A DNA stretch of 64,000 nt from an uncultured Acidobacteriota bacterium. Its GTDB lineage: Bacteria; Acidobacteriota; Terriglobia; Terriglobales; Acidobacteriaceae. The notes under the pieces are model-generated. The model was not told the origin of the DNA. It saw only the letters and a list, made by a program, of their open reading frames with translations, and did no database searches. Location of the stretch: NCBI GenBank assembly GCA_903832295.1, contig CAILAZ010000268.1, positions 1 through 64,000 on the forward strand, read 5' to 3'. Positions 1 through 64,000 of this stretch are shown piece by piece (position 1 is the first letter of the stretch; each line of letters starts with the position of its first letter). The translations under genes and the position numbers were made by a program.

Positions 1-1574
1 GTCGCTCCGCCATAGAAATTTCCCGTGTGCGAGCGGCTTCGGTTCCACGTGAAGCGAAGTTGATTGCTGAGCTTTCCCTTGCTTAACGCCCAGCCAACAT
101 TGGCGCTGTATCCGTTGGTATGCGTGTTGCCGCCCACGGATGGAAACGGCTCCAGTATCTGTGACAGATTGCGCTGGTAGTTCAGCCCAAAGCTGAGATT
201 GTTTCGCGGACGTCCACCGCCACCACTGCGTCCGCCTCCTCCTGGCCCTCTCTGTGCAATTGCAGCCCCGAAGTTGTGCGTCAGGCGCAAGGAAAGGGTG
301 TCTGAGTTTGCATCCGCCGTGGAACTGAAACGGAAGTTCTGCAGCGAGCCATTGGTGGCGTTCGGCAAGGGAATATAGTTGCGCAAATACAAAGCAGGTT
401 GGCTGATCAATGAGCTGATATTGGTGATCGTGTCCCCGGTCGGAGTTGTGCCGGTGGTCCCCAGAGGGTTGCCGTTTTTGTCAAACAGCTTCACGTTGGT
501 GAAGATTCCGTTCCGCTCATCGATCGTTGGTACGTGAGAGAAGACGTCATACGGATTCGAACTTCTCGTCCCGGAATAGTTTAGAAATACAAACGTCTTT
601 CCGCCGTCATCGTACACATGGGGAATTTTCAACACTCCACCGAGCATTCCACCAAAACGATTGGACCCATAACCCGGCTTCTGTGCCGCTTCTCCGCTGA
701 CCGAATACGGCGAGGCGTCCAGCGCTCCATTGCTTGCGCCGTAGTAGAACTGCCCATGTGGTCTTGTGAGCGACCCCATGCGCATGCGGCCTCCGCCGCC
801 ACCGGGGCCTCCGTCACCGGGGCCGCCCATCGGGAACGCCCCTCCGCCAGGACCTCCGCCGTTCTCAGAGCCACCGCCATTCCCCAGTTGGCCGCGTGCC
901 CGCATGTCATCGATGCGGTCGCGCAACTCATCCATGTTTTGCAGGCCGAAGTCCTGCGCATTGCCCATGCGACCGGTTACGGAAACCGACTGGTTCGTGG
1001 CATCCGCGCTCGCTGCCAACCCGCTCGCATTTGCTGACGCGTCGCCCTCCCCTGACGCCATCGATTGCGCCAGCGCGGCCTCATCCCCGCTCAGAGTCAA
1101 TCGCTGCGCCCCGCGTCGAGAGGCCGTCGCCGTAGCCGCTCTTCCCTGCTGCGAACTCTCTCCACTGGCGTCGCCATTCTCCGTCGTCTTTGGAACGCGC
1201 GAAAGCAACACAAGTTCGAAGTCGTGCGTAGCCTCCGGTTGCGCCGGCGTCAGCATCAACTCCGCCGTCTGCACCGCAAACGCAGAGAACTCAGCCCGCA
1301 ACACCCACCGCCCTTTGGAAGGCAATTCGAGACGAAAGCTCCCATCGACATCTGTCGATGTAATCACCTTGCGGCCCGTCAACGAGTGCGCGGCCGTCAC
1401 GCTCACCCCTGGCAGCTTTGTCGTGCCTGAGCGGATCACGCCATGCACCGCGTAAGTTGCAACGGGCGCTATGGAGCCCGGCGCTTGCGTGGGTTCGGCC
1501 TGCTGAGCCCACGCTGCACATGGCATTACGCTGAACGCAATCAACAATCCTGCCAGCTTCCCGCGAGCGTTCAT
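1..1574 (-). CDS. TonB-dependent receptor-like protein with carboxypeptidase regulatory-like domain (N-terminal part)
   Basis: The frame is open from an ATG at 1574 to the window edge, about 524 residues without a stop, so the C-terminal barrel is cut off. The product starts with a signal peptide (MNARGKLAGLLIAFSVMPCA, then AWAQQ). An Ig-like carboxypeptidase-regulatory domain follows (about residues 40-110, with YAVHGVIRSG and TSTDVDGSFRLELP). Next come a low-complexity Gly/Pro/Met linker and plug- or barrel-like sequence. This architecture is typical of the large Oar-like outer-membrane receptors of Acidobacteriota, which are thought to import oligosaccharides or peptides; the substrate here is unknown. 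It lies 11 nt after the DUF5666 gene and is probably co-transcribed with it. Confidence 0.8.
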   Translation of the reverse strand, partial: MNARGKLAGLLIAFSVMPCAAWAQQAEPTQAPGSIAPVATYAVHGVIRSGTTKLPGVSVTAAHSLTGRKVITSTDVDGSFRLELPSKGRWVLRAEFSAFAVQTAELMLTPAQPEATHDFELVLLSRVPKTTENGDASGESSQQGRAATATASRRGAQRLTLSGDEAALAQSMASGEGDASANASGLAASADATNQSVSVTGRMGNAQDFGLQNMDELRDRIDDMRARGQLGNGGGSENGGGPGGGAFPMGGPGDGGPGGGGGRMRMGSLTRPHGQFYYGASNGALDASPYSVSGEAAQKPGYGSNRFGGMLGGVLKIPHVYDDGGKTFVFLNYSGTRSSNPYDVFSHVPTIDERNGIFTNVKLFDKNGNPLGTTGTTPTGDTITNISSLISQPALYLRNYIPLPNATNGSLQNFRFSSTADANSDTLSLRLTHNFGAAIAQRGPGGGGRSGGGGRPRNNLSFGLNYQRNLSQILEPFPSVGGNTHTNGYSANVGWALSKGKLSNQLRFTWNRSRSHTGNFYGGA

Positions 1575-1585
1575 CTGGTTTCCAC

Positions 1586-2335
1586 CTATTTCCTGTCGCT
1601 GCCGGAGTCCGGCGCTTGCGGCGGATCGGGCGGTGTTGCTGCGCTCGGCGGCGGAGGCGGAGGCGGTGTTCCCGCACGGGGCCCACGACCTCTGCCCGCA
1701 TTCAACGATTTCGCCACGAATACTCCATCCTTCACCGCACCTTGTCCTCGCAGGAAATCGCCTGCCTTGAAGTCGGCAAGGGTCACACTTTCCCGGCGCT
1801 CATTACGGAATGATGTGTCGTCATCCACTTCAATGACCTGCACAGTATCGTCGGGCTTCTTCACCGTCAGCTTCGTCCCATCAACTTTCACAAGTTCGCC
1901 GGCGATATAGGTTTTGCCGTTATCCTCTGGCTTGAACTGCGCACCCCCCATGGCTCCGCCGTGCGGGAAGCCTCCAGCGCCGGTACGCTCTCCCAGAACC
2001 TGCGCTACCCAGACGCCTTCTTTGTCCTGTTCGCCTGAGGCAAATACACGGTCCCCGACCTTGTAGTCGGTGAGCTTCGCTTCATTGCGGTCTTTGACCA
2101 GCCGAGTCGAAGGGGTGATCTTGACCTTGGCCGTGCCGCCGCTGAACGTCTGGAGCGTGACTGTCGTTCCATCAATCGCCGTGATCTGCCCGGCTACCCC
2201 GTGGAAGCCCGTTCCTCGTCCCTCGTGCGCTTCGCCCTGGGGTGGAGCACCCGGCGGCGGTCCATCCTGAGCCATCATGGCTCCGCAAAGTCCAATCGTC
2301 AAAGTTGCTACTGCCGCTATGCTTTTCATTCGCAT
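1586..2335 (-). CDS. Exported DUF5666-domain protein
   Basis: 249 residues. The chosen ATG at 2335 has GGAGG 8 nt upstream; an in-frame ATG at 2329 is the alternative. A signal peptide (MRMKSIAAVATLTIGLCGAMMAQ) is followed by two beta-rich repeats of the DUF5666 type: GQITAIDGTTVTLQTFSGGT ending VGDRVFASGEQ, and GELVKVDGTKLTVKKPDDT ending AGDFLRGQG. The C-terminal tail is rich in Gly and Pro. DUF5666 proteins are periplasmic or surface beta proteins of unknown function. The gene heads a two-gene unit with the receptor, which suggests a role at the outer membrane. Confidence 0.75.
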   Translation of the reverse strand: MRMKSIAAVATLTIGLCGAMMAQDGPPPGAPPQGEAHEGRGTGFHGVAGQITAIDGTTVTLQTFSGGTAKVKITPSTRLVKDRNEAKLTDYKVGDRVFASGEQDKEGVWVAQVLGERTGAGGFPHGGAMGGAQFKPEDNGKTYIAGELVKVDGTKLTVKKPDDTVQVIEVDDDTSFRNERRESVTLADFKAGDFLRGQGAVKDGVFVAKSLNAGRGRGPRAGTPPPPPPPSAATPPDPPQAPDSGSDRK

Positions 2336-2504
2336 TCTGGCTGCCTCCGAACTCTCACTTCCAACATAGACGCTCCCGCGACCTGCTGGTTGGCACCTAT
2401 GTGAATTTGCCCAGCAAAAGTAACATTTCTTTGCAATTGCGCGAGTTTCGAACCCACAGGAGAGCTTTGGGAACCGTCGCGCCCACACTTACAAAAGTCT
2501 TACA

Positions 2505-3497
2505 ATGCCAACTCTCAACGATTGCTATCTTACGAATAACAGTGGCGTGGAGCCTCCAGCTCTCCCATCCGCAATTGCGGTTCAGCGAGCTCCACGAAAG
2601 GATGGAACCGAAGTGAAGGCCTCAGAAGACACTAAGATCAACTGGCTCACCGCCATCGTCATGGCGATCTACCACGTGCTCGCGGTCGTGGCCCTCTTCC
2701 ATTTCACATGGAAGGGTCTGGCCGTGGCTGCCGTGCTCTGGTGGATATCAGGATCGCTCGGCATCGGGGTCGGCTATCATCGCCTGCTCACCCATCGTGG
2801 TTTCCGTTGCCCCAAGTGGCTGGAGTATTGCTTCGCCGTATGCGGCACGCTTGCACTGGAGGGCGGTCCCATCTTCTGGGTCGGAATTCACCGCATTCAT
2901 CATCAGCTCACGGACCGCGAGGGCGATCCGCACTCTCCGCGAGATGGCAAGTGGTGGTCGCACATGGGCTGGATTCTAACCGGCCAATCGCTGCATCATG
3001 AAACGGAGCAGCTCGCCCCCTACGTTCCCGACCTGCGTCGCGACAGGTTCTATCTCTGGCTGAGCAAGTACCACTGGGTCACACAGGTGGTGGTCGGCGC
3101 CGCTGTACTCTACTTCGGCGGATGGAATGTAGCGCTCTGGGGTGTCTTCCTGCGCACAGTTGTCGGCCTGCACGCAACCTGGCTGGTAAACTCGGCCACC
3201 CACCTCTGGGGATCGCAACGCTGGGCCACTGGCGACGACTCCACCAACAATTTCTGGGTTGCTCTGCTGACCTGGGGGGAAGGCTGGCACAACAATCACC
3301 ATGCCCATCCCAACTCGGCGCGCCACGGCCTGCGCTGGTGGGAGATTGACACCAACTGGTATGTCATCTCCGCCTTGCGTGCCGTCGGCTTGGCGCACGA
3401 CGTGAAGCTTCCCCGTGCTGACAGCCGAGTGAAGGAGATACGTTCTGCATCCAGACCCGCCGCGGCGGAGGCAAGCCGGGCTGCTGCTGGGGATTAA
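2505..3497 (+). CDS. Fatty acid desaturase (acyl-CoA delta-9 type)
   Basis: Membrane di-iron desaturase that would introduce a cis double bond into a saturated acyl chain. The three diagnostic histidine boxes are present: HRLLTH (about residue 95), HRIHH (about 130) and HNNHH (about 265). Hydrophobic pairs lie between them. Length 330 fits the bacterial SCD/DesC family. The first ATG at 2505 gives an unusual Pro/Arg-rich leader. A GTG at 2613, just after an AAGGA-like site, would give a more typical start before the first membrane helix, so the start is uncertain. A hairpin terminator follows. No reductase or ferredoxin gene is adjacent. Confidence 0.88.
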   Translation: MPTLNDCYLTNNSGVEPPALPSAIAVQRAPRKDGTEVKASEDTKINWLTAIVMAIYHVLAVVALFHFTWKGLAVAAVLWWISGSLGIGVGYHRLLTHRGFRCPKWLEYCFAVCGTLALEGGPIFWVGIHRIHHQLTDREGDPHSPRDGKWWSHMGWILTGQSLHHETEQLAPYVPDLRRDRFYLWLSKYHWVTQVVVGAAVLYFGGWNVALWGVFLRTVVGLHATWLVNSATHLWGSQRWATGDDSTNNFWVALLTWGEGWHNNHHAHPNSARHGLRWWEIDTNWYVISALRAVGLAHDVKLPRADSRVKEIRSASRPAAAEASRAAAGD

Positions 3498-3524
3498 AAC
3501 GTTGGCACATTTTCAAGGTTCTTC

Positions 3525-3557
3525 AGGCTCTGACTCCTCGTCAGAGCCTTTCCTTTG
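3525..3557 (+). terminator. Intrinsic terminator after the desaturase
   Basis: Perfect 10-bp stem AGGCTCTGAC / GTCAGAGCCT (3525-3534 with 3540-3549), 5-nt loop, then a T-rich run TTCCTTT. Confidence 0.75.
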
Positions 3558-3620
3558 CTCACCCCTTTGCGTAACTCCTCTTTACTAACTTCCGCCGCCT
3601 GACTACTATCGAGCTGACTT

Positions 3621-4511
3621 ATGCCGATTTCCCGCAACAAGGCCATCGCATTCTTCATCGTCCTCGGAGCCTGTTCGGTTGCCGTCGCGCTGGCGCTCAA
3701 CATTACATGGGTCATTCGCTGGCGCGAAGTCGGCATGATCGTGCTCGGCATCATCTTCTTCGGCTTCATCATCGCTGGCGTCACCCTGAACACCATCTTC
3801 CTCGTCCGCGAGATGCGCCGCAGCGAACAGCATGACAGCTTCATCAACGCGGTCACACACGAATTGAAGACGCCGATCGCATCCATCCGGCTTTACCTGG
3901 AAACCCTGCAATCACGCGACCTCAGCGAAGAACAGCGCAAGAAATTTTACGGTGTGATGCTGGAGGACACGGACCGGCTCATCAACACCGTGGACCAGGT
4001 TCTACGCGCCGGGCATCTCGGCCAGAAGAACCCAAAGAACTTCCAGCGCCTCAACCTGGGCGATATTGTGCAGGACTGCGCCGTGCTCGCACAGACCAGG
4101 CACCACCTCGCTCCAGACACTATTCGACTGGTCGATTACACACTCTCACCCCCCTGCGTTCAGGGAGATCCTGAGGAACTTCGATCCGCTGTCAGCAATC
4201 TTCTGGAAAACGCGGTGAAATACTCTCCCGGAAAAATTGCCATCACCATCGAAATCCTCGATGAAGCCACTGACCTGCTTGTCCGCGTCACGGACAAGGG
4301 ACAGGGCATCCCGCAGGGCGAACTGAAGAGAATTTTCCGTCGCTTCTACCGCGTCAACGCCCGTCTGCGGCAGCGCGTAAAGGGAACCGGCTTGGGCCTG
4401 TTCATCGTGCGCGGCATTGCGCGTCGCCATGGGGGCAGTGCCTACGCTACAAGTGACGGCGAAGGTCGTGGAGCAACCGTCACCCTCCGCCTCCCACGGG
4501 ACGCATCGTAA
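3621..4511 (+). CDS. Membrane sensor histidine kinase (orphan)
   Basis: 296 residues. Two N-terminal membrane helices (about 8-30 and 36-62) have almost no periplasmic loop, so the signal is probably sensed in the membrane or cytoplasm. The HisKA phospho-acceptor motif HELKTPIASIRLYLE begins near residue 79. The ATPase domain shows the N box (NLLENAVKYSP), G1 (DKGQGIP) and G2 (GTGLGLFIV). No response regulator is adjacent, so its partner must be encoded elsewhere. It is flanked by a terminator upstream and the YhaM-like gene 92 nt downstream. Confidence 0.88.
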   Translation: MPISRNKAIAFFIVLGACSVAVALALNITWVIRWREVGMIVLGIIFFGFIIAGVTLNTIFLVREMRRSEQHDSFINAVTHELKTPIASIRLYLETLQSRDLSEEQRKKFYGVMLEDTDRLINTVDQVLRAGHLGQKNPKNFQRLNLGDIVQDCAVLAQTRHHLAPDTIRLVDYTLSPPCVQGDPEELRSAVSNLLENAVKYSPGKIAITIEILDEATDLLVRVTDKGQGIPQGELKRIFRRFYRVNARLRQRVKGTGLGLFIVRGIARRHGGSAYATSDGEGRGATVTLRLPRDAS

Positions 4512-4603
4512 AACGTTCCACCCCCGTTCTTGCTATCCGCTGTTCGTTTTCCGCGATACCATAAAGCGGTCGCCCGCTCCCACCGGGCAAGGATGGCGCA
4601 TTC

Positions 4604-5620
4604 ATGAAAGAGTTCTTTATTCGAGACGCGGCCCAGCAGGAAAACAAGGTCGTCACCACCAGCTATGTCGTCAGCAACAAGCAGATCAAGTCCAAGAAGA
4701 GCGGCGAGCCTTACCTCGACCTCACCCTGATGGACCGCACAGGCACCATCCAGGCAAAGATGTGGGACAACGTCGAGGAATCTGCCTACACCTTCGAGCA
4801 GGACGACGTCGTCAAGATCAAGGGACTCATCAACAAGTACAACCAGCGCTGGCAGCTCACCATCCACAAGGTTCGCAAAATGGATGAGGCTGAGATTGAA
4901 TTCTCCGATTACCTTCCTAAGACACCAAGGGACATTGACGAGCTCTGGCAGGCGCTCGGCGAGTTCGTAGCCACCATCGGCGAGCCGCACCTGCGCCGCC
5001 TTCTCGAACTCTTCATGGCCGATCCGGAGATTGCGCGCGCATACCGCAACGCACCCGCGGCAAAGACAATGCACCACGCTTTCATTGGCGGCCTGCTTGA
5101 TCACGTGGTTTCGCTGTTCCGCTCCTGTGACCTGGTTTCGCGCAACTATCCATTTATCAACCGCGACCTGCTGCTTACCGGTGCTTTTCTCCACGACATC
5201 GGCAAGGTTCACGAGCTCAGCTACGCACGCTCTTTTGGCTACACCACCGAGGGCCAGCTGCTCGGCCACATGATCATCGAGCTGGAGATGCTGCACACCA
5301 AGCTGGCACAGATTCCCGGCTTCCCCGCCCAACTCAAGATCCTGGTTGAGCACCTCATCATCAGCCACCATGGCCAGTATGATTTCGGTTCGCCCAAGCT
5401 GCCAATGTTCCCGGAAGCACTGATGTTGCACTACCTCGACGATCTCGATTCCAAGATGGAGGCGATGCGCGCGCAATTCGAGCGCGACAGCGATTTGGAA
5501 TCCCCGTGGACGGGATACAATTCCGCGCTTGCGCGGCCCTTGCTGAACACGCAGAAGTTTCTGAAATCACTGGCGGCAGTTGAACCGGAGCCCGAAGCAG
5601 AAGCGGCACACGCGGAATAG
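4604..5620 (+). CDS. yhaM: 3'-5' exoribonuclease YhaM family (OB fold + HD domain)
   Basis: 338 residues. An N-terminal OB-fold nucleic-acid-binding domain (VVTTSYVVSNKQIKSKKSGE, then YLDLTLMDRTGTIQAKMWDN) precedes an HD phosphohydrolase domain with HHAFIGGLLDH (about 160) and LLTGAFLHDIGKVHEL (about 195), whose histidines and aspartates bind the metal. YhaM-type enzymes trim RNA and also act on single-stranded DNA from the 3' end. The C-terminal tail is acidic and Ala-rich. A hairpin terminator lies 32 nt downstream. Confidence 0.85.
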   Translation: MKEFFIRDAAQQENKVVTTSYVVSNKQIKSKKSGEPYLDLTLMDRTGTIQAKMWDNVEESAYTFEQDDVVKIKGLINKYNQRWQLTIHKVRKMDEAEIEFSDYLPKTPRDIDELWQALGEFVATIGEPHLRRLLELFMADPEIARAYRNAPAAKTMHHAFIGGLLDHVVSLFRSCDLVSRNYPFINRDLLLTGAFLHDIGKVHELSYARSFGYTTEGQLLGHMIIELEMLHTKLAQIPGFPAQLKILVEHLIISHHGQYDFGSPKLPMFPEALMLHYLDDLDSKMEAMRAQFERDSDLESPWTGYNSALARPLLNTQKFLKSLAAVEPEPEAEAAHAE

Positions 5621-5652
5621 CGTATGCCGCCTTGCGCCCACCCCGAACACAG

Positions 5653-5677
5653 CAAAGCCCGCGCGATGCGGGCTTTG
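5653..5677. terminator. Bidirectional terminator between convergent genes
   Basis: Perfect 10-bp stem CAAAGCCCGC / GCGGGCTTTG with a 5-nt loop, between the convergent yhaM-like gene (+) and the LuxR-type regulator (-). A- and T-rich flanks allow use in both directions. Confidence 0.75.
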
Positions 5678-5700
5678 TTGTGCTCAGTTCGAGCAAGCTT

Positions 5701-6366
5701 CTATTGATTCACCGGAATCTTGATGATCTTCTTCTGGATCGCGTAGGTGACCAGTTGGGCCTTGTTGTGAATGTCGAGTTTGCGCATCAGGTTGAACTTA
5801 TGCGCCTCCACGGTTTTCACGCTCAAGCCCAGCAGCACCGCAATTTCCTTCACCGAATTCCCTTCGGCCAGCAGCTTCAGAATCTCGCGTTCCCGTGGGG
5901 TCAGCGTGGAAATTCGCGGACGCATTTTCGAATCGCGGACCCGCGCGCGGAAATCCTCCACCAGTTTTCCCAACACCTGGGAGCTCAGATATTTTCCACC
6001 CTTATAGACATCCCGAACTGCCGTCACCAGTTGCTGCGCAGGGGTGTCTTTGAGCACGTATCCCGAGGCACCGACTTCCAGGCACTGCACCAGGTAATCC
6101 TCGTCTTCATACATCGTAAGGAATAGGACCTTCGTCTCCGGACGGCCCTTTCGAATGTGGCGCGCCGCTTCAAACGACGACAACCCGGGCATGCCGATGT
6201 CCATCAGCACGATGTCGGGCCGCAGTTCGCGAGCCTTCTCCACGGCATCACCGGCGTCGGGCGATTCTCCCACAACTTCACAATCGCTCTCGCTCTCAAG
6301 CAGGCGTCGAACGCCCTGCCGGAACAATGTGTGGTCGTCCACCAATAAACACTTAATTTTCGGCAT
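5701..6366 (-). CDS. NarL/LuxR-family response regulator
   Basis: 221 residues. The receiver domain has the acidic pocket DD (LLVDDHTLFRQGV), the phospho-acceptor Asp in PDIVLMDIGMPG, and the conserved Lys in YVLKDTPA. The C-terminal LuxR-type helix-turn-helix is LTPREREILKLLAEGNSVKE, continuing into VKTVEAHKFNLMRKL. ATG 6366 is preferred because AGGAG sits 8 nt upstream; a GTG at 6375 is possible. It lies about 40 nt after the GAF histidine kinase on the same strand, forming a two-component pair. Confidence 0.9.
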   Translation of the reverse strand: MPKIKCLLVDDHTLFRQGVRRLLESESDCEVVGESPDAGDAVEKARELRPDIVLMDIGMPGLSSFEAARHIRKGRPETKVLFLTMYEDEDYLVQCLEVGASGYVLKDTPAQQLVTAVRDVYKGGKYLSSQVLGKLVEDFRARVRDSKMRPRISTLTPREREILKLLAEGNSVKEIAVLLGLSVKTVEAHKFNLMRKLDIHNKAQLVTYAIQKKIIKIPVNQ

Positions 6367-6409
6367 TGCGCTCACTCCTGAATACCAACCGCAAAAACGT
6401 TTTGCTTGC

Positions 6410-8035
6410 TCAGCTTCCCGCGCCCACTAACATGTGGCCGTCCTGCATGCGGCCGGCGTCCGGCAACTGCTGCCGCACCGGCACTGTAACGGAAATCTTT
6501 GTTCCCTCGCCCTTGCGTGATTGCACTTTCATTTGCCCGCCCAGGGTGCTGATGCGCTCCTGCATGCCGGCCATGCCAAACGAAGGCCGCAGCGGGTTGG
6601 AGACGGCTCGAATGCCCGTGCCATCATCCTCAATCACAAGCTTCAGGGTCTCGCCCTCGCGCTCCATCTGGATGTTCACATTCTGTGCCTGCGCGTGCTT
6701 GGCTACGTTATGCAGGCTCTCCTGCACCACCCGGTAGATCGCGGTTTCAATCACCGGATCCAGCCTCCCAACGTCATCGCCGATCGCCACGCGCGATTGC
6801 ACGCCCGAGTTTTTGGCCAGATCCTTTGCCTCTTTGCGAATCGCGGAAATCAATCCCAACTCCTGCAGCACCAGCGGAGAGAGCCTTCCAATAATTCGCC
6901 GGATGCCCTCGATTGTCCGATCCACAACCGCCACCAGTTCGCCGATCTTTGCCTTTGCGCCACGTGTCTTCACGGTGCCGTCCAGCATTCCCAGGTAAAG
7001 GCGTATCACCATGAGAGCCTGTCCAGTTTCGTCATGCAGTTCGCGGCTGATGCGCTTGCGCTCTTCTTCCTGCGCCTTCAGCAAATGCCCGCTCAATTCC
7101 ACAATGCGGATCTCGCGTTCTCGCAATGCGTCCGTCATGCGCGCCCGGTCAATCGCCAGCGCCGAGCGATCAGCAACTGCGCGGAACAGTTCCAGTTCCG
7201 TCGGCAGCCACTGGTACGGCTTCTCGAATCCAAGCGTCAGCACCCCGATCACGCGGTCACTGATCTTCAGTGGAACGCCCCACAATGCGCGTGCGCGCTC
7301 TCGCAACTCCAGATTCAGCACTCCTGACGAGCGCGTCAGGTCAGGAAGGATGTCCGGTTCGCCGTTCTCGAAGATGCGCCCGGTAAAACCCTGCCCCATC
7401 GCGATGGAAACATCCTCGCCAAATCCCGGCCCCATCCCCGTCGCACTGCGAACTCGCAGTTTGTTGGTCTCGGGATCCGCCAGCAGGACCACGCCGACGT
7501 TTGCGCCAAAAATCCCCTGGGTTATTACCAGGATGCGCTCCAGAAGGGTGGTCAGATTCTTCGCTGAGAGTTCGGCATCCAGCAACTTCAGCAGCGCGTC
7601 ACTGGCGCTCTGCTGCACGTCAAAGTAGGCGCCAGAAACTGCAACGAAACTCGCGGATGCCAGCGTCTCCAGCGCAGCCATCACCTGGAAGCGACGATTT
7701 CCAAATGCTTGATCAACAAAAGGCTCGGCGATCTTCTGGTAGATCTCCAGAGAGCGAGCCACCTGTCGCGTGTCCACACGAAGTTTGGCAAGGCGTTGAC
7801 CGTAGTGGTAGAGATTGTCCGTAAACTGATTGAAGTCCGAGTGGCTGAAGAGCATGAATCCTACGCCGAGGTTCAGCCGCTCCAGCGCCACCATGGCCCG
7901 TCCCTCAAAGTGAAATTCCTCGAACATCCGTTGCCGCCAGGAGGCAGTCATCTCCGCAAAGTGCGGCTGCAGCGCGCTCGTCGCTTCCAGAATCAACTCC
8001 CGCGCCGACTCCTGTATGGGCAACACCGTGGACAT
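6410..8035 (-). CDS. GAF-domain sensor histidine kinase (NarX-like HisKA_3)
   Basis: 541 residues, cytoplasmic. An N-terminal helical region (about 1-150) is followed by a GAF domain (about 155-310, LTTLLERILVITQGIFGANV) and a HisKA_3 dimerisation domain with the phospho-acceptor His in ERKRISRELHDETGQALM. The HATPase_c domain has VQESLHNVAKHAQA and IEDDGTGI. AAGGAGG is immediately upstream; ATG 8035 has better spacing than ATG 8038. It is co-transcribed with the LuxR-type regulator downstream and should phosphorylate it. The lack of membrane segments suggests a soluble signal such as a small ligand or redox cue. Confidence 0.88.
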   Translation of the reverse strand: MSTVLPIQESARELILEATSALQPHFAEMTASWRQRMFEEFHFEGRAMVALERLNLGVGFMLFSHSDFNQFTDNLYHYGQRLAKLRVDTRQVARSLEIYQKIAEPFVDQAFGNRRFQVMAALETLASASFVAVSGAYFDVQQSASDALLKLLDAELSAKNLTTLLERILVITQGIFGANVGVVLLADPETNKLRVRSATGMGPGFGEDVSIAMGQGFTGRIFENGEPDILPDLTRSSGVLNLELRERARALWGVPLKISDRVIGVLTLGFEKPYQWLPTELELFRAVADRSALAIDRARMTDALREREIRIVELSGHLLKAQEEERKRISRELHDETGQALMVIRLYLGMLDGTVKTRGAKAKIGELVAVVDRTIEGIRRIIGRLSPLVLQELGLISAIRKEAKDLAKNSGVQSRVAIGDDVGRLDPVIETAIYRVVQESLHNVAKHAQAQNVNIQMEREGETLKLVIEDDGTGIRAVSNPLRPSFGMAGMQERISTLGGQMKVQSRKGEGTKISVTVPVRQQLPDAGRMQDGHMLVGAGS

Positions 8036-8325
8036 CATTCCTCCTTAGATGCAGTTAAGTCGTGCAGCTTTGTATAGGAACATCAGTAATTAAGTACATA
8101 ATACCTAGGCCGCCCTCGAATATTAATCTCATTTTGCGACGCCCTGACTAAACATCTCCGCACGAGCAAGTTACCACTCTGGACTCAAGTTGACTCAATC
8201 ATCGTAAACTTGCACCCTCTTGTCTATAACCCCACTTCCGTAACCCACAGTAGGTTACCCTTATAGAAAGGATCGGAACCCCTTGAGCTAACGGCAAATC
8301 CGTCGGCTTCCGTTACAATTCTGAA

Positions 8326-9522
8326 ATGCTTCGTTTCTTTACGGCAGGCGAGTCGCACGGCGAGGCGCTTGTCTCCAATATTTCAGGGTTGCCCGCCGGC
8401 ATTGTCATCACCGAGACCTGCATCGACCGCGAACTCTGGCGGCGGCAACAGGGCTTCGGCCGTGGTGGCCGGATGAAGATTGAGCGGGATCACGCACGCA
8501 TTCTCAGCGGAGTGCGGCATGGGCGCAGCATCGGCTCGCCGATTGCCATGCTGATTGAAAACCGCGACTGGCAGAACTGGAACGAGTCGCTGCCCGTGGG
8601 GGAAGGCGATCCGGAAAAGCACAAACCGGTGAAGTCTCCACGCCCGGGACATGCCGACCTCGCGGGAGCGCTCAAATATAATCTTCCAGAGGCGCGCTAC
8701 ATTCTGGAGCGCGCGAGTGCACGAGAGACAACTGCGCGCGTGGCCGCCGGAGCGGTTGCCAAGCAGGTGCTGGCGGCGTTGGACATCGAAGTGCTAAGCC
8801 ACGTCATCCAGGTGGGCGGCGCACGGCTCTCACGCCCTGTAGGATTCGAAGAGTTACGCACGCTGGCTGCGAAGAATGAAGTTCTGCTGAACTGTGCCGA
8901 TGAAGAATCGGAGCGGCGCATGAAGGCCGAGGTCGATGCGGTGCTGCGCAATGGGGACACCGTGGGCGGAGTCTTCGAGGTGGTCGCGCACAACGTTCCA
9001 CCGGGGCTGGGAACCTATGCCAACTGGGATGAACGTCTGGACGCGAAGCTGGCCGCAGCCGTGATGTCGATACAGGCAGTGAAGGCCGTCGAAATTGGGG
9101 ACGGAGTGTTGGGAGCAACCTCGCATGGCTCCGCGGCACAGGATGAGATTGGATACGCTGGCGGCGAAGATGCTGCGGGAAAATTACGCTCGAAGTTCAC
9201 AGAGTTTACGCGTGCGGGAAATCACGCCGGCGGCCTCGAGGGCGGCATCTCCAACGGATGCGATATTGTTGTGCGAGGACATTTGAAACCGATCTCTACG
9301 CTGCGGCGGCCACTGGGGTCCATTGACTTTGCAACGCGAGAACCGGTGAAGGCGGCGTATGAACGATCGGACGTGTGCGCCGTTCCGGCCGCGGGCGTGG
9401 TGGGAGAAGCGATGGTGGCGCTGACGCTGGCGGCTGCCGCGCTGGAGAAATTTGGAGGCGATTCGCTCGTCGAGCTTCGCCGAAATTACGAAGGGTACTG
9501 CGAGCAGCTTCGCACTTATTGA
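8326..9522 (+). CDS. aroC: Chorismate synthase
   Basis: 398 residues, full length. Converts 5-enolpyruvylshikimate 3-phosphate to chorismate with reduced FMN, the last shikimate-pathway step. Family signatures visible are FTAGESHGEALV at the N-terminus, the Arg- and Ser-rich ERASARETTARVAAGAVAK, and NHAGGLEGGISNG near residue 300. The stop overlaps nothing, but the def start lies only 4 nt later, so the two are co-transcribed. The 287-nt gap upstream, divergent from the kinase gene, must hold the promoters of both. Confidence 0.95.
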   Translation: MLRFFTAGESHGEALVSNISGLPAGIVITETCIDRELWRRQQGFGRGGRMKIERDHARILSGVRHGRSIGSPIAMLIENRDWQNWNESLPVGEGDPEKHKPVKSPRPGHADLAGALKYNLPEARYILERASARETTARVAAGAVAKQVLAALDIEVLSHVIQVGGARLSRPVGFEELRTLAAKNEVLLNCADEESERRMKAEVDAVLRNGDTVGGVFEVVAHNVPPGLGTYANWDERLDAKLAAAVMSIQAVKAVEIGDGVLGATSHGSAAQDEIGYAGGEDAAGKLRSKFTEFTRAGNHAGGLEGGISNGCDIVVRGHLKPISTLRRPLGSIDFATREPVKAAYERSDVCAVPAAGVVGEAMVALTLAAAALEKFGGDSLVELRRNYEGYCEQLRTY

Positions 9523-9526
9523 GACG

Positions 9527-10036
9527 ATGATCTATCCGATTGTGAAATATGGCGATCCTGTGCTGGAGACTCCGGCTGCGCCGGTCACTGAGTTTGGCGA
9601 CAAGCTGAAGAAGCTGGTCGAAGACATGTTTGAGTCCATGTACGAAGCGCAGGGCGTGGGCCTGGCCGCTCCCCAGATCGGCATCTCGCTGAAGCTCTCC
9701 GTGATCGACACGTCGTTCAAGGAAGATCCCGAAGCGAAGCTGGTGCTGGCCAATCCCGAGATCCTCAGCGTCGAAGGCAAGCAGAGCGGAGGCGAAGGCT
9801 GCCTCTCAATTCCAGACTTCCGCGAAACCTTGCCTCGCGGCAAAAAGGTCACCATCCGCGCGCAGGACATCAACGGAAACTGGTATGAGAAGACTGGCGA
9901 AGACCTGCTGGCACGCGCCTTTCAACATGAGATCGATCATCTCAACGGCACGCTCTACATCCACCATCTCTCATCACTCAAGCGCGACATGATGCGGCGC
10001 AAGATCAAGCGGCTCATCCGGCAGGGTGAGTGGTAG
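9527..10036 (+). CDS. def: Peptide deformylase
   Basis: 169 residues. Removes the N-formyl group from nascent proteins. All three metal-site motifs are intact: GVGLAAPQIG (motif I), EGCLSIP (motif II, Cys ligand) and QHEIDHLNG (motif III, HExxH). The start ATG at 9527 is 4 nt after the aroC stop; a longer upstream extension would only overlap aroC. A terminator separates it from fmt, the enzyme acting at the opposite end of the same formylation cycle. Confidence 0.95.
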   Translation: MIYPIVKYGDPVLETPAAPVTEFGDKLKKLVEDMFESMYEAQGVGLAAPQIGISLKLSVIDTSFKEDPEAKLVLANPEILSVEGKQSGGEGCLSIPDFRETLPRGKKVTIRAQDINGNWYEKTGEDLLARAFQHEIDHLNGTLYIHHLSSLKRDMMRRKIKRLIRQGEW

Positions 10037-10056
10037 CTCGATGAAGCTCACAAGGG

Positions 10057-10080
10057 GCCGCGCCTGCCGCGCGGCTTTTT
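10057..10080 (+). terminator. Intrinsic terminator after def
   Basis: 7-bp GC stem GCCGCGC / GCGCGGC (10057-10063 with 10069-10075), 5-nt loop, followed by TTTTT. Confidence 0.85.
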
Positions 10081-10130
10081 GCTGCCCGCAGCAGAAGGCG
10101 TGAACGGCGGCAAGCCGCTACAATCAAAGT

Positions 10131-11063
10131 GTGAAGATCGTCTATTGCGGTACTCCGATGTTTGCTGTTCCTCCGCTGGAGGCGCTGGTGCGCGCCGGGC
10201 ACGAGGTGTCGCTCGTGGTGACGCAGCCTGATCGTCCCAAGGGACGCGGCTTGGACATGGCGCTCTCGCCGGTGAAGCAGAAAGCGCTGGAACTGGGACT
10301 TGCGATCGCGCAGCCGGAAAAGATCAGGAACAATGCGGAGTTCCGGGCGCAACTGGAGTCGCTTTCGCCGCGAGCAATCGCCATCGTTGGGTACGGGCGT
10401 ATTGTGCCGCGCTGGATGCTCGACCTGCCGCCGCTGGGAAACATCAACCTGCACGCTTCCCTGCTGCCAAAATATCGTGGAGCTGCGCCCATACAGTGGG
10501 CGATTGCGGAAGGCGAACAGGTTACCGGCAATACGACGATGCGCATCGACGAAGGCCTGGACACAGGCGACATCCTGCTGCAACGCGAGATGACCATTCA
10601 ACCGAATGACAACAGCATGACGCTGGCACCGAGGCTGGCGGCGATGAGCGCGGAGTTGCTGGCCGAAACACTGGCAGCCCTGGATGAGGGACGGTTGCAC
10701 GCGACGCCGCAAGACCACACGCTCGCATCGCTGGCGCGGATACTTACGCGCGAAGATGGGCGCGTGGACTTTTCAAGTGAGGCGCAGAAGATCTGGAATC
10801 GGCATCGCGGCTTTCAGCCCTGGCCGGGAGCGTTCACCACGTTTCGCGGAAAGCAGCTTACGCTGCATGCAATCTCGGTGAGCGAGAGCGGCGCGCTGGC
10901 CGCGGGAGAGCTTGCTGTGGCGGGCGAGCGCGTGATTGCGGGCTGCGGCGCGGGCACGACGATTGCGATTGACGAGCTGCAACTGGAAGGCAAGCGGCGC
11001 ATGAGCGCGCGCGAATTCATCAATGGATATCAGCCCAAGCCGGGCGAGAGAGTTGGCATCTAA
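10131..11063 (+). CDS. fmt: Methionyl-tRNA formyltransferase
   Basis: 310 residues from a GTG start. Transfers a formyl group from 10-formyl-THF to initiator Met-tRNA. The N-terminal Rossmann-like domain starts KIVYCGTPMFAVPPLEALV. The catalytic signature NINLHASLLPKYRGAAPIQW has the Asn and His needed, and the C-terminal OB-like domain is present (WPGAFTTFRGKQL). The rsmB start follows after 1 nt, so translation is likely coupled. Confidence 0.95.
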   Translation: MKIVYCGTPMFAVPPLEALVRAGHEVSLVVTQPDRPKGRGLDMALSPVKQKALELGLAIAQPEKIRNNAEFRAQLESLSPRAIAIVGYGRIVPRWMLDLPPLGNINLHASLLPKYRGAAPIQWAIAEGEQVTGNTTMRIDEGLDTGDILLQREMTIQPNDNSMTLAPRLAAMSAELLAETLAALDEGRLHATPQDHTLASLARILTREDGRVDFSSEAQKIWNRHRGFQPWPGAFTTFRGKQLTLHAISVSESGALAAGELAVAGERVIAGCGAGTTIAIDELQLEGKRRMSAREFINGYQPKPGERVGI

Positions 11064-11064
11064 C

Positions 11065-12399
11065 ATGGCGGTCTCGCCGGCACGCGCATTTGCTTACGAC
11101 ATTTTGATTCGAGTGGAGCGCGATGGATCGTACGCCTCCGAGCTGTTGAACGCGCCGCGCATGGACGGCCTTTCCCGCGAGGACCGCGCGCTGACCTATG
11201 AACTGGTGATGAGCACGCTGCGCTGGCAGAGCGAGCTGGATGCGCGGCTGGCACAGTATTCGTCTCAGAAGATTTCGCGGTTGGATGGAGAGGTGCGGGT
11301 GGCGCTGCGATTGGCGGCATGCCAGCTGAGCCGGCTGGAGCGCATTCCGGCGCATGCAGCGGTGCATGAGAGCGTGGAGTTGGTGAAGCAGTCAGGCAAG
11401 CGCTCGGCGGTTCCGTTTGCGAATGCGGTGCTGCGCAAGCTGGCGGCGAATGCGAAGAGCGCGGTGGCGGACTCCGGAGCAGAGAGCGCGGCGGGGCTGG
11501 CGGCGGAGTTCGCGCACCCGGAGTGGATGACGGCGCGATGGATTGATATGTATGGATATAGCGCGGCACGCAGTGTTTGCGCGGCCAATCAGCATGCGCC
11601 GGGAGCCTCGCTGCGGCTGTGCACGGCGGACGCGGAGGAGGAATTGCGCGAGGCGGGAATTCAAATTGCTCCTGGCGCGCTGCTGACCGGAGCACGCAGA
11701 CTGCTCTCCGGGGACCTGGCACACAGCATTCCATTCCGCGATCATCACGTGGCCGTGCAGGACGAAGCGTCGCAACTGGTGGCAGCGCTGGTGGGAAAAG
11801 GGGCGCGAATTCTGGATTGCTGCGCGGCACCGGGAGGAAAGACGGCGGCGATTGCAGCACGCAATCCGGGGGCGCAGATCACGGCGGTCGAGCTGCACGA
11901 ACATCGCGCAAAGGTGCTGAAAGAGCGGGTTCCAGCGATGAACGTCAAGGTTGTGATCGGCAATGTGACGGCGATTGAGTTTGCGGAACAGTTCGATTGC
12001 GTGCTGGCCGATGTGCCATGCAGCGGGACGGGAACGCTGGCGGGGAATCCGGAGATCAAGTGGAGGGTGAAGGCGGAGGACCTGGCGGGGCTAAAGGATT
12101 TACAAGTGTCGATATTTAAGGCGGGAGCCAAGGCGCTGGCCCCGGGAGGACGGCTGGTTTACTCGACTTGTTCGCTGGAGATGGAAGAGGGCGAGGGCGT
12201 TGTGGAGCAGGTTTTACGAGGGGTTGAGGGGCTTTCGGTGATTCCGTGCGAGAGCGTGCTGGAGGAACTGAAGAGCACGGGCGAGCTGGCATGGGCGGAG
12301 CCGAAGACACTGGTGCGGGGCGATTTTCTGCGCACGCTGCCGGGAATCCACCCGTGCGACGGCTTTTTTGCGGCGGTGCTACAGAGGGGCAAGGATTGA
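11065..12399 (+). CDS. rsmB: 16S rRNA m5C967 methyltransferase
   Basis: 444 residues from ATG 11065, directly after the fmt stop; an upstream ATG at 11023 would overlap fmt. An N-terminal NusB-like RNA-binding domain (ARAFAYDILIRVERDGSYAS) is followed by the SAM domain with ILDCCAAPGGKTAAIAA (motif I). The two catalytic cysteines are in ADVPCSGTGTLAGNPEIKWR (motif IV) and YSTCSLEMEEGE (motif VI). fmt-rsmB is a common conserved pair. Confidence 0.93.
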   Translation: MAVSPARAFAYDILIRVERDGSYASELLNAPRMDGLSREDRALTYELVMSTLRWQSELDARLAQYSSQKISRLDGEVRVALRLAACQLSRLERIPAHAAVHESVELVKQSGKRSAVPFANAVLRKLAANAKSAVADSGAESAAGLAAEFAHPEWMTARWIDMYGYSAARSVCAANQHAPGASLRLCTADAEEELREAGIQIAPGALLTGARRLLSGDLAHSIPFRDHHVAVQDEASQLVAALVGKGARILDCCAAPGGKTAAIAARNPGAQITAVELHEHRAKVLKERVPAMNVKVVIGNVTAIEFAEQFDCVLADVPCSGTGTLAGNPEIKWRVKAEDLAGLKDLQVSIFKAGAKALAPGGRLVYSTCSLEMEEGEGVVEQVLRGVEGLSVIPCESVLEELKSTGELAWAEPKTLVRGDFLRTLPGIHPCDGFFAAVLQRGKD

Positions 12400-12651
12400 C
12401 TGGGTGGATAATCGTTGAAAACGCGGTGTTCACGAAGTGGTACATCGTTGAGCCAGGTCTTATACGATTGACCAACCGGTCATCGAAACTTCCCTTCCGG
12501 GAAGGCTTCCTGGTTAATGTTCGACCTGCCGACCGGTGACGGGATTTTCTGGAATCCGGGTCAGGCGAGAAGCAGCCTCTTCCATACATCTATATATATG
12601 AATAGATCGGCCCCAGAGGTTAGCGGCGTCGTGCGCCGGCGAGTCTGTGAG
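12400..12651. other. Convergent intergenic region, no gene seen
   Basis: 252 nt between rsmB and the convergent cupin gene. It holds a small palindrome CCTTCCGGGAAGG near 12493 and an AT-rich stretch with ATCTAT/ATAGAT arms near 12590. No convincing ORF, promoter or T-tailed terminator was found. Confidence 0.5.
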
Positions 12652-13047
12652 TCAGCGGCGGTATTGGTCGCCGTTGACTTGCTCGAGCCATTCGACGTAT
12701 TTGCCGTTGACCTGCTCCTGGATGGCGATGTGGGTCATGGCGGTGGTGGGGGTTGCGCCATGCCAATGCTTCTCGCCGGGTGAGAACCAAACGACGTCTC
12801 CGGGACGGATCTCTTCGATGGGGCCGCCCTCGCGCTGCGCCCAACCGCAACCGGAGGTGACGAAGAGAGTCTGGCCGAGGGGATGAGTGTGCCATGCGGT
12901 GCGGGCACCGGGTTCGAAGGTGACGTGGACTCCCTGGACAAGGGCGGGCTCTGGAGCCTGGAAGAGCGGATCGATACGCACGGTTCCGGTGAACCAATCG
13001 GAGGGGCCTTTGGCGGAGGGTTGCGAGCCGGGTCTTTTGATTTCCAT
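12652..13047 (-). CDS. Cupin-domain protein
   Basis: 131 residues from ATG 13047 (an in-frame GTG at 13056 is an alternative). A single small beta-barrel cupin with metal-ligand motif 1 ([21 protein letters not shown]) and motif 2 ([17 protein letters not shown]). The closest recognisable group is the small cupins annotated as carboxymuconolactone-decarboxylase-associated or hydroxynitrile-lyase-like. The substrate cannot be told from sequence. It is monocistronic and convergent with rsmB. Confidence 0.75.
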
Positions 13048-13128
13048 GGGTTTCACTCAGCCGAGGTTATTTTATGCCGAGTCAGTTTAGATGCTCGCCA
13101 GATATCGGCGCAGAGGAGATTCAAAAGC

Positions 13129-13157
13129 CCCACTCAACGAAAGACGCGTTGAGTGGG
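13129..13157. terminator. Inverted repeat upstream of the cupin gene
   Basis: Perfect 11-bp stem CCCACTCAACG / CGTTGAGTGGG (13129-13139 with 13147-13157) with a 7-nt loop, but no T tract. It is one of two hairpins in the 224-nt gap between the cupin gene and the AAA gene. It could be an operator or part of the AAA gene's termination region. Confidence 0.45.
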
Positions 13158-13223
13158 CCACTCGCCTCCAGAGTTGGAGGTATCGACTCTGGGGGTCCGG
13201 GTGGCGGAGATTGAGCGGGGAAT

Positions 13224-13256
13224 AGAAGAGGGAATGGCCGCGCCATTCCCTCTTCT
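13224..13256 (-). terminator. Terminator of the AAA ATPase gene
   Basis: 14-bp perfect stem AGAAGAGGGAATGG / CCATTCCCTCTTCT with a 5-nt loop, 16 nt past the AAA gene stop. The T tail is weak (TATTC on the minus strand). Confidence 0.65.
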
Positions 13257-13271
13257 GATTGGGGGAGGAGC

Positions 13272-14432
13272 TTACTTGTGGTCGAGGAGGGGGCCTCCGG
13301 AGGCGGCGACGTCGCGGCGGGCGGGGCGGCCTACTTTGGCGGAGTTCTGGGCGGTAAAGTCAGGGCCGTACTTTTCAAGGAGGACGGGGACGAGAGCGCC
13401 CTCGGCTTCCTTGACGAAGGTCATGGTTCCCTGGTCATTGAGGTCGATGCGGATGAAATCGCCGAGTTTGACCTGGGCGGTGGCGACAAGGTTGGCAAGG
13501 GGGAAGACGATGTTCTTCTCAATGGCGCGCTTGAGATGACGTGCGCCGTACTTGGGGTCGGTGCCCTCGGTGAGCAGGAGGGCCTTGACGCGCGGGGTGC
13601 AACTGAAGACGAACTGGTTGTTTCCGGTGGCCTGGAGGATGCGCTGCTGGACGAGACCGAGCTCGATTTCGAGGATTTTCTCGAGGTGCTCGTGGCGCAG
13701 AGTTTTGAAGACCACGATCTTGTCGATGCGGTTCATGAATTCGGGGGAGAACTTGCGGCGCGCGGCATCGACGGCGGCGCGGTTCATCTTGTCATCGATT
13801 TTGTTATCCAGAACGGCGGCGGGCTGAGAGAAGCCCATGCTGCCGTTGAGCAGTTCGTTCATCTCCCCGGCTCCAAGGTTGGAGGTGAGGACGATGAGGC
13901 ACTGCGAGAGATCGACACGGCGATTATCGCCGAGCGTAAGGGTGGCTTTATCGAGGATTCCGAGGAGGAGCTGCCAGAGCGCGTCACTGGCTTTCTCGAT
14001 CTCGTCGAAGAGAAGGATGGAGAGCTTGAGGCGCTCGGTGTGCCACTGGTTGAGGGCCTCCTGGGTGAGCAGGGGGTGGGTCTCGCGGTGGCCGAGGTAT
14101 CCCGGAGGCGAGCCGATGAGCTTGGCAATCTCATGGGAGTGCTGGAACTCAGCGCAGTCGATTTTGACGATGGCGCGCGGATCTCCAAAGAGAGCTTCGG
14201 CGACGGCTTCGACGACACGGGTTTTTCCGGAACCGGTTGGTCCGAGAAAGAGCAGGTTGCCGACGGGGCGCCCGGGAGGATTGAGTCCGGCGAGGAACAT
14301 CTGGTAGATCTCGGTCACCTTTTCGACGGCATCATCCTGACCGACGATCTTGCGCCGGATGGCGTTGTCAAAGTCCTGCGCGTCGCTGGATCGACGGGAG
14401 GGGTCAAGGGCCGCATTGAGTCCGGTTTTCAT
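13272..14432 (-). CDS. AAA+ ATPase resembling an isolated ClpB D2 module
   Basis: 386 residues from ATG 14432; the frame extends further upstream, but without homology. It has Walker A (FLGPTGSGKT), pore-loop GSPPGYLGH, Walker B (ILLFDEIEKA), sensor 1 (VLTSNLG), arginine finger (EFMNRIDKIVVF) and sensor 2 (GARHLKRAIE), followed by a ClpB D2-small domain. ClpA/ClpB-type N domain, D1 module and middle coiled coil are all missing, and no zinc finger of ClpX type is present. It is probably a hexameric unfoldase with a specialised client. Stand-alone proteins of this type are known but poorly characterised. No peptidase gene is adjacent. Confidence 0.8.
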   Translation of the reverse strand: MKTGLNAALDPSRRSSDAQDFDNAIRRKIVGQDDAVEKVTEIYQMFLAGLNPPGRPVGNLLFLGPTGSGKTRVVEAVAEALFGDPRAIVKIDCAEFQHSHEIAKLIGSPPGYLGHRETHPLLTQEALNQWHTERLKLSILLFDEIEKASDALWQLLLGILDKATLTLGDNRRVDLSQCLIVLTSNLGAGEMNELLNGSMGFSQPAAVLDNKIDDKMNRAAVDAARRKFSPEFMNRIDKIVVFKTLRHEHLEKILEIELGLVQQRILQATGNNQFVFSCTPRVKALLLTEGTDPKYGARHLKRAIEKNIVFPLANLVATAQVKLGDFIRIDLNDQGTMTFVKEAEGALVPVLLEKYGPDFTAQNSAKVGRPARRDVAASGGPLLDHK

Positions 14433-14769
14433 ATTTCCAAACCTACAGTGGGGAACAACCTCCCGTTGCGGGAGGATTTGTCCTGAGATGGAGAACAGGA
14501 AATCTGCGTTGTATGCCGAACGGTGCAGAGCCAACGGCCTTCGAATTGAGCGGCGCCAATCCCCACATTCCACCCCTTTGCTGAATTAGATGCAGAAGCG
14601 CGAGAAAGGAACGAAAGTTGGTTGGAGGGGGCGAAGGAAAGAGCGGCGGGGCAGAACACAGTTGATAACGGCTGGGTACAACTTTTTCAGCAACTCAGGT
14701 GATCTACCCTGCATGCACAGCAGAGTTGCGTGCTAGTATCCGCTCAGATCGAACTCTGGAATAACCCAC
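14433..14769. other. Divergent intergenic region
   Basis: 337 nt between the divergent AAA gene and the DUF4015 gene. It must contain both promoters. No further gene, repeat or clear -35/-10 pair could be supported. Confidence 0.4.
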
Positions 14770-16266
14770 ATGTCACGGAAGTCTGTTTCTCTCTCTTTAG
14801 TTACCACTGCCGTCGTACTGGTTGCAGTATTTGCTGTTTTTGAAAAGCTTCCGCTGCGGGCACGCGCGGTGAGCCGGGCAGCCGAAACAGCGGCGCAGCC
14901 AATGCCAGAGCCCGCCCCGATTGTGAAGCCTGCACCGAATGTGGTGCAACCGGTTCGAACGCTTCCTCCGGACACGAAGCTGCACACGGTGGCCAAGGGA
15001 GAGAGCGTGCCGGGGATCGTGCATCATTATCTTCCGCTGACGACCTTCCTGACGGGGAGCGAACTGGAGCGGGCGATCCGGGGAGCGAACCCGGAGATCA
15101 AGGGGTTGTGGCCGAAGCCCGGGTCAGAGATTCTGATCCCCTCGTACAAAGAAAGCTGGACGGAGAAGCCGGTGCTGATCTCGAAGAACTTCGAGGTGAG
15201 GGCGGTGTATTTGACGGGGACGATGGCGGGGAGCGCGAAGGGGCTGGATATTATCCGCAAGTGGCGCGAGGCGGGCGGGAACAGCGTGGTGTTCGACATC
15301 AAGGACTCGGACGGCTCGGTGAGCGTGCCGACGGGACTGGCGCTGGCGCCGGAGCAGAAGAGCTACCCGATCCGCAATCTGCCGAAGTTTACGGCGTTTC
15401 TGCACGGGCAGGGACTGCACGCGATTGCGCGGATTGCGATCTTCAGGGACGACGCGCTGGTGACGAAGCACCAGGAGCTGGCGGTGCAATCCCGCAGCAG
15501 CGGCGGGGCGTGGAGAGAAAACGGCAAGCTGGTGTGGACGGACTCGTCAAATCCGAAGATTTGGGACTACAACATTGCGCTGGCGAAGTTTGCGGCGGAG
15601 AACGGAGCGGACGAGATTCAGTTTGACTACGTGCGCTTTCCGGCAGAGGGCGACCAGAAGGACGCGAAGTTCCTGTTTGAGAGCCAGCACCCGGACTGGA
15701 AGCGGACGGATGCGATTACGCACTTTCTGCAAAAGGCGCAGGCGGAGCTGAAACCGTCGGGCGTGCTGTTTTCGCTGGACGTGTTTGGGGTGATGGCTTG
15801 GCAGCGGCAGATTGACCTCTCCCACACGGGGCAGGACATTCCGGAGATGGCGAAGTATTGCGATGTGATGTCGCCGATGATCTATCCGTCGCACTTCTAC
15901 GGGATGGATGGAATCAAGGATCCGGGGGATGCGCCGGAGCACTTCATCGGCGAGTCGATGGCCAGGTTTGAAAAGGTGACGGCGACGAGCGGAGTGGTGC
16001 TGCGTCCGTGGCTGCAGGCGTTTGGCTGGCGGACGAAGACGTATTCGCCGGAGTATATACGGGTGCAGGTTGCGGTTTCCAAGAGCAAGGGCGGCAACGG
16101 GTTCCTGTTCTGGAATGCGAACAACGATTACAGCAAGCCGTACGCGGCGATGCCGGAGATGCAGGCGGACAAGGCGAAGTACTTCCGGGGCGACGAGGTA
16201 AAGAGCTTCGCGGAAAAGGCCGCGGCGGGCAGTGGCGGAGCGTCCAAGGGCACGGCTGCGAACTGA
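14770..16266 (+). CDS. LysM + DUF4015 putative glycoside hydrolase
   Basis: 498 residues. An N-terminal signal anchor (about 8-26) leads to a Pro-rich linker and a LysM-like cell-wall-binding module (KLHTVAKGESVPGIVHHYL to EILIP). A DUF4015 barrel (about 145-450) follows, containing VRAVYLTGTMAGSAKGLD, VVFDIKDSDGS, EIQFDYVRFP and MSPMIYPSHF. DUF4015 is predicted to be a TIM-barrel glycosidase related to polysaccharide-processing enzymes, with acidic candidates in the FDIKD and QFDYVRFP motifs. It probably acts on wall or exopolysaccharide in the periplasm. A hairpin terminator follows. Confidence 0.8.
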   Translation: MSRKSVSLSLVTTAVVLVAVFAVFEKLPLRARAVSRAAETAAQPMPEPAPIVKPAPNVVQPVRTLPPDTKLHTVAKGESVPGIVHHYLPLTTFLTGSELERAIRGANPEIKGLWPKPGSEILIPSYKESWTEKPVLISKNFEVRAVYLTGTMAGSAKGLDIIRKWREAGGNSVVFDIKDSDGSVSVPTGLALAPEQKSYPIRNLPKFTAFLHGQGLHAIARIAIFRDDALVTKHQELAVQSRSSGGAWRENGKLVWTDSSNPKIWDYNIALAKFAAENGADEIQFDYVRFPAEGDQKDAKFLFESQHPDWKRTDAITHFLQKAQAELKPSGVLFSLDVFGVMAWQRQIDLSHTGQDIPEMAKYCDVMSPMIYPSHFYGMDGIKDPGDAPEHFIGESMARFEKVTATSGVVLRPWLQAFGWRTKTYSPEYIRVQVAVSKSKGGNGFLFWNANNDYSKPYAAMPEMQADKAKYFRGDEVKSFAEKAAAGSGGASKGTAAN

Positions 16267-16278
16267 ATAGGATGGAGG

Positions 16279-16321
16279 CGCTGCACGGGCCACGAAAGTG
16301 GTGGACGTGCAGCGCTGTTTT
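16279..16321 (+). terminator. Intrinsic terminator after DUF4015 gene
   Basis: Outer 9-bp stem CGCTGCACG / CGTGCAGCG (16279-16287 with 16306-16314), with an inner CCAC-GAAA-GTGG hairpin, followed by GCTGTTTT. Confidence 0.7.
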
Positions 16322-16345
16322 GCACTCTGACGACCGGCGAATATA

Positions 16346-16909
16346 ATGAACGAGTTTGCCATGCCTTGCCAATGTAGTCCGGATCAATACGCGCTGGTTG
16401 CCTACATCAAAACTGCTCTGGGAGAGTTTGTAGAGGACCTGCGCCGTGACGTGCATCCGGAACACGCCCACCTTCCAACCCATTTGACAGTGCTCCCCCC
16501 TAGACCGCTGCACGGGCGGGAGGAGGATGCGGTTGCGATGCTTCGGGAGATGAGCGCGTCAGTGGCTCCCTTCCAGGTGGAACTGGGCGAGGTGGCGAGC
16601 TTTCTGCCGATTACTCCGACGGTATTCATCCGGGTGAGCTACGCGGGCTACAGGATGCGCGAACTCCATGAACTGCTGAACCGCAACGGGCTGGAGTACA
16701 CAGAGCCGCTGCCGTATATGCCGCATGTAACGGTTGCGAAGCTGAACTCGAATGAGCGCGCGGAAGAGGTTCTGGAGGCGAGCAAGGCCCGCTGGCAGGA
16801 GTTCAAGGGGACGCACGTGGTGACGGTGGACCGGCTGACGTTTGTCCGGGGACGGGACCACACCTGGACGGACCTGGCTGAGATTGAACTGGCGGCAGTT
16901 CCCCGCTGA
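16346..16909 (+). CDS. 2H phosphoesterase (2'-5' RNA ligase-like)
   Basis: 187 residues. Two HxT motifs about 80 residues apart, HLTVLPP (about 50) and HVTVAKL (about 131), define the two-histidine active site of the LigT/2H superfamily, which opens cyclic phosphates or handles 2'-5' linkages in RNA. The actual substrate is unknown. It stands alone between a terminator and the UDP-glucose-dehydrogenase-like gene. Confidence 0.82.
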   Translation: MNEFAMPCQCSPDQYALVAYIKTALGEFVEDLRRDVHPEHAHLPTHLTVLPPRPLHGREEDAVAMLREMSASVAPFQVELGEVASFLPITPTVFIRVSYAGYRMRELHELLNRNGLEYTEPLPYMPHVTVAKLNSNERAEEVLEASKARWQEFKGTHVVTVDRLTFVRGRDHTWTDLAEIELAAVPR

Positions 16910-17087
16910 TTGCACTTTTCTTCTAAGGCATGACACCCGGTACACGAGTGGACATGACCGTCTTTCGCATTGCAAATCCATTGGATCGAACGCTAAATGA
17001 TTTGTGCGGCGCAACTGCGTCGAAACCTCCCCTTAGCGATTGAGGCGCCGCGATTGCGAGGGAGAGGCGCGACTCCGAGAGGTTGCA

Positions 17088-18362
17088 ATGCAAATTGTGG
17101 TCTATGGCGCTGGATACCTGGGAACCGTGCTCTCCGCGTGCCTTGCGGATTTTGGAACTCCAATCGTTTGCTGCGACTGCGACCGCAAGAAGATCCTGAG
17201 CCTGGCGCAGGGCTACATTCCGTTCTACGAGAAGAACCTGGAAGAGATTATCAAGCGCAACGTGCGTGCGGGACGGCTGACGTATTCGACGGAGATCGAG
17301 TCGCAGGTGGAGCGCTCGCAGGTGATCTACCTGGCGCAGGACGACGCGGAGGAAACCGAGACGATGGCACTGCGGATTGCGCAGGTGGCATCGCCCGGCT
17401 CTCTGCTGCTGATCTGCACGCCGACACCGGTGGGAACGGTGACAGGAATTACAAAGAAGATCCGCGCGCTGGGACAAGGGCTGGCGGTGGTTTCGCACCC
17501 GCTGACGCTGACCGAAGGCTGCGCGGTGGAGGACTTCAACTGGCCGGACCGGCTGCTGTTCGGGACCGGCTCGCCGCAGGTGATCTCAACGCTGAAGATC
17601 ATCTACCGGCCACTGGTGATGAGGGGCACTCCGGTGATTGTGACGAATCCGGAGACGGCGGAGCTGGTGCGGGAGGCAGTGACGGCATTTCTGGCGACGA
17701 AGATTTCGTTCATCAACGAGATGGCCACGCTGTGCGAACACGTGGACGCCGATGCGGTGGATCTGCAACTGGCGCTGGGACTGGATAAGAGGATCGCTCC
17801 GCGATGTTTGCAGGCGGGAGTGGGAATGGGCGGAAGCTTTGTGGGACCCGACATTGCAAACCTGACGGCGCTGGCACAGCGCAGCGGAGTGGCGCTGCAG
17901 GTGCTGACGGCAGCGCAGGCAGTGAGCGAGCAGCACAACGAACGGACCATGCGGAAAATTGCCGAAGTGATGCCGACGCTGCACGACAAGCGGGTGGGCA
18001 TGCTGGGACTGGCAGTGAAGCCGCATACGAGTTCGGTGACGGGTTCGGCAAGCGTGGCACTGGCGCGGCACCTGGTGGAAAAGGGCGCGGCGGTACAGGC
18101 CTACGATCCATTTGCGATGACACAGGCGGAGCGCGAACTGGAGAACGCGGTGGCGTACTGCGACTCAGCATACAAGGCGGCGGAGGGGATGGATGCGCTG
18201 ATTCTTGCGACCGGATGGCCGGAGTTCCGGAGCCTGGACTTTGCGAAGGTGAAGACGCTGCTGAAACGTCCGCTGATTGTGGATACGAAGAATCTGCTGG
18301 ACAGCGAACGGCTGCGGGGAATGGGGTTTGAGTATATGGGGGTTGGACGGATGCACGCGTAG
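17088..18362 (+). CDS. UDP-glucose/GDP-mannose dehydrogenase-family protein, catalytic residues lost
   Basis: 424 residues from ATG 17088 (GAGAGG 5 nt upstream). The overall fold of UDP-glucose 6-dehydrogenase is clear: Rossmann motif VVYGAGYLG, central EDFNWPDRLLFG, helix ETAELVREAVTAFLATKISF and C-terminal GLAVKPHTSSVTGSASVALA. Yet the nucleophile motif GGSCFPKD reads GGSFVGPD (Cys to Phe). The conserved Lys and Asn of the AELxKxxxNA helix are Arg and Thr, the Glu of PEFLREG is missing, and the Thr of KSTVPVG is replaced. NAD-binding glycines remain. It is therefore likely a non-oxidising homologue with a binding or altered role. An intrinsic terminator follows. Confidence 0.75.
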   Translation: MQIVVYGAGYLGTVLSACLADFGTPIVCCDCDRKKILSLAQGYIPFYEKNLEEIIKRNVRAGRLTYSTEIESQVERSQVIYLAQDDAEETETMALRIAQVASPGSLLLICTPTPVGTVTGITKKIRALGQGLAVVSHPLTLTEGCAVEDFNWPDRLLFGTGSPQVISTLKIIYRPLVMRGTPVIVTNPETAELVREAVTAFLATKISFINEMATLCEHVDADAVDLQLALGLDKRIAPRCLQAGVGMGGSFVGPDIANLTALAQRSGVALQVLTAAQAVSEQHNERTMRKIAEVMPTLHDKRVGMLGLAVKPHTSSVTGSASVALARHLVEKGAAVQAYDPFAMTQAERELENAVAYCDSAYKAAEGMDALILATGWPEFRSLDFAKVKTLLKRPLIVDTKNLLDSERLRGMGFEYMGVGRMHA

Positions 18363-18411
18363 GTTTGCGGTGGCAACAACAGATGGCTTGCTCCTATGGC
18401 TTGAAGGTGTT

Positions 18412-18438
18412 GGCCCGGATCGATTCCGGGCCGTTTTT
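18412..18438 (+). terminator. Intrinsic terminator after the dehydrogenase-like gene
   Basis: 7-bp stem GGCCCGG / CCGGGCC (18412-18418 with 18426-18432), 7-nt loop, then GTTTTT. Confidence 0.8.
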
Positions 18439-18479
18439 CGCGGAGCGGCGCGCGAACATTTCCACAAGCGCAGGTCTGC

Positions 18480-18485
18480 TATAAT
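18480..18485 (+). promoter_or_regulatory. -10 element of the tRNA-His promoter
   Basis: Exact TATAAT 14 nt before the mature tRNA 5' end. The -35 region is weak (CATTTC at 17-nt spacing). Confidence 0.55.
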
Positions 18486-18499
18486 CAAACACGCACCAT

Positions 18500-18575
18500 G
18501 GTGGGTATAGTTCAATGGTGGAACGCCGGTCTGTGGCACCGGATGGTGTGGGTTCGAGTCCCACTACCCACCCCA
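18500..18575 (+). tRNA. tRNA-His (GTG)
   Basis: Cloverleaf with acceptor GTGGGTA / TACCCAC, the His-specific extra G at -1 (18500) pairing with C73, anticodon stem CCGGT / ACCGG around CTGTGGC (anticodon GTG), T loop GGTTCGAGTCC and an encoded CCA. Confidence 0.95.
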
Positions 18576-18925
18576 ACATATCTTTAAAGTTTGCCAGTCG
18601 TTTCGCTTACGCGAGGGTCCATTCAGGGTCCAAACCCTACTGAATGGATCCGGCAAGCACTCCCGAAACAACCAATCTGTTCGCCGCTCGCAAATTCTCG
18701 GCAACGCTTTGCGCGTCGCCGAGTTCCCTGCATCAGTTTTCACGTACACAAGTGCTTGCCACAATTGTCCGCCGGTATCGACGGCGTGGAGCGTCCAGCC
18801 CTCGCTTTCCCCGCCGCCGGCCTGATTGATGCCAACGGATTGCATTCGCAGGCGTTGGGCATTGTGGTAGCCTTCTGTTGAATAAAGCACCCGGACCCGA
18901 TCTGCAAAAAATCACGGAGGATGAT
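18576..18925. other. Region after tRNA-His, no gene supported
   Basis: 350 nt with short overlapping frames on both strands but no recognisable protein. A strong hairpin TCCATTCAG / CTGAATGGA (18618-18626 with 18640-18648), with partly pairing GGT/ACC inner bases, lies 43 nt past the tRNA. It may terminate the tRNA transcript, though it has no T tract. No integrase remnant could be recognised. Confidence 0.4.
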
Positions 18926-20302
18926 GTGGTGTTTTCGTTGGCACGCAAGGCGTCTTACCTGAGCTTCGCAGTCTCTCTTTTCGTGCTGGCTGGCATCGCG
19001 CAGGATGGCCCTCCGCCTGAGATTCGCGACCATATCAGCGCCTTTGTGAAAGCCGTCAACAGCCCCAGCCCAGCCGACTGGGAGAGCATGGCACAGCAAC
19101 ATTACACGCCCAGCCAGTTGCAGCGCCGCACGTCCGATGAACGTAAGCAATCGTTTGAGCGGCTGCGGCAACTGTTCGGCAACATCTCCATCACGGGCAT
19201 CGAGCGGGAGAGTCCTGATGCGCCGCTTGAACTCCAGGTGAAAGGGGCTACCGGTTCGAGCGGCGTAATTGAAATGGAACTTGAGCCGGCAGCGCCGTAT
19301 CGCATCAATGCCCTACGCGTGCGCGTGGGCGGCCCAGCAGAGCAGGGAAAGCCGGGCATTGTAGCGCCGCCGGTGAACGGCAGCATGTCTGCTGAACAGA
19401 TGGCCCAAGCGCTGGATCCCTACTTTGGGGCTCTTGCGTCCGAAGATAAATTCTCCGGAAATGTCCTGATTGCAAAAGACGGCAAGCCGATCTACGAAAG
19501 ATCCTTTGGCTTTGCCGACCGGGGCGCGAAAATCCCAAACACGTCTGCTACCCGGTTCAACCTCGGCTCGATCAACAAGACGTTTACGCAGACCGCGATT
19601 CAGCAACTGATCTCGGCAGGCAAACTGTCGCTCACAGACACGGTTGGAAAGTTGCTGCCGCAATATCCACAGGAGACGACGCGCACTGCAACCGTGGATC
19701 AACTGCTGCACCACACCGCCGGGGTCGCCAACTTCTTCGGCGATGAATTTTCCGCCGCCGCGAAGGACCGCTTCCGGAGCAATGCCGATTATTACAAGTT
19801 CGTCTCCAACATGAAGCCACTGTTCGCTCCCGGCACAGGCAACCAGTACTGCAACGGCTGCTACATTGTGCTCGGCCAGATTGTTGAGCAACTCTCCGGG
19901 GTGCCGTATGAGAAATACGTGGAAGCGCACGTGTTCATTCCCGCTGGCATGCGCGCAACCGGAGCTCTGCAAGCTGACGCGCTTGAGCCAAACGTCGCTA
20001 TGGGCTACACGCGCCTGGACGGGCCTTTCCGCAGCAACGTGTACACGCGCGGTGCGGCCGGCAGCGCCGCAGGCGGTGGGTATTCCAGCGCAACGGACCT
20101 GCTCGCCTACGCACAGGCCTTGAAAAGCGGGCGCATGCCCGGGGTTCCCGCGGCCAGTGATTTTGGCTTCGCCGGCGGAGCTCCCGGCATCAGCTCATCG
20201 CTCGAACAGAATGGGCCGTGGACGGTGATCGTGCTCACCAACCTGGATCCGCAGCTTGGCGAGGAGCTGGGCAGGGTCGTTGTGCAGGCGTTGGCCCGGT
20301 AG
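18926..20302 (+). CDS. Exported serine hydrolase, beta-lactamase/class C PBP family
   Basis: 458 residues from GTG 18926 (GGAGG 6 nt upstream; GTG 18929 is also possible). After a signal peptide and an N-terminal domain of about 150 residues resembling a DUF3887-like region, the serine hydrolase domain carries SxxK (GSINKTF, about residue 215), YxN-like (QYCNG) and a C-terminal GGAPG element. Such enzymes are D-Ala peptidases or esterases acting outside the cytoplasm. The physiological substrate is unknown. It precedes, but is probably transcribed separately from, the vWA-kinase operon, which has its own promoter. Confidence 0.8.
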   Translation: MVFSLARKASYLSFAVSLFVLAGIAQDGPPPEIRDHISAFVKAVNSPSPADWESMAQQHYTPSQLQRRTSDERKQSFERLRQLFGNISITGIERESPDAPLELQVKGATGSSGVIEMELEPAAPYRINALRVRVGGPAEQGKPGIVAPPVNGSMSAEQMAQALDPYFGALASEDKFSGNVLIAKDGKPIYERSFGFADRGAKIPNTSATRFNLGSINKTFTQTAIQQLISAGKLSLTDTVGKLLPQYPQETTRTATVDQLLHHTAGVANFFGDEFSAAAKDRFRSNADYYKFVSNMKPLFAPGTGNQYCNGCYIVLGQIVEQLSGVPYEKYVEAHVFIPAGMRATGALQADALEPNVAMGYTRLDGPFRSNVYTRGAAGSAAGGGYSSATDLLAYAQALKSGRMPGVPAASDFGFAGGAPGISSSLEQNGPWTVIVLTNLDPQLGEELGRVVVQALAR

Positions 20303-20448
20303 TCCAATCTTAATCGGCATAGGGCGAGAGTCCCTCTCGTTCCCTGCCAAAGCACCGTACAGCGGGTAGGTACGAGGGTTCGAACCGCTCTCTCGAGAGG
20401 GTTTCGCGGAAACCTTGGAAGAGAGGGGCGAACGGGACAATTTCGCTC

Positions 20449-20477
20449 TTGACGGGCAATACTGCCCAGAATACGAT
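20449..20477 (+). promoter_or_regulatory. Sigma70-type promoter of the vWA-PP2C-kinase operon
   Basis: TTGACG (20449-20454), exactly 17 nt, then TACGAT (20472-20477). Predicted start near 20484, 20 nt before the first ATG. The spacer contains GGCA..TGCC arms that could hold an operator. Confidence 0.65.
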
Positions 20478-20503
20478 GAGCCTTCCTATCAGCGGAGGTT
20501 CAG

Positions 20504-21076
20504 ATGCACAGCCTGACCTGGGGCCTTCTCGCGGCCTCTCTGCTTGTCCCCGCTACTCCGCACTCTGCCAACAGCGACACCCCTGCCCTGGATACAAAGG
20601 CTATTGTTCATGCGTGCGGAACGAAGGGCGAACCTGCGTTCAAAGGGAAGCTGTTGGGAAATGTGAGTGAGGAGAGCTTCCGGGAGGCGAAAGACGCGCT
20701 GCTGGGACAGTACGACAGCAAGAAGGTGGACGCGCAGATGATGCAATCGGTATGCACGGTGGCGATGTGGCAGGCAGCCAACCAGGTGCAGGCAAAGCGG
20801 CCGGCGCGGGTAGAAGCTGCGCGGGCGGAAACCGACGTGCTTTCGACTCCGGCGCCCCCGAGAGCGGCTCCACCGGCGCGGGAAGCGGATTCTCCGAATC
20901 TTCAGAAGCAGGTCTCCAAACTCCAGGAGGATGCGAAGAGGGAGAAGGAATCCACGGGGATGACACTGGAAGCGGTGGAAGCGGTTTCACTGCTGGCACT
21001 GGTGTTTGCACTGGTGGCGCTGTATTACTCGTGGTCTGCGACGAGAAAAGCACTGCGGTCAGCGGGTTTGCTGTAA
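20504..21076 (+). CDS. Membrane protein, first gene of the vWA-PP2C-kinase operon
   Basis: 190 residues; GGAGG 5 nt before ATG. An N-terminal signal sequence (about 1-22) is followed by a short domain with two Cys (HACGTKG and QSVCTVAMW), a Pro/Ala-rich linker, a coiled coil (about 128-148) and a C-terminal membrane helix (about 157-178, LLALVFALVALYYSW). The topology suggests an exported domain held at the inner membrane. No family is recognised. It is the first gene after the promoter at 20449 and lies 77 nt before the vWA gene. Confidence 0.65.
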   Translation: MHSLTWGLLAASLLVPATPHSANSDTPALDTKAIVHACGTKGEPAFKGKLLGNVSEESFREAKDALLGQYDSKKVDAQMMQSVCTVAMWQAANQVQAKRPARVEAARAETDVLSTPAPPRAAPPAREADSPNLQKQVSKLQEDAKREKESTGMTLEAVEAVSLLALVFALVALYYSWSATRKALRSAGLL

Positions 21077-21153
21077 GAAGATTTGCACTGCAAGAAGGCC
21101 GAAGTTCCACGTTCCATATCCAAGAGGACAATCTACTTCCCTGACGGAGGGTC

Positions 21154-21858
21154 ATGATGGGGTTCCAGAAGAACAAAGCGAATTCGCTTCATCCACAAGT
21201 TGTCACTCTGATCATTGACGATAGCGGCAGCATGCAGGGCAGCAAGGCGAAGCAGGTGACAGAGGCGGTCCAGGACAACCTGGTGATCACGCTGCAAAGC
21301 CAGAACCTGCAAACGCACGGGTTCCGGTTTCTGCTGAACATTGCGAAGTTCGGGGACAACGTGACTCCGCTGGCGCTGGCGAGCAAGCCGGATGAGGTGA
21401 ACCTGAACGACCTGGTGTTCGAAGGCGAGTCTGGCCAGACAAACATGGCAGAGGCGTTGCGGTGGGCGAAAGAAGCAGTGGAGACGGCACTACAGAAATG
21501 CCGCGCACTGCCGGATTACGCGGAGAACGAATCACCGAACCCGCTGTGCATTTTCTTCAGCGACGGCGAGAACACGGGGAGCGATGTGACCCAGGCGGCG
21601 AACGCTCTGAAGGCCGTGCGCTTTGACGGCGGGCAGGTGGACGTTGTGGCCTGCGGGATTGGATTGCAGCAGAAGGATTTTCCGACGATGGAGGCCATTG
21701 CCTCCGATGTGTCGCTGGCGACCAACATCAGCCCGGACCGGCTGGGAGACTTTATTGCGGAAGTAACGGTGACGGTGTTCAAGGGCGAACAGGCGCAGCA
21801 ACTGATGGAGAGAACCGAAGGCATGGAGCAGGTGCGTGGCCAATCCGGCACGCGTTGA
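21154..21858 (+). CDS. von Willebrand factor A domain protein (TerY-like)
   Basis: 234 residues, essentially one vWA domain. The metal-ion-dependent adhesion site is complete: DxSxS in IDDSGSMQG (about residue 22), the Thr in GQTNMAEA (about 97) and the Asp in FFSDGENTG (about 131). No signal peptide is seen, so it is cytoplasmic. In TerY-P systems such a protein acts as a scaffold or target for a linked kinase and phosphatase. GGAGG is just upstream; ATG 21154 and 21157 are both possible. The 3' end overlaps the PP2C frame by 23 nt. Confidence 0.88.
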   Translation: MMGFQKNKANSLHPQVVTLIIDDSGSMQGSKAKQVTEAVQDNLVITLQSQNLQTHGFRFLLNIAKFGDNVTPLALASKPDEVNLNDLVFEGESGQTNMAEALRWAKEAVETALQKCRALPDYAENESPNPLCIFFSDGENTGSDVTQAANALKAVRFDGGQVDVVACGIGLQQKDFPTMEAIASDVSLATNISPDRLGDFIAEVTVTVFKGEQAQQLMERTEGMEQVRGQSGTR

Positions 21859-23389
21859 GCGGCCGATGACACTCGCACAGGCAGGCGGAAGGCGGCAGTT
21901 CCGGATCGACGAGGAAAGCGACTCGGCGAATGCGCTGATGCTGTTTTCACTGCTGCTGTCCGCAGCGCGGGATGCTGAATTCCATGGCAAGCATTTTGAG
22001 GTGAGCGCGGGGGCGCTGCTGGTGTGGCAGAACTGTTCGCCGCCCACGCTGGAAGATCTAAGGGCGGGAGCACAGTCAGGCCTTGCGCCGGGTTCGTGTC
22101 CACCGGTTCTGAGGAACGCGTGGTACGGAATGCGCGATGGCGCATTCATGGCAACGCTGAAGTATGCGCTGCAACATGCGGCGACGTTCGAGATATCGGA
22201 TGCGCGGCAGATTTGCCGGTTGCTTGCCGGGGTGGCCCAGACCCTGCTGACGGTTGACTCCGAACTTCGCTCGCACAATCTGCTGCTGGCACAGCGATAC
22301 CAGGACGCGGCAATGCAGCGGATGCGGCACTCGACGGTCGCGCGGCCGGAGCCGGCACGCACGGAGGCAATGCTGGCGAGGGCTCCGGAAGCGCGAGTTG
22401 CGGAGCAGCAGCCGACGGCGAGCAGCAGGGCTGCGATGAGCTTGGGGCAACCGTATGCGGAGCGCGTGGATGAACGGGGCGGATATGAGGAAGCGGATGG
22501 GGCGCAAGGCTGGTTTGCGACCAGCCGCGGTCCGCGACACGCGGCAAAGCCGGAAAACCAGGACGCGGCCTACGTGGTTTCCGATGAGAAGGGACGGATG
22601 ATTTTTGCCACCGCGGACGGGGTCAGCACGTCCACGGGGGCGCGATTTGGCGCGGCGGCAACGGTGTTCCTGTTTTGCCAGCGGCTTTGCGAAATGCTGA
22701 AGGAAGAGCCGGAGCCGGGAAGTGAAACCCTGCTGCGCGCGCTGAGCGCGACACAGTTGGACATGGACGGCGTGCTGAATACGGTGCTGGAAAACTGGGA
22801 GCAGCAGGACTTCCGCGAGGTGTACGCGGACATGCCGCGCGAGAGCGCGAAGCGGCTGCTGAGCAACACGCGATCTCCGAAAAAGAGCTGGCCTCCGGGA
22901 CTTTCCTCGACACTGATCGGCGGATTTTTGGCGCGGCGGAGGAATGGGCTTGAAGGCTTTGCGCTGCGGCTGGGAGACGGAGTGATCGAACGGGTGAGCG
23001 GAAATGAGGAGGTGACCCCGATATTCGGGATGGATTCCGAGGTCACGGCAATTTCCGCATTTTTCGGGCCGGGGCCGCTGTGCGCAGGACACCTGGGGAG
23101 CGCCGAGATCAAAGACATACGAGTGGAGAGTGGCGAGCTGCTGCTGATTTCCAGCGATGGGCTGACGCGGGGACACAGCCTGGGTGTGTACCGGGAGCTA
23201 CAGGAACTGCTGGGCGCGGGATTTGCCCGAAAGCTGCCGCGCAATGGCAGCACGGCGCACGAGTTGCTGGAGCTTGCCGGGCGACGCTCGGATGAGCTGC
23301 ATGAGTCGCAAGGCGATTCGCAACTGTTTGCGGACAACCTTGCACTGACGCTGATTTGCCCGACGATGCCGGGAGAACTGCATGGGTAA
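21836..23389 (+). CDS. PP2C-family protein phosphatase with N-terminal helical domain
   Basis: 517 residues from GTG 21836 (ATG 21866, after the vWA stop, is an alternative). Residues 1-165 form a helical domain of unknown family. Residues about 225-510 are a PP2C phosphatase with metal-binding Asp motifs KPENQDAAYV (about 242), FATADGVS (about 260), LLISSDGLTRG (about 440) and ADNLALTL (about 500). It should dephosphorylate Ser/Thr, most simply the targets of the kinase encoded next. Its stop overlaps the kinase start by 8 nt, indicating translational coupling. Confidence 0.87.
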   Translation: MANPARVERPMTLAQAGGRRQFRIDEESDSANALMLFSLLLSAARDAEFHGKHFEVSAGALLVWQNCSPPTLEDLRAGAQSGLAPGSCPPVLRNAWYGMRDGAFMATLKYALQHAATFEISDARQICRLLAGVAQTLLTVDSELRSHNLLLAQRYQDAAMQRMRHSTVARPEPARTEAMLARAPEARVAEQQPTASSRAAMSLGQPYAERVDERGGYEEADGAQGWFATSRGPRHAAKPENQDAAYVVSDEKGRMIFATADGVSTSTGARFGAAATVFLFCQRLCEMLKEEPEPGSETLLRALSATQLDMDGVLNTVLENWEQQDFREVYADMPRESAKRLLSNTRSPKKSWPPGLSSTLIGGFLARRRNGLEGFALRLGDGVIERVSGNEEVTPIFGMDSEVTAISAFFGPGPLCAGHLGSAEIKDIRVESGELLLISSDGLTRGHSLGVYRELQELLGAGFARKLPRNGSTAHELLELAGRRSDELHESQGDSQLFADNLALTLICPTMPGELHG

Positions 23390-24641
23390 GCCATCGGGTC
23401 CGGTCATGCGCGAGGCACTGGATCGCCAGGGCAAGACGATCCTGTGGAAGAAGAGGCGATTGTTTATTCCCGGGGGGTCGCAAAAAGCCGAATTCGAGAT
23501 GGGCGGCGAAGGGCTGGTGCAGCTTGCGATTGATGAAGACACGAAGCTGAAGTACCGGATCAAGTGCTTCTGGGAGCCACACGAGAAGCGGCTCCGGCGC
23601 TCGCAATTGCTGGCGGCGCAGGGGCTGGCCGACCTTTCGAAATCGGTGGCGGATGCGCTGGGCGGCGCTCCATTCGGGGTGCTGGGTTCGCTGGGTCCGA
23701 ACACGCCCTTCGCGGTGATTATGAAGAACGTGGGGGGCATGAGCTGGCAGCACCTCCGGGAGAATGCGAGCGTCGATGCGGTTTATCCGCCGAGGGAGTG
23801 GCCGACGATCGATGTGCGCGCGACCTGGGCGTACGGACTGGCGACGGCGGTGCGGACGATGGAAAGCAGAGGATTTGTGCACGCCGACTTCTCGCCGGGG
23901 AATGTGATGCTGACGGCTTCCGGAGAGACTACGGGCGATATGGCGCTGGTGGATTTCGACTCATTCATCCACCCTTCCGACCCGGAGCCGGACCGCTCCT
24001 GCCGCGGCACACCGGGCTTTGCAGCTCCGGAGATCCACCAGGGGGGGACGGTTGGCAAAGGCACGGACCGGCTGGGAATGGCGATCCTGATCCAGGAGTT
24101 TCTGTGCGTGGGAGACCCGTCGATTTCAAAGGACGAGGCTTTTTCGTGGAGCTACGACCAGGAGACGGAGTTGATCTCAAAGCGCGGCGAGGCGCATCCG
24201 CTGATGACGCGCAAGTATCCGGCGCTGGCGGAGCTGGTGAGGCGCGCGATTGCAGCTCCGACGCGGGAGGGGCGGCCAACACCGAACGACTGGCGGCCGC
24301 TGCTGAAACAGATTGTGATGGACCAGCGGCTGGGTCCGCGACTGAGGGACGGGATCCTCGTTCCTTCCATTGGACCGGACAAGACATGCGTGTACCTGGA
24401 CGCGATCACGGAAATCGACCTGCAGACGACGCCTTTCGCAATCCGGGTGAAACTGCAACGCGATACGGAAGGCAGGGTGAGCTGCGTGGTGCATGCAGGC
24501 GCGGACGTGCGAGTGCAGCATGCGAACAAACCGGGCTGGCTGCGGCTGCAACCGGGAACGCCTACCTATGTGTCCCCGGGGATGGTGCTGTTTGACCGCG
24601 AAGGCAAAATTGCGGCGAAGGTAGTTGCGACGGAGTTGTAA
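23382..24641 (+). CDS. Ser/Thr protein kinase of the vWA-PP2C triad
   Basis: 419 residues; GGGAG precedes ATG. The kinase fold has the ATP-binding Lys in YRIKCFWEP (about 66), catalytic loop HADFSPGN (about 167, Asp and Asn present, Lys replaced by Ser), a metal-binding VDFDS in place of DFG (about 190), GTPGFAAPE (about 210) and the alpha-F Asp in GTDRLGMAI. It should be active, although it belongs to the divergent lineage seen next to PP2C genes. Residues about 345-419 form a beta-rich C-terminal domain of unknown type. No membrane segment is present. A 39-nt gap leads to the GYF/Sel1 gene. Confidence 0.87.
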   Translation: MGKPSGPVMREALDRQGKTILWKKRRLFIPGGSQKAEFEMGGEGLVQLAIDEDTKLKYRIKCFWEPHEKRLRRSQLLAAQGLADLSKSVADALGGAPFGVLGSLGPNTPFAVIMKNVGGMSWQHLRENASVDAVYPPREWPTIDVRATWAYGLATAVRTMESRGFVHADFSPGNVMLTASGETTGDMALVDFDSFIHPSDPEPDRSCRGTPGFAAPEIHQGGTVGKGTDRLGMAILIQEFLCVGDPSISKDEAFSWSYDQETELISKRGEAHPLMTRKYPALAELVRRAIAAPTREGRPTPNDWRPLLKQIVMDQRLGPRLRDGILVPSIGPDKTCVYLDAITEIDLQTTPFAIRVKLQRDTEGRVSCVVHAGADVRVQHANKPGWLRLQPGTPTYVSPGMVLFDREGKIAAKVVATEL

Positions 24642-24680
24642 ATCAGCACTCTGCGGCTTAGCCGCAAGTGGAGCTCAAGC

Positions 24681-26219
24681 ATGAACTTCGAGGTCAGGGT
24701 CAACGGGCAAACGCTGGGGTCGCTCGAGCGAAGCGAAATTGAACGGCGCGCGCCGGCATGGCAGCGGGCGAATGCGGCGGTGGAGATTGTGGTCCCGCAG
24801 ACAAAGACTTCCATGCCGCTGGCGGACTTTCTGGCGTGGACACCGAAGGCCGCGGCGAAACCACAAGCGCCCCCGCCCGGAATGCTGGATCAATTTGATA
24901 TTCCAAGCGGCCATTACCAGGTGGATGTGAACGGGCAGCGGCTGGGCGTTTTGAGCGCCCCGGAGGTGATACGGCGCTCGCGGCACTGGGGCAAGTCCCC
25001 GGTGCAGATTTATAGCCCGCTGATTGGAGTGCTGGGATTGCAGGACTGGCTGGATCGCATGGCGGCGCGCTTTGACCCGATGTTGTGGCCGAGGTCAGCG
25101 GATACAGAGGAATACACGCTGCGGCATGGCGGACAGACGGCGATGCAGGACGTGACACGGGCAGAGATCGAGTGGAGAGCGGCGCAGAATCTTGTGGGCG
25201 CAGGCTGGGAGGTTGGAAGCGCTGGGGGAGGCGCGATCAGCGTGGAGGACTTCCTCGAGGGGCGACCGATTCCGCGCGGGCCGGTGAACGCTCCGCCGCC
25301 GCGAGCGGGACAAGCGGCACAGAGCCAGGCACCGCGGGGAGCATCGCCTTCGGCGGGGGCGGCGGCGGGAGTGAAGGCAGCGGCATTCGCGCCGCTGGTG
25401 TTCGGACCTGGACCTTACTTTGTGAGAATCGCAAACGCAACGCTGGGACCGTTGCAGCGCGACGAGATTGAACGCCGCTCGAAGAGCTGGCCGGCCAACG
25501 CAGCCGAGGTTGGGGAAAACGCGGCGGGACCCTTCGTTCCGCTGGCGGAGTTCCTTCGGATGCCGCTGGCACAACCTGCTGCGCGTCCGCCGAAGCCGCG
25601 GACACGAGGATTGCTCCTGGGCGCGGGAGCCATCTGCGTGCTGTGCCTGGCACTGATTGCTGTAAAGGTGTTGCCGCGAATGACGGATCACAGCGCAGAT
25701 GTGCAGAAGGCGGAAGACGCGATGAAGGCGGGAGATTTCGATGCAGCCTCACAACTGCTGCAGAAGAACAACTCTCCGGAGGCGAAATTTGAACTTGCCT
25801 GCCTGTACAAGAACGGCCTGGGAGTGCAACAGGACACGCAGAAGGCAAGCGAACTGCTGAGGGCATCTGCCGACGCAGGCTTGCCACTGGCGCAGACCAT
25901 GCTCGGGCTGTGGTATGCCAACGGCGATGGGGTGGAGGCCAACACGACCACTGCTGCGAGCTGGTATCGAAAGGCGGCCACGCAGGGGGACTCAAACGCG
26001 TCCGTGCTGCTGGCACTGGCCTACGCGGGAGGCGACGGGGTGGAGCAGGATGCGGGGAAAGCGTTTCTGTGGTTTACGGTGGCGGAGAAACAGGGGAACA
26101 GCTATGCCACCTCCCAAAAGGACCTGATTGGCGACCCGCTGGAAGCAGCACAGAAGGAAGCCGCCGAGCGTGGAGCGGAGGCGGAGTTTGCAAAGCAATC
26201 CGGAGGCAAACATGAATAG
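24681..26219 (+). CDS. Membrane protein with four GYF-like repeats and C-terminal Sel1 repeats
   Basis: 512 residues. Four degenerate repeats of about 50 residues share a pattern Y/F-x-V-x-x-N-G-Q-x-L-G-x-L-x-x-x-E-I-x-R-R ending x-L-x-D-F/W-L. They start near residues 2, 78, 144 and 245 and resemble the cytoplasmic GYF_2 module that binds Pro-rich peptides. One membrane helix (about 309-331, LLLGAGAICVLCLALIAVKV) follows. Sel1/TPR-like repeats (about 360-475, KNGLGVQQDTQKASELL, ANGDGVEANTTTAASWY, AGGDGVEQDAGKAFLWF) lie on the other side. The protein could carry the kinase signal across the membrane. It overlaps the next gene by 8 nt. Confidence 0.75.
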   Translation: MNFEVRVNGQTLGSLERSEIERRAPAWQRANAAVEIVVPQTKTSMPLADFLAWTPKAAAKPQAPPPGMLDQFDIPSGHYQVDVNGQRLGVLSAPEVIRRSRHWGKSPVQIYSPLIGVLGLQDWLDRMAARFDPMLWPRSADTEEYTLRHGGQTAMQDVTRAEIEWRAAQNLVGAGWEVGSAGGGAISVEDFLEGRPIPRGPVNAPPPRAGQAAQSQAPRGASPSAGAAAGVKAAAFAPLVFGPGPYFVRIANATLGPLQRDEIERRSKSWPANAAEVGENAAGPFVPLAEFLRMPLAQPAARPPKPRTRGLLLGAGAICVLCLALIAVKVLPRMTDHSADVQKAEDAMKAGDFDAASQLLQKNNSPEAKFELACLYKNGLGVQQDTQKASELLRASADAGLPLAQTMLGLWYANGDGVEANTTTAASWYRKAATQGDSNASVLLALAYAGGDGVEQDAGKAFLWFTVAEKQGNSYATSQKDLIGDPLEAAQKEAAERGAEAEFAKQSGGKHE

Positions 26220-27330
26220 CCACTTTCCGATGAGAAGCAGGCGCGGGGTTGCATGGATGCTGATGTTTGCGGGGCTCCTGATGCCGGTGGCAGCGCATCC
26301 GACGGCGGGCAGGTTCACGGCCCGGGCACATAGCGTACGGGCAAAGTCCCAGATCATCTCGAACGACCACTACGCGGAAGCGGGGAAGCTGAAGCAGGAG
26401 ATCGCGGCCCTGGAGGAGAAAGCCTCCACGCTGGAAGCACTGGACAGCCAGGTGGATGCAATGCAGAGCGAGGTGGACAGCCGGGAGAGGGAATACGAGG
26501 CGGCGAAGGCAGACGCGGACGCCAAGGATGCCGCGCTTGGGAGAGAGGCAGAGGACGCGAAGTCCACGGCGCAATCCATTGCACAGCAGGTAACGCGAAT
26601 CTGCTCCCAGCTGGGCGGGAGCATGCACGGGTCAGAGCAGTGCGGGTTCATGTGTCCGCAGGACCAGATGAGTCCGTGCGAGCAGAAGGCGCGCTCCTTT
26701 GAAAGCCAGACGGGAGCGCTGATCCCCAAGCTTGAATCACTGGCGAACCTGCTGAGGTCACTCCAGGAGAAGGCGGAAGGGGCGCGGACGCGGAGCGGGG
26801 AAAAGCGGAGGCAATGGGAGGCGGCGAAGGCAGCGCGCGAAAAGAAGCAGAACGAGCTGACGAGCCGGGGCCAGGATTTTGAGAATGAGGCGGCGCGGAT
26901 TGATTTTGAAATCGACTCGGCGCGCTCGTCGTGGAAGCCAACGCTTGGGCCCGCGTATCAACAGCTCAACAACGTGCACTCGAAGTCGGGCAGCGTGGAT
27001 ATCCGGGGCTCCTGCTATGACACGGGCTGCGCGCCAGTGACCCCGGCTCCGGCAGCCAAGGTTCCGGAGCCAGCGACGAAGTCCGCGGCGTATGTAAAGG
27101 CCACGGAGACGCGCACGGAGAATCTGAAGAAGCTGACGGAGAGCGCGGATACGGCGCGTGAAGAACTGAGGAAGGCCGAGGCAAACCATGCGGACGCGCA
27201 GGAACTCCAGCAGCGGCTGAGAGACTACGCGACCAAGGACCAGGCGCGGATATGGGCGGCGTATGAGCTGAAGGCTACATTTCCGGCGAATCTGCTGAAC
27301 GGCGTTGCGCCCACACCTGCCAGCCACTAA
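26212..27330 (+). CDS. Exported coiled-coil protein of the vWA-kinase operon
   Basis: 372 residues; GGAGG 5 nt before ATG 26212. A signal peptide (about 1-30) leads to a long helical coiled coil (about 45-125), a Cys cluster (RICSQLGG, QCGFMCPQDQMSPCEQKA, about 128-162), a second coiled coil (about 165-250), a Cys pair (SCYDTGCAP) and a third helical segment. Paired cysteines suggest disulphides in the periplasm. No known family. Gene order places it as a structural partner of the Sel1 and TPR proteins. Confidence 0.65.
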   Translation: MNSHFPMRSRRGVAWMLMFAGLLMPVAAHPTAGRFTARAHSVRAKSQIISNDHYAEAGKLKQEIAALEEKASTLEALDSQVDAMQSEVDSREREYEAAKADADAKDAALGREAEDAKSTAQSIAQQVTRICSQLGGSMHGSEQCGFMCPQDQMSPCEQKARSFESQTGALIPKLESLANLLRSLQEKAEGARTRSGEKRRQWEAAKAAREKKQNELTSRGQDFENEAARIDFEIDSARSSWKPTLGPAYQQLNNVHSKSGSVDIRGSCYDTGCAPVTPAPAAKVPEPATKSAAYVKATETRTENLKKLTESADTAREELRKAEANHADAQELQQRLRDYATKDQARIWAAYELKATFPANLLNGVAPTPASH

Positions 27331-27341
27331 CGAGGACGACG

Positions 27342-28478
27342 ATGAAGAGCAGAATACTGTTGTTCGCGGCTTTGATGACGATGCTGGGATCGCCGCTGCT
27401 GGCTGAAATGCGCATGCTGCGCCCGCTTCCGAACACGCTTGAGAGCAAGGACCGGATGGAACTGGAGTCGATGCATGCGAAGGCAGTTGCGCAGGGACGC
27501 ACGCTGTGCAACGCCTACTCGAGATTCAGAACGCAATGCGATGGCAAGGCCGACAGCACTGCCTGCCGGGCGTCGTTTTCCGACATCAACGAGAAGCTGG
27601 GGCACTACAACGAGGAAGCAGAGAAATATAACGGCGCGGTGGTGGCAAAGCTGAGGCAGCGCGTGGAAGGGCTGGCCAAGGTTGTGCAGAGAGATCAACA
27701 GGCGATTCGAAGCCTCGGCATCCATCATGATTCCGAGGAGTTCGAGTCATGGTCAAAATGGCTGGAGGACGCGGACGCAGAGAGAATGGAGCAGGTGGAC
27801 GCCGCGTTCCGGGATGCTGCCATGAGCGCGGCCAGTTCCCGCATCAAAGCGGCGCTGCGGGCAGGGGCCCTGAAGACGGCGGCCCTGGATCCGAAGACTG
27901 CAGAACGGCTGATTGGGCGGCTGAAGGGGGCGGGAGTGGGAGACCCGTACTTCTTCGAGGCGATCCGCAAGGTGGCGTCAACGGGCGGGAAGCAAGAGAC
28001 CGCGGAAGCGGGGATGAAAGTTCTGGACAGGCTGGGTAAGGCGAAGTCGATCTGGGATCTCCACGACATGGGGCCAAACAAGGAGAGCGCCACGTGGAAG
28101 GCGGGTTCCGAGCTGCTGGGCTTGTTCATCCCCGATCCGGAACTTGAACTGGTTGGCAAGCTCACGCTGGATGAAGTGCGCGCAACTTTTTACACGGTGA
28201 ACGAAGCAGCGATTGATTTTCCGGTTTTTTCGGCGCGGGTGCGCCAACTGGGGACGTTAACGGAGATGCACCTGCTGGCGCTGCGCACGCTGAGCGCACG
28301 GCTGCAAGCGGACGTTCAAAAGAAGGCCCCGGCGGCAAAGGAGCTTGCGGGAATCGACAAGCGGAAACCGGAAGAGGTTTGCGCGATGGGGCCGGATCCG
28401 TCGGAACCGGTGGCTGCGGAGTTCGACGGTGTGTTGCTGGCGCAGGGGTGCAGGCTTGCGCACGCGCCGGGCCAGTGA
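27342..28478 (+). CDS. Exported helical protein of the vWA-kinase operon
   Basis: 378 residues. A signal peptide (MKSRILLFAALMTMLGSPLLA) is followed by a mostly alpha-helical protein with three early Cys (RTLCNAY, TQCDG, TACRAS) and two late ones (EVCAMG, QGCRLAH). It has no transmembrane helix after the signal and no recognised domain. It begins 11 nt after the previous gene and ends 30 nt before the TPR gene. Confidence 0.6.
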   Translation: MKSRILLFAALMTMLGSPLLAEMRMLRPLPNTLESKDRMELESMHAKAVAQGRTLCNAYSRFRTQCDGKADSTACRASFSDINEKLGHYNEEAEKYNGAVVAKLRQRVEGLAKVVQRDQQAIRSLGIHHDSEEFESWSKWLEDADAERMEQVDAAFRDAAMSAASSRIKAALRAGALKTAALDPKTAERLIGRLKGAGVGDPYFFEAIRKVASTGGKQETAEAGMKVLDRLGKAKSIWDLHDMGPNKESATWKAGSELLGLFIPDPELELVGKLTLDEVRATFYTVNEAAIDFPVFSARVRQLGTLTEMHLLALRTLSARLQADVQKKAPAAKELAGIDKRKPEEVCAMGPDPSEPVAAEFDGVLLAQGCRLAHAPGQ

Positions 28479-28508
28479 GGGTAGAGAGAATTCTGACGAG
28501 GCGCCAGG

Positions 28509-29798
28509 ATGCCGATCAGTCCGGATGAATTCGATGAAGAAGGCAAGGTCAATGCACTGACTCCGATTTACGTGGCTGAGAGTGCGGAGCCTGCTGCCGA
28601 AAAACCAGAGCGCAAGGGGCGGAAGCTCCCGCTGGTATTTGCTTTGATTGCGATTGCGGTGCTGTTTGTGGGCTACCTTGCGTGGCCGAAGTCCTCGGTT
28701 CAAGTGCAGCTGGAAATTGGGGTGAAAGCGGCGAAGCAGGGGGACTGGGGCACGGCGGTGTCTTCGCTGAGTACGATCAGCACCTACCCCGTGTCCAGGG
28801 TTTACCGGGCGGAGGGGCTGGGGCAGCTGAAAAGGCCCTCAGAGGCGATTGACCTGATTTTCTCAGACCCGGAGGCGCAAAACCGGTTTGTAGATCTCTA
28901 CCAAAACTCCTACTACGTTTACTATCCTGAGCGCCTTGCCGGGGCTGCGATCAAGAACGGCGATCTCGCTGCCGCGGCTGGGGAGTGCAAGAACCAGCCG
29001 GACTCAAATTGGTTTGACGACGATACGGACGCGCTGGTCAATTGCGGGGTGGCGCTGGCGTATGCGCAGAATGCCACAGGCGAGGACGTGGAGAAAGCGA
29101 AATCCTACCTCCAGCACGTGATTGAATACTCCGACGCGGAGGTTGCCGACCACAGCGTGAAGAGCGCGGCGCAGATCGACCTGGGCACGCTGCTGATGAA
29201 GGTAAACGGGGACTCCGATAAGGCGCTGGCCCTGTATGCGCGCTACGTGGAAGCGAATCCTGGCGAAGCGGTGGCAGAAATCAATTATGGCTTCCTGCTG
29301 GCAAATCACCAGAGATATGCGGAAGCGGCCGTGCAGTTCCGAAAGGCGGCAACGGGCGAGAGCAAGAACGATGCAGGGGAGTTCCTGCGAATTGTTTTGC
29401 GGAAGCAGGCCGAGACGGCTGCACGCGCCGGGCAGTGGGCAAAGGCGTCGAAGCTGCTGAACCAGGCGATCCGGACGACGGGGCCGCCGGACTTGACATG
29501 GGTGGAGTGGGAACGGCTGCTGGTGTTCTGCGCGTTGAACTCCGGGCAATGGCAGCTTGCGGAAGCCAAGGCGGCGGTGCTGGCGCAGTACGCTCCGGAA
29601 GAGACACCGCACTGGGAAGGGCGGGTTCAGCGCTGGGTGAAGTTCGACAGCCGCGCGGAATACAACTACTGGCTGGGACAGGCACGCATGCAGCAGGGCA
29701 ACCGCGATGGGGCGGTGAACGCCTGGGAGAAAGCGCAGGCGCGACATCCGGATGACCTGTGGATTGCAGAAGAAATAAGACTGGCAAAATTGCGGTAA
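28509..29798 (+). CDS. Membrane-anchored TPR protein, last gene of the operon
   Basis: 429 residues. A short cytoplasmic N-terminus and one membrane helix (about 39-60, LPLVFALIAIAVLFVGYLAW) are followed by a periplasmic solenoid of TPR-like helices from about residue 65 to the end (GVKAAKQGDWGTAVSSLS, KALALYARYVEANPGEAVAE, ANHQRYAEAAVQFRKAATGE, WEKAQARHPDDLWIAEEIRL). It could serve as assembly platform for the two exported proteins encoded just upstream. A strong bidirectional terminator follows 17 nt after the stop. Confidence 0.72.
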   Translation: MPISPDEFDEEGKVNALTPIYVAESAEPAAEKPERKGRKLPLVFALIAIAVLFVGYLAWPKSSVQVQLEIGVKAAKQGDWGTAVSSLSTISTYPVSRVYRAEGLGQLKRPSEAIDLIFSDPEAQNRFVDLYQNSYYVYYPERLAGAAIKNGDLAAAAGECKNQPDSNWFDDDTDALVNCGVALAYAQNATGEDVEKAKSYLQHVIEYSDAEVADHSVKSAAQIDLGTLLMKVNGDSDKALALYARYVEANPGEAVAEINYGFLLANHQRYAEAAVQFRKAATGESKNDAGEFLRIVLRKQAETAARAGQWAKASKLLNQAIRTTGPPDLTWVEWERLLVFCALNSGQWQLAEAKAAVLAQYAPEETPHWEGRVQRWVKFDSRAEYNYWLGQARMQQGNRDGAVNAWEKAQARHPDDLWIAEEIRLAKLR

Positions 29799-29815
29799 GC
29801 GCGAAGAGAAACTGC

Positions 29816-29846
29816 AAAGAGCCTGCGGCTGCCGCAGGCTCTTTGG
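29816..29846. terminator. Bidirectional terminator closing the vWA-kinase operon
   Basis: Perfect 13-bp stem AAAGAGCCTGCGG / CCGCAGGCTCTTT with a 3-nt loop, A-rich on one flank and T-rich on the other, between convergent genes. Confidence 0.9.
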
Positions 29847-29864
29847 TGTTTGCGGAAGGACCGC

Positions 29865-32030
29865 CTATTTTGCGTCGGTACCCTCAAGGCCGCGGTGCTT
29901 CAACATGGCCTTGCTGTTGGGAGGAGCGCCGCGCCAGGATTCGTACATTCTTGCGAGATCCTGGGTGTTGCCCTGGGAGAGGACCATTTTGCGCAGGCGA
30001 TCGCCGTTGGCGCGGGTGAGTCCGCCATTTTCCTCAAACCACTGGTAGGCATCGTCGGAGAGCATCTGGGTCCAGAGATAAGCGTAGTAACCGGCGCTGT
30101 ATCCGCTCTGCCAGATGTGGTTGAAGTAGCTGGTGCGGTAGCGGGAGGGAACGTAGCTGAGATTGAGGTGCGTCTTGGCGAGGGCCTGCTTCTCGAAGTC
30201 GTCAGGGTTCTGGAGGGGCGCGTCCGGGGTGAGGAAGTGCCACTGCATGTCGAGCTCGGCGGCGGCGAGGAGCTCGGTCATGTCATATCCCTTGTTGAAG
30301 GTGGCAGCCTTGCGGATGCGTGCGACAAGTTCGGGGGGCATGAGGGCTCCGGTTTTGTAGTGGCGGGCGTAGTGGGCAAAGACGGCGGGCTGGAGCGCCC
30401 AGTGCTCGTTGAACTGCGAGGGGAACTCGACGAAGTCACGGGCGGTGGCGGTGCCAGCGAGGGTGGGGTAATTCGCGTCAGAGAAGATGCCGTGGAGGGC
30501 GTGTCCGAACTCGTGGAACATGGTGACGACATCACTGAAGCTGATGAGGGCGGGCTCGCCTTCGGCAGGCTTGGGGAGGTTGGCTACGTTGTAGGCAACG
30601 GGTGTGGTGCCGAGAAGGCGGGACTGGCCGACAAACTCGGACATCCATGCGCCGCCGTTCTTGTTGTCACGCTTGAAGTAGTCGCAGTAGAAGATGGCAA
30701 GGTGGCTGCCATCGGCGTTGAAGACTTCAAAGACGCGAACGTCGGGATGATACACGGGAATGTCATGCCGCTCCTTGAAGGTGATGCCGTAGAGCTGAGT
30801 GGCGGCGTAGAAGACTCCGTTCTGGAGGACGTTGTTGAGTTCGAAGTAGGGCTTGACCTGGGCATCGTCAAGATCGTAACGGGCCTTGCGAACTTTTTCG
30901 GAGTAGAAATCCCAGTCCCACGGCTGCACCTGGAATCCGCCTTTTTCGGCATCGATGACCTGCTGAATGTCATGGGCTTCCTGGGCGGCTTTGGCGGTGG
31001 CGGCGGGGACGATGGCGTCCATGAACTTGAGAGCAGCTTCGGGGGTCTTGGCCATCTGGTCTTCGAGCTTCCAGGCGGCAAAGCTGGGGTAGCCGAGGAG
31101 CTTGGCCTTCTGGGCGCGAAGCTGGGCGATGCGGGCGATGGTGTCACGGGTGTCATTGGCGTCGCCACGCTCGGTGCGATTCCATGAATGCTCGAAGATG
31201 GCCTGGCGGGTTACACGGTCCGTGAGCAGGGCAAGGTCGGGCTGCTGGGTGGTGTTCTGGAGCGGGATGAGGAAGCCTTCGACCTGGCGGCTCTTGGCGG
31301 CCTGTGCGGCAGCGGCGATGCGGGCGTCGGAGAGTCCGGCGAGTGCGAGCTTGTTGGGGGCGACGTAGGCTCCGGCCTTGGTGGCGGCGAGGAGCTTGTT
31401 GCCGAAAGCGTTGGAGAGCGAGGAAAGTTCCTCATTCAATTTGCGGAGCTGGGCCTTGTCGGGTTCAGAGAGCCCGGCTCCGGCGTGCACAAACTGGTCA
31501 TAGACGCGCTCGACGAGGCGGAGCGATTCGGGGTCGAGCTTGAGGGCGGCGCGCTGATTGTAGATGGCCGAGACGCGCGCAAAGAGTTTGGCGTTGAGGT
31601 GAATGGAGTCGCTGTGAGCGGCGAGCTTGGGAGCTTCGACGGTTTTTACGTGCTGGAGGGTGTCATTGGTATTGGCACCGGTGACGCCGCTGAAGGCGGC
31701 GAGGACACGATCTAGAAGCTGTCCGCTCTTCTCCATGGCAACGATGGTGTTTTCAAAAGTGGGGGGCTCGGGATTGTCAGCGATGGCGGTGATTTCCGCG
31801 CCGTGCTGGACGATTCCGGCCTCGATGGCGGGCTGGTAGTCGGCGTCCTTGATCTTGTCAAAGGGCGGTGCTTTGAAGGGCAGGGTGCTGGGTGCGTAGA
31901 ACGGATTGGAGGGGCCGAATTCTGCGGCCGCGGCGAGGGCGGGATCGGGGGAACAGATCACAATAGCTCCAGAAACGATCAGGGTCATGAAGATGAGCCT
32001 GACGGCGTTGAGTCGAGTGAATTTCATCAT
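29865..32030 (-). CDS. dcp: M3-family zinc peptidase (peptidyl-dipeptidase Dcp-like)
   Basis: 721 residues. A probable signal sequence (about 10-34) precedes a full M3 peptidase. The zinc site is FHEFGHALHGIF (HExxH), with the third ligand Glu in VEFPSQFNEHW about 30 residues later. The C-terminal substrate region is present (YFNHIWQSGYSAGYYAYLWT). Dcp-type enzymes release C-terminal dipeptides from oligopeptides, in the periplasm if exported. ATG 32030 and 32027 are both possible. Confidence 0.9.
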   Translation of the reverse strand: MMKFTRLNAVRLIFMTLIVSGAIVICSPDPALAAAAEFGPSNPFYAPSTLPFKAPPFDKIKDADYQPAIEAGIVQHGAEITAIADNPEPPTFENTIVAMEKSGQLLDRVLAAFSGVTGANTNDTLQHVKTVEAPKLAAHSDSIHLNAKLFARVSAIYNQRAALKLDPESLRLVERVYDQFVHAGAGLSEPDKAQLRKLNEELSSLSNAFGNKLLAATKAGAYVAPNKLALAGLSDARIAAAAQAAKSRQVEGFLIPLQNTTQQPDLALLTDRVTRQAIFEHSWNRTERGDANDTRDTIARIAQLRAQKAKLLGYPSFAAWKLEDQMAKTPEAALKFMDAIVPAATAKAAQEAHDIQQVIDAEKGGFQVQPWDWDFYSEKVRKARYDLDDAQVKPYFELNNVLQNGVFYAATQLYGITFKERHDIPVYHPDVRVFEVFNADGSHLAIFYCDYFKRDNKNGGAWMSEFVGQSRLLGTTPVAYNVANLPKPAEGEPALISFSDVVTMFHEFGHALHGIFSDANYPTLAGTATARDFVEFPSQFNEHWALQPAVFAHYARHYKTGALMPPELVARIRKAATFNKGYDMTELLAAAELDMQWHFLTPDAPLQNPDDFEKQALAKTHLNLSYVPSRYRTSYFNHIWQSGYSAGYYAYLWTQMLSDDAYQWFEENGGLTRANGDRLRKMVLSQGNTQDLARMYESWRGAPPNSKAMLKHRGLEGTDAK

Positions 32031-32072
32031 GGGCTTCGAGGTTCCTTGTCTGCCCCATTGTAACGCCGGGGG

Positions 32073-33041
32073 CTACCCGCGCATGACGGGAGTGGCGTGG
32101 AGGAGGTAGGCAAGGATGGCGAGAAGGGCGGCGAAGTAGAGCTGCACGGCGATGGAGCCATCCTGTGGAATGGGCTTGCGGTAGAGCTGCCAGGCAAATC
32201 CGGCGGCGAGGAAAAGAAGAGTGGCTTCGCCGGTCCACCAGAAGAGGGCGAGGCTGAAGACGAGGAGACTGATGCGGCCCATGCGGTCAATGGGGAGGAC
32301 AGCTCCGGCACCATCGAGAATCCAGACGGGGATGAGGTTGAGGAGGTTGAGCCAGGCTCCGGTGTGGGCGAGGGCTCCCCAGATGGGGTTGCCGGTGCGC
32401 CAGAAGAGGAAGGCGGCGACGAGAGCGGCGAGGAGTCCGGCGGCGGGGCCGGCAAGGGAGACGAAGGAACGAACCTCGGTGGAGACTCCGAGAGCCTGCC
32501 ACTTGACGTAGGCTCCGAGGCCGGGGAGGAAGACGGGCATTTCGGCGGGAAGGCCGCGGCGCTTGACCTCGGCGAAGTGTCCCATCTCGTGAATGAGGAT
32601 CATGAGGGCGAAGCCGATGCCGAACCAGGCTCCGAAGGCGGCCCAGTAGATTCCGAGGAAGGCGACGAAGCTGAAGAGGAATTTGAACTTGAAGATGGCG
32701 AAGAGGAAGGTCTTGGCCTTGGCAAGGACGAGAGCGAGAGGCGCGAGGGGGCCGAGTCGCCTGGCCCAGGGATGCTGCGATTTGGCGGCGGCGGCGGGGG
32801 GGCTGGCGAGGTCGCGCAGGTGCTGCTCGATCCACTCGGCCTGCTTGGAGGCGGGCGGGACGAGTTGCAGGGCGGCGAGCCAGGCCTGGCGGGCGTTGAC
32901 GAGATCGTGCTGATGCTCAAAGGTGACGGCCTGGGTGCGGAGGGCGTCGAGTTCGTCGGCGTGGACGAGGGCGCGGCACTGCGGGCAGACGATGGCATCC
33001 GGCGACAGCGGGGCGAGACAGCGGGTGCAGTTCAGAGGCAA
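32073..33041 (-). CDS. M50 site-2-protease-like membrane metalloprotease with zinc ribbon
   Basis: 322 residues from a TTG at 33041 (AGGA 6 nt upstream). The N-terminal zinc ribbon is CTRCLAPLSPDAIVCPQCRA, then a cytoplasmic helical linker and at least five membrane helices. The active site is intact: HEMGH in MILIHEMGHFAEVKRRG and NLIPVWILDGAGA (NxxPxxxLDG). Such proteases cut membrane-embedded substrates. The zinc ribbon may recruit one. It lies 8 nt after the zinc-ribbon membrane gene upstream and is co-transcribed with it. Confidence 0.85.
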   Translation of the reverse strand: MPLNCTRCLAPLSPDAIVCPQCRALVHADELDALRTQAVTFEHQHDLVNARQAWLAALQLVPPASKQAEWIEQHLRDLASPPAAAAKSQHPWARRLGPLAPLALVLAKAKTFLFAIFKFKFLFSFVAFLGIYWAAFGAWFGIGFALMILIHEMGHFAEVKRRGLPAEMPVFLPGLGAYVKWQALGVSTEVRSFVSLAGPAAGLLAALVAAFLFWRTGNPIWGALAHTGAWLNLLNLIPVWILDGAGAVLPIDRMGRISLLVFSLALFWWTGEATLLFLAAGFAWQLYRKPIPQDGSIAVQLYFAALLAILAYLLHATPVMRG

Positions 33042-33049
33042 ATGGGTCC

Positions 33050-33769
33050 TTAGTAGGGGCCTTCGACAGTGAGCCGGGGCGGACCAGAGGTCATGCGCCA
33101 GGCGATACGTGTCCCTACAAGGAGGATAACAAGTCCGAGCGCGCCGGAGACGAAGTTGCCCGAAAGTTCGAGGAAGGGCGAGGCAAGGCCGTAGAGGAGC
33201 AGGATGCCGAGAACCTTACCAAGGGAAGGGGTTGAGGATTCCGGGGCGTCGGCGGAGTTCGATGCGTCCTGCGGAGAGGCGGGAGCTTTGCTTTTTTCGA
33301 CCTGCGCGTTGGAGGGCCGGTGCTGCACGTAGCTGGCGATTCCCATGGGGATAGCGGAGAGCGAGACGGCGGCGTAGGTGAGGGCGACGGCAAGATACTG
33401 ATAGCGGCGTCCGCCGATGTTGCCGGAACCCATCATCATTGCCCTGGCGACGAGGTAGCCGACGGCGAGGGAGACGTAGCCGATCTCAATGTGGAGGAGG
33501 ATGCCGACGGCGGAGTAGAGGATGAGTCCGAGGAGCGCGCCGCCGAGGCCGAAGAGGATGGCGCGGGAGAAGGCGGCGTGGGTGTCCACGGGGCGCTGGG
33601 ACTGAATGCGCTGGGAGCAGGCAGGACAGGCCATGGAGCCGTTGAGACGGTAGTAGGAGCCAACGATGGGCTGGCGGCAGACGCAGCAGGCGTCTCCGGC
33701 GGGCGGGGGCTCATGGAACTCAGCCGTTTGGAACTGCGGCAGAGACTGCGCGTCATTGTTGTGAGGCAT
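33050..33769 (-). CDS. Zinc-ribbon membrane protein paired with M50 protease
   Basis: 239 residues. An N-terminal four-Cys ribbon (CCVCRQPIVGSY, CPACSQRI) is followed by two membrane helix pairs (about 70-115 and 125-150), a Ser/Pro-rich loop and a C-terminal helix pair (about 185-230). No known enzyme motif. Its arrangement next to a ribbon-bearing M50 protease suggests a partner or substrate. Confidence 0.65.
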   Translation of the reverse strand: MPHNNDAQSLPQFQTAEFHEPPPAGDACCVCRQPIVGSYYRLNGSMACPACSQRIQSQRPVDTHAAFSRAILFGLGGALLGLILYSAVGILLHIEIGYVSLAVGYLVARAMMMGSGNIGGRRYQYLAVALTYAAVSLSAIPMGIASYVQHRPSNAQVEKSKAPASPQDASNSADAPESSTPSLGKVLGILLLYGLASPFLELSGNFVSGALGLVILLVGTRIAWRMTSGPPRLTVEGPY

Positions 33770-33876
33770 GAGGGTAAAACTAACAGAGCGGCAGCGGGCT
33801 GAGAACGGAAATCAGGCGAGTTGGGGATCAAAACTCCCAGACGGTCACTGAGGAGAAATCTCTTTGCGCCAGCCGA

Positions 33877-34101
33877 TTAGTTCATTCCGCAGCCACCGCC
33901 ACCGCAGGAGCCGGCGGGCATGCCGCATGGCATCTTGGGAGCGGAGCCGGTGGACTTGTCCGTGCCATGGGCGGCGAAGGTGGAGAGCTGCTGTTCGAGT
34001 TCGGCGCTCTTGCAGGAGGGGCACTCAGACTTGCTGGAACCGTACACGATGGCTTCAAACTTGTGGCCGCAACCCTTGCAGACGTACTCGAAAATCGGCA
34101 T
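33877..34101 (-). CDS. FmdB-family zinc-ribbon protein
   Basis: 74 residues from ATG 34101. The N-terminus MPIFEYVCKGCGHKFEAIV and CPSCKS form the FmdB-type (CxxCxxxF ... CxxC) zinc ribbon. The C-terminal tail is rich in Gly, Cys and Met (PCGMPAGSCGGGGCGMN), which could bind metal. FmdB-type proteins are putative regulators of unknown role. Confidence 0.85.
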   Translation of the reverse strand: MPIFEYVCKGCGHKFEAIVYGSSKSECPSCKSAELEQQLSTFAAHGTDKSTGSAPKMPCGMPAGSCGGGGCGMN

Positions 34102-34196
34102 CAGAACCTCCAGAGGAATGGGCGCGGGAGCAAGCTGCCGGGCACATTGAAACTGATACATTCATTATACGGGGAAGTTGCGCCCGCACAGAGACC

Positions 34197-35234
34197 ATGC
34201 CGAGCACGGAACCGATTCTAGAGCCGACAGAGCTGCAAATAGAGAATGACTTTGTGCCGCGCCGCTTTTTGCGCGGAGGCAACGCACAGACCATAGCCGG
34301 AAACTTCATGCGGCGGGCGAACGGACTGCCCGCGCCGGAAGAACGGCTCTTCCAGATTGAAGAAGACGTGCAGATCATGTGCCACTGCCACTGGCAGGCA
34401 GAGCGGCAGAAGCGGCTGACGCTGATGATTGTGCACGGGCTGGAAGGCTCGAGCAATTCGCAGTATGTGGTTGGCACCGGGAGCCGGGCATGGGCGCAGG
34501 GATGGAACGTGGTGCGGATGAATATCCGCGGCTGCGGGGGGACGGAACACCTGTCCGCAACGCTGTATCACTCCGGGCTCTCGCAGGACGTGGAGAAGCT
34601 GGTGGAGGAGATGATTGCCCGGGATGGGCTGAAACGGGTGGCGCTGGCAGGGTTCTCCATGGGCGGCAACCAGGTGCTGCGGGCGGTGGGACGGTGGGGT
34701 ACGAAAGCGCCTCCGGAGCTGATTGGGGCGGCGACGGTTTCTCCGGCATGCGACCTGTCGCTTTCTTCCGACCGGATTCATGCGGCTGCGTATTCGATCT
34801 ACGAGTGGTGGTTCCTGAGGGCTCTGCGCAAGAGCTTCCGCCGGAAGGCGGAACTGTGGCCGGGACGGTACGATACGTGGCTGCTGGAAGAAGTGCACTC
34901 GGTGCGGGACTTTGATGAGCACGTGACGGCTCGCTACATGGGATTTGACGGCGCGGAGGATTACTACGACAAGGCGAGCTCGTCGCACGTGCTGGACAAG
35001 ATCGCGATTCCGGCGCTGGTGATTCACGCGGAGGATGATCCGTTCGTGGTGATCTCCGAGGAGAGCCAGCGGAAGCTGCGGGAGAATCGGCAGATTACAT
35101 TTCTGCACACGAAGCACGGCGGACATTGCGCATTCATCGGCGAGGCAAAGGGCAACGACGACGGACGCTGGGCGGAGCGGAAGATCGTGGAGTTCCTGAG
35201 CAAGGTGGAAGCGCGCGCAAAGGGAGCCCGCTGA
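34197..35234 (+). CDS. YheT-family alpha/beta hydrolase
   Basis: 345 residues from ATG 34197; the frame is open much further upstream but there overlaps the convergent FmdB-like gene. The nucleophile elbow is GFSMGGNQ (about 155). The oxyanion-side motif is HGLEGSSNSQY, the acid is in HAEDDPFV, and the His is in HGGHCAFIG. YheT/ABHD1-type hydrolases are carboxylesterases or lipases of unknown substrate. The next gene starts on the base after the stop. Confidence 0.85.
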   Translation: MPSTEPILEPTELQIENDFVPRRFLRGGNAQTIAGNFMRRANGLPAPEERLFQIEEDVQIMCHCHWQAERQKRLTLMIVHGLEGSSNSQYVVGTGSRAWAQGWNVVRMNIRGCGGTEHLSATLYHSGLSQDVEKLVEEMIARDGLKRVALAGFSMGGNQVLRAVGRWGTKAPPELIGAATVSPACDLSLSSDRIHAAAYSIYEWWFLRALRKSFRRKAELWPGRYDTWLLEEVHSVRDFDEHVTARYMGFDGAEDYYDKASSSHVLDKIAIPALVIHAEDDPFVVISEESQRKLRENRQITFLHTKHGGHCAFIGEAKGNDDGRWAERKIVEFLSKVEARAKGAR

Positions 35235-35858
35235 GTGGACGCCGATTTCAGCGTGGAGTTCGGCGGAGAGGCAGCGGCGCTGGAGCTTCCGTGGAGGGAC
35301 GCCGAAGGACGGCTGCAATATGTGGAGCTGCGCGGCAATACAGCGGCGGTTGAGCAGATTGCGGAGGCAAGGCAGTTCCCTGCCCTGAGACGGTTGCTGA
35401 CCGAGATCAACGCGGAGACGAGCGCGTGGATGACGGCGAAGTGCGATGTCTGGGCAGAGCGCGCAGAGGCCGGAGAGAATCTGTACGGCGCGGCATTTGT
35501 GCAGGGCTGCTATGTGGACGTGGTGCTGGCCGGAGAGGCTGAGCGGCTGCGCGAGAGCCTGACGGTACACGAGAACGCGGCGCGCAGGATCGCGAGGCAG
35601 ATGGAAGAGGACGAGGAGTTGGAGGCATCGGCAGAGATCGTGGTGCGGCGATGCTATTTCCATCGCAATGCACTTCATTGCAATGCGACGGAAGGCGAAG
35701 CGATGGAGGAGTCCGATGCGGGATGCTGCCTGACGTTGTTCCTCAGCGGGTTTGGCAGGACGGCAGAGGAGGCGGCAGAGCGCTGGACGAGGGCGCTGGA
35801 AGTTGCCGGGAAGTGTCTGCGGGAAACGCGACTTGAGGAAGAACGGGCGAAAGGCTGA
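35235..35858 (+). CDS. Conserved-looking protein of unknown function
   Basis: 207 residues from GTG 35235, abutting the hydrolase stop (TGA|GTG). A mixed alpha/beta sequence, acidic, with several Cys (AKCDVW, QGCYVD, RRCYFHRNALHCN, AGCCLTLFL). No signal peptide or membrane helix. Its tight linkage to the hydrolase is the only functional hint. Confidence 0.6.
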   Translation: MDADFSVEFGGEAAALELPWRDAEGRLQYVELRGNTAAVEQIAEARQFPALRRLLTEINAETSAWMTAKCDVWAERAEAGENLYGAAFVQGCYVDVVLAGEAERLRESLTVHENAARRIARQMEEDEELEASAEIVVRRCYFHRNALHCNATEGEAMEESDAGCCLTLFLSGFGRTAEEAAERWTRALEVAGKCLRETRLEEERAKG

Positions 35859-35901
35859 GAAGTCGGATAAAATGATGGAGAGCGCCAGCTCAAAATCATG
35901 T

Positions 35902-35978
35902 GGGAGCGTAGCTCAGTTGGATAGAGCATCTGCCTTCTAAGCAGAGGGTCGCAGGTTCGAGTCCTGCCGCTCCTACCA
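35902..35978 (+). tRNA. tRNA-Arg (TCT), prophage attachment gene
   Basis: Acceptor GGGAGCG / CGCTCCT, anticodon stem TCTGC / GCAGA around CTTCTAA (anticodon TCT), T loop GGTTCGAGTCC and an encoded CCA. Phage genes begin within 65 nt of its 3' end, the usual situation at a tRNA attB/attL. Confidence 0.95.
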
Positions 35979-36014
35979 TAGTTACAAAGGACCTCTTACA
36001 TATTTTTCGGTTTC

Positions 36015-36044
36015 AGCACTGGATTGGGAGAAGAATCCAGTGCT
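36015..36044 (+). promoter_or_regulatory. Hairpin over the first phage ribosome-binding site
   Basis: Perfect 11-bp stem AGCACTGGATT / AATCCAGTGCT with an 8-nt loop GGGAGAAG. The loop is Shine-Dalgarno-like and the GTG start (36040) lies in the right arm. Confidence 0.6.
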
Positions 36045-36300
36045 CAAGCAAGATGCAACGCCTCGCCTCGAAATCGCGCAGGAGCAAAGTCCCAGCTCCA
36101 GTCCGGTCACTCCACACAAACGTCCTACCGTCCAGAGTCTCCACGCCGCCGCGTTCGAGTTGTATGACGTGGCGATCCACGCCCGGGAAGTAAATGCCCT
36201 GGTTCTGGCTCTCGACCTCGATGCCGCGCTGCGCATCAAGGTTATGACCTTCGACCTGGTGGCGGCGCAGACAATCGCGCAAGCGGAAGGTGCTCGATGA
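36040..36300 (+). CDS. Small phage protein, first gene of left operon
   Basis: 86 residues from a GTG inside the hairpin at 36015. The N-terminus is Ser/Pro-rich and the rest helical (AAFELYDVAIHAREVNALVL). No known domain. The stop overlaps the next start by 4 nt (ATGA). Confidence 0.55.
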   Translation: MLKQDATPRLEIAQEQSPSSSPVTPHKRPTVQSLHAAAFELYDVAIHAREVNALVLALDLDAALRIKVMTFDLVAAQTIAQAEGAR

Positions 36301-36461
36301 GCCGCCCCACGCTGGAACCTCCCGCCCCAAAGTCCACAGCTAACATTCCGGCGATCAATCCAGGCATGGCTGGCCTGGCCAATGCGATCGGCCTGATGGT
36401 GATCCTTGCCCTTACGGTCGCGATCTCGCTTTTGGCTAGAAGTATGTGGGGTGCGCGATGA
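36297..36461 (+). CDS. Small phage membrane protein
   Basis: 54 residues; ATGA overlaps on both sides. It has one membrane helix (about 29-48, AIGLMVILALTVAISLLA) near the C-terminus and a Pro-rich N-terminus. Function unknown. Confidence 0.6.
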   Translation: MSRPTLEPPAPKSTANIPAINPGMAGLANAIGLMVILALTVAISLLARSMWGAR

Positions 36462-36721
36462 CAGAGAACCTGCCCGTCCCCACACCGGAATTGATCGATC
36501 GCACCATCAGGGAAAAACGCCGCCTTGAGCTGGACCGAGACGAGGTCCTCTGGAACGCGTGCGGACGATCCGGCGAATTTGTAGCCTACTCAGCCACGCT
36601 TTTGGAGAAGGTACACACCAAAGGCCGCGCTGGCCATGCAAACCGGGAGGCCGCGATTGGAGCGGCAGTCACGCTCGGTATTGAGATTGGGATGGCCCTG
36701 GCAAAAGAAGGTGTGCGATGA
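36458..36721 (+). CDS. Small phage protein
   Basis: 87 residues from ATG 36458, overlapping the previous stop by 4 nt. Helical and charged at the N-terminus (RTIREKRRLELDRDEVL), Ala/Gly-rich at the end (AAIGAAVTLGIEIGMALA). No family recognised. Confidence 0.6.
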   Translation: MTENLPVPTPELIDRTIREKRRLELDRDEVLWNACGRSGEFVAYSATLLEKVHTKGRAGHANREAAIGAAVTLGIEIGMALAKEGVR

Positions 36722-37026
36722 GCGCCCCGAAGCCGGTCTGCCAGGCCGCGTCCAAATGGATTCAGGAAGTCAAAGGCAAGCACGTTCTGGCCCCATTCAC
36801 GGGGCAGGATTACGCGGCCTTCAAAACCTTCGTGCACGCCCTCGAACTGTACACCTTCAGCGACAACGCCGGACGCAAGGAAGCGCTGTGCTGCATGCGT
36901 CACGCCGTGCTTGCCATGCAACCGGAGGTGCGCTGGATCGCTCGCGAGACGATTCCTCACCAGTTGGACTGGGGTGACCGCGTAACCCTTTGGCCTTTGA
37001 TCGAGAACGCCGAGGTGTCGGCATGA
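36718..37026 (+). CDS. Small phage protein
   Basis: 102 residues, soluble and helical, with two adjacent Cys (LCCMRHAV). Chained by 4-nt overlaps to both neighbours. No domain recognised. Confidence 0.6.
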   Translation: MSAPKPVCQAASKWIQEVKGKHVLAPFTGQDYAAFKTFVHALELYTFSDNAGRKEALCCMRHAVLAMQPEVRWIARETIPHQLDWGDRVTLWPLIENAEVSA

Positions 37027-37181
37027 AATTCCTCGTCGAGATCTCGGACGCAAACGTTGGGGACTTGTTTCCAGAGAGAACGGTAGAGCGTTGCCTCCAG
37101 GATATTAAAGAAACTCTCGAAATTGATTCCTGCTTTATTGACGTTAAGGTCACGGTTTTCACTGATGGCGTTGCCGCATGA
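37023..37181 (+). CDS. Phage microprotein
   Basis: 52 residues from ATG 37023 (ATGA overlap with the previous stop). Sequence MKFLVEISDANVGDLFPERT suggests a compact alpha/beta fold. Function unknown. Confidence 0.6.
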   Translation: MKFLVEISDANVGDLFPERTVERCLQDIKETLEIDSCFIDVKVTVFTDGVAA

Positions 37182-37423
37182 ACATCGCAAGGTCAACACT
37201 TTCTCCCGCTGAACTCGTCGTGAAGTGGAATAGGCGCTTTCCGGTCGGCACCCACGTCCGTTATTGGATGGGGATGCGCGAAGGAATCGGCAAAATCAGC
37301 ACCACGCTCTCTGAGGCCATCTTGCTCGGTGGCCACACGCCGGTAGTTTGGCTCTACGACGTGAGCGGATGCGTCGCGCTGTCGCACGTCGAGCCAGTTA
37401 TCGTTCCCGGCGGTGCAGCATGA
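37178..37423 (+). CDS. Small phage protein
   Basis: 81 residues. A beta-rich central part (FPVGTHVRYWMGMREGIGKI, then PVVWLYDVSGCVAL) reads like a small SH3- or tudor-like barrel. This is an inference from pattern only. ATGA overlaps at both ends. Confidence 0.6.
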   Translation: MNIARSTLSPAELVVKWNRRFPVGTHVRYWMGMREGIGKISTTLSEAILLGGHTPVVWLYDVSGCVALSHVEPVIVPGGAA

Positions 37424-37716
37424 ACGTCATCATCGACAGGATCACGAAAGAGGCGACCGGCGAGCTGACGTTCGACTGCTGTTGCCAGTTTGAAGCCACG
37501 GTCGTAAACATTTCGATGGGACGCTCTTGGGCGATACCAGCGCATCCGGGCGAAGTGATCATAGAGATCCTCGGCCAGATGGACAGCGTCCGCCATTATG
37601 AAGGTCATCTGCACGTTTTTCTCGAAGCCAAAACGCGATACAACTTGCATCGGGCGGCCAAGCCAGCACCCGAGTGTGACGCTCTTACCCCGCGCGCCAC
37701 GGACGGTGCCGCATGA
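37420..37716 (+). CDS. Small phage protein
   Basis: 98 residues from ATG 37420. Beta-rich with a CCC cluster (FDCCCQFEATVV). No domain recognised. Chained by 4-nt overlaps. Confidence 0.55.
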   Translation: MNVIIDRITKEATGELTFDCCCQFEATVVNISMGRSWAIPAHPGEVIIEILGQMDSVRHYEGHLHVFLEAKTRYNLHRAAKPAPECDALTPRATDGAA

Positions 37717-37985
37717 TCACCGCCGTAGTAATCGCACAGATCATTCACGACGGTGATTGCCCAGGATGCCCAGCACAGCCGTTGCCGCACGCGGTGCCGG
37801 AATGCCTGTACACGATCTCACGCGAGAAGCACTTGAAGGCGGCGAATGCCATCATGTCGGAAGTTGAGCGCGAATTGTACGAAGCTTATTTGCTCGGTTG
37901 CGAAGATGAATGCATTCCAGAACCGAAGACCTTTGAACGGTTCATCGAATCGTTCAAAGGCCAAATCTCAGGTGGTGCGGCATGA
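37713..37985 (+). CDS. Small Cys-containing phage protein
   Basis: 90 residues with DCPGCPAQ and later Cys (PECLYT, LGCEDECIP), which could bind zinc. The C-terminal half is helical. Function unknown. Confidence 0.6.
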   Translation: MITAVVIAQIIHDGDCPGCPAQPLPHAVPECLYTISREKHLKAANAIMSEVERELYEAYLLGCEDECIPEPKTFERFIESFKGQISGGAA

Positions 37986-38176
37986 AGCGATCTCCGAAAT
38001 CCCCCGAAGAGTGGCAGGACGCCGTGAACGTCGCGAACAAGTGCCGCTTAATCCATGATGCGTTTCTGTATGGGATCATCACCGACCCGCGGATCAACGT
38101 CGAGCGCTGCAATGAACTTCTGGAAGAAGGCAAGCGCCGCGGCTTCACGCCTCGCCAAAGCACAGGTGCGCTATGA
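37982..38176 (+). CDS. Phage microprotein
   Basis: 64 residues, helical and basic, with an EEWQDAVNVANKCRLIHD segment. 4-nt overlaps both sides. No family recognised. Confidence 0.6.
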   Translation: MKRSPKSPEEWQDAVNVANKCRLIHDAFLYGIITDPRINVERCNELLEEGKRRGFTPRQSTGAL

Positions 38177-38574
38177 AGATCTCCATTCTGCGCGGCAAGG
38201 ATAAAAGCAAAGCGGCCTCAGGCGATCACAAGGTTCCGTTGACTGAGATGAAAGGCGTGCCGGTCAGAGTCACCGACTTTCAGGCGGCGACCAGGTCGCA
38301 TGGGGCGGAAGCGGTGGTGATTCTTACGCGCGGCCGTATTCGTTCGTTCGTGGCTTCTGCCGGCGAGCTCAAGTTGTATCTCTCGCCTCGGGCCGAGTTC
38401 CGTTGCCTTGAGCCCGATCCTCCGGAGGAACGGCTAGCTGAAGAGCCATTGACTCTTTGCGCTGCGTGCAGGGATGGCTGGCACGTGATGTGCGAGAACG
38501 TAGGCCACGAAGACGATTGGTGCGAATGCAAACATGCGTCACATCCGTTCGCGACCTCGGGAGGCCAATCGTGA
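38173..38574 (+). CDS. Small phage protein with Cys/His-rich C-terminus
   Basis: 133 residues. A basic N-terminal half is followed by a probable zinc site (LCAACRDGWHVMCENVGHED, then DWCECKHASH). The next gene starts with GTG overlapping the stop (GTGA). Confidence 0.6.
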   Translation: MKISILRGKDKSKAASGDHKVPLTEMKGVPVRVTDFQAATRSHGAEAVVILTRGRIRSFVASAGELKLYLSPRAEFRCLEPDPPEERLAEEPLTLCAACRDGWHVMCENVGHEDDWCECKHASHPFATSGGQS

Positions 38575-38954
38575 GCACGCAGTCAACGCTGGTCTCGAAG
38601 GCAGTAGCCCAGTCCGCCAGGTGGGCTCCAAAGGGAGATGCTGTTCGCGCGGCCGCCGCGAAAAGTATTAAGTCAAACGGTGCGGCGGTAAAGCCGCCGA
38701 CGAAGAACCCGCCAGCTCCATTCTGCGTGAGCCGGAAGCCTAGTCTCGAGACCTCGGATGCGATGCGCTACTCAGCGTCGAAGACGTTGAAGGAGAACTT
38801 CAACTATTTGCAGAGCGTCGCGCTCTACCGGTGGGAGTTGATTCAGACGGCACTGGCGGAAGCCAAGGGCGTGAAGAAGCATGCGGCCGCGCGCCTTGGG
38901 ATCTCGCGCAATGCCTTGAGCGCGTACCTGATTCGCGGAAAGGAACTGCTGTGA
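38571..38954 (+). CDS. Phage Fis-type helix-turn-helix protein
   Basis: 127 residues from GTG 38571 with GGGAGG 6 nt upstream. The C-terminal segment AEAKGVKKHAAARLGISRN, followed by ALSAYLIRGKELL, is a Fis/HTH_8-like DNA-binding helix-turn-helix. The N-terminal half is Ala/Ser/Pro-rich and probably flexible. It is the clearest transcription-factor candidate in the left operon, possibly acting on the control region at 45.8-46.7 kb. Confidence 0.7.
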   Translation: MSTQSTLVSKAVAQSARWAPKGDAVRAAAAKSIKSNGAAVKPPTKNPPAPFCVSRKPSLETSDAMRYSASKTLKENFNYLQSVALYRWELIQTALAEAKGVKKHAAARLGISRNALSAYLIRGKELL

Positions 38955-39220
38955 GCAGAATACTGATGGTATGCCGCGGTGTGAACGATGCAGGCCAAGG
39001 ATTAAAGCCAGGGAATGTGGGCGGTTATTTCTGCGAGTTCTGCGGCGCGGAAGTACAGGTTAGTCCCGTTGGCCAGCAGCAGCTCGCCACTATGAGCATG
39101 ACGATTGCGTGCAACCCTTGCGGCTTCGAGATTACCGAGGCTGCGGCGGCTGCGAACAAGTTGGATGCAGTGGTGCAGAATCCCTTCGCGGCGAAGCAGA
39201 TGCGCGAGCGTGGCAATTGA
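38951..39220 (+). CDS. Small phage zinc-ribbon protein
   Basis: 89 residues from GTG 38951 (GTGA overlap). It has CEFCGAEV and CNPCGFE, two CxxC pairs about 30 residues apart. Function unknown. Confidence 0.6.
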   Translation: MSRILMVCRGVNDAGQGLKPGNVGGYFCEFCGAEVQVSPVGQQQLATMSMTIACNPCGFEITEAAAAANKLDAVVQNPFAAKQMRERGN

Positions 39221-39387
39221 ATTACCTGGTCGACGCCGGGAAGATCGAGCGCATGCGGTCGACGTCGGCGCGCGACGCGGCGCTGATGATGATCACCATG
39301 TGGAATGGCTCCGCGGTGTTTCCGATTGATGTGTATACCGAGGCGACTGGAGAGCGGGTGACCTTTGTTGAGCAGGAGGCCGCGTGA
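39217..39387 (+). CDS. Phage microprotein with TTG start
   Basis: 56 residues. The only start consistent with the 4-nt overlap pattern is TTG at 39217 (TTGA). Sequence has RDAALMMITMWNGSAVFPID. Function unknown. Confidence 0.5.
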   Translation: MNYLVDAGKIERMRSTSARDAALMMITMWNGSAVFPIDVYTEATGERVTFVEQEAA

Positions 39388-39569
39388 ACCACAAGCGCTT
39401 TTTGTATCACTGCCCGGCGTGCGAAAAGACTGGTCTCCAGCCCGACCCGGATGCGGTTTACAAGGTGCGCCGATGCGAAGAGTGCGGTGGCATCGGCAGG
39501 ATGCGGATCACGGTGATGAAGCGGATTGAGTTGGACCAACAATTGCGGGGGGGCAAAGTAAATGGATAA
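39384..39569 (+). CDS. Phage zinc-ribbon microprotein
   Basis: 61 residues from GTG 39384. A DnaJ-like Cys pattern (YHCPACEKTG and RRCEECGGIGRM) suggests a zinc ribbon. Overlaps the next gene by 8 nt. Confidence 0.65.
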   Translation: MNHKRFLYHCPACEKTGLQPDPDAVYKVRRCEECGGIGRMRITVMKRIELDQQLRGGKVNG

Positions 39570-39873
39570 CAGCGCAGTCGATAGCTTTCACGCTCATCTC
39601 GATGCTTGCGAGCAGTGTGAGAAGCACCCATTTGATCTCTGTCCGATCGGAGCTCCGCTCTTGCTAGCCGCCGCGAAAGAGTGTCTGAACAACATGACCG
39701 CTGACGCCATGGTCAACCTTCGCGAGATTGTGGACCCAAAGTACCGCATGCCCACGTTCGATGAGCCCGGGCCGCGCGAGGAGCCGACAAGTTTTGATGT
39801 TGAACACAAACCAAGGAGGAGAAATGCTGCAAGGCGAACAATGGCAGGGGATGGGAGAGTTTCGCGTCCCTAG
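39562..39873 (+). CDS. Small Cys-containing phage protein
   Basis: 103 residues with ACEQCEKHPFDLCPIGAPLL, a candidate metal site, and a basic C-terminus. The last 50 nt overlap the next gene in another frame. Confidence 0.6.
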   Translation: MDNSAVDSFHAHLDACEQCEKHPFDLCPIGAPLLLAAAKECLNNMTADAMVNLREIVDPKYRMPTFDEPGPREEPTSFDVEHKPRRRNAARRTMAGDGRVSRP

Positions 39874-40084
39874 ACACTACCGGCAGCGAGTTAGAGCTCG
39901 CCGCCGGCCAGAAGCACTTAACGAAACAGTCGAACCACAGATTATCACATTGAGGATTCCGCAGATGCTGGGATGGATCGCAAAGTGGTGGCTGATTTGG
40001 TTCCCCGCGCCGCGAGTCGCCATCAGCCGGGTAACGCGCGATAAATCCGCGCTGCCGGCTGAGGGCTCACTGGGCGTGGCTTAA
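39824..40084 (+). CDS. Small phage membrane-associated protein
   Basis: 86 residues with an excellent ribosome site (AAGGAGG, 6 nt before ATG). Very basic N-terminus (HYRQRVRARRRPEAL) and one short hydrophobic Trp-rich segment (MLGWIAKWWLIWF, about 50). Could be membrane-bound. Function unknown. Confidence 0.6.
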   Translation: MLQGEQWQGMGEFRVPRHYRQRVRARRRPEALNETVEPQIITLRIPQMLGWIAKWWLIWFPAPRVAISRVTRDKSALPAEGSLGVA

Positions 40085-40196
40085 CAGTGGTGTGGCACTA
40101 AATCCGACGGAAGGGGGTTGAACGCCCGAAACGCGGCGGGAGCGGTAAAAGTTTGAGCACTGGAGCCGCTCCCAAAGCGTTACAGAGAGGACAGCG

Positions 40197-40547
40197 ATGA
40201 GCCATCCACAACAGCTTGGAGATATCCAGGCGCAACTGAAAACGATCATCCACGGACAAGGGAGTCTTATGGCATCAGTGCAGGACCTGCAGAACACAGT
40301 TGCCGCCATCCAGACGGCGGTACAGCAATCCACCACGAACATCACCCAACTGGTGACCGACACAAATAACGCGATCGCGGCGCTCAAGACGCAGACAGGC
40401 CCGGTTACGCAGGCCCAACTGGACGACGTGGTTGCCAAGAACAACACGATTTTGACAGCGCTCACATCGCTGAACTCCGCGATCTCCACGGAAGACGCGA
40501 CATTAGCGCCGCCCGCACCGACCGGCAGCACGCCCTCGGCAACATAG
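40197..40547 (+). CDS. Phage coiled-coil protein
   Basis: 116 residues, Gln/Thr/Ala-rich. A nearly continuous coiled coil (about 5-95, DIQAQLKTIIHGQGSLMASV) ends in a Pro-rich tail. Begins 112 nt after the previous gene. Function unknown. Confidence 0.65.
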   Translation: MSHPQQLGDIQAQLKTIIHGQGSLMASVQDLQNTVAAIQTAVQQSTTNITQLVTDTNNAIAALKTQTGPVTQAQLDDVVAKNNTILTALTSLNSAISTEDATLAPPAPTGSTPSAT

Positions 40548-40612
40548 GCAGAGCGAATTCGGGAGCGGCCCGGGGGATCCGGTGCCGTTCCCCAAACTGT
40601 ACGAAGGAAAAT

Positions 40613-41125
40613 ATGGCGACGCGAGAGAGAAAGTTTCTGGAGTCCGAGTTCGAGGGATTTGGCACGCAGTGCGAGCCCACATGGGCGAAGAAGTTGGAGG
40701 CGATGCTGCGAGCGTATCGGAGGGCTTCGGTCGCCCAGTATCAACGCTGGGTCGATGATCTCCAATCAGGGATGTACATCAATTGCGTCTATTGCGGTCA
40801 CCGTTACGGGCCTAAAGACAAAGTTCCAGCCTCGATGGCGGAAGTCCTCAAGGAGCACGTTGAGCAGTGTCCGGACCATCCGATGAGCGCGCTGAAACAG
40901 GAGTTGGAAGGCTTGAGAAGAACAGTGGCCTCGGCACCGGAGATAACGACACAGTTCCTGATCGATGCCGGGATCAACGCCTTCGCACTGAAGTTACTCT
41001 CCGAGTCGCTGGCAGGCAAGAAAGACGTCAAGACCTTCAATCCGGTTAAGTTCACGTACTGCGGCGTGGTTTACACGCTAGCACCGGCGCTGGTGGCGGA
41101 AAGCCAAGAGGTAAAAGCGCGATGA
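40613..41125 (+). CDS. Phage protein with zinc-finger-like motif
   Basis: 170 residues; GAAGGA precedes ATG. A central motif CVYCGHRYGPKD with HVEQCPDH has the spacing of a C2HC finger. Helical elsewhere. ATGA overlap with the next gene. Confidence 0.6.
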   Translation: MATRERKFLESEFEGFGTQCEPTWAKKLEAMLRAYRRASVAQYQRWVDDLQSGMYINCVYCGHRYGPKDKVPASMAEVLKEHVEQCPDHPMSALKQELEGLRRTVASAPEITTQFLIDAGINAFALKLLSESLAGKKDVKTFNPVKFTYCGVVYTLAPALVAESQEVKAR

Positions 41126-41508
41126 GGGAGATATTGAAGCGGACGCGGTGGATCTGGGCGGTTGTGTACGCATTCCTGACTGGGATGAGTGTGGGACGGC
41201 GCGAATTCATTGGGGTGGCAATGTTTGCGCTCGGCGGCATAGCTCTCTTCTGGATGACGACGCGCTGGATGAATCAGTTGCGCGAGAACACCGCGAAGTC
41301 AGCTGGCAGTGTGGGAACGGTGACAGTGAAATTCGAAGCGGACATATCGCAGGCTACCGCTGCGATCGACGCGCTGCGCGATCAGGCGCTGAGCGCCAAG
41401 AGCGATATCGATGCCGTTTTCACACACAGGAGACCACCTTCCTCGGAGCAAATAGATGCCATCCGTGCGAATGAGGGACTGGGGCCGCTACCGAAGGACG
41501 CGAAATGA
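41122..41508 (+). CDS. Small phage membrane protein
   Basis: 128 residues. Two membrane helices (about 8-24 and 28-50) precede a soluble helical tail with KFEADISQATAAIDALRDQA, a phrase reminiscent of tail-length-type coiled coils. Function unknown. Confidence 0.6.
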   Translation: MREILKRTRWIWAVVYAFLTGMSVGRREFIGVAMFALGGIALFWMTTRWMNQLRENTAKSAGSVGTVTVKFEADISQATAAIDALRDQALSAKSDIDAVFTHRRPPSSEQIDAIRANEGLGPLPKDAK

Positions 41509-41831
41509 ATATTGCGATTGGCGCGGTGAAGCTCTACAAGGTGGCTGTCCTAGTTGAGGGATCTGATGCTTTTGCAGGGCGAGAGAAAACGCGGGTGCAG
41601 AAAGAGCTCTATATCCTCGCGTCGAATCTTGAGGCTGCATGCAGCTCAGCCTTGCGCAATGCGGAAGAGGATCTCATCGCGCGGTTTCAAGGGCGCACAC
41701 AGCGCATTCCGGTTGAAATCAGTAAGCGCGAAGCCCTTTCCTGCGAGATTGTGGCGGACCGGATTGACGCGATAGACGAGATTAGCAATCTCCATGTGCG
41801 GGTCGAGGACTTGATGGACAAAAGCCGATGA
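41505..41831 (+). CDS. Small phage protein
   Basis: 108 residues, alpha/beta, no membrane helix, no recognised domain. Overlaps both neighbours by 4 nt, so it is translated together with the HerA-like ATPase that follows. Confidence 0.6.
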   Translation: MNIAIGAVKLYKVAVLVEGSDAFAGREKTRVQKELYILASNLEAACSSALRNAEEDLIARFQGRTQRIPVEISKREALSCEIVADRIDAIDEISNLHVRVEDLMDKSR

Positions 41832-43642
41832 AGATCACGATCGGAGAAGCGGGCGGCAAAGGCGTGGGGTTCGATCTGGACACGCTGCTGGTTACGCGTC
41901 TCCTGATTCAGGCGAACTCCGGCGCGGGAAAAAGCTGGCTACTGCGGAAGTTGATTGAGCGGCTCTACGGTCACGTCCAGGTAATCGTCATCGACCCCGA
42001 GGGCGAGTTTGCCACGTTGCGGAAGAAATACGATTTTGTCCTGGTCGGCGCCGGCGGAGAGACTCCAGCGGATGTGCGCTCGGCAGGGCTGCTCGCGGAA
42101 AAGCTCCTGGAGCTAAAGGCTTCGGCCGTGTGTGACTTGTACGAGATGAAGCCATCGGCTCGTCACCAGTGGGTGAAAGAGTTTTTGGAATCGATGGTGA
42201 ATGCCCCGAAAAAGCTCTGGCATCCGTGCGTGGTTATCGTTGACGAAGCACAACTGTTCTGCCCACAAGACGGCGACAGCGTAGCGGAAGAAGCGATGGT
42301 CTCACTCACGACGCGCGGCCGTAAGCGTGGATTCTGCGCAGTGTGGGCAACACAACGCCTGGCGAAGGTTAACAAGGACGCTACGGCAATGCTCCTCAAT
42401 CGCCTGGTAGGCGGGACCTTTGAGGATGTGGACATCAAGCGCGCGCTCGATCTGTTGAGTGTGGCTCCGGAGGAAAAGCGCGCGGTATCGCAAGAGCTGA
42501 AGACGATGGAGCCCGGGATGTTCTTCGCCTTCGGCAGGGCAATCACCAAAGATCGTTTGCTTTTCAAAGTTGGCCAGGTGGAGACTCCGCATCCGCAAGC
42601 AGGATCGGCGAAGCATGCGGCCGAGCCACCGCCGCCGACGGAGAAGATTCGCGGGTTACTCCCCCAGCTCGCGGATCTCCCCCAGGCGGCAGAGCAGAAG
42701 GCGCACACGATTGAGGAGTTGAAGCGCGAGCTGCGCACGACCAACGCAAAGCTGGCAGCGGCCGAGCGTGCAAAGCCCGTAGCGCCGGATAATGCTGCGC
42801 TGCCGGCCACGGGCGTCAGTCCGGAGCGCGTGAAGGCCGCAGTGGAGAAGGCAGTTCGCGGAGCGCTGAAAGAGCGGGATCTGCATTGGACCAAAGCGTG
42901 GCGGAATTACGAGCGCGAATTGAATGCCGAGCGTAAGGGAATATTTGCGGCCATCAACGCCAGCCTGGATAAGGTATCGTTCACTCCGCCGTTGCCGGTT
43001 AGCGAAGTCTCGGCCGACGTCACAGTGCAATCGGTTGAGAAGCCGCACGCGAAGGTGGCCTCGGAGTACATTTCCAGCCGGCCGCATAACACTAAGTTGG
43101 TCAATGAAATTGCGATGCGGGCGGTGGCGGCGAACAATGGCCACCAGAACCTGAGCAGCGCGCATTTGCGCATTCTGGAGGCGCTGGCGCGATTTGAGGC
43201 GATCGGACGCAAGCAGGTGCCGAGGAAATGGGTTGCGGCGCTAGCCTCGGTCTCAAACACGTCGAGCGGCTACCAGAACAATCTCGGATTTTTGCGCAGC
43301 AACGGATATATCGATTACCCATCGTTCGGACTGGTGACGTTGACCGAGAAAGGCAGCTCGACGGCTCCGGAGATCGATGCTCCGACGACGGCTGAGGAGA
43401 TGCTGGAACACTGCAAGCAGATTGTGAACTCCTCACAAGCCAAGCTGCTCGATGTGTTGGCAGAAGAGTATCCGAGACCCCTGGACAAAACTGTCTTGGC
43501 TGAGCGCGCGGGGGTTTCGTCGACCTCGAGCGGCTATCAGAACAATCTCGGGTCACTGCGATCGGCGGGGATGATCGAGTATCCGCAGAGTGGCCAGGTG
43601 AAGGCGGCGGACTGGATATTGCTGCAGGACGAAGCGCAATGA
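41828..43642 (+). CDS. HerA/FtsK-type P-loop ATPase with duplicated C-terminal winged helix
   Basis: 604 residues. The N-terminal ATPase has Walker A (ANSGAGKSW, about residue 35), IDPEGEFATL and Walker B (VVIVDEAQLF, about 138), followed by TTRGRKRGFCAVWATQRLAK with a likely sensor and Arg finger. This fits the HerA/DUF87 group of DNA-pumping ATPases. A coiled coil spans about 290-370. Two copies of a winged-helix-like unit begin near residues 479 and 567, both containing SSGYQNNLGxLRSxGxIxYP. Probably a hexameric DNA translocase or helicase for phage replication or host takeover. No NurA-like nuclease is adjacent. Confidence 0.8.
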   Translation: MKITIGEAGGKGVGFDLDTLLVTRLLIQANSGAGKSWLLRKLIERLYGHVQVIVIDPEGEFATLRKKYDFVLVGAGGETPADVRSAGLLAEKLLELKASAVCDLYEMKPSARHQWVKEFLESMVNAPKKLWHPCVVIVDEAQLFCPQDGDSVAEEAMVSLTTRGRKRGFCAVWATQRLAKVNKDATAMLLNRLVGGTFEDVDIKRALDLLSVAPEEKRAVSQELKTMEPGMFFAFGRAITKDRLLFKVGQVETPHPQAGSAKHAAEPPPPTEKIRGLLPQLADLPQAAEQKAHTIEELKRELRTTNAKLAAAERAKPVAPDNAALPATGVSPERVKAAVEKAVRGALKERDLHWTKAWRNYERELNAERKGIFAAINASLDKVSFTPPLPVSEVSADVTVQSVEKPHAKVASEYISSRPHNTKLVNEIAMRAVAANNGHQNLSSAHLRILEALARFEAIGRKQVPRKWVAALASVSNTSSGYQNNLGFLRSNGYIDYPSFGLVTLTEKGSSTAPEIDAPTTAEEMLEHCKQIVNSSQAKLLDVLAEEYPRPLDKTVLAERAGVSSTSSGYQNNLGSLRSAGMIEYPQSGQVKAADWILLQDEAQ

Positions 43643-43887
43643 GAGGTGGATATCCAGTTCGCGTGTCGCATGTCACCCAGTGCATGAAGATACCTGGGTA
43701 TGTTGACCCGGACCACATGTTTCCGAAGGGGTGGAAGCCAGTCGAGGATTACTGGCAGGTGACATCCACAAAGTTGATTGGCAATTGCGGTCACAAGCAC
43801 GCAACGGAAGAAGCGGCACAAGAATGTTTGGAACCGATGACTGTCAAGTACCGCGAGGTTCGATGGGGAAAAAAGGTGACGCCTTGA
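43639..43887 (+). CDS. Small phage protein
   Basis: 82 residues with Cys/His residues (TQCMKIP, GNCGHKHATEEAAQECLEP) that could bind metal. 4-nt overlap with the ATPase gene. Confidence 0.55.
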   Translation: MRGGYPVRVSHVTQCMKIPGYVDPDHMFPKGWKPVEDYWQVTSTKLIGNCGHKHATEEAAQECLEPMTVKYREVRWGKKVTP

Positions 43888-44045
43888 TGGGAAAGCTTTA
43901 CGAAATTCTCTTCGGCTGCAGACACGTGCACCTGACGTTTCCGATTACCGCAGGCGAGGCGCGCGGCACCTATGTGGTCTGTCTCGATTGTGGCAAGGAG
44001 TTTCCGTACGACTGGACGCAGATGAAGATCGGGAGGGTGGCGTGA
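43887..44045 (+). CDS. Phage zinc-ribbon microprotein
   Basis: 52 residues from ATG 43887 (1-nt overlap with the previous stop). GCRHVHLTFPIT then YVVCLDCGKEFPYDW is a recurrent phage zinc-ribbon type. Confidence 0.65.
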   Translation: MGKLYEILFGCRHVHLTFPITAGEARGTYVVCLDCGKEFPYDWTQMKIGRVA

Positions 44046-44200
44046 GCGAACAGGAAAAGCTCGAGCCCCAGGTAAATCTGTCTGACGCTGAGCGTGACCA
44101 GTTCCGGCGCGAGTGGTTTGCCAGGTATCGAGGGTCGGCCGACGCGAGGCAGCAAAGAGCGGCTGAAATCGTTGCCGAAAAAACAGAGGAGAACTCGTGA
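44042..44200 (+). CDS. Phage microprotein
   Basis: 52 residues from GTG 44042 (GTGA overlap). Very polar and helical (LSDAERDQFRREWFARYRGS). Function unknown. Confidence 0.55.
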   Translation: MSEQEKLEPQVNLSDAERDQFRREWFARYRGSADARQQRAAEIVAEKTEENS

Positions 44201-44610
44201 GCGATAAGTCAGTCCCGCTTCTCAGCGATGGGATGAAATGGGTTCGCATCTCTATTCCTCCGCCCGATGCGGAACAGCGCCGGCGCTGGGAGACCATAGT
44301 TTTTTGCACAGTTGAATTATTCGGAGGCGCGAACTACGCGTTGATCGATCCGCTGCTGCTGGAGCGGCTCGCAGCATATCGCGACCACGGTCAACCGGTG
44401 GGAAGTTTTCTGAAAGCGGTGCTCACAAATAATTTACAGGGTGAGTACAATCGAGCGACTCTCTATCACCTGGTTGCTTGGCTGTACAACGAGTTCCCAT
44501 CCCCGCTCTGGGGATCGGAAGAGAAGTACTCCGCCTGGATCACCACCAAACAAAACGAGCGAGAATTCCGCGGCAAAACGGCGGCAGCCCATCAGGGAGA
44601 GCAGTTATAG
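44197..44610 (+). CDS. Phage protein of unknown function
   Basis: 137 residues from GTG 44197. Helical; the segment YALIDPLLLERLAAYRDHGQ followed by PVGSFLKAVLTNNLQGEYN suggests a small helical bundle. It precedes the winged-helix gene. Confidence 0.6.
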   Translation: MSDKSVPLLSDGMKWVRISIPPPDAEQRRRWETIVFCTVELFGGANYALIDPLLLERLAAYRDHGQPVGSFLKAVLTNNLQGEYNRATLYHLVAWLYNEFPSPLWGSEEKYSAWITTKQNEREFRGKTAAAHQGEQL

Positions 44611-45749
44611 CGACCGGGCCTCAATCCGTAAAGAGACAGAGCAAAGCCCTGCAGGCTTGTGCACCGCCAACGCTGACCGCGAGAGGCGTGGCTGACGGTC
44701 ATGAGATGGTTCGCTTTCCGAAAGCGTTTCTAGTCATGGCTGGTCTGCTGAATTCAGACTGTAAGGACGCCGACGGTAACCCTCGCGACGTCAAAGCCAC
44801 CTACCGAGCCGAACTCGATAAGAGCCGGTTTCTGCGGTGGGTTGCTCCGATGATCTTTTCCGGCGCGATTCCACGGGACGGCATCGATCGCAATATGGTC
44901 TTTCCACGCACGCACTCGGAACTCGCCCCGATGATGGGATACACCTGGAGCGAGTCGTACTCACGCAATGCCAGCAAGGCTCCCAAGCTCATTGAACGCA
45001 CGATGCGCTCGATGGTAAAAGGTGCTGTGTATAAGTTTGACTTTGACGAGGGCGAAGCTCGTTACAAAGATGCGGACGACTATTCCATGCCGACGGCCGC
45101 GGAGCTGCGCAAGAACCCAAAGTGGAAGCAGTACTGGCGCGACGTGAGAGCGAACTACGCTGGCTACTACCAGGTGCCGGCGTGGATCCTCGACCCACGG
45201 ACGCCGGGCACACCGTACGAAAAGCTTGTGCTGATTGCGCTGGCCTCCTTCGACCTCTTCAAACTGGACGACGACGGATACTGTAAGGGAGAAATTCAGA
45301 TACCGCTGCAGACGATCGGGGCGCGAATCGGCGTGGAAAAGGGCACGGTGCGCAACGCACTGAAGTCCTACCAGGCAATCGAGCTGCTCCAGGTGAAGAA
45401 ACATCCTATCCGTTGGGAGATCAATGGTCAGGAGGTTCCGGAGGGAACGGCTGGAGCCGCGCGCAGGCAGCCTCCCAATACGATCTATTACTCTGCGGGC
45501 CGCGAGTTTAATGCGGACAAGGCCGCTGCCGAAATGGAGCGCTTCCTGACGGCCGCGAAGCCGTTCCGGGACGATCCATGGTTCGACGTGGCGGGAGAGC
45601 TCCACGCGGCCGTTATGCGCGAATGGGTAGGCACCAGACAACTTGAACGAACTCTCCATACCGAATGCCGGCGTCGGTTGCAGCTCGCTGGCGTACCTGG
45701 CCGCATGATCGGCGCCATCTTCCCATCTTCAAAGAAGCCACCCGGCTAA
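44607..45749 (+). CDS. Phage winged-helix protein, putative replication/initiator protein
   Basis: About 380 residues. The frame lacks a conventional start at the expected place: an ATA overlaps the previous stop (ATAG) with GGGAGAG 5 nt upstream. GTG 44688 or ATG 44706 are the conventional alternatives. The central segment IPLQTIGARIGVEKGTVRN, then ALKSYQAIELLQVKK, is a winged-helix unit like those in phage replisome organisers. C-terminal part (GELHAAVMREWVGTRQL) is helical. It is the last gene before a terminator and the palindrome-rich region, which supports a replication or control role. Confidence 0.6.
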   Translation: MATGPQSVKRQSKALQACAPPTLTARGVADGHEMVRFPKAFLVMAGLLNSDCKDADGNPRDVKATYRAELDKSRFLRWVAPMIFSGAIPRDGIDRNMVFPRTHSELAPMMGYTWSESYSRNASKAPKLIERTMRSMVKGAVYKFDFDEGEARYKDADDYSMPTAAELRKNPKWKQYWRDVRANYAGYYQVPAWILDPRTPGTPYEKLVLIALASFDLFKLDDDGYCKGEIQIPLQTIGARIGVEKGTVRNALKSYQAIELLQVKKHPIRWEINGQEVPEGTAGAARRQPPNTIYYSAGREFNADKAAAEMERFLTAAKPFRDDPWFDVAGELHAAVMREWVGTRQLERTLHTECRRRLQLAGVPGRMIGAIFPSSKKPPG

Positions 45750-45787
45750 CCCCGATTCAACTCTCCATTTAGAGAAAAGCAACAGAA

Positions 45788-45819
45788 GGCCAGAGGCGAA
45801 GTGTCTCTGGTCTCTTTTT
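45788..45819 (+). terminator. Terminator ending the left phage operon
   Basis: 8-bp stem GGCCAGAG / CTCTGGTC (one G-U pair) with a 9-nt loop, then TCTTTTT. Confidence 0.75.
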
Positions 45820-45867
45820 GCGTGTCACGTCGGAGTTACTTGCACTTAGGAAGAAGGCTCTTTCGAG

Positions 45868-45975
45868 CGTGACAACCTAGGTTGTCACGGGGGGGGGGTA
45901 GACCTATGCCAACCTGAGTTGTCGCAGGGCTTTAAGCGTCCGTTGTGCGTGCTCGTGACAATCTGGGTTGTCACG
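45868..45975. repeat. Three spaced palindromes, candidate operators or iterons
   Basis: Copy 1 (45868-45889) is a perfect 22-bp palindrome with core CAACCTAGGTTG and arms CGTGA/TCACG. Copy 3 (45954-45975) matches it at 20 of 22 positions. Copy 2 (45906-45925) matches at about 15 of 20. Centres are about 37 and 49 bp apart. A run of ten Gs begins right after copy 1. Confidence 0.8.
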
Positions 45976-46021
45976 AAAGCGGAAAAACGGTGCGAAACCG
46001 CCCCGACCTCGCCGAAGATGC

Positions 46022-46079
46022 TGATAAAGAACAAGCCTCATACTGAGAATTAACTAGGCTTGTGTTGATAAAGAGCAAG
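46022..46079 (+). repeat. Direct repeats next to the palindromes
   Basis: TGATAAAGAACAAG (46022-46035) and TGATAAAGAGCAAG (46066-46079) differ at one base and are 44 bp apart. ACAAGCCT (46031) and AGGCTTGT (46056) form an inverted repeat between them. Confidence 0.65.
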
Positions 46080-46241
46080 GGAAGAAGTAACAGAAAACCA
46101 CGGTTGAGATTTGGGGTTATTCCCTTGAACTATTTACTACTGGGTATGCGACGTTCCTGCCTGTGGAAGCTGTGCTTATTGAGGTGGCACGCTAGCGCGT
46201 GCATCGGGATTCGCCTTCTTTCGTTAGAAACAGGTGAGGAG

Positions 46242-46354
46242 CGATCGCAAAGAACGCGATCGGATAAGAGCGAGCAAAGAACATTGGAGGGCAAGCCCTC
46301 CAAACCTCCCGTTGCCTGAAGAAGAAGGTGCGCAAGTGCACTGCCAAAGGCAAC
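46242..46354 (+). ncRNA. Candidate structured RNA: three consecutive hairpins
   Basis: Stem 1 is CGATCGC / GCGATCG (46242-46262). Stem 2 is TTGGAGGGC / GCCCTCCAA with a 2-nt loop (46284-46303). Stem 3 is GTTGCCT / AGGCAAC (46311-46354) and encloses GTGC/GCAC. No known RNA family was recognised. Confidence 0.4.
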
Positions 46355-46650
46355 GTCACTGCACGAACAAGCTGCACTGGAGACCCCAGTCGAAGAGCAA
46401 CCGCAACAGCAACGGCAAAGGCCTGGGCACAGGTGATGCAGGCAGCGATGAGATTTTGAAATTGGTTGATAAGTGAAACCGTGTAGGCGCCGGGCCGGTC
46501 AGATGGTGTGAGTAACCTAACAGGATGCAAATTTTTTTATTGCAGAGTACCTGAATTTCAGAGAAGATCACTCTACTTACCTTCACTAATTCGTTTTCGG
46601 GCTATTCTCCGACGTTGGGCACTTGAACCCTCCCTGAGCGTAATTCAGCC

Positions 46651-46705
46651 GCCGTACCTGCCGGGATAACTGTTTTTCCTCTCATCACCTGGTCGCAGGT
46701 ACGGC
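46651..46705. repeat. 11-bp inverted repeat in the late-operon leader
   Basis: GCCGTACCTGC (46651-46661) and GCAGGTACGGC (46695-46705), perfect, 33 nt apart, ending 26 nt before the first late gene. Could be a split operator or an mRNA stem around a T-rich loop. Confidence 0.6.
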
Positions 46706-46731
46706 GCTCTCCTAAAAAAGAGACCCCATAC

Positions 46732-47178
46732 ATGGCGCGCAATCTTGGCAGAGCAATTCTCTTAAACTCAAGTGGTGTCCACTCCCGTTTGATCTCTCAT
46801 CGTGCCGGATATTTGATGGTGGAAGACGGCACGGCCGAGGAGATGGAAGACACCGAGAGCGGCCAGTTGGTTTTCAAACTGCGCGGCCGCCGCGATGATT
46901 CCGGTACTCATCCAGTTCCGGGCCTTCGCTCGGTAGCCACCCTGACCAAAGCTGATATGGAACGGAACGCCGACGCGGTGAAACGCAACCGCAGTTGCCG
47001 ATCGCGCGACAAGGTTGAGGCCTGGCCAGATGTACATGACACCTTTGCCGTGACGATTGTCGCCGGCCACGCGTTTATCCCAGATCCACGCCTGGCGACG
47101 AAGCGCGCAAAGCAAATGCGAAAAAGAGCAAAAACCGCGATGCTGCATGGCGGACTTTCTGGCGCGGCAAGGGTGTGA
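46732..47178 (+). CDS. First gene of the late phage operon, unknown
   Basis: 148 residues, basic at the C-terminus (ATKRAKQMRKRAKTAML). No domain recognised. AAAGAGA lies 8 nt before ATG. Preceded by the non-coding control region. Confidence 0.6.
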   Translation: MARNLGRAILLNSSGVHSRLISHRAGYLMVEDGTAEEMEDTESGQLVFKLRGRRDDSGTHPVPGLRSVATLTKADMERNADAVKRNRSCRSRDKVEAWPDVHDTFAVTIVAGHAFIPDPRLATKRAKQMRKRAKTAMLHGGLSGAARV

Positions 47179-47181
47179 GTA

Positions 47182-47415
47182 ATGAATCTCAAAATTGTGA
47201 TGCCGGCGACAGTCGTCGAGTTGATGTCTGGGGCGATAAACACAGACCAACTTCCACGAGCCAGAATACGCGTTTTCGGAGCTTCCGATTTTTCGCGCGA
47301 TCTTACGATTTTGAACCTGGTGAACTTGAAACTCGACCAGAAGCTGAAACTGACATTCACGTCAGACGACGACGTTGAAGTTGAGACTCCGGATGCAAAA
47401 ACAAACCAAACATAG
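47182..47415 (+). CDS. Small phage protein
   Basis: 77 residues starting 4 nt after the previous stop. Beta-rich with an acidic end (TSDDDVEVETPD). Function unknown. Confidence 0.55.
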   Translation: MNLKIVMPATVVELMSGAINTDQLPRARIRVFGASDFSRDLTILNLVNLKLDQKLKLTFTSDDDVEVETPDAKTNQT

Positions 47416-47776
47416 CCTGGCTTACCAACTTGCAGATGCTGTGCTGAGCGGAAAACTACGTCCGGCGCCAGACGATTCTGTGTTGCGCGGAAAATCCGTG
47501 ATTGCGACGGTCCTGGAAAGTTTCCCAGTCAAAACCATAACGCGCGTCGAACTGAAGATGTGTGAACTGTGTCCCCGAATTTTTACCCGGGAGGTTGAAA
47601 GCGATGATCGATACTGTTCCGAATGCCGGCACTCACACCAGGCCTTGCCGAGTAAGAGCCACCGCGGACGAACCAGCGCCCTATATCACCAGGGCCGCAG
47701 ATCGTTCGAGCGCGTTCGACTGTCCAGCATGCCACAGCGAAGAGCTGTCCTGGGCGTTTCGCGTGGAGCATCCTGA
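47393..47776 (+). CDS. Phage Cys-rich protein (overlaps the next gene)
   Basis: 127 residues from ATG 47393. The middle has MCELCPRIFTREVESDDRYC, then SECRHSHQ, a convincing CxxC...CxxC zinc ribbon. After that the sequence becomes Ser/Arg-rich and overlaps the next gene by 173 nt, so either the two genes truly overlap or a frameshift joins them. Confidence 0.45.
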   Translation: MQKQTKHSLAYQLADAVLSGKLRPAPDDSVLRGKSVIATVLESFPVKTITRVELKMCELCPRIFTREVESDDRYCSECRHSHQALPSKSHRGRTSALYHQGRRSFERVRLSSMPQRRAVLGVSRGAS

Positions 47777-47843
47777 GTTCAAGAGCGGCGCGATCGCATG
47801 CGGTAAGTGTGGACTGATGTTGGACGTGACGCCAAGGAACTGA
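47604..47843 (+). CDS. Phage zinc-ribbon protein
   Basis: 79 residues from ATG 47604 with GGAGG 9 nt upstream. The C-terminal CPACHSEELSWAFRVEHP and ACGKCGLMLD form a zinc ribbon. Overlaps the preceding frame and abuts the next gene by 1 nt. Confidence 0.55.
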   Translation: MIDTVPNAGTHTRPCRVRATADEPAPYITRAADRSSAFDCPACHSEELSWAFRVEHPEFKSGAIACGKCGLMLDVTPRN

Positions 47844-48022
47844 TGTCTACCAACACTTCAAGAATGCTGTGTTCTGCATGTCGCGATGTTTTCGCAGACG
47901 CAAAACGCTGGGCTGATCATCTGCCAAGTTGTCCTAACCGATCCAAAGTGCGGTTACCTTTGGAGAATGCGCAAGTGGCGGAGTCGGCGCGAGTGTTTCA
48001 ACTGAATAAAATAAAACCTTAA
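47843..48022 (+). CDS. Phage C2HC-finger microprotein
   Basis: 59 residues, 1-nt overlap with the previous stop, AAGGA upstream. CSACRDVFADAKRWADHLPSC has classical zinc-finger spacing. Confidence 0.6.
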   Translation: MSTNTSRMLCSACRDVFADAKRWADHLPSCPNRSKVRLPLENAQVAESARVFQLNKIKP

Positions 48023-48034
48023 TTATTCTTTTTT

Positions 48035-48376
48035 ATGCCAATCAGATCGAGACGAAAGTGTCGGTATCCGGCATGCCGTGAACTAACGGACGATGGGCTA
48101 TGTGACAAGCATCGCAAGGAACGTAGTCGTGAGCACGATCGAGCGCGACTGAGTTCGGCCGAGCGAGGATACGACGCCGAGTGGCGAGCGTTTCGCGAGG
48201 ACTTTCTAACCAGGCGTCCCGTGTGTGAGTCGATCACCAGGTGCGCGAAGCCATCCACTGACCCACACCACCTCACGCGCCTCATCGACAACGGCGCCAA
48301 GTATGACGAGCACAACCTCCAGGCGCTGTGCGGCGAACACCATGACCGCCTCGGAGGAAAAGGAGGCCCCGGGTAG
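48035..48376 (+). CDS. HNH endonuclease
   Basis: 113 residues. N-terminal C(x4)C and C(x2)H zinc ligands (CRYPACRELTDDGLCDKH) and the HNH core DPHHLTRLIDNG ... NLQALCGEHHDRL are complete. HNH proteins next to terminase genes act in cutting and packaging of cos-type phages. The ribosome site is weak (T-rich upstream). Confidence 0.85.
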   Translation: MPIRSRRKCRYPACRELTDDGLCDKHRKERSREHDRARLSSAERGYDAEWRAFREDFLTRRPVCESITRCAKPSTDPHHLTRLIDNGAKYDEHNLQALCGEHHDRLGGKGGPG

Positions 48377-48562
48377 CTGACCCGGGGTGGGGGGCGGGCC
48401 AAAATCTCTGGCCGCGCGCGTCGAAAGACCGCACCGTTCAGCCCTCTTTTCGTTTCCGCAAAATTCCACTTTTTTTTACAAATCCATCCTCGGCCGCCGA
48501 AACAGAAGCTGCAGCTTGAGCCTGTGGACGCGGCCGGGGACGGTGCGATCGCGAGGAAAACA

Positions 48563-49024
48563 ATGGCCAGAACGCCCAAACCGACAGTTTTGCTCGAGCA
48601 AAATGGCGGGTTTGATCATGATCCTCAGCGCCGCGCCGCCAGGGAAAGTGAACCAATTCCCTCCGGACCGCTCGGAGATCCTCCGGAGAGGTTTACGAAG
48701 GTCCAGAAGGAAGTTTGGGCTGAGCTGGCTATCCAGGTACCCGAAGGCGTCCTCACGATCGCCGATCGGATGGCCGCGGACCTCTATTGCTCGCTTGTCG
48801 CGCGACATTACGGCGGTGACGAGGACGTCGATGGCTCCATCAAGCCTCCGGAGAAGCTAAAAGCTTCCGAGTACGGCCTCATCCTTCAACTCCTGAGCCG
48901 TTTCGGATGTACTCCCGCCGATCGCAGCCGCATAAAAGCCTCTCCCAGCAAGAAAGAGAAATCATCCAGTGACACTTTCGAACAACTTGCCAGAGAGGGA
49001 CGAGGAAAACGAAAGCCACAGTAG
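48563..49024 (+). CDS. Terminase small subunit (P27 family)
   Basis: 153 residues from ATG 48563 (GAGGA upstream). Pattern PPERFTKVQKEVWAELAIQV, then LTIADRMAADLYCSLVARHY, with a basic C-terminus, matches P27-type small terminases that recognise phage DNA. Overlaps the large subunit gene by 56 nt. Confidence 0.8.
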   Translation: MARTPKPTVLLEQNGGFDHDPQRRAARESEPIPSGPLGDPPERFTKVQKEVWAELAIQVPEGVLTIADRMAADLYCSLVARHYGGDEDVDGSIKPPEKLKASEYGLILQLLSRFGCTPADRSRIKASPSKKEKSSSDTFEQLAREGRGKRKPQ

Positions 49025-50741
49025 GCGAGATTACCTTGGCATCGCCAACCAGTACGCTCACGACGTAGTAAATGGGAAGATCGACGCCTGCAAGTTGGTT
49101 ATTCAGGCCTGTCAGCGTCACCTCAATGACCTCGATCGCCAGTCGGATCCAGATTTTGAGTTTGAGATGGATCCGGAGTCGGCTGCGCGCTGGTGCCGAT
49201 ATCTCGAAGCCCTCCCGCATGTCAAGGGAAAGTGGGCAGCCAAGCGCGAAACACTCACTCTCGAGCCCTGGCAATGTTTCATTGTTGTTTCTATTGGCGG
49301 ATGGGTAGAAAAGCTCGATCACACCCGGTACCGCTTTCAAGATGCGTACATCGAGGTGCCTCGTAAGAACGGTAAGTCGTTTTTCGGCGCCGGCATCGGG
49401 GACTACAAATTCTGTGCGGACGGCGAGTACTCGGCCGAGGTTTACTTTGGTGCGACCTCAGAAAAGCAGGCGCAGCGCCTTGGCTTCAAGCCCGCGCGCG
49501 CCATGGTCCTGCGATCGCCAGCGATGCGCAAGGCATTCGGCATCAAGGTCAACGTCCACAGCCTGGTGAAGGAGGACGACGGCTCGATTCTTAAAGCCGT
49601 GATCGCCAAGCCTGGCGACGGCGACTCGCCCTCGTGCGTGATCATCGACGAGTATCACGAGCACCCGACCTCCGAGCTGTACGACTGTATGAAGACGGGC
49701 ATGGGAGCCCGCGAGAATCCCCTGATCGTTGTCATCACCACCGCGGGAAGCAACCGCGGCGGACCTTGCTACCTGATGCACCTGGACATGGTGAAGCTGC
49801 TCGCCGGCACGCTGGTGAATGAGCGCCAGTTCGCCATCATCTACACCGTCGACGGGCCAGACAAGGCAACCGGATTTCAGGGTGACGACTGGAAAACTGA
49901 AGCCTCGCTGCGCAAGGCGAACCCGAACTATGGAGTGTCGATCGAGCCGCGGTTTCTTCGCGATGAGTTGGCACTGGCTATTCAATCAACCCGAAGGCAA
50001 AACGCCTTCAAAATGAAGTACGAGAATATCTGGACGAACGCCGCCCAGGGCTTCATCAACATGGAACGGTGGAAAGCGCTCGGCGATCCCACGCTACTGA
50101 TCAGCCAGTTCTTGAAGCAGCCATGTGTGGAGGCAATCGACCTGGCATCGCGCGTGGACATTGCTTCAAAGGTTCGCGTCTTCGAGCGAAGGATCGAGGG
50201 TCGAAAGCATTTCTATCTCTTCGCCGATCACTACCTGAATCAGGCTGCCATCGATGACGGCCGCAGTGAGAACTACGCAATCTGGGCCGAAGACGGTTGG
50301 TTGACCCCGACGCCGGGGAACATCACCGACTACCTGACCATCCTGGAAGACATCATCGACGATGCCGCAAAGTTCAAAGTGCGCGGTATTGCCTACGATC
50401 CTTTCCACGCCGATCCGCTCGTGCAGTTCATTCAGGCGGACAAGCGCTGGCCTCAGAAGATTGAGTTTATCGAGTTTCCCCAGAACACCGGCCGCGTCTC
50501 CCCGGCCATGAAAGAGTTCGAGGCTTTGGTGCTCGATGGCCGCATTCACCACGACGGAGATCCCGTCCTGGAATGGATGGTCTCGAACGTTATTGCCGCG
50601 CCCCGTCCTCATGACTGCATTTTCTGGGACAAGGAACATGACGAACTAAAAATCGATGGCGCTGTCGCCGGGATGATGGCCCTGGAACAGACCTCCCTAC
50701 TTACGCAGTCCTCTACACGCACGGACGTGATGGTCTTATGA
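48969..50741 (+). CDS. Terminase large subunit
   Basis: 590 residues from GTG 48969. The ATPase has a variant Walker A (EVPRKNGKSFFG, about 128) and Walker B (CVIIDEYHEH, about 221), with motif III in LIVVITTAGSNRGG. The C-terminal nuclease domain has acidic residues in GIAYDPFHADP and DGRIHHDGDPVLEWM. Pumps DNA into the prohead and cuts it. ATGA overlap with the next gene. Confidence 0.92.
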   Translation: MTLSNNLPERDEENESHSRRDYLGIANQYAHDVVNGKIDACKLVIQACQRHLNDLDRQSDPDFEFEMDPESAARWCRYLEALPHVKGKWAAKRETLTLEPWQCFIVVSIGGWVEKLDHTRYRFQDAYIEVPRKNGKSFFGAGIGDYKFCADGEYSAEVYFGATSEKQAQRLGFKPARAMVLRSPAMRKAFGIKVNVHSLVKEDDGSILKAVIAKPGDGDSPSCVIIDEYHEHPTSELYDCMKTGMGARENPLIVVITTAGSNRGGPCYLMHLDMVKLLAGTLVNERQFAIIYTVDGPDKATGFQGDDWKTEASLRKANPNYGVSIEPRFLRDELALAIQSTRRQNAFKMKYENIWTNAAQGFINMERWKALGDPTLLISQFLKQPCVEAIDLASRVDIASKVRVFERRIEGRKHFYLFADHYLNQAAIDDGRSENYAIWAEDGWLTPTPGNITDYLTILEDIIDDAAKFKVRGIAYDPFHADPLVQFIQADKRWPQKIEFIEFPQNTGRVSPAMKEFEALVLDGRIHHDGDPVLEWMVSNVIAAPRPHDCIFWDKEHDELKIDGAVAGMMALEQTSLLTQSSTRTDVMVL

Positions 50742-50995
50742 AAATTCTCTTTGCATTTCTGCGCGGGTTTTTCCTGCTCCCAGTCGCATCGTTCATCCGG
50801 GGATGGCTCAAGCGCAATGGTTCGCGAGTGGCTGCAATCGCGTGGGACCTGGCGTTTCTGGTTGGATGCATGGTCTTCGTTTATGGCGTCCGGCTCGCCT
50901 GGCGTCCTGGTGGATTCATGGTTGCTGGCCTCTTGCTGATTGCGGTGGCTGTTCTATTCCAGCGCCAACCAGGTAAGCCCGAGGGATCTAAATGA
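50738..50995 (+). CDS. Small membrane protein between terminase and portal
   Basis: 85 residues with two membrane helices (about 30-50 and 56-75). Overlaps both the terminase and portal genes by 4 nt, so it is made together with the packaging proteins. Role unknown. Confidence 0.7.
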   Translation: MKILFAFLRGFFLLPVASFIRGWLKRNGSRVAAIAWDLAFLVGCMVFVYGVRLAWRPGGFMVAGLLLIAVAVLFQRQPGKPEGSK

Positions 50996-52560
50996 GCATT
51001 GTCTCTCGCATCACTGAGCGGTTGCGCGCCGAGTCCGATGGCAGTGGAGCCCCAGCTCCATGGGATGACTTCTGGTACCAGCCGGTCGGTTACGGGTCCG
51101 CGACCGGAATGCGCGTTACTCCGGACTCAGCCAAGCGCGTTGCCGCTACGCTGGCCTGTGTCTCTCGCATCGGATACTCGATCGCTGCCATGCCCCGCAA
51201 GATCTTCATGGACCTTCCCAGCGGTGGAAAACAGACGTGTCCGAATCACCCGGTTTACGATCTGATCGCTACGCGGCCGAACAATTTTCAGACTGCATTC
51301 GAATTCTTCCTGATGATGCAGGGACACTTTGAGCTGCGCGGCAACGGCTATGCCGAGATCCTGCCCGGAAAGCGCGGCGCCGTCGACCAACTGATCCCGC
51401 TGCACCCGGATCTCGTAACCGTCGAAGCCAAGCCAAACTACGAGCTGCGCTACAAGTACAACGATCCGTTCACCGGGAACACCCGCGTTCTCTTTCAGGA
51501 GGAAGTCTTTCATCTCCGCAATTGGAGCGAAGACGGGATCACCGGTCAGAGCACGGTCAAAATGGGAGCCGATGTCTTCGGTACCGCGCTGGCTGCCCAG
51601 GACTATGCCGCACGCTTCTTTGGAAACGATGCGCGTCCCAGCACTGTCATCACCGGCGCCGACTTTGCGGAAGACGAGGATCGCGAGAAATTCAAAAGAT
51701 CGTGGCAGGCCTCGCAATCCGGAGCCAACCGTCACAAGACAGCCGTGTTGTGGAAGGGCATGGACATCAAGGCGCTCGGCCTCACCGCCGCGGACGCCCA
51801 GCTCCTCGACACCCGTAAGTTCAGCCGAATTGAGATCTGTTCCCTGTTCGGCGTCCCTCCCCACCTCATTGGAGAGACTGAAAAAGCAGCGACCTATGCC
51901 AGTGTCGAGCAGTTCAACATCATGTTCGCCGTGTACTGTCTGTGGCCGCGCTGCGTCATCTGGGAACAAGCGATTCAGCGCGATCTAATCCTGTCTTCGA
52001 AGTACTACTCGAAGTTCTCGATGGCGGCGCTGCTGCGCGGAGATACGGCCAGCCGTTATGCCGCCCACAATTCTGCGATCCAGAATGCGTGGGAGTCGCC
52101 GAACGACGCGCGTGAGATGGAAGACATGAACCCGATCCCCGGGGGCGATCAGTATTTCCGCCCCATGACCTGGGTTCCCCTGCTCTCGGCTCCGCCCGAT
52201 CCGAATACCGCCACTGGCGATGTCGCCGGCGGCGATGCCGAGCAAGCCAGCATTCAGCGTGGCCGTCTTAAGCTGCTGGCAGCGTCCGCGGCCGAGCGTT
52301 GCGTACGCAAAGAACTGGCGACGATGCGCAAGCTCAATGAAGGTGGGACGCCTCAGCTTATCGACGTCGAAAACTTCTACTACGATCACGCAAAGTTCAT
52401 CGCCCTGGTACTCAATATTCCGATTCCAAAAGCGCAGGCCTACACCAACGCACACAACCAGAAGTTCGCCGCTGCGGATCCAGACGACCGCGCGAAAACG
52501 CTGGACAGTTTTGAGCGCCTCGGCGCGATGGAACTCGCCGAACTGGCGATGGGAGCTTAA
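50992..52560 (+). CDS. Portal protein (HK97 type)
   Basis: 522 residues. The family features are DSAKRVAATLACVSRIGYSI near the N-terminus, HPVYDLIATRPN, FEFFLMMQGHFELRGNGYAE and FGVPPHLIGETEKAATYASV followed by EQFNIMF. Twelve subunits form the DNA channel at one capsid vertex. Followed after 2 nt by the protease. Confidence 0.93.
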   Translation: MSIVSRITERLRAESDGSGAPAPWDDFWYQPVGYGSATGMRVTPDSAKRVAATLACVSRIGYSIAAMPRKIFMDLPSGGKQTCPNHPVYDLIATRPNNFQTAFEFFLMMQGHFELRGNGYAEILPGKRGAVDQLIPLHPDLVTVEAKPNYELRYKYNDPFTGNTRVLFQEEVFHLRNWSEDGITGQSTVKMGADVFGTALAAQDYAARFFGNDARPSTVITGADFAEDEDREKFKRSWQASQSGANRHKTAVLWKGMDIKALGLTAADAQLLDTRKFSRIEICSLFGVPPHLIGETEKAATYASVEQFNIMFAVYCLWPRCVIWEQAIQRDLILSSKYYSKFSMAALLRGDTASRYAAHNSAIQNAWESPNDAREMEDMNPIPGGDQYFRPMTWVPLLSAPPDPNTATGDVAGGDAEQASIQRGRLKLLAASAAERCVRKELATMRKLNEGGTPQLIDVENFYYDHAKFIALVLNIPIPKAQAYTNAHNQKFAAADPDDRAKTLDSFERLGAMELAELAMGA

Positions 52561-52562
52561 CC

Positions 52563-53411
52563 ATGAAAAATCCCGTACCCACTTTCCGGGCGGCGAAGAA
52601 AGACACCACTCTCGAACTCTTTGTCTACGGCATCATCGGCGACATGGGTTGGGGCGACTTCATCACAGCCTCGCTCGTGCAACAGGCGATGAAAGCCGCC
52701 GGCAAATTCGATGCGATTAAGCTGCACATCAACTCCCGTGGCGGAGACTGCTTCGAGGGCACCACAATCTACAACGTCATTCGCCAGGCTGGCGTTCCGG
52801 TCACCGCGATCGTCGAGGGACTCGCCGCATCTGCAGCTTTCACGATCGCCATGGCCGGAGACACCATCCTGATCGGCGAGGCCGCGATGATGATGCTTCA
52901 CGACGCCTGGGTTTATACCGGTGGCAATGCCAGCGAACTTCGCGCGGCTGCGGATCTGCTCGATAAGCTGAGTGGAACCATGGCCGATCTGTATTCCAAA
53001 CGGAGCGGTCTTGCCCTCGATGAGACCCAGAAGCTGATGACCGCGGAAACCTGGCTCACGGCCGATGAAGCGATTGAGAAGGGATTCGCGACGGAAAAGT
53101 TGGAGTTACCCGACTCCGAGGCCACCCAGGCACACGCCCAGATCGCCGCCTTCAACCTTGAGAAGTATTTCGCGCATGTCCCCGATGCCCTGAAGGCCAA
53201 GACCAAGAAAGCCTCTGCCACTGAGTGCGCCTGTCCGTGCGACCCATGCAAAGAGGGCAACTGCCCCGACTGCACCGACGATCCCTGCGATTGCGAAGGC
53301 TGCACTTGCAAAAATGACGCGGAAGCAAAAGCGTTAGCTGCCAGCGAAACGTTAGCTGTCTCCGCGCGCATCGAGGTCCTGCTCCGCGATCTTGAAATAG
53401 CTGCCCAGTAA
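52563..53411 (+). CDS. ClpP-like head maturation protease with Cys-rich insert
   Basis: 282 residues. The ClpP fold shows LHINSRGGDCFEGTTIYNVI, catalytic Ser in EGLAASAAFTIAMAGD and His in MMLHDAWVYTGG. Residues 222-249 carry ten Cys in 28 positions with few other side chains except Asp, Glu, Pro and Gly. This is metallothionein-like and unusual for a head protease. The C-terminus ends in a helix. Confidence 0.88.
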   Translation: MKNPVPTFRAAKKDTTLELFVYGIIGDMGWGDFITASLVQQAMKAAGKFDAIKLHINSRGGDCFEGTTIYNVIRQAGVPVTAIVEGLAASAAFTIAMAGDTILIGEAAMMMLHDAWVYTGGNASELRAAADLLDKLSGTMADLYSKRSGLALDETQKLMTAETWLTADEAIEKGFATEKLELPDSEATQAHAQIAAFNLEKYFAHVPDALKAKTKKASATECACPCDPCKEGNCPDCTDDPCDCEGCTCKNDAEAKALAASETLAVSARIEVLLRDLEIAAQ

Positions 53412-53528
53412 ATAACCCAAAAAGTTCGGAGGCCGATGCCTCCAGTAAGCCAGTGCTAGCAAAAGCCTCCCATGAGGCCTGCCGCGGCGCTTTTGCAATA
53501 CCACGCTCTGATTCCAAGGAGAAACATC

Positions 53529-54800
53529 ATGTTCGAGATCAAGGCACTGCGGCAGAAGAAAACCGACCTGCTTGCCAAACCCACCGCCATCGCGACTCTT
53601 GCGAAGGCCGAAAAGCGCGACCTCACCGAGGCCGAGCGTACCGAGTGCGACACTGCACTTGCCAGCCTCAAAGTCGTCAACGCTGACATCGCCCGCGTTG
53701 AAGCGCTTATGGACGAAGAGCGTGTTGCCGCCGGCGCTGGCGCCCGCGCGGATATCTCCGAATCCGGCAAGCTTGGCTTCAAATCGCTGGGCGAGCAGCT
53801 CACCGCCGTCCACCAGTTGGGCGCGCGTGGCATTCGCGACGAACGTCTGTTCGCGGCTGCCCAGGGCGCAAATGAAGCGGTCGATTCCGAAGGCGGCATC
53901 CTGATCCAGCCGGAATTCACCGAAACGATCCTGAAGCGGACCTACGAGGTCGGCATCCTCACCAGCCGCATCACCGAGATCCCGATGTCGAGCAATCGCC
54001 TGCGGCTCAACGCAGTGGACGAAGACTCTCGCGCGGATGGACAGCGCTGGGGCGGCATCCAGGTCTACTGGGAAGTGGAAGCTCAGAACTACACGGCGAC
54101 GAAGCCGAAGTTCCGGCCCATGGAAATGAACGCGAACAAGCTGATCGGCATGATGTTCACGACCGAAGAGCTTTTGGCGGATGCGCCGGCGTTGCAGTCT
54201 TACACCAACCAGGCCTTCCCCGACGAATTCAGCTTCAAAATCGACGACGCCATCATGAACGGCCCGGGAGCCGGCATGCCTTTGGGTATTCAGACCTCGG
54301 GAGCCGTCCTGCAGGTGGCCAAGGACGCTGGCCAGGCTGCCAAGACGATCACCACCACGAACATTCTCAATATGTGGTCGCGTATGTGGGCGCCTTCGCG
54401 CCGGACCGCTTTCTGGGCAGTGAACCAGGACGTGGAACCCCAGCTCTATCCGCTCACCTTGGGCACCGGAACCGCGGTTACCTTGCTGTATACGCCTCCG
54501 GGCATGTTCGGCAACAACTCGCCTTACGGGCTCCTGATGGGCCGTCCGGTGATTCCAATTGAACAGGCTGCCACCCTCGGCACCGTCGGCGACATCACCC
54601 TGATCGATCCCACTCAGTATCTGCTGGGCAAAAAGGGCGGTCTGCGCTCTGACTCGTCCATCCACGTCGCATTCCTCACCGGCGAGCAGGCGTTCCGCTT
54701 CATGCTCCGCCTCGACGGACAGCCGACCTGGAAGAAGCCGTTGACCCCGAAGAACGGGACCAACACGCTGGCTCCGTTCGTTTCCCTGCAGGCCCGCTAA
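53529..54800 (+). CDS. Major capsid protein (HK97 fold)
   Basis: 423 residues from ATG 53529 (AAGGAG upstream). The first ~100 residues are a helical delta/scaffold domain (MFEIKALRQKKTDLLAKPTA) probably removed by the protease encoded upstream. The rest is HK97-like (EGGILIQPEFTETILKRTYE, AINGPGAGMPLGI-like MNGPGAGMPLGIQTSG, FLTGEQAFRFMLRLDG). Confidence 0.93.
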   Translation: MFEIKALRQKKTDLLAKPTAIATLAKAEKRDLTEAERTECDTALASLKVVNADIARVEALMDEERVAAGAGARADISESGKLGFKSLGEQLTAVHQLGARGIRDERLFAAAQGANEAVDSEGGILIQPEFTETILKRTYEVGILTSRITEIPMSSNRLRLNAVDEDSRADGQRWGGIQVYWEVEAQNYTATKPKFRPMEMNANKLIGMMFTTEELLADAPALQSYTNQAFPDEFSFKIDDAIMNGPGAGMPLGIQTSGAVLQVAKDAGQAAKTITTTNILNMWSRMWAPSRRTAFWAVNQDVEPQLYPLTLGTGTAVTLLYTPPGMFGNNSPYGLLMGRPVIPIEQAATLGTVGDITLIDPTQYLLGKKGGLRSDSSIHVAFLTGEQAFRFMLRLDGQPTWKKPLTPKNGTNTLAPFVSLQAR

Positions 54801-54905
54801 CCGGGAGCCTTCAGCCGGCAGCGCGGCTTTATCAGGCGTTTACCCGGCTGAGGGCGACTCGCCCACCATCAGTTCTCTCGGCTTTGCCGGGAAAGGAAAA
54901 TTGCA

Positions 54906-55376
54906 ATGAAGGGTTACTATCTCGCGCAAGAAGGCCACGTCGTGAACGCGCTTCCCCCGGTGGACATCACCGGAGGCAAAACCAGCCAGGCCATCTCTCT
55001 CAAAAACTGGGGACACGCTACCCTGCTCGTCCTCATCGGCCTCTCCGCCGCGGCATTCAACAAGATCATCGTCAACGCCTGCTCTGACGCCGCCGGCGAC
55101 AACCCGGTGGCTATCCCGTTCAACCTCTTCGCCTGCGAGACCGCGGGCGGCGACGTGAACACCGGACGCCAGGCGATCCTCGCCGCTGGCTATACTCCGT
55201 CGGCCAATGACGGGATTTTCTACGTCATCGAACTCGATGCAGCCGAACTTCCCCAGGGCAGCCCCTACGTCCAGGTGCAACTTACCAATGGAGTCAATTC
55301 GGTAATCGCATCCGTCGTGGCCGTCCTTTCCGGTGGACGTTTCGCCGGAGATCAGTCCGCAACCGTCCTGGTGTAA
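54906..55376 (+). CDS. Phage structural protein, possible capsid decoration protein
   Basis: 156 residues, beta-rich and neutral (WGHATLLVLIGLSAAAFNKI, NDGIFYVIELDAAELPQG). Its place right after the capsid gene and before a strong terminator suggests a high-copy virion protein. No family is certain. Confidence 0.65.
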   Translation: MKGYYLAQEGHVVNALPPVDITGGKTSQAISLKNWGHATLLVLIGLSAAAFNKIIVNACSDAAGDNPVAIPFNLFACETAGGDVNTGRQAILAAGYTPSANDGIFYVIELDAAELPQGSPYVQVQLTNGVNSVIASVVAVLSGGRFAGDQSATVLV

Positions 55377-55402
55377 GCCAAAGACACAGTTTCCTCCTGT
55401 GC

Positions 55403-55436
55403 GGGGAGGTCGAGTAATCGGCCTTCCCTTTTTTTT
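55403..55436 (+). terminator. Strong intrinsic terminator inside the head operon
   Basis: 11-bp stem (55403-55413 with 55418-55428, two G-U pairs), GTAA loop, then eight Ts. It lies between the capsid block and the connector genes and would lower expression of the latter. Confidence 0.85.
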
Positions 55437-55446
55437 GAAAGTTCCC

Positions 55447-55734
55447 ATGTTCATTCGAATGAAAATTGGACGCTACGCCGGCGAGATCGTCGATATCCAG
55501 TCCGATGCAGCACATCGCCTGCTCAATGCCGGTAGCGCTGAAGATCCCTACGCTCCGCCAGTCGACCCAGTGCCTTTTCTTGAAACGCGTAAGTTCAGCC
55601 GGGCCGAGATTGCCGAGATACTGACGCCAGTCAAGCCGGCCGTTTTCTCTTCGGCCAAGGTAACCAAGAAATCGAAGGCCGCTTTCGAGCAGGCCAAAGC
55701 GCGTAAAACGAAGCCGAATCGGAGACGTAAGTAA
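55447..55734 (+). CDS. Small phage head protein, unknown
   Basis: 95 residues from ATG 55447. N-terminal beta unit MFIRMKIGRYAGEIVDIQSD and a Lys/Arg-rich tail. The next gene begins on the base after its stop. Confidence 0.6.
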   Translation: MFIRMKIGRYAGEIVDIQSDAAHRLLNAGSAEDPYAPPVDPVPFLETRKFSRAEIAEILTPVKPAVFSSAKVTKKSKAAFEQAKARKTKPNRRRK

Positions 55735-56430
55735 ATGTCACTCCTGCAGGTAACGCCGCCGATCGAGGAGCCCATCTCGGTAGCCGACGCCATGGCGCAT
55801 CTTCGCCAGAGCGTGCCGGATCCTACAATTCCAGGATTCATCGCCGCCGCCCGCGCGGCCTGCGAGAACTACATGCACCGCGTCGTCATCACCCAGACGT
55901 GGCAGTACTTTCGCGATGGCTGGCCACCGTTCGATCGCTCTTACGTGCAGGACGGATATCCCGAGATCATCGTTCCCAAGCCGCCGTTCCAATCCATGAA
56001 CTGGCTTAAGTATGTGGATCTTAGCGGAGTACTCCAGACTCTCGTTGCAGCGGGATCCGATGGCACGCCTCCCGTGGGAGCCTTCTGGGGATATCAGCTC
56101 GATCCAGGCGGCCGCACGGCTCCAGCTCGACTGACGCCTCCGTACGCCGTGCCTTGGCCGCCAGTGCGGCGCATTCCGAACAACGTGAGCATGGAATTCG
56201 TCTGCGGCTACGGTGCTCATGGTCCGGACCCGAACGCCCCTGCAGAAACCACACCGGCAACCGTCTGGATTGGTCAGCCAATTCCCAGCGACATCGTTAA
56301 CGGCCTAAAAATGCAGCTTGCGTGGCTCTACAAGTTTCGAGGCGATGATGTCACCGCCAATGTTGATCCGGACGGACTCGCTCCTGGAGTCGCCGGACTG
56401 CTGAAGCAGTATCGCAATCTGGTTTCGTAG
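55735..56430 (+). CDS. Head-tail connector (gp6-like)
   Basis: 231 residues. PISVADAMAHLRQSVPDPTI, FIAAARAACENYMHRVVITQ and C-terminal NGLKMQLAWLYKFRGD are characteristic of gp6/Phage_connect_1 adaptor proteins that sit under the portal. Confidence 0.85.
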   Translation: MSLLQVTPPIEEPISVADAMAHLRQSVPDPTIPGFIAAARAACENYMHRVVITQTWQYFRDGWPPFDRSYVQDGYPEIIVPKPPFQSMNWLKYVDLSGVLQTLVAAGSDGTPPVGAFWGYQLDPGGRTAPARLTPPYAVPWPPVRRIPNNVSMEFVCGYGAHGPDPNAPAETTPATVWIGQPIPSDIVNGLKMQLAWLYKFRGDDVTANVDPDGLAPGVAGLLKQYRNLVS

Positions 56431-56439
56431 GGAGACCGC

Positions 56440-56793
56440 ATGGAAGCCGGAAAACTTCGTCAGACCTGCACCATCCAGGCGCGCCCCGCTCAGGCCGATA
56501 GCTACAACCAGAAAAGCGGCGACTGGGCTGATATCGACAATCTTGCAGGCATTTGGTGCAACATTCAGGACCTCACCGGCCTTGAGCTCGTGCGCGCACA
56601 GAAGATCGTCGCCACCGCCACCGAGAGAATCATCATATGGGGCTTTCCCGGATGGCGCCAGGTGATCACTCCCGCCTGCAGGGCCATCAGCGGAACGGTC
56701 GATACCGGCCAACGCATTTTCGACATTAAAGCCATCATCAATCCCGACGGCGTCGACATCGAGTTGCAACTGCTTTGCGTGGAGATTATCTGA
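56440..56793 (+). CDS. Head-tail joining protein
   Basis: 117 residues of the Phage_H_T_join type: GKLRQTCTIQARPAQADSYN, then WADIDNLAGIWCNIQDLTGL and GTVDTGQRIFDIKAIIN. Overlaps the next start by 1 nt. Confidence 0.85.
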   Translation: MEAGKLRQTCTIQARPAQADSYNQKSGDWADIDNLAGIWCNIQDLTGLELVRAQKIVATATERIIIWGFPGWRQVITPACRAISGTVDTGQRIFDIKAIINPDGVDIELQLLCVEII

Positions 56794-57218
56794 TGACAAC
56801 TGAGCGCCGCGTAACCGTCGTCTATGGCCCACCCGCTGCGGGAAAGACAACTTACGTCGAGCAGCATCGTAAGCCCGGAGATCTCGTCTGGGACTTCGAT
56901 GCCGTGTACTCGACCGTCATCGGGCTTCCTCCACATTTTCGCCGCAATTGCCCTCACCCTCTCGTGATAGCTCTTCGCGATGCATTCATCCGATTCCTGA
57001 TCGGGCACAAGGACACAACAAACGTCTGGATCATCGAGTCGCTGCCGCATCGCGCCGACCGTTTACGGCGCGCACAGCAGCTCAACTGCGAATTCGTCGC
57101 CCTCGTGCCTCACATTTCCGAGTGCCGCCGGCGTATCTCTCAGCGCGCCCCGGATTGCGCGGACGCGATTGACCAGTGGTTTGCAAGCTACGATCCCGAT
57201 CCGGAGCCGCCATGCTAG
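56793..57218 (+). CDS. Small P-loop ATPase/kinase-like phage protein
   Basis: 141 residues from ATG 56793. Walker A GPPAAGKTTYVEQH at about residue 12, then DFDAVYSTVIG and WIIESLPHRADR as likely substrate and Walker B elements. Similar in layout to zeta-toxin- and polynucleotide-kinase-type proteins. It sits between two virion connector genes. Overlaps the gp10-like gene by 7 nt. Confidence 0.7.
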   Translation: MTTERRVTVVYGPPAAGKTTYVEQHRKPGDLVWDFDAVYSTVIGLPPHFRRNCPHPLVIALRDAFIRFLIGHKDTTNVWIIESLPHRADRLRRAQQLNCEFVALVPHISECRRRISQRAPDCADAIDQWFASYDPDPEPPC

Positions 57219-57694
57219 ACCTCGACATTCAGATCAAGCTGCAGGGCACGCTCATCGCTCGCGTTAACAACGCGGCGAAGGCGGGGATCCGCGACGTCAT
57301 GGATGACGTAGTTCTCCCGGCCGCACAGGAGATGTCGCCCAGGGGAGCTACCGAGCGCGAAGGAGAAGTACACAACGCCGATTCTCTAAGCACCATGACC
57401 AGGCAGCGCGGAAGTAAGATTTACGCCTACATCCGCTCAAATTCTGGACACGGTGGGTACCTTGAAAAAGGTACAGCGAAAATGGCCGCAACGCCGTACA
57501 TGCAGCCCGCCTTCGAACAATCGATCCCCGCTCTGGAAGGCTGTCTTCGCACTCGGATCGACCAACTTGGCGAACTCGATCAGCTTATCGAAGACGGTGG
57601 AATTCAGGGGCTCCAGTCCGCAGTTTCCGAGAAGAAATTCAGGGCCCCACGCCACGCGCGTAAGTCAGGTAAATCCGGGAGCAAAAAGAAATGA
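57212..57694 (+). CDS. HK97 gp10-like tail-completion protein
   Basis: 160 residues from ATG 57212. The GHGGYLEKGTAKMAATPYMQ, then PAFEQSIPALE pattern is diagnostic of gp10/HK97_gp10 proteins. Basic C-terminus. ATGA overlap with the next gene. Confidence 0.87.
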   Translation: MLDLDIQIKLQGTLIARVNNAAKAGIRDVMDDVVLPAAQEMSPRGATEREGEVHNADSLSTMTRQRGSKIYAYIRSNSGHGGYLEKGTAKMAATPYMQPAFEQSIPALEGCLRTRIDQLGELDQLIEDGGIQGLQSAVSEKKFRAPRHARKSGKSGSKKK

Positions 57695-58128
57695 TCGACC
57701 CGAACCTCGCTCTCGTCACCTGGCTAGCTCAATCCGCCGCGCTCACCGCCCTGGTTAAAAATCAGCAGATTGGCGGCAAGCTTCCCGATTCTCTGATCTT
57801 CTGCGGGATGCTGCCCGAGGGATATAAACCGGAAGTCAACGGCTGCGCTATCACCTTCGCCTGCAGCGGGGGAAATGTTCCTTCAGAAGTCCCGATCATC
57901 AGTCCGAGGGTACAGATTGAGTGTTGGGCCCCGCAGCTCCGCAATCAGGAGGCTCGCGCAGTGTATGGCGCGGTCTGCGATCTCATCGCCAACAAGAACA
58001 ACATCGACCTCGGCGCGAACGGATACATCCTCTCGTCCATCGTCGAAGTTTTTGGCCAGGACCTCACCGATCCGGATACCCAGTGGGCCTCCGTCCTCGG
58101 CTACTTCCGCCTCATGCTTAGAAACTAG
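57691..58128 (+). CDS. Tail completion protein (DUF3168-like)
   Basis: 145 residues. PRVQIECWAPQLRNQEARAV is the typical phrase of the tail-terminator/DUF3168 group that caps the tail tube. Confidence 0.75.
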   Translation: MIDPNLALVTWLAQSAALTALVKNQQIGGKLPDSLIFCGMLPEGYKPEVNGCAITFACSGGNVPSEVPIISPRVQIECWAPQLRNQEARAVYGAVCDLIANKNNIDLGANGYILSSIVEVFGQDLTDPDTQWASVLGYFRLMLRN

Positions 58129-58164
58129 TTCGGGCTATTCAATCCAAAATTCAAAGGAAATCCC

Positions 58165-58761
58165 ATGTCTAATGTTCCCGTCGCAACCACCTCAAACATT
58201 CTGGTTGGCTCGGCCCGGCTGCTAGTCGCTCCCATCGGAACCGCGCTGCCCACCGTCTCTTCCGCCGGCGTCCTCACCTGGCCCGCTGCCTGGAAGGAGC
58301 AGGGCGCCACAGAAAAAGGCACCGATCTCACTTACACGCCAACCTTCACAGATTTCAATGTCGATGAGTCTCCCTCCGCAGTTGGGGCCGCTCTGAAAAG
58401 CGAAAAAGCGGTGATCTCCGCCGTCCTCGCTGAAGTGACCATGGCAAACCTCGCTACTGCCATCAGCGCCTCTACGAGCACGCCCACGGCGCCCGCAGTA
58501 GGTGTAGCGGGAACTACCGAACTGGATATCGGCGGCGCGCCGGTGGTTCTGCACATGGTGGGGCTTGAGGGTATCTCTCCGTCAGGGCTCCCGCGCTATG
58601 TTATCGGTTGGAAGGCGCTCGCATCCGCCGCCGTTAAGCAGGCTTTCCAGCGCGCCACTCCCACCAACATTCCGCTGTCGCTGCAACTGATGGCGGATCT
58701 GACCAAGGCACCTGGACAGCAGCTTTTGAAGATCGTCAACATCGACGCTGCCGGTTCCTAA
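58165..58761 (+). CDS. Major tail (tube) protein
   Basis: 198 residues. The order after the tail terminator and before the tail chaperone, plus beta-rich sequence with GTDLTYTPTFTDFNVDES, supports a tail-tube protein of the gpV/Phage_TTP type. Confidence 0.8.
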   Translation: MSNVPVATTSNILVGSARLLVAPIGTALPTVSSAGVLTWPAAWKEQGATEKGTDLTYTPTFTDFNVDESPSAVGAALKSEKAVISAVLAEVTMANLATAISASTSTPTAPAVGVAGTTELDIGGAPVVLHMVGLEGISPSGLPRYVIGWKALASAAVKQAFQRATPTNIPLSLQLMADLTKAPGQQLLKIVNIDAAGS

Positions 58762-58792
58762 AGAATCTTAAAGGTTCAGAAACACTCGGGTG

Positions 58793-58818
58793 CCCCATTC
58801 AACCTAGGTTGGGTGGGG
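58793..58818. promoter_or_regulatory. Palindrome sharing its core with the control-region palindromes
   Basis: 26-bp near palindrome CCCCATT...GGTGGGG centred on CAACCTAGGTTG (58800-58811), the same 12-bp core as the palindrome at 45868. As RNA it forms a hairpin with two G-U pairs. Lies in the 172-nt gap before the tail-chaperone gene. Confidence 0.55.
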
Positions 58819-58933
58819 TAGTTGACCGTTTAGTGGATCCGGGTGCCACCCATGCCCTTCCCCTCGCTCTACTCCGAATTATCCGTCGAAGACGAGGACT
58901 GTTCCGACTGTCCGCTTTTCAGGAGATTGCATC

Positions 58934-59365
58934 ATGCCACTCGCACCACGCACCGACGACGACAAACTATCGCTCGCGCCTATCAAGGTCCAGTTCGGCG
59001 GCAAACCATACGAGATTCCCATTCGCACGATGAACAAAGCCCGCGCCTGGCGTGAGCAGTTTGTGTCGTCTCTGTCGACGATCGGCACCAAACTTCAGGG
59101 TGATGTTGCGAACTTGGACAACTTTATAGGAGGCTTCGCGTTCGCCTTCTTACGATTTCCAGAGAAGCTTGCCGACCTGGTATTTGCCTACGGCCCAGAT
59201 CTTCCACGCGAAGTGATAGAGGGCGAAGGCACTGACGAGGAGCTAGCGATGGCCTTCTCCGGAATTATGCAGGTTGCCTTCCCTTTTCGTGCGGAGCTGA
59301 CGATGGTGAATCAGGTGCTGATGTCAGTGGAGATCCCATTACCCTCGGCGAGGCCTACGAACTAG
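58934..59365 (+). CDS. Tail assembly chaperone (G protein, zero frame)
   Basis: 143 residues. Soluble chaperone with KVQFGGKPYEIPIRTMNKAR and an acidic middle. Frame-0 product of the G/GT pair that helps load the tape measure protein. After residue 118 it uses a short tail of 25 residues. Confidence 0.78.
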   Translation: MPLAPRTDDDKLSLAPIKVQFGGKPYEIPIRTMNKARAWREQFVSSLSTIGTKLQGDVANLDNFIGGFAFAFLRFPEKLADLVFAYGPDLPREVIEGEGTDEELAMAFSGIMQVAFPFRAELTMVNQVLMSVEIPLPSARPTN

Positions 59366-59568
59366 CTCTCACTGAGTGGCACCTGAGTCCCGAATACATC
59401 AACCGGCGTTGGTCTGAGGAGTTGCTGGCGCTCATGTTTAGGAGCCGCGAGCGCCGCATCCGCCGCATGAACCGCGATCCCAATGATCCACCGGCGCCGC
59501 GCGTGCGCCGTGTCCATGAAGACGAGCTCTTTCGCCAGATGGGTTTCCGGCCGGAAACGGTGCACTGA
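58934..59568 (+). CDS. Tail assembly chaperone GT fusion (via -1 frameshift)
   Basis: A -1 slip at 59281-59287 continues into an open frame to TGA 59568, giving 211 residues (118 frame-0 residues, then 93). The extension has GEAYELALTEWHLSPEYINR, then RWSEELLALMFRSRERRIRR, and a basic end typical of GT proteins. The T part has no start codon of its own, so translation must come from the shift. Confidence 0.8.
59281..59287 (+). promoter_or_regulatory. Programmed -1 frameshift slippery site CCCTTTT
   Basis: Canonical X-XXY-YYZ heptamer read C CCT TTT in the zero frame. Nine nt later a compact structure CTGAC-[ATCAG GTG CTGAT]-GTCAG (59297-59327) can stall the ribosome. Confidence 0.85.
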
Positions 59569-59569
59569 G

Positions 59570-59580
59570 TTACTTTCGAT
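59570..59580 (+). repeat. Left copy of cassette-flanking direct repeat
   Basis: TTACTTTCGAT just after the chaperone fusion stop. An identical copy lies at 60867-60877, and both are followed by a similar (T)GGCAGC/AGCAGC context. Confidence 0.7.
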
Positions 59581-59652
59581 TGGCAGCAAATCACCGTGTT
59601 TCGGTGCCCCTCCGTGCTACTCTCCCGCTTAACGACTCTTGGGAGAGATCAC

Positions 59653-60279
59653 ATGCACCATGACACGTCGCCGATAGGCGTACTCGGCTTTATAGCCGTT
59701 ATTCTGTTTGGGCTGATCCGATCCGCCTTTTCAAAGGGAATGCCGGCGAAACCAGCTACTTTACTAAAGCCTCAACAGCCGCCGAGGCCGCCACCGTCTC
59801 GTACTTCGCCAGTGGCAGCTACTCAGCCAAGACCTGTTGTGTTGCCAGTTCTTGCGCCGCCAGTTGTTCCCGACGAAGGCCTGGGAGCGTGGGTAGCGCA
59901 GTGGAAAAAGTGCCTGTACTCAACCGTAAAGGGAGTTTCCTTCAATAATCAGGACGGCAGTTCCCGTCAGGAGATCGTACGCAAATGCCAGGTGGGAGAA
60001 ATACTGCTCCTCCTCCGCGACCCCGATAACCCTTACAGTGCGACCGGCACTACCATCAAGGTCGTGCGGCAGACCGGAGAAATTGTGGGGCACGTGCAGT
60101 CCGAAATTTCGCAGATACTGGCCGATCAGATGGACCGAGGGGCTCACGCGGAAGCGAGGGTCACAATGCTCACAGGAGGGACGCCCGGAAGAGCGACGCT
60201 CGGCGTAAATATCATCATCGGCCAGAACTATGCTCCCCGTCGAAAACGAGTAAAAACTGTCGAACAGGAGAGCGTATGA
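59653..60279 (+). CDS. HIRAN-domain membrane protein (cargo cassette)
   Basis: 208 residues from ATG 59653 (GGGAGAG 5 nt upstream). One N-terminal membrane helix (about 9-27), a Pro-rich linker (about 35-80) and a HIRAN-like domain (about 90-195) with VKGVSFNNQDGSSRQEIVRK, GEILLLLRDPDNPYSATGTT and a following IKVV...GEIVGHV. HIRAN domains recognise stalled-fork or 3'-ended DNA in nucleases and SNF2 helicases. Stand-alone membrane-anchored versions are unusual. Overlaps the next gene by 4 nt. Confidence 0.7.
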   Translation: MHHDTSPIGVLGFIAVILFGLIRSAFSKGMPAKPATLLKPQQPPRPPPSRTSPVAATQPRPVVLPVLAPPVVPDEGLGAWVAQWKKCLYSTVKGVSFNNQDGSSRQEIVRKCQVGEILLLLRDPDNPYSATGTTIKVVRQTGEIVGHVQSEISQILADQMDRGAHAEARVTMLTGGTPGRATLGVNIIIGQNYAPRRKRVKTVEQESV

Positions 60280-60848
60280 AGCGCAAAGCCATTGTTTCAA
60301 TCTCAGTCGTTTTCGGCCTCTGCATTCTGATTTTAGGAGGCTCCCATCTCTACCAAAGGCACTTGAGCAGCGACCTAAAGCGGGAGATCATCGCCTGTTT
60401 TGACCCATCCGGAACCGATAACGATGCGCAACGCTACATCCATGACGCGCGCCTTTTGGTAAGAACGAGGAAGGATGCCGAAGTCCTCTCCAAGCTTGAG
60501 AGGGCTGCCGATATGGCCCGTCACTCCGGAGCAGTGCGCCAGGGACATCTCTCCCAGACCCAAGAAGATATCACCGCGATGATTATGGGAACAGATAACA
60601 CGAGCAAGCTGATAAAGATCCGGAGTGAGTACCTGCAGAGGCACGCGGGCGTTCCACAGGAGCTTGAGAATTCGATCAGAGATTCGATGGCGTCGGACAA
60701 GGAAGCCACCGCGCGCGGCGAGCAGGAGTGGAAGGATGCGGTAGAAGAAGGCAAACAAGCTTTGAAGCTGGCCCAGGAAGTTCGTGCGGATGTCGGGCTG
60801 CCTCCGTTACCAGAACAGGCAGAGGACGCCGCTAGAACTAAGAAATAG
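60276..60848 (+). CDS. Membrane-anchored helical protein (cargo cassette)
   Basis: 190 residues. One N-terminal membrane helix (about 7-25, VSISVVFGLCILILGGSHLY), then a soluble helical domain with coiled-coil end (WKDAVEEGKQALKLAQEVRA). No domain recognised. Translated with the HIRAN gene (ATGA overlap). A terminator follows 29 nt after the stop. Confidence 0.65.
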   Translation: MKRKAIVSISVVFGLCILILGGSHLYQRHLSSDLKREIIACFDPSGTDNDAQRYIHDARLLVRTRKDAEVLSKLERAADMARHSGAVRQGHLSQTQEDITAMIMGTDNTSKLIKIRSEYLQRHAGVPQELENSIRDSMASDKEATARGEQEWKDAVEEGKQALKLAQEVRADVGLPPLPEQAEDAARTKK

Positions 60849-60866
60849 CTTCGAGCAGTAACATTT

Positions 60867-60877
60867 TTACTTTCGAT
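60867..60877 (+). repeat. Right copy of cassette-flanking direct repeat
   Basis: Second identical TTACTTTCGAT, directly before the terminator and 1297 bp from the left copy. Confidence 0.7.
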
Positions 60878-60901
60878 AGCAGCCCCTCCGGGCTGCTTTT
60901 T
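60878..60901 (+). terminator. Intrinsic terminator before the tape measure gene
   Basis: 8-bp stem AGCAGCCC / GGGCTGCT with a CTCC loop, followed by TTTT (five Ts counting the last stem base). Confidence 0.9.
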
Positions 60902-60916
60902 CATTGGGGCTTATCC

Positions 60917-63757
60917 ATGTCAATGCAGATCGGTGATGCAATTCTAAAGTTCGTTGGCGACACCACCGACCTGGACGCCGCATTCCAGCAAGTACAGGAA
61001 GGGTCTGCGGCCAAGCTCGCCCCGGTTCAGGCCGATGTTGCCGGAATTAGCACAGCATTGGACGCTGTAGTTGAAAGCGCGCAAGCTGCTGGCGCTGCGA
61101 TGGCGGAGGCTGGTGAGCAAGGGACGCAGGCTGCCAGCACACTCAGCGAAGCCCAGACCAACGTCGCCAAGCTCACATACGAAAATCAGGTTGCGCAGAA
61201 ATCTCTCCAGGTAGCACTCCGTCAGGTTCATGCAACCTCCGGAGATGTTGCATCTGTGATCGAGAGCCTCGGACGGGCGCAGGCGCGCGCCGCCCAGACA
61301 GCGCAGGCACTGGCAGCAGCGCAGGATGAAGTGAGGGCTTCCTCTATAAACATGGGTACCGCAGCCGCGGAAGCCGGCACGGTTACTACATTCTCCATGC
61401 ACGAGGCGAAAGCGGAAATTGCCCTCCTCGGCGAAGAGGTTGGCGTAAAGGTTCCGCGCCATCTTCGCGGATTCCTTGCGGAAATTCCAGGTGTCGGGGC
61501 CGCGTTGACCGCGCTGTTCTCCGTTACCGCTGTCCTGATGCTCATCCAGATCGTCGTTGAGGCCGGGAAAAAGCTCTACGAATTCGGGATGAAGGGCCTG
61601 GAGGCCGCGGAGAAGATCGCCGAATCGTGGAGCAAATCAACCGGAGAAATACGAAAGCATAACGATGAACTCCAGGTTGCCAATGACAAGCTCGATGTCG
61701 AGATAGCAAAACTGGAGCACAAGCCAGCGAACATGCTCAAGTTGGCGCTCGATGAAAGCATTGTCGCCGCCGATAAATTGGCCGAGGCGCTGGCCAAGGA
61801 TTATGACGAGGTTCAGAAGCTACTCAAACAGGACCACGTTAGTGGGATGGAGAGCTTCATTGGCATGTTCACCGGAGGTTCAAAGTCCACCTCCGACGAA
61901 GAAAGCCTGATCACGAAGCTAGCCAAGGGGTTAAAGGAGATAGGCGTCCAAGGGCAGATTAACGCCGGGAACGCAAAGACCGAAGACGAGCGAGCGACCG
62001 CGGCGGCGAAGACCAGGCTAGAGCTGCAGGAGGCAATCACCAAAGCCATCGCGCAGACGAGCGAGGGCATCGGGCATCTCAATCGCAGCGAGAACCTGCA
62101 GGGACAATTCTTATCGATTAAGCCCGAGGCGTTGGAAGCATCGAAAAACATGCTGCTCGGCTACCTGACGCAATTGAGAGTCATGCAATCGGGGTTCAAC
62201 GCGCAGAGCGCCAACGATCAAAAAGTTACGGATAAGGCCAAGCTGGAGCAGCACAAAGCCGCCAACGAGGAGTTGACGAAGGTCGACGAAGCAAAGCTCG
62301 CCGCAGACAAAAAGGACTCGGACGCGCGGGCTGATCTCTATGCGGCAACGGCTAAGCTGATGCGAGCGGAACGACAGATTTCCGCGGTGCAAGAACTGCA
62401 GATGCTGAATATGTCGGCGGAGGCAAAATACAACGCCGAACTTACATATCAGCAAAGAATGCTCGCCTTGCTGCAGCGAGATCCAACGAAGAATGCGGCA
62501 GCGATCATCGCCAAAAATGCCGAGATTGAGGCCCTCGAAAAAGAGCACATGGCCAAGCTTGCTGAAAATGCTACACAAACGGCCGAGATGCTCAACAAAG
62601 TCCAGGAGGGTCTCGACCATCTGAAGCCGAAGCCTGTGAACTGGGCGGTCCTTCTGCCTCCCCCAGATGTTCTCAAGGGCATGAGAGACCTCGAAACTGC
62701 CTACCGAACGCTGGGGATCATCGGTCCCTCGATGTACCACTCTCTGACGATCGCAGCTCAGTCGGCTTATGCAACAGTGGCGGCTTCCGCGACGAAGGGC
62801 TCCCTTATCGAGTTGGAAGCACGAAGATCTCTAATGCAGGCAGAGATTAACGAAGCTAAATCGCATGAGCAGAACACCAAGGCCAAGGAAAAAGACCTGG
62901 CTACAGTTGTTGCGGCTATCAATAAGGCAACGGACGCAACCAAAAAATATGCAAGGGCCGATCAGTCCGTCATAGGCCTCATGGGCGAGATGCACAAGGA
63001 GCTTGTCGAGCAGCACGGCGACCTCACCAAAAGCCAGCAGCAGTTCAACGCTATTGCCGGGGATATGTCCAACGTCTTCGGAAGCGCGGTGAGTTCGTTT
63101 GTCAGTGGGCAGGAGACGATGGGGCAAGCGCTCGAAAAGGCGCTGGCACAGTACCTGGCAAATCTCGCTGGCAAGGCCGCAGCGGACGCTCTCTACTTTG
63201 CTGCCTGGGGAATCGCGGATACATTCTGGTTCCCAAGCCGCGCAGCTGGAGACTTTGCTGCGGCTGGCGAATTTGCGGCTTTGGCTGCGATTGCTGGCGG
63301 CGCTGCCTACGGAATGAGCGGCGGCCCTTCCTCGTCTTCCAGTTCTTCGGGGTCCTCGGCTTCGACGCCGGCGTCGGGCAATGGAATCAGCGGTTCGTCC
63401 AGTTCGGCCGGAACGGCTCCGACGCAGACCACCAACGTACATCGCTTTGGAGCGGGTGCGCTGATCAGTCAGCCAACACTCGCCGTGATCGGTGACAGTA
63501 TTCACTCCGCCGATCAAAGCGCAACTGAGGCCGTGCTTCCACTCGACGACCCGAAAGCGATGTCTGCCATCGCCGATGCAATCACCGCTCGCATGGGGCC
63601 AGGCGGCGGCGGGGACACCCACGTTCACATGCCAAATCTGCGCGGCATTGTCAGTTCAGATGTGCTCAGCGACGTCATCGATCAGATGAATACCCAAGTT
63701 CAAGGCGGCAAGCGATTGCTCGCCTCCGAGGCTCGTCGCACCGTGAGGCGTTCGTAA
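60917..63757 (+). CDS. Tail tape measure protein
   Basis: 946 residues. Long helical and coiled-coil with the N-terminal motif ILKFVGDTTDLDAAFQQVQE, one hydrophobic segment (about 195-225, VGAALTALFSVTAVLMLIQI), heptad-rich middle and a Ser/Gly-rich C-terminal end. At about 1.5 A per residue the expected tail is about 140 nm long (inference). Sets tail length and probably passes into the host during injection. Confidence 0.92.
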   Translation: MSMQIGDAILKFVGDTTDLDAAFQQVQEGSAAKLAPVQADVAGISTALDAVVESAQAAGAAMAEAGEQGTQAASTLSEAQTNVAKLTYENQVAQKSLQVALRQVHATSGDVASVIESLGRAQARAAQTAQALAAAQDEVRASSINMGTAAAEAGTVTTFSMHEAKAEIALLGEEVGVKVPRHLRGFLAEIPGVGAALTALFSVTAVLMLIQIVVEAGKKLYEFGMKGLEAAEKIAESWSKSTGEIRKHNDELQVANDKLDVEIAKLEHKPANMLKLALDESIVAADKLAEALAKDYDEVQKLLKQDHVSGMESFIGMFTGGSKSTSDEESLITKLAKGLKEIGVQGQINAGNAKTEDERATAAAKTRLELQEAITKAIAQTSEGIGHLNRSENLQGQFLSIKPEALEASKNMLLGYLTQLRVMQSGFNAQSANDQKVTDKAKLEQHKAANEELTKVDEAKLAADKKDSDARADLYAATAKLMRAERQISAVQELQMLNMSAEAKYNAELTYQQRMLALLQRDPTKNAAAIIAKNAEIEALEKEHMAKLAENATQTAEMLNKVQEGLDHLKPKPVNWAVLLPPPDVLKGMRDLETAYRTLGIIGPSMYHSLTIAAQSAYATVAASATKGSLIELEARRSLMQAEINEAKSHEQNTKAKEKDLATVVAAINKATDATKKYARADQSVIGLMGEMHKELVEQHGDLTKSQQQFNAIAGDMSNVFGSAVSSFVSGQETMGQALEKALAQYLANLAGKAAADALYFAAWGIADTFWFPSRAAGDFAAAGEFAALAAIAGGAAYGMSGGPSSSSSSSGSSASTPASGNGISGSSSSAGTAPTQTTNVHRFGAGALISQPTLAVIGDSIHSADQSATEAVLPLDDPKAMSAIADAITARMGPGGGGDTHVHMPNLRGIVSSDVLSDVIDQMNTQVQGGKRLLASEARRTVRRS

Positions 63758-64000
63758 ATGGCCTATCCGAAGATCACCTGGAATGACGGTGCTGGCAATA
63801 TCGGCACCGTTTTGTTTCAGCTTCCGCCAACGTCGAAGCCGTACAAATCCTATGCAGCCACGCGCACGGACACCCTCTCGACCTCGGGAGTGAAACAGTC
63901 GGTCTGGTTGCGCACGGATTCGCTGATGCCCCTGGTGATGGAGTACGTCCAGATCGGCGACGACGTCGAAGCCTTCGATACCTTCATGCAATATGCGCTG
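63758..64000 (+). CDS. Tail protein downstream of the tape measure (partial)
   Basis: 81 residues of a frame that runs past the window end. Start ATG is on the base after the tape measure stop. MAYPKITWNDGAGNIGTVLF is beta-rich. Position suggests a distal tail or baseplate component. Confidence 0.7.
   Translation, partial: MAYPKITWNDGAGNIGTVLFQLPPTSKPYKSYAATRTDTLSTSGVKQSVWLRTDSLMPLVMEYVQIGDDVEAFDTFMQYAL

Follow-up and report, generated by a model that had tools for sequence, protein, structure and literature searches.

Operon layout and genomic setting

The DNA analyzed here (the window, 64,000 nucleotides) comes from a soil-type Acidobacteriota genome (G000), and its ORF list contains eight ORFs that run in one direction and span 20504-29798 on the plus strand. 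A first-pass annotation had described eight packed co-directional genes, which are indeed present at this place, with junctions that are tight or overlapping. The genes, numbered g1 to g8, and the elements that flank them are the following:

20449..20477, plus strand: putative sigma-70-like promoter, TTGACG-17-TACGAT (consensus scan, 9/12; weak)
20504..21076, plus strand: g1, exported/bitopic protein with a single C-terminal TM segment (155-173) and a cytoplasmic tail ending KALRSAGLL (hydropathy; C-terminal 9-mer comparison; alignment)
21154..21858, plus strand: g2, vWA protein with a complete MIDAS (PF00092, 6.4e-11; PADLOC TerY, 7.5e-6; 44-45% identity to the vWA protein of locus L069)
21836..23389 (alternative start ATG 21866), plus strand: g3, PP2C-family Ser/Thr phosphatase with an extra N-terminal region of ~220 aa (PF13672, PP2C_2, 4.9e-14)
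23382..24641, plus strand: g4, Ser/Thr protein kinase with a C-terminal beta-rich domain of ~75 aa (PF00069, Pkinase, 4.4e-10)
24681..26219, plus strand: g5, protein with four cytoplasmic repeats of ~58 aa, a TM segment (310-328) and periplasmic Sel1 repeats (Sel1 PF08238, 3.1e-22; hydropathy)
26212..27330, plus strand: g6, exported coiled-coil protein with a conserved Cys cluster (28% identity over 371 aa to the L070 homologue, E=2e-37; shuffle z=43)
27342..28478, plus strand: g7, exported helical protein with conserved Cys66/Cys75 (43% identity to L070, E=1e-93; distant homologue in G009)
28509..29798, plus strand: g8, bitopic TPR protein (TM 40-58, TPR outside; TPR_6, 5.6e-10; hydropathy)
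29815..29845, no strand assigned: terminator-like hairpin between the convergent g8 and M3 peptidase genes (14-bp stem; MFE -34.4 kcal/mol for the stretch, z=-3.94)

The g1/g2, g6/g7 and g7/g8 gaps measure 77, 11 and 30 nt, respectively, and g5 and g6 overlap by 8 nt. Overlaps of 23 and 8 nt had been claimed for the vWA, PP2C and kinase genes; the latter (g3/g4) was recovered, and the former (g2/g3) holds only if GTG 21836 starts g3, as a start at ATG 21866 leaves a gap of 7 nt. Since g1 to g7 have homologues elsewhere, they represent genes and not chance ORFs. The single promoter that had been proposed is no better than chance, considering the 9/12 agreement with the consensus and the two promoter-like sites seen in the region versus 1.5 expected in shuffles. 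As to the one strong terminator, the hairpin itself is strong, but its T-tail was accepted by the scan on the minus strand only, the U-tract on the plus strand is weak and the structure is flanked by convergent genes.

The congeners G001-G003 retain the genes 5' of the operon (UDP-glucose dehydrogenase type, tRNA-His), and the stretch that follows, from tRNA-His to a site-2 protease gene (18501-32073), is variable and has other content in these congeners. The window carries a beta-lactamase-like gene, the operon and the M3 peptidase gene there (13.5 kb; gene names in this region were assigned by eye), G001 has two other genes instead (2.5 kb) and next to the tRNA of G003 there is the remnant of an integrase. 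Because the congeners carry different content at this site, the operon is accessory DNA at a variable position. A repeat of the 3' end of tRNA-His that could serve as an att site was not found. Farther downstream, the ORF layout viewed by eye indicates an apparent prophage or phage-like region (36000-64000), which begins after tRNA-Arg (35902-35978) and includes ORFs that resemble those for a terminase, a portal, a protease and a capsid protein (48969-54800) and, at 60917-63757, a long ORF like that of a tape-measure protein.

The vWA, PP2C and kinase proteins and their likely membrane partner

A vWA protein with an intact MIDAS, a PP2C phosphatase and a kinase had been read from the DNA in that order, and both the Pfam matches and the catalytic motifs, all of which are kept, bear this out. 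In the alignment with homologues the MIDAS residues of g2 (D22xS24xS26, T96 and D137) are all retained. The metal motifs of g3 (NQD243, D261G, SSD441G and D500N) are present, with the metal-binding Asp conserved in three homologues, and the same holds for the kinase residues of g4 (K61, HAD169, N174 and D191FD), which are conserved in its aligned homologues. Inactive kinase or phosphatase motifs, which had been named beforehand as evidence against the proposed system, were thus not encountered at the level of sequence.

The C-terminus of g4 contains no Cys4 ribbon in its sequence and has no zinc-ribbon match in Pfam. A structure model of the protein had a pLDDT of 47 and a best Foldseek E of 1.5e-3, to kinases, and predicts seven strands at residues 344-404 of the C-terminal domain (pLDDT about 50); the domain has no significant sequence relative in the PDB. 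Identification of its fold from the model was dropped, as the model was too weak. In locus L069 of genome G379 (see below), a protein at 9163-10122 combines an N-terminal zinc ribbon and a coiled coil with the domain that g4 has at its C-terminus (z=18). The zinc ribbon that TerY-P kinases carry sits on a separate chain in L069.

No significant Pfam family was found for g1, g6 and g7. The tails of the g1-type proteins in the three genomes with this arrangement read KALRSAGLL (window), KALTDAGLI and EVLRNAGLL, each following a TM segment. When 1915 distinct ORF C-termini are compared, the other two tails score 29 and 28 with that of the window and all else scores 19 or less (mean about -7), and the three tails are mutual best matches. 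Full-length similarity of g1 to its two counterparts is weaker (z 6.3 and 3.1). Because the tails of all three g1-type proteins match one another, g1 is likely the fourth member of the triad module.

Distribution of the four-gene module and its association with an eCIS

The survey, which used profile searches and covered about 2,000 genome slots, recovered the g1-vWA-PP2C-kinase set (module A) beyond the window in two genomes only, G379 (same family) and G675 (Candidatus Sulfopaludibacter sp. SbA3). The order in G379 is g1-like, vWA, PP2C, kinase (locus L069), with identities to the window proteins of 44-45% for the vWA protein, 34-35% for PP2C and 42-46% for the kinase (tblastn / concatenated query). 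In G675 a vWA gene, truncated at the contig end, is followed by PP2C, kinase, a 143-aa exported protein and transposase-like ORFs (IS66-type by eye). The neighbourhood of module A differs in each of the three genomes and no output is conserved.

Among 60 relatives the g4 kinase gave generic kinase-level matches only, and in 246 further genomes of the phylum the g2 vWA protein had no match at E<=1e-4. A concatenated query against 397 genomes of the order, limited in sensitivity because the long query scored just two candidates per genome, led to G379 (kinase, PP2C) and G005 (g7, 43%), and a kinase profile run against 379 genomes of the class led to G675. In the scan of one genome per species (84,980 species), likewise of limited sensitivity with its two short peptide patterns, the G675 record was the sole true relative; the first such scan gave no match with its two patterns, and two candidates from the second (L078 and L079) were rejected as ordinary kinases with no adjoining vWA or PP2C match. 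No match was obtained in plasmids by tblastn with the vWA and PP2C proteins, nor in viral contigs with single proteins and the kinase alignment.

In G379, module A lies co-directionally within the complete gene cluster of an extracellular contractile injection system (eCIS). On its 5' side and on the same strand lie genes for a sheath (PF04984/PF17482), a gp19 tube (1.3e-46), a CIS_tube protein (below cut-off) and an AAA ATPase, and further on for Pvc16_N, two baseplate wedge proteins and DUF6519; an eCIS_core protein (4.1e-28) is encoded on the 3' side. By its place before the eCIS_core gene, in a cluster that has sheath, tube and eCIS core, module A of G379 resembles eCIS accessory genes. 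The main text of an eCIS survey (PMC8213781) mentions histidine kinase/GerE regulators and counts vWA among the putative toxin domains; in the passages searched it contains no vWA-PP2C-kinase control triad. Since genes for an eCIS sheath, eCIS_core and a gp19 tube are all missing from the window genome, the eCIS link concerns module A and not the window operon.

Considering the G379 cluster, module A might have evolved for the control of contractile injection, and in the window genome have outlasted the loss of an eCIS or been captured without one. We regard such an orphan origin as quite improbable, given that no eCIS sheath, core or tube gene was found in the window genome and no core or tube gene in G675 (81% complete), and that the motifs are intact in all three copies, which argues against a decaying remnant. 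Furthermore, the one eCIS association could reflect a single capture event.

The envelope genes

Two exported Cys-bearing proteins (g6 and g7) and a membrane TPR protein (g8) had been predicted among the accessory genes, and this was confirmed by Pfam and topology. According to hydropathy, g5 and g8 have cytoplasmic N-termini and periplasmic repeats. The description of g5 as GYF-like found no support, as neither the protein nor its single repeats matched GYF/GYF_2 in Pfam even at E<=10; the four repeats of ~58 aa are visible nonetheless.

The Sel1 half of g5, g6 and g7 (module B) occur in the same order in G005, as a separate group with other neighbours. The identity of g5 to its L070 relative (46%) is confined to the TM/Sel1 half; g5 of G005 has a proline-rich stretch in place of the N-terminal repeats, and the added cytoplasmic four-repeat part was not found in 199 relatives. 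Cys 131/144/148/156 of g6 have counterparts in L070. A structure model of g7 was of low confidence (pLDDT 45), and identification on that basis was dropped as too weak. Matches of g7 in G163, G199 and G123 were dismissed as chance, the G163 region having no related genes or tblastn match. For g8 no homologue was found in the other module loci compared, and its N-terminal likeness to a membrane protein of L069 (MPxxPxxFD) is only suggestive, with 5 of 300 shuffles as good.

The five accessory genes and the triad had been thought to form one conserved system, but g5(Sel1)-g6-g7 stand without the triad in G005 (84% complete), where no kinase match was found, and so does the distant g7 relative in G009. 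As module B exists in G005 in the absence of the triad, the accessory genes are independent of it. The expected co-occurrence with the triad, for which a neighbourhood check was run, therefore held for g1 (3/3 genomes) and failed for g5-g7, within the few genomes available. As judged by these comparisons, the eight-gene operon occurs very rarely and comprises two modules that can be separated.

Each module being found without the other, one could argue that two merely adjacent operons are involved, g1-g4 for signalling and g5-g8 for envelope maintenance, which are transcribed together yet functionally independent; at 39 nt, the gap between g4 and g5 is among the larger ones and would suit this. 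We think it distinctly unlikely, as all genes lie on the same strand, the terminator scan of the region found no strong terminator between g4 and g5, and g5 gains cytoplasmic repeats in the sole genome that places it behind the triad.

A putative portable phosphorylation switch

Module A looks like a portable on/off switch and not like a component of a single, fixed machine of eight genes. In the reading that we prefer, and to which we give an even chance, g1-g4 would constitute a membrane-anchored reversible Ser/Thr phosphorylation switch that is portable and joined to differing outputs, here g5-g8. The basis for this is formed by the intact motifs, the four-part module A in three genomes, the separate occurrence of module B and the position of module A within the eCIS cluster of G379.

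The periplasmic part of g1 could sense the state of the envelope, and its short cytoplasmic tail (ending ALRxAGLL) would dock one of the soluble triad proteins and so tie the triad to the membrane. The g2 vWA protein may act as a metal-dependent scaffold, and the presumed activities of the g4 kinase and the g3 phosphatase would add and remove, respectively, a phosphate on the target. The outputs of module A would be the eCIS in G379 and g5-g7 plus g8 in the window genome. The latter would be a natural output, with g5 and g8 as predicted inner-membrane-spanning proteins and g6 and g7 as predicted cysteine-bearing proteins of the periplasm. The likely link to module A would be the extra cytoplasmic repeats of g5, which are absent from the triad-free homologue, and g5 or g8 may be the phosphorylation targets. 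A phospho-regulated membrane and periplasmic complex in the window genome is thus possible. Tentatively, and as something conceivable rather than probable, we propose that a portable four-protein phosphoswitch has been plugged into unrelated envelope or injection machines (an eCIS; a periplasmic Sel1/TPR/Cys-bearing complex), the g1 tail serving as a shared socket. If true, this portable phosphoswitch would provide cis-encoded phospho-control of an eCIS. The nine-residue motif of the g1 tail offers a testable handle, as binding to one of the three soluble proteins is expected of it.

Relation to TerY-P and to the T6SS phosphorylation pathway

TerY-P triads are usually discussed together with ter, restriction or defence genes; neither ter genes nor restriction systems were noticed in the neighbourhoods read. 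Kinship in kind with TerY-P had been put forward in the first-pass annotation, and it is corroborated by the PADLOC TerY match of g2 (7.5e-6) and by remote profile-profile matches to vWA-PP2C-kinase sets of the same phylum (G109, G121), with values of 1.5e-5 for vWA, 2.2e-5 for PP2C and 1.5e-10 for the kinase. In the passages on it in PMC11090510, TerY-P (Anantharaman et al. 2012) consists of a TerY-like vWA protein, a PP2C phosphatase and a kinase whose C-terminus bears a zinc ribbon. The window operon is alike in that a full-MIDAS vWA protein, a PP2C phosphatase and a Ser/Thr kinase are encoded together. It differs in the beta-rich domain of ~75 aa that the kinase has where TerY-P has the zinc ribbon, in the ~220-aa N-terminal extension of PP2C and in the conserved bitopic g1 partner. 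Literature searches for the combination returned no description.

The triad could also represent a stand-alone anti-phage or stress-defence system of the TerY-P type, with the downstream genes as unrelated passengers. Besides the TerY likeness of the vWA protein, the kinase has a weak likeness to mad6 (7e-13, PADLOC) and other defence kinases, the operon lies in a variable stretch adjoining tRNA-His, and the beta domain replacing the zinc ribbon brings to mind the TerY-P-like modules with an OB-fold that PMC11090510, where it cites Gao et al. 2020, presents as stand-alone anti-phage systems. Nevertheless, we consider a defence role unlikely, given that the genes flanking the window and G379 triads revealed neither a nuclease or restriction gene nor any other defence effector, that the membrane partner is conserved, that one triad resides in an eCIS cluster and that the variable stretch has no integrase of its own. 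The PADLOC models for the TerY-P phosphatase and kinase were not matched either, which weighs little as the ZnR-bearing triad of G109 was likewise unmatched.

For the portable switch, a precedent exists in the T6SS, a contractile machine under the control of a kinase, a phosphatase and vWA, where PpkA has a vWA domain (PMC3224232). The threonine phosphorylation pathway of the T6SS (PpkA, PppA, Fha) is alike in logic, combining a kinase, a PP2C-type phosphatase, a vWA domain and a contractile machine across the inner membrane, and module A of G379 is found inside a contractile injection cluster. The vWA protein of the window is a separate cytoplasmic protein, whereas that of the T6SS is the extracellular part of the kinase (PMC3224232). 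Moreover, the T6SS pathway has a kinase with a TM segment and a periplasmic vWA domain, and an FHA target, whereas g4 has no TM segment by hydropathy and none of the eight proteins matches an FHA family in Pfam. The switch of the operon resembles TerY-P and, in logic, the T6SS pathway, a likeness that need not amount to membership in either. The existence of a TerY-P-like version that keeps a membrane partner, and of which one copy is found in an eCIS cluster, suggests that membrane or secretion machines can be driven by the same switch, much as the T6SS is by its phosphorylation pathway.

A survey with PF13672 recovered, for use in comparison only, a ZnR-bearing triad of the TerY-P type (L057) and another PP2C-kinase pair (L060, 4319-7284, in G109). 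The latter lies beside HSP90-like and CHAT/TPR-like proteins and possibly represents a further TerY-P-related arrangement.
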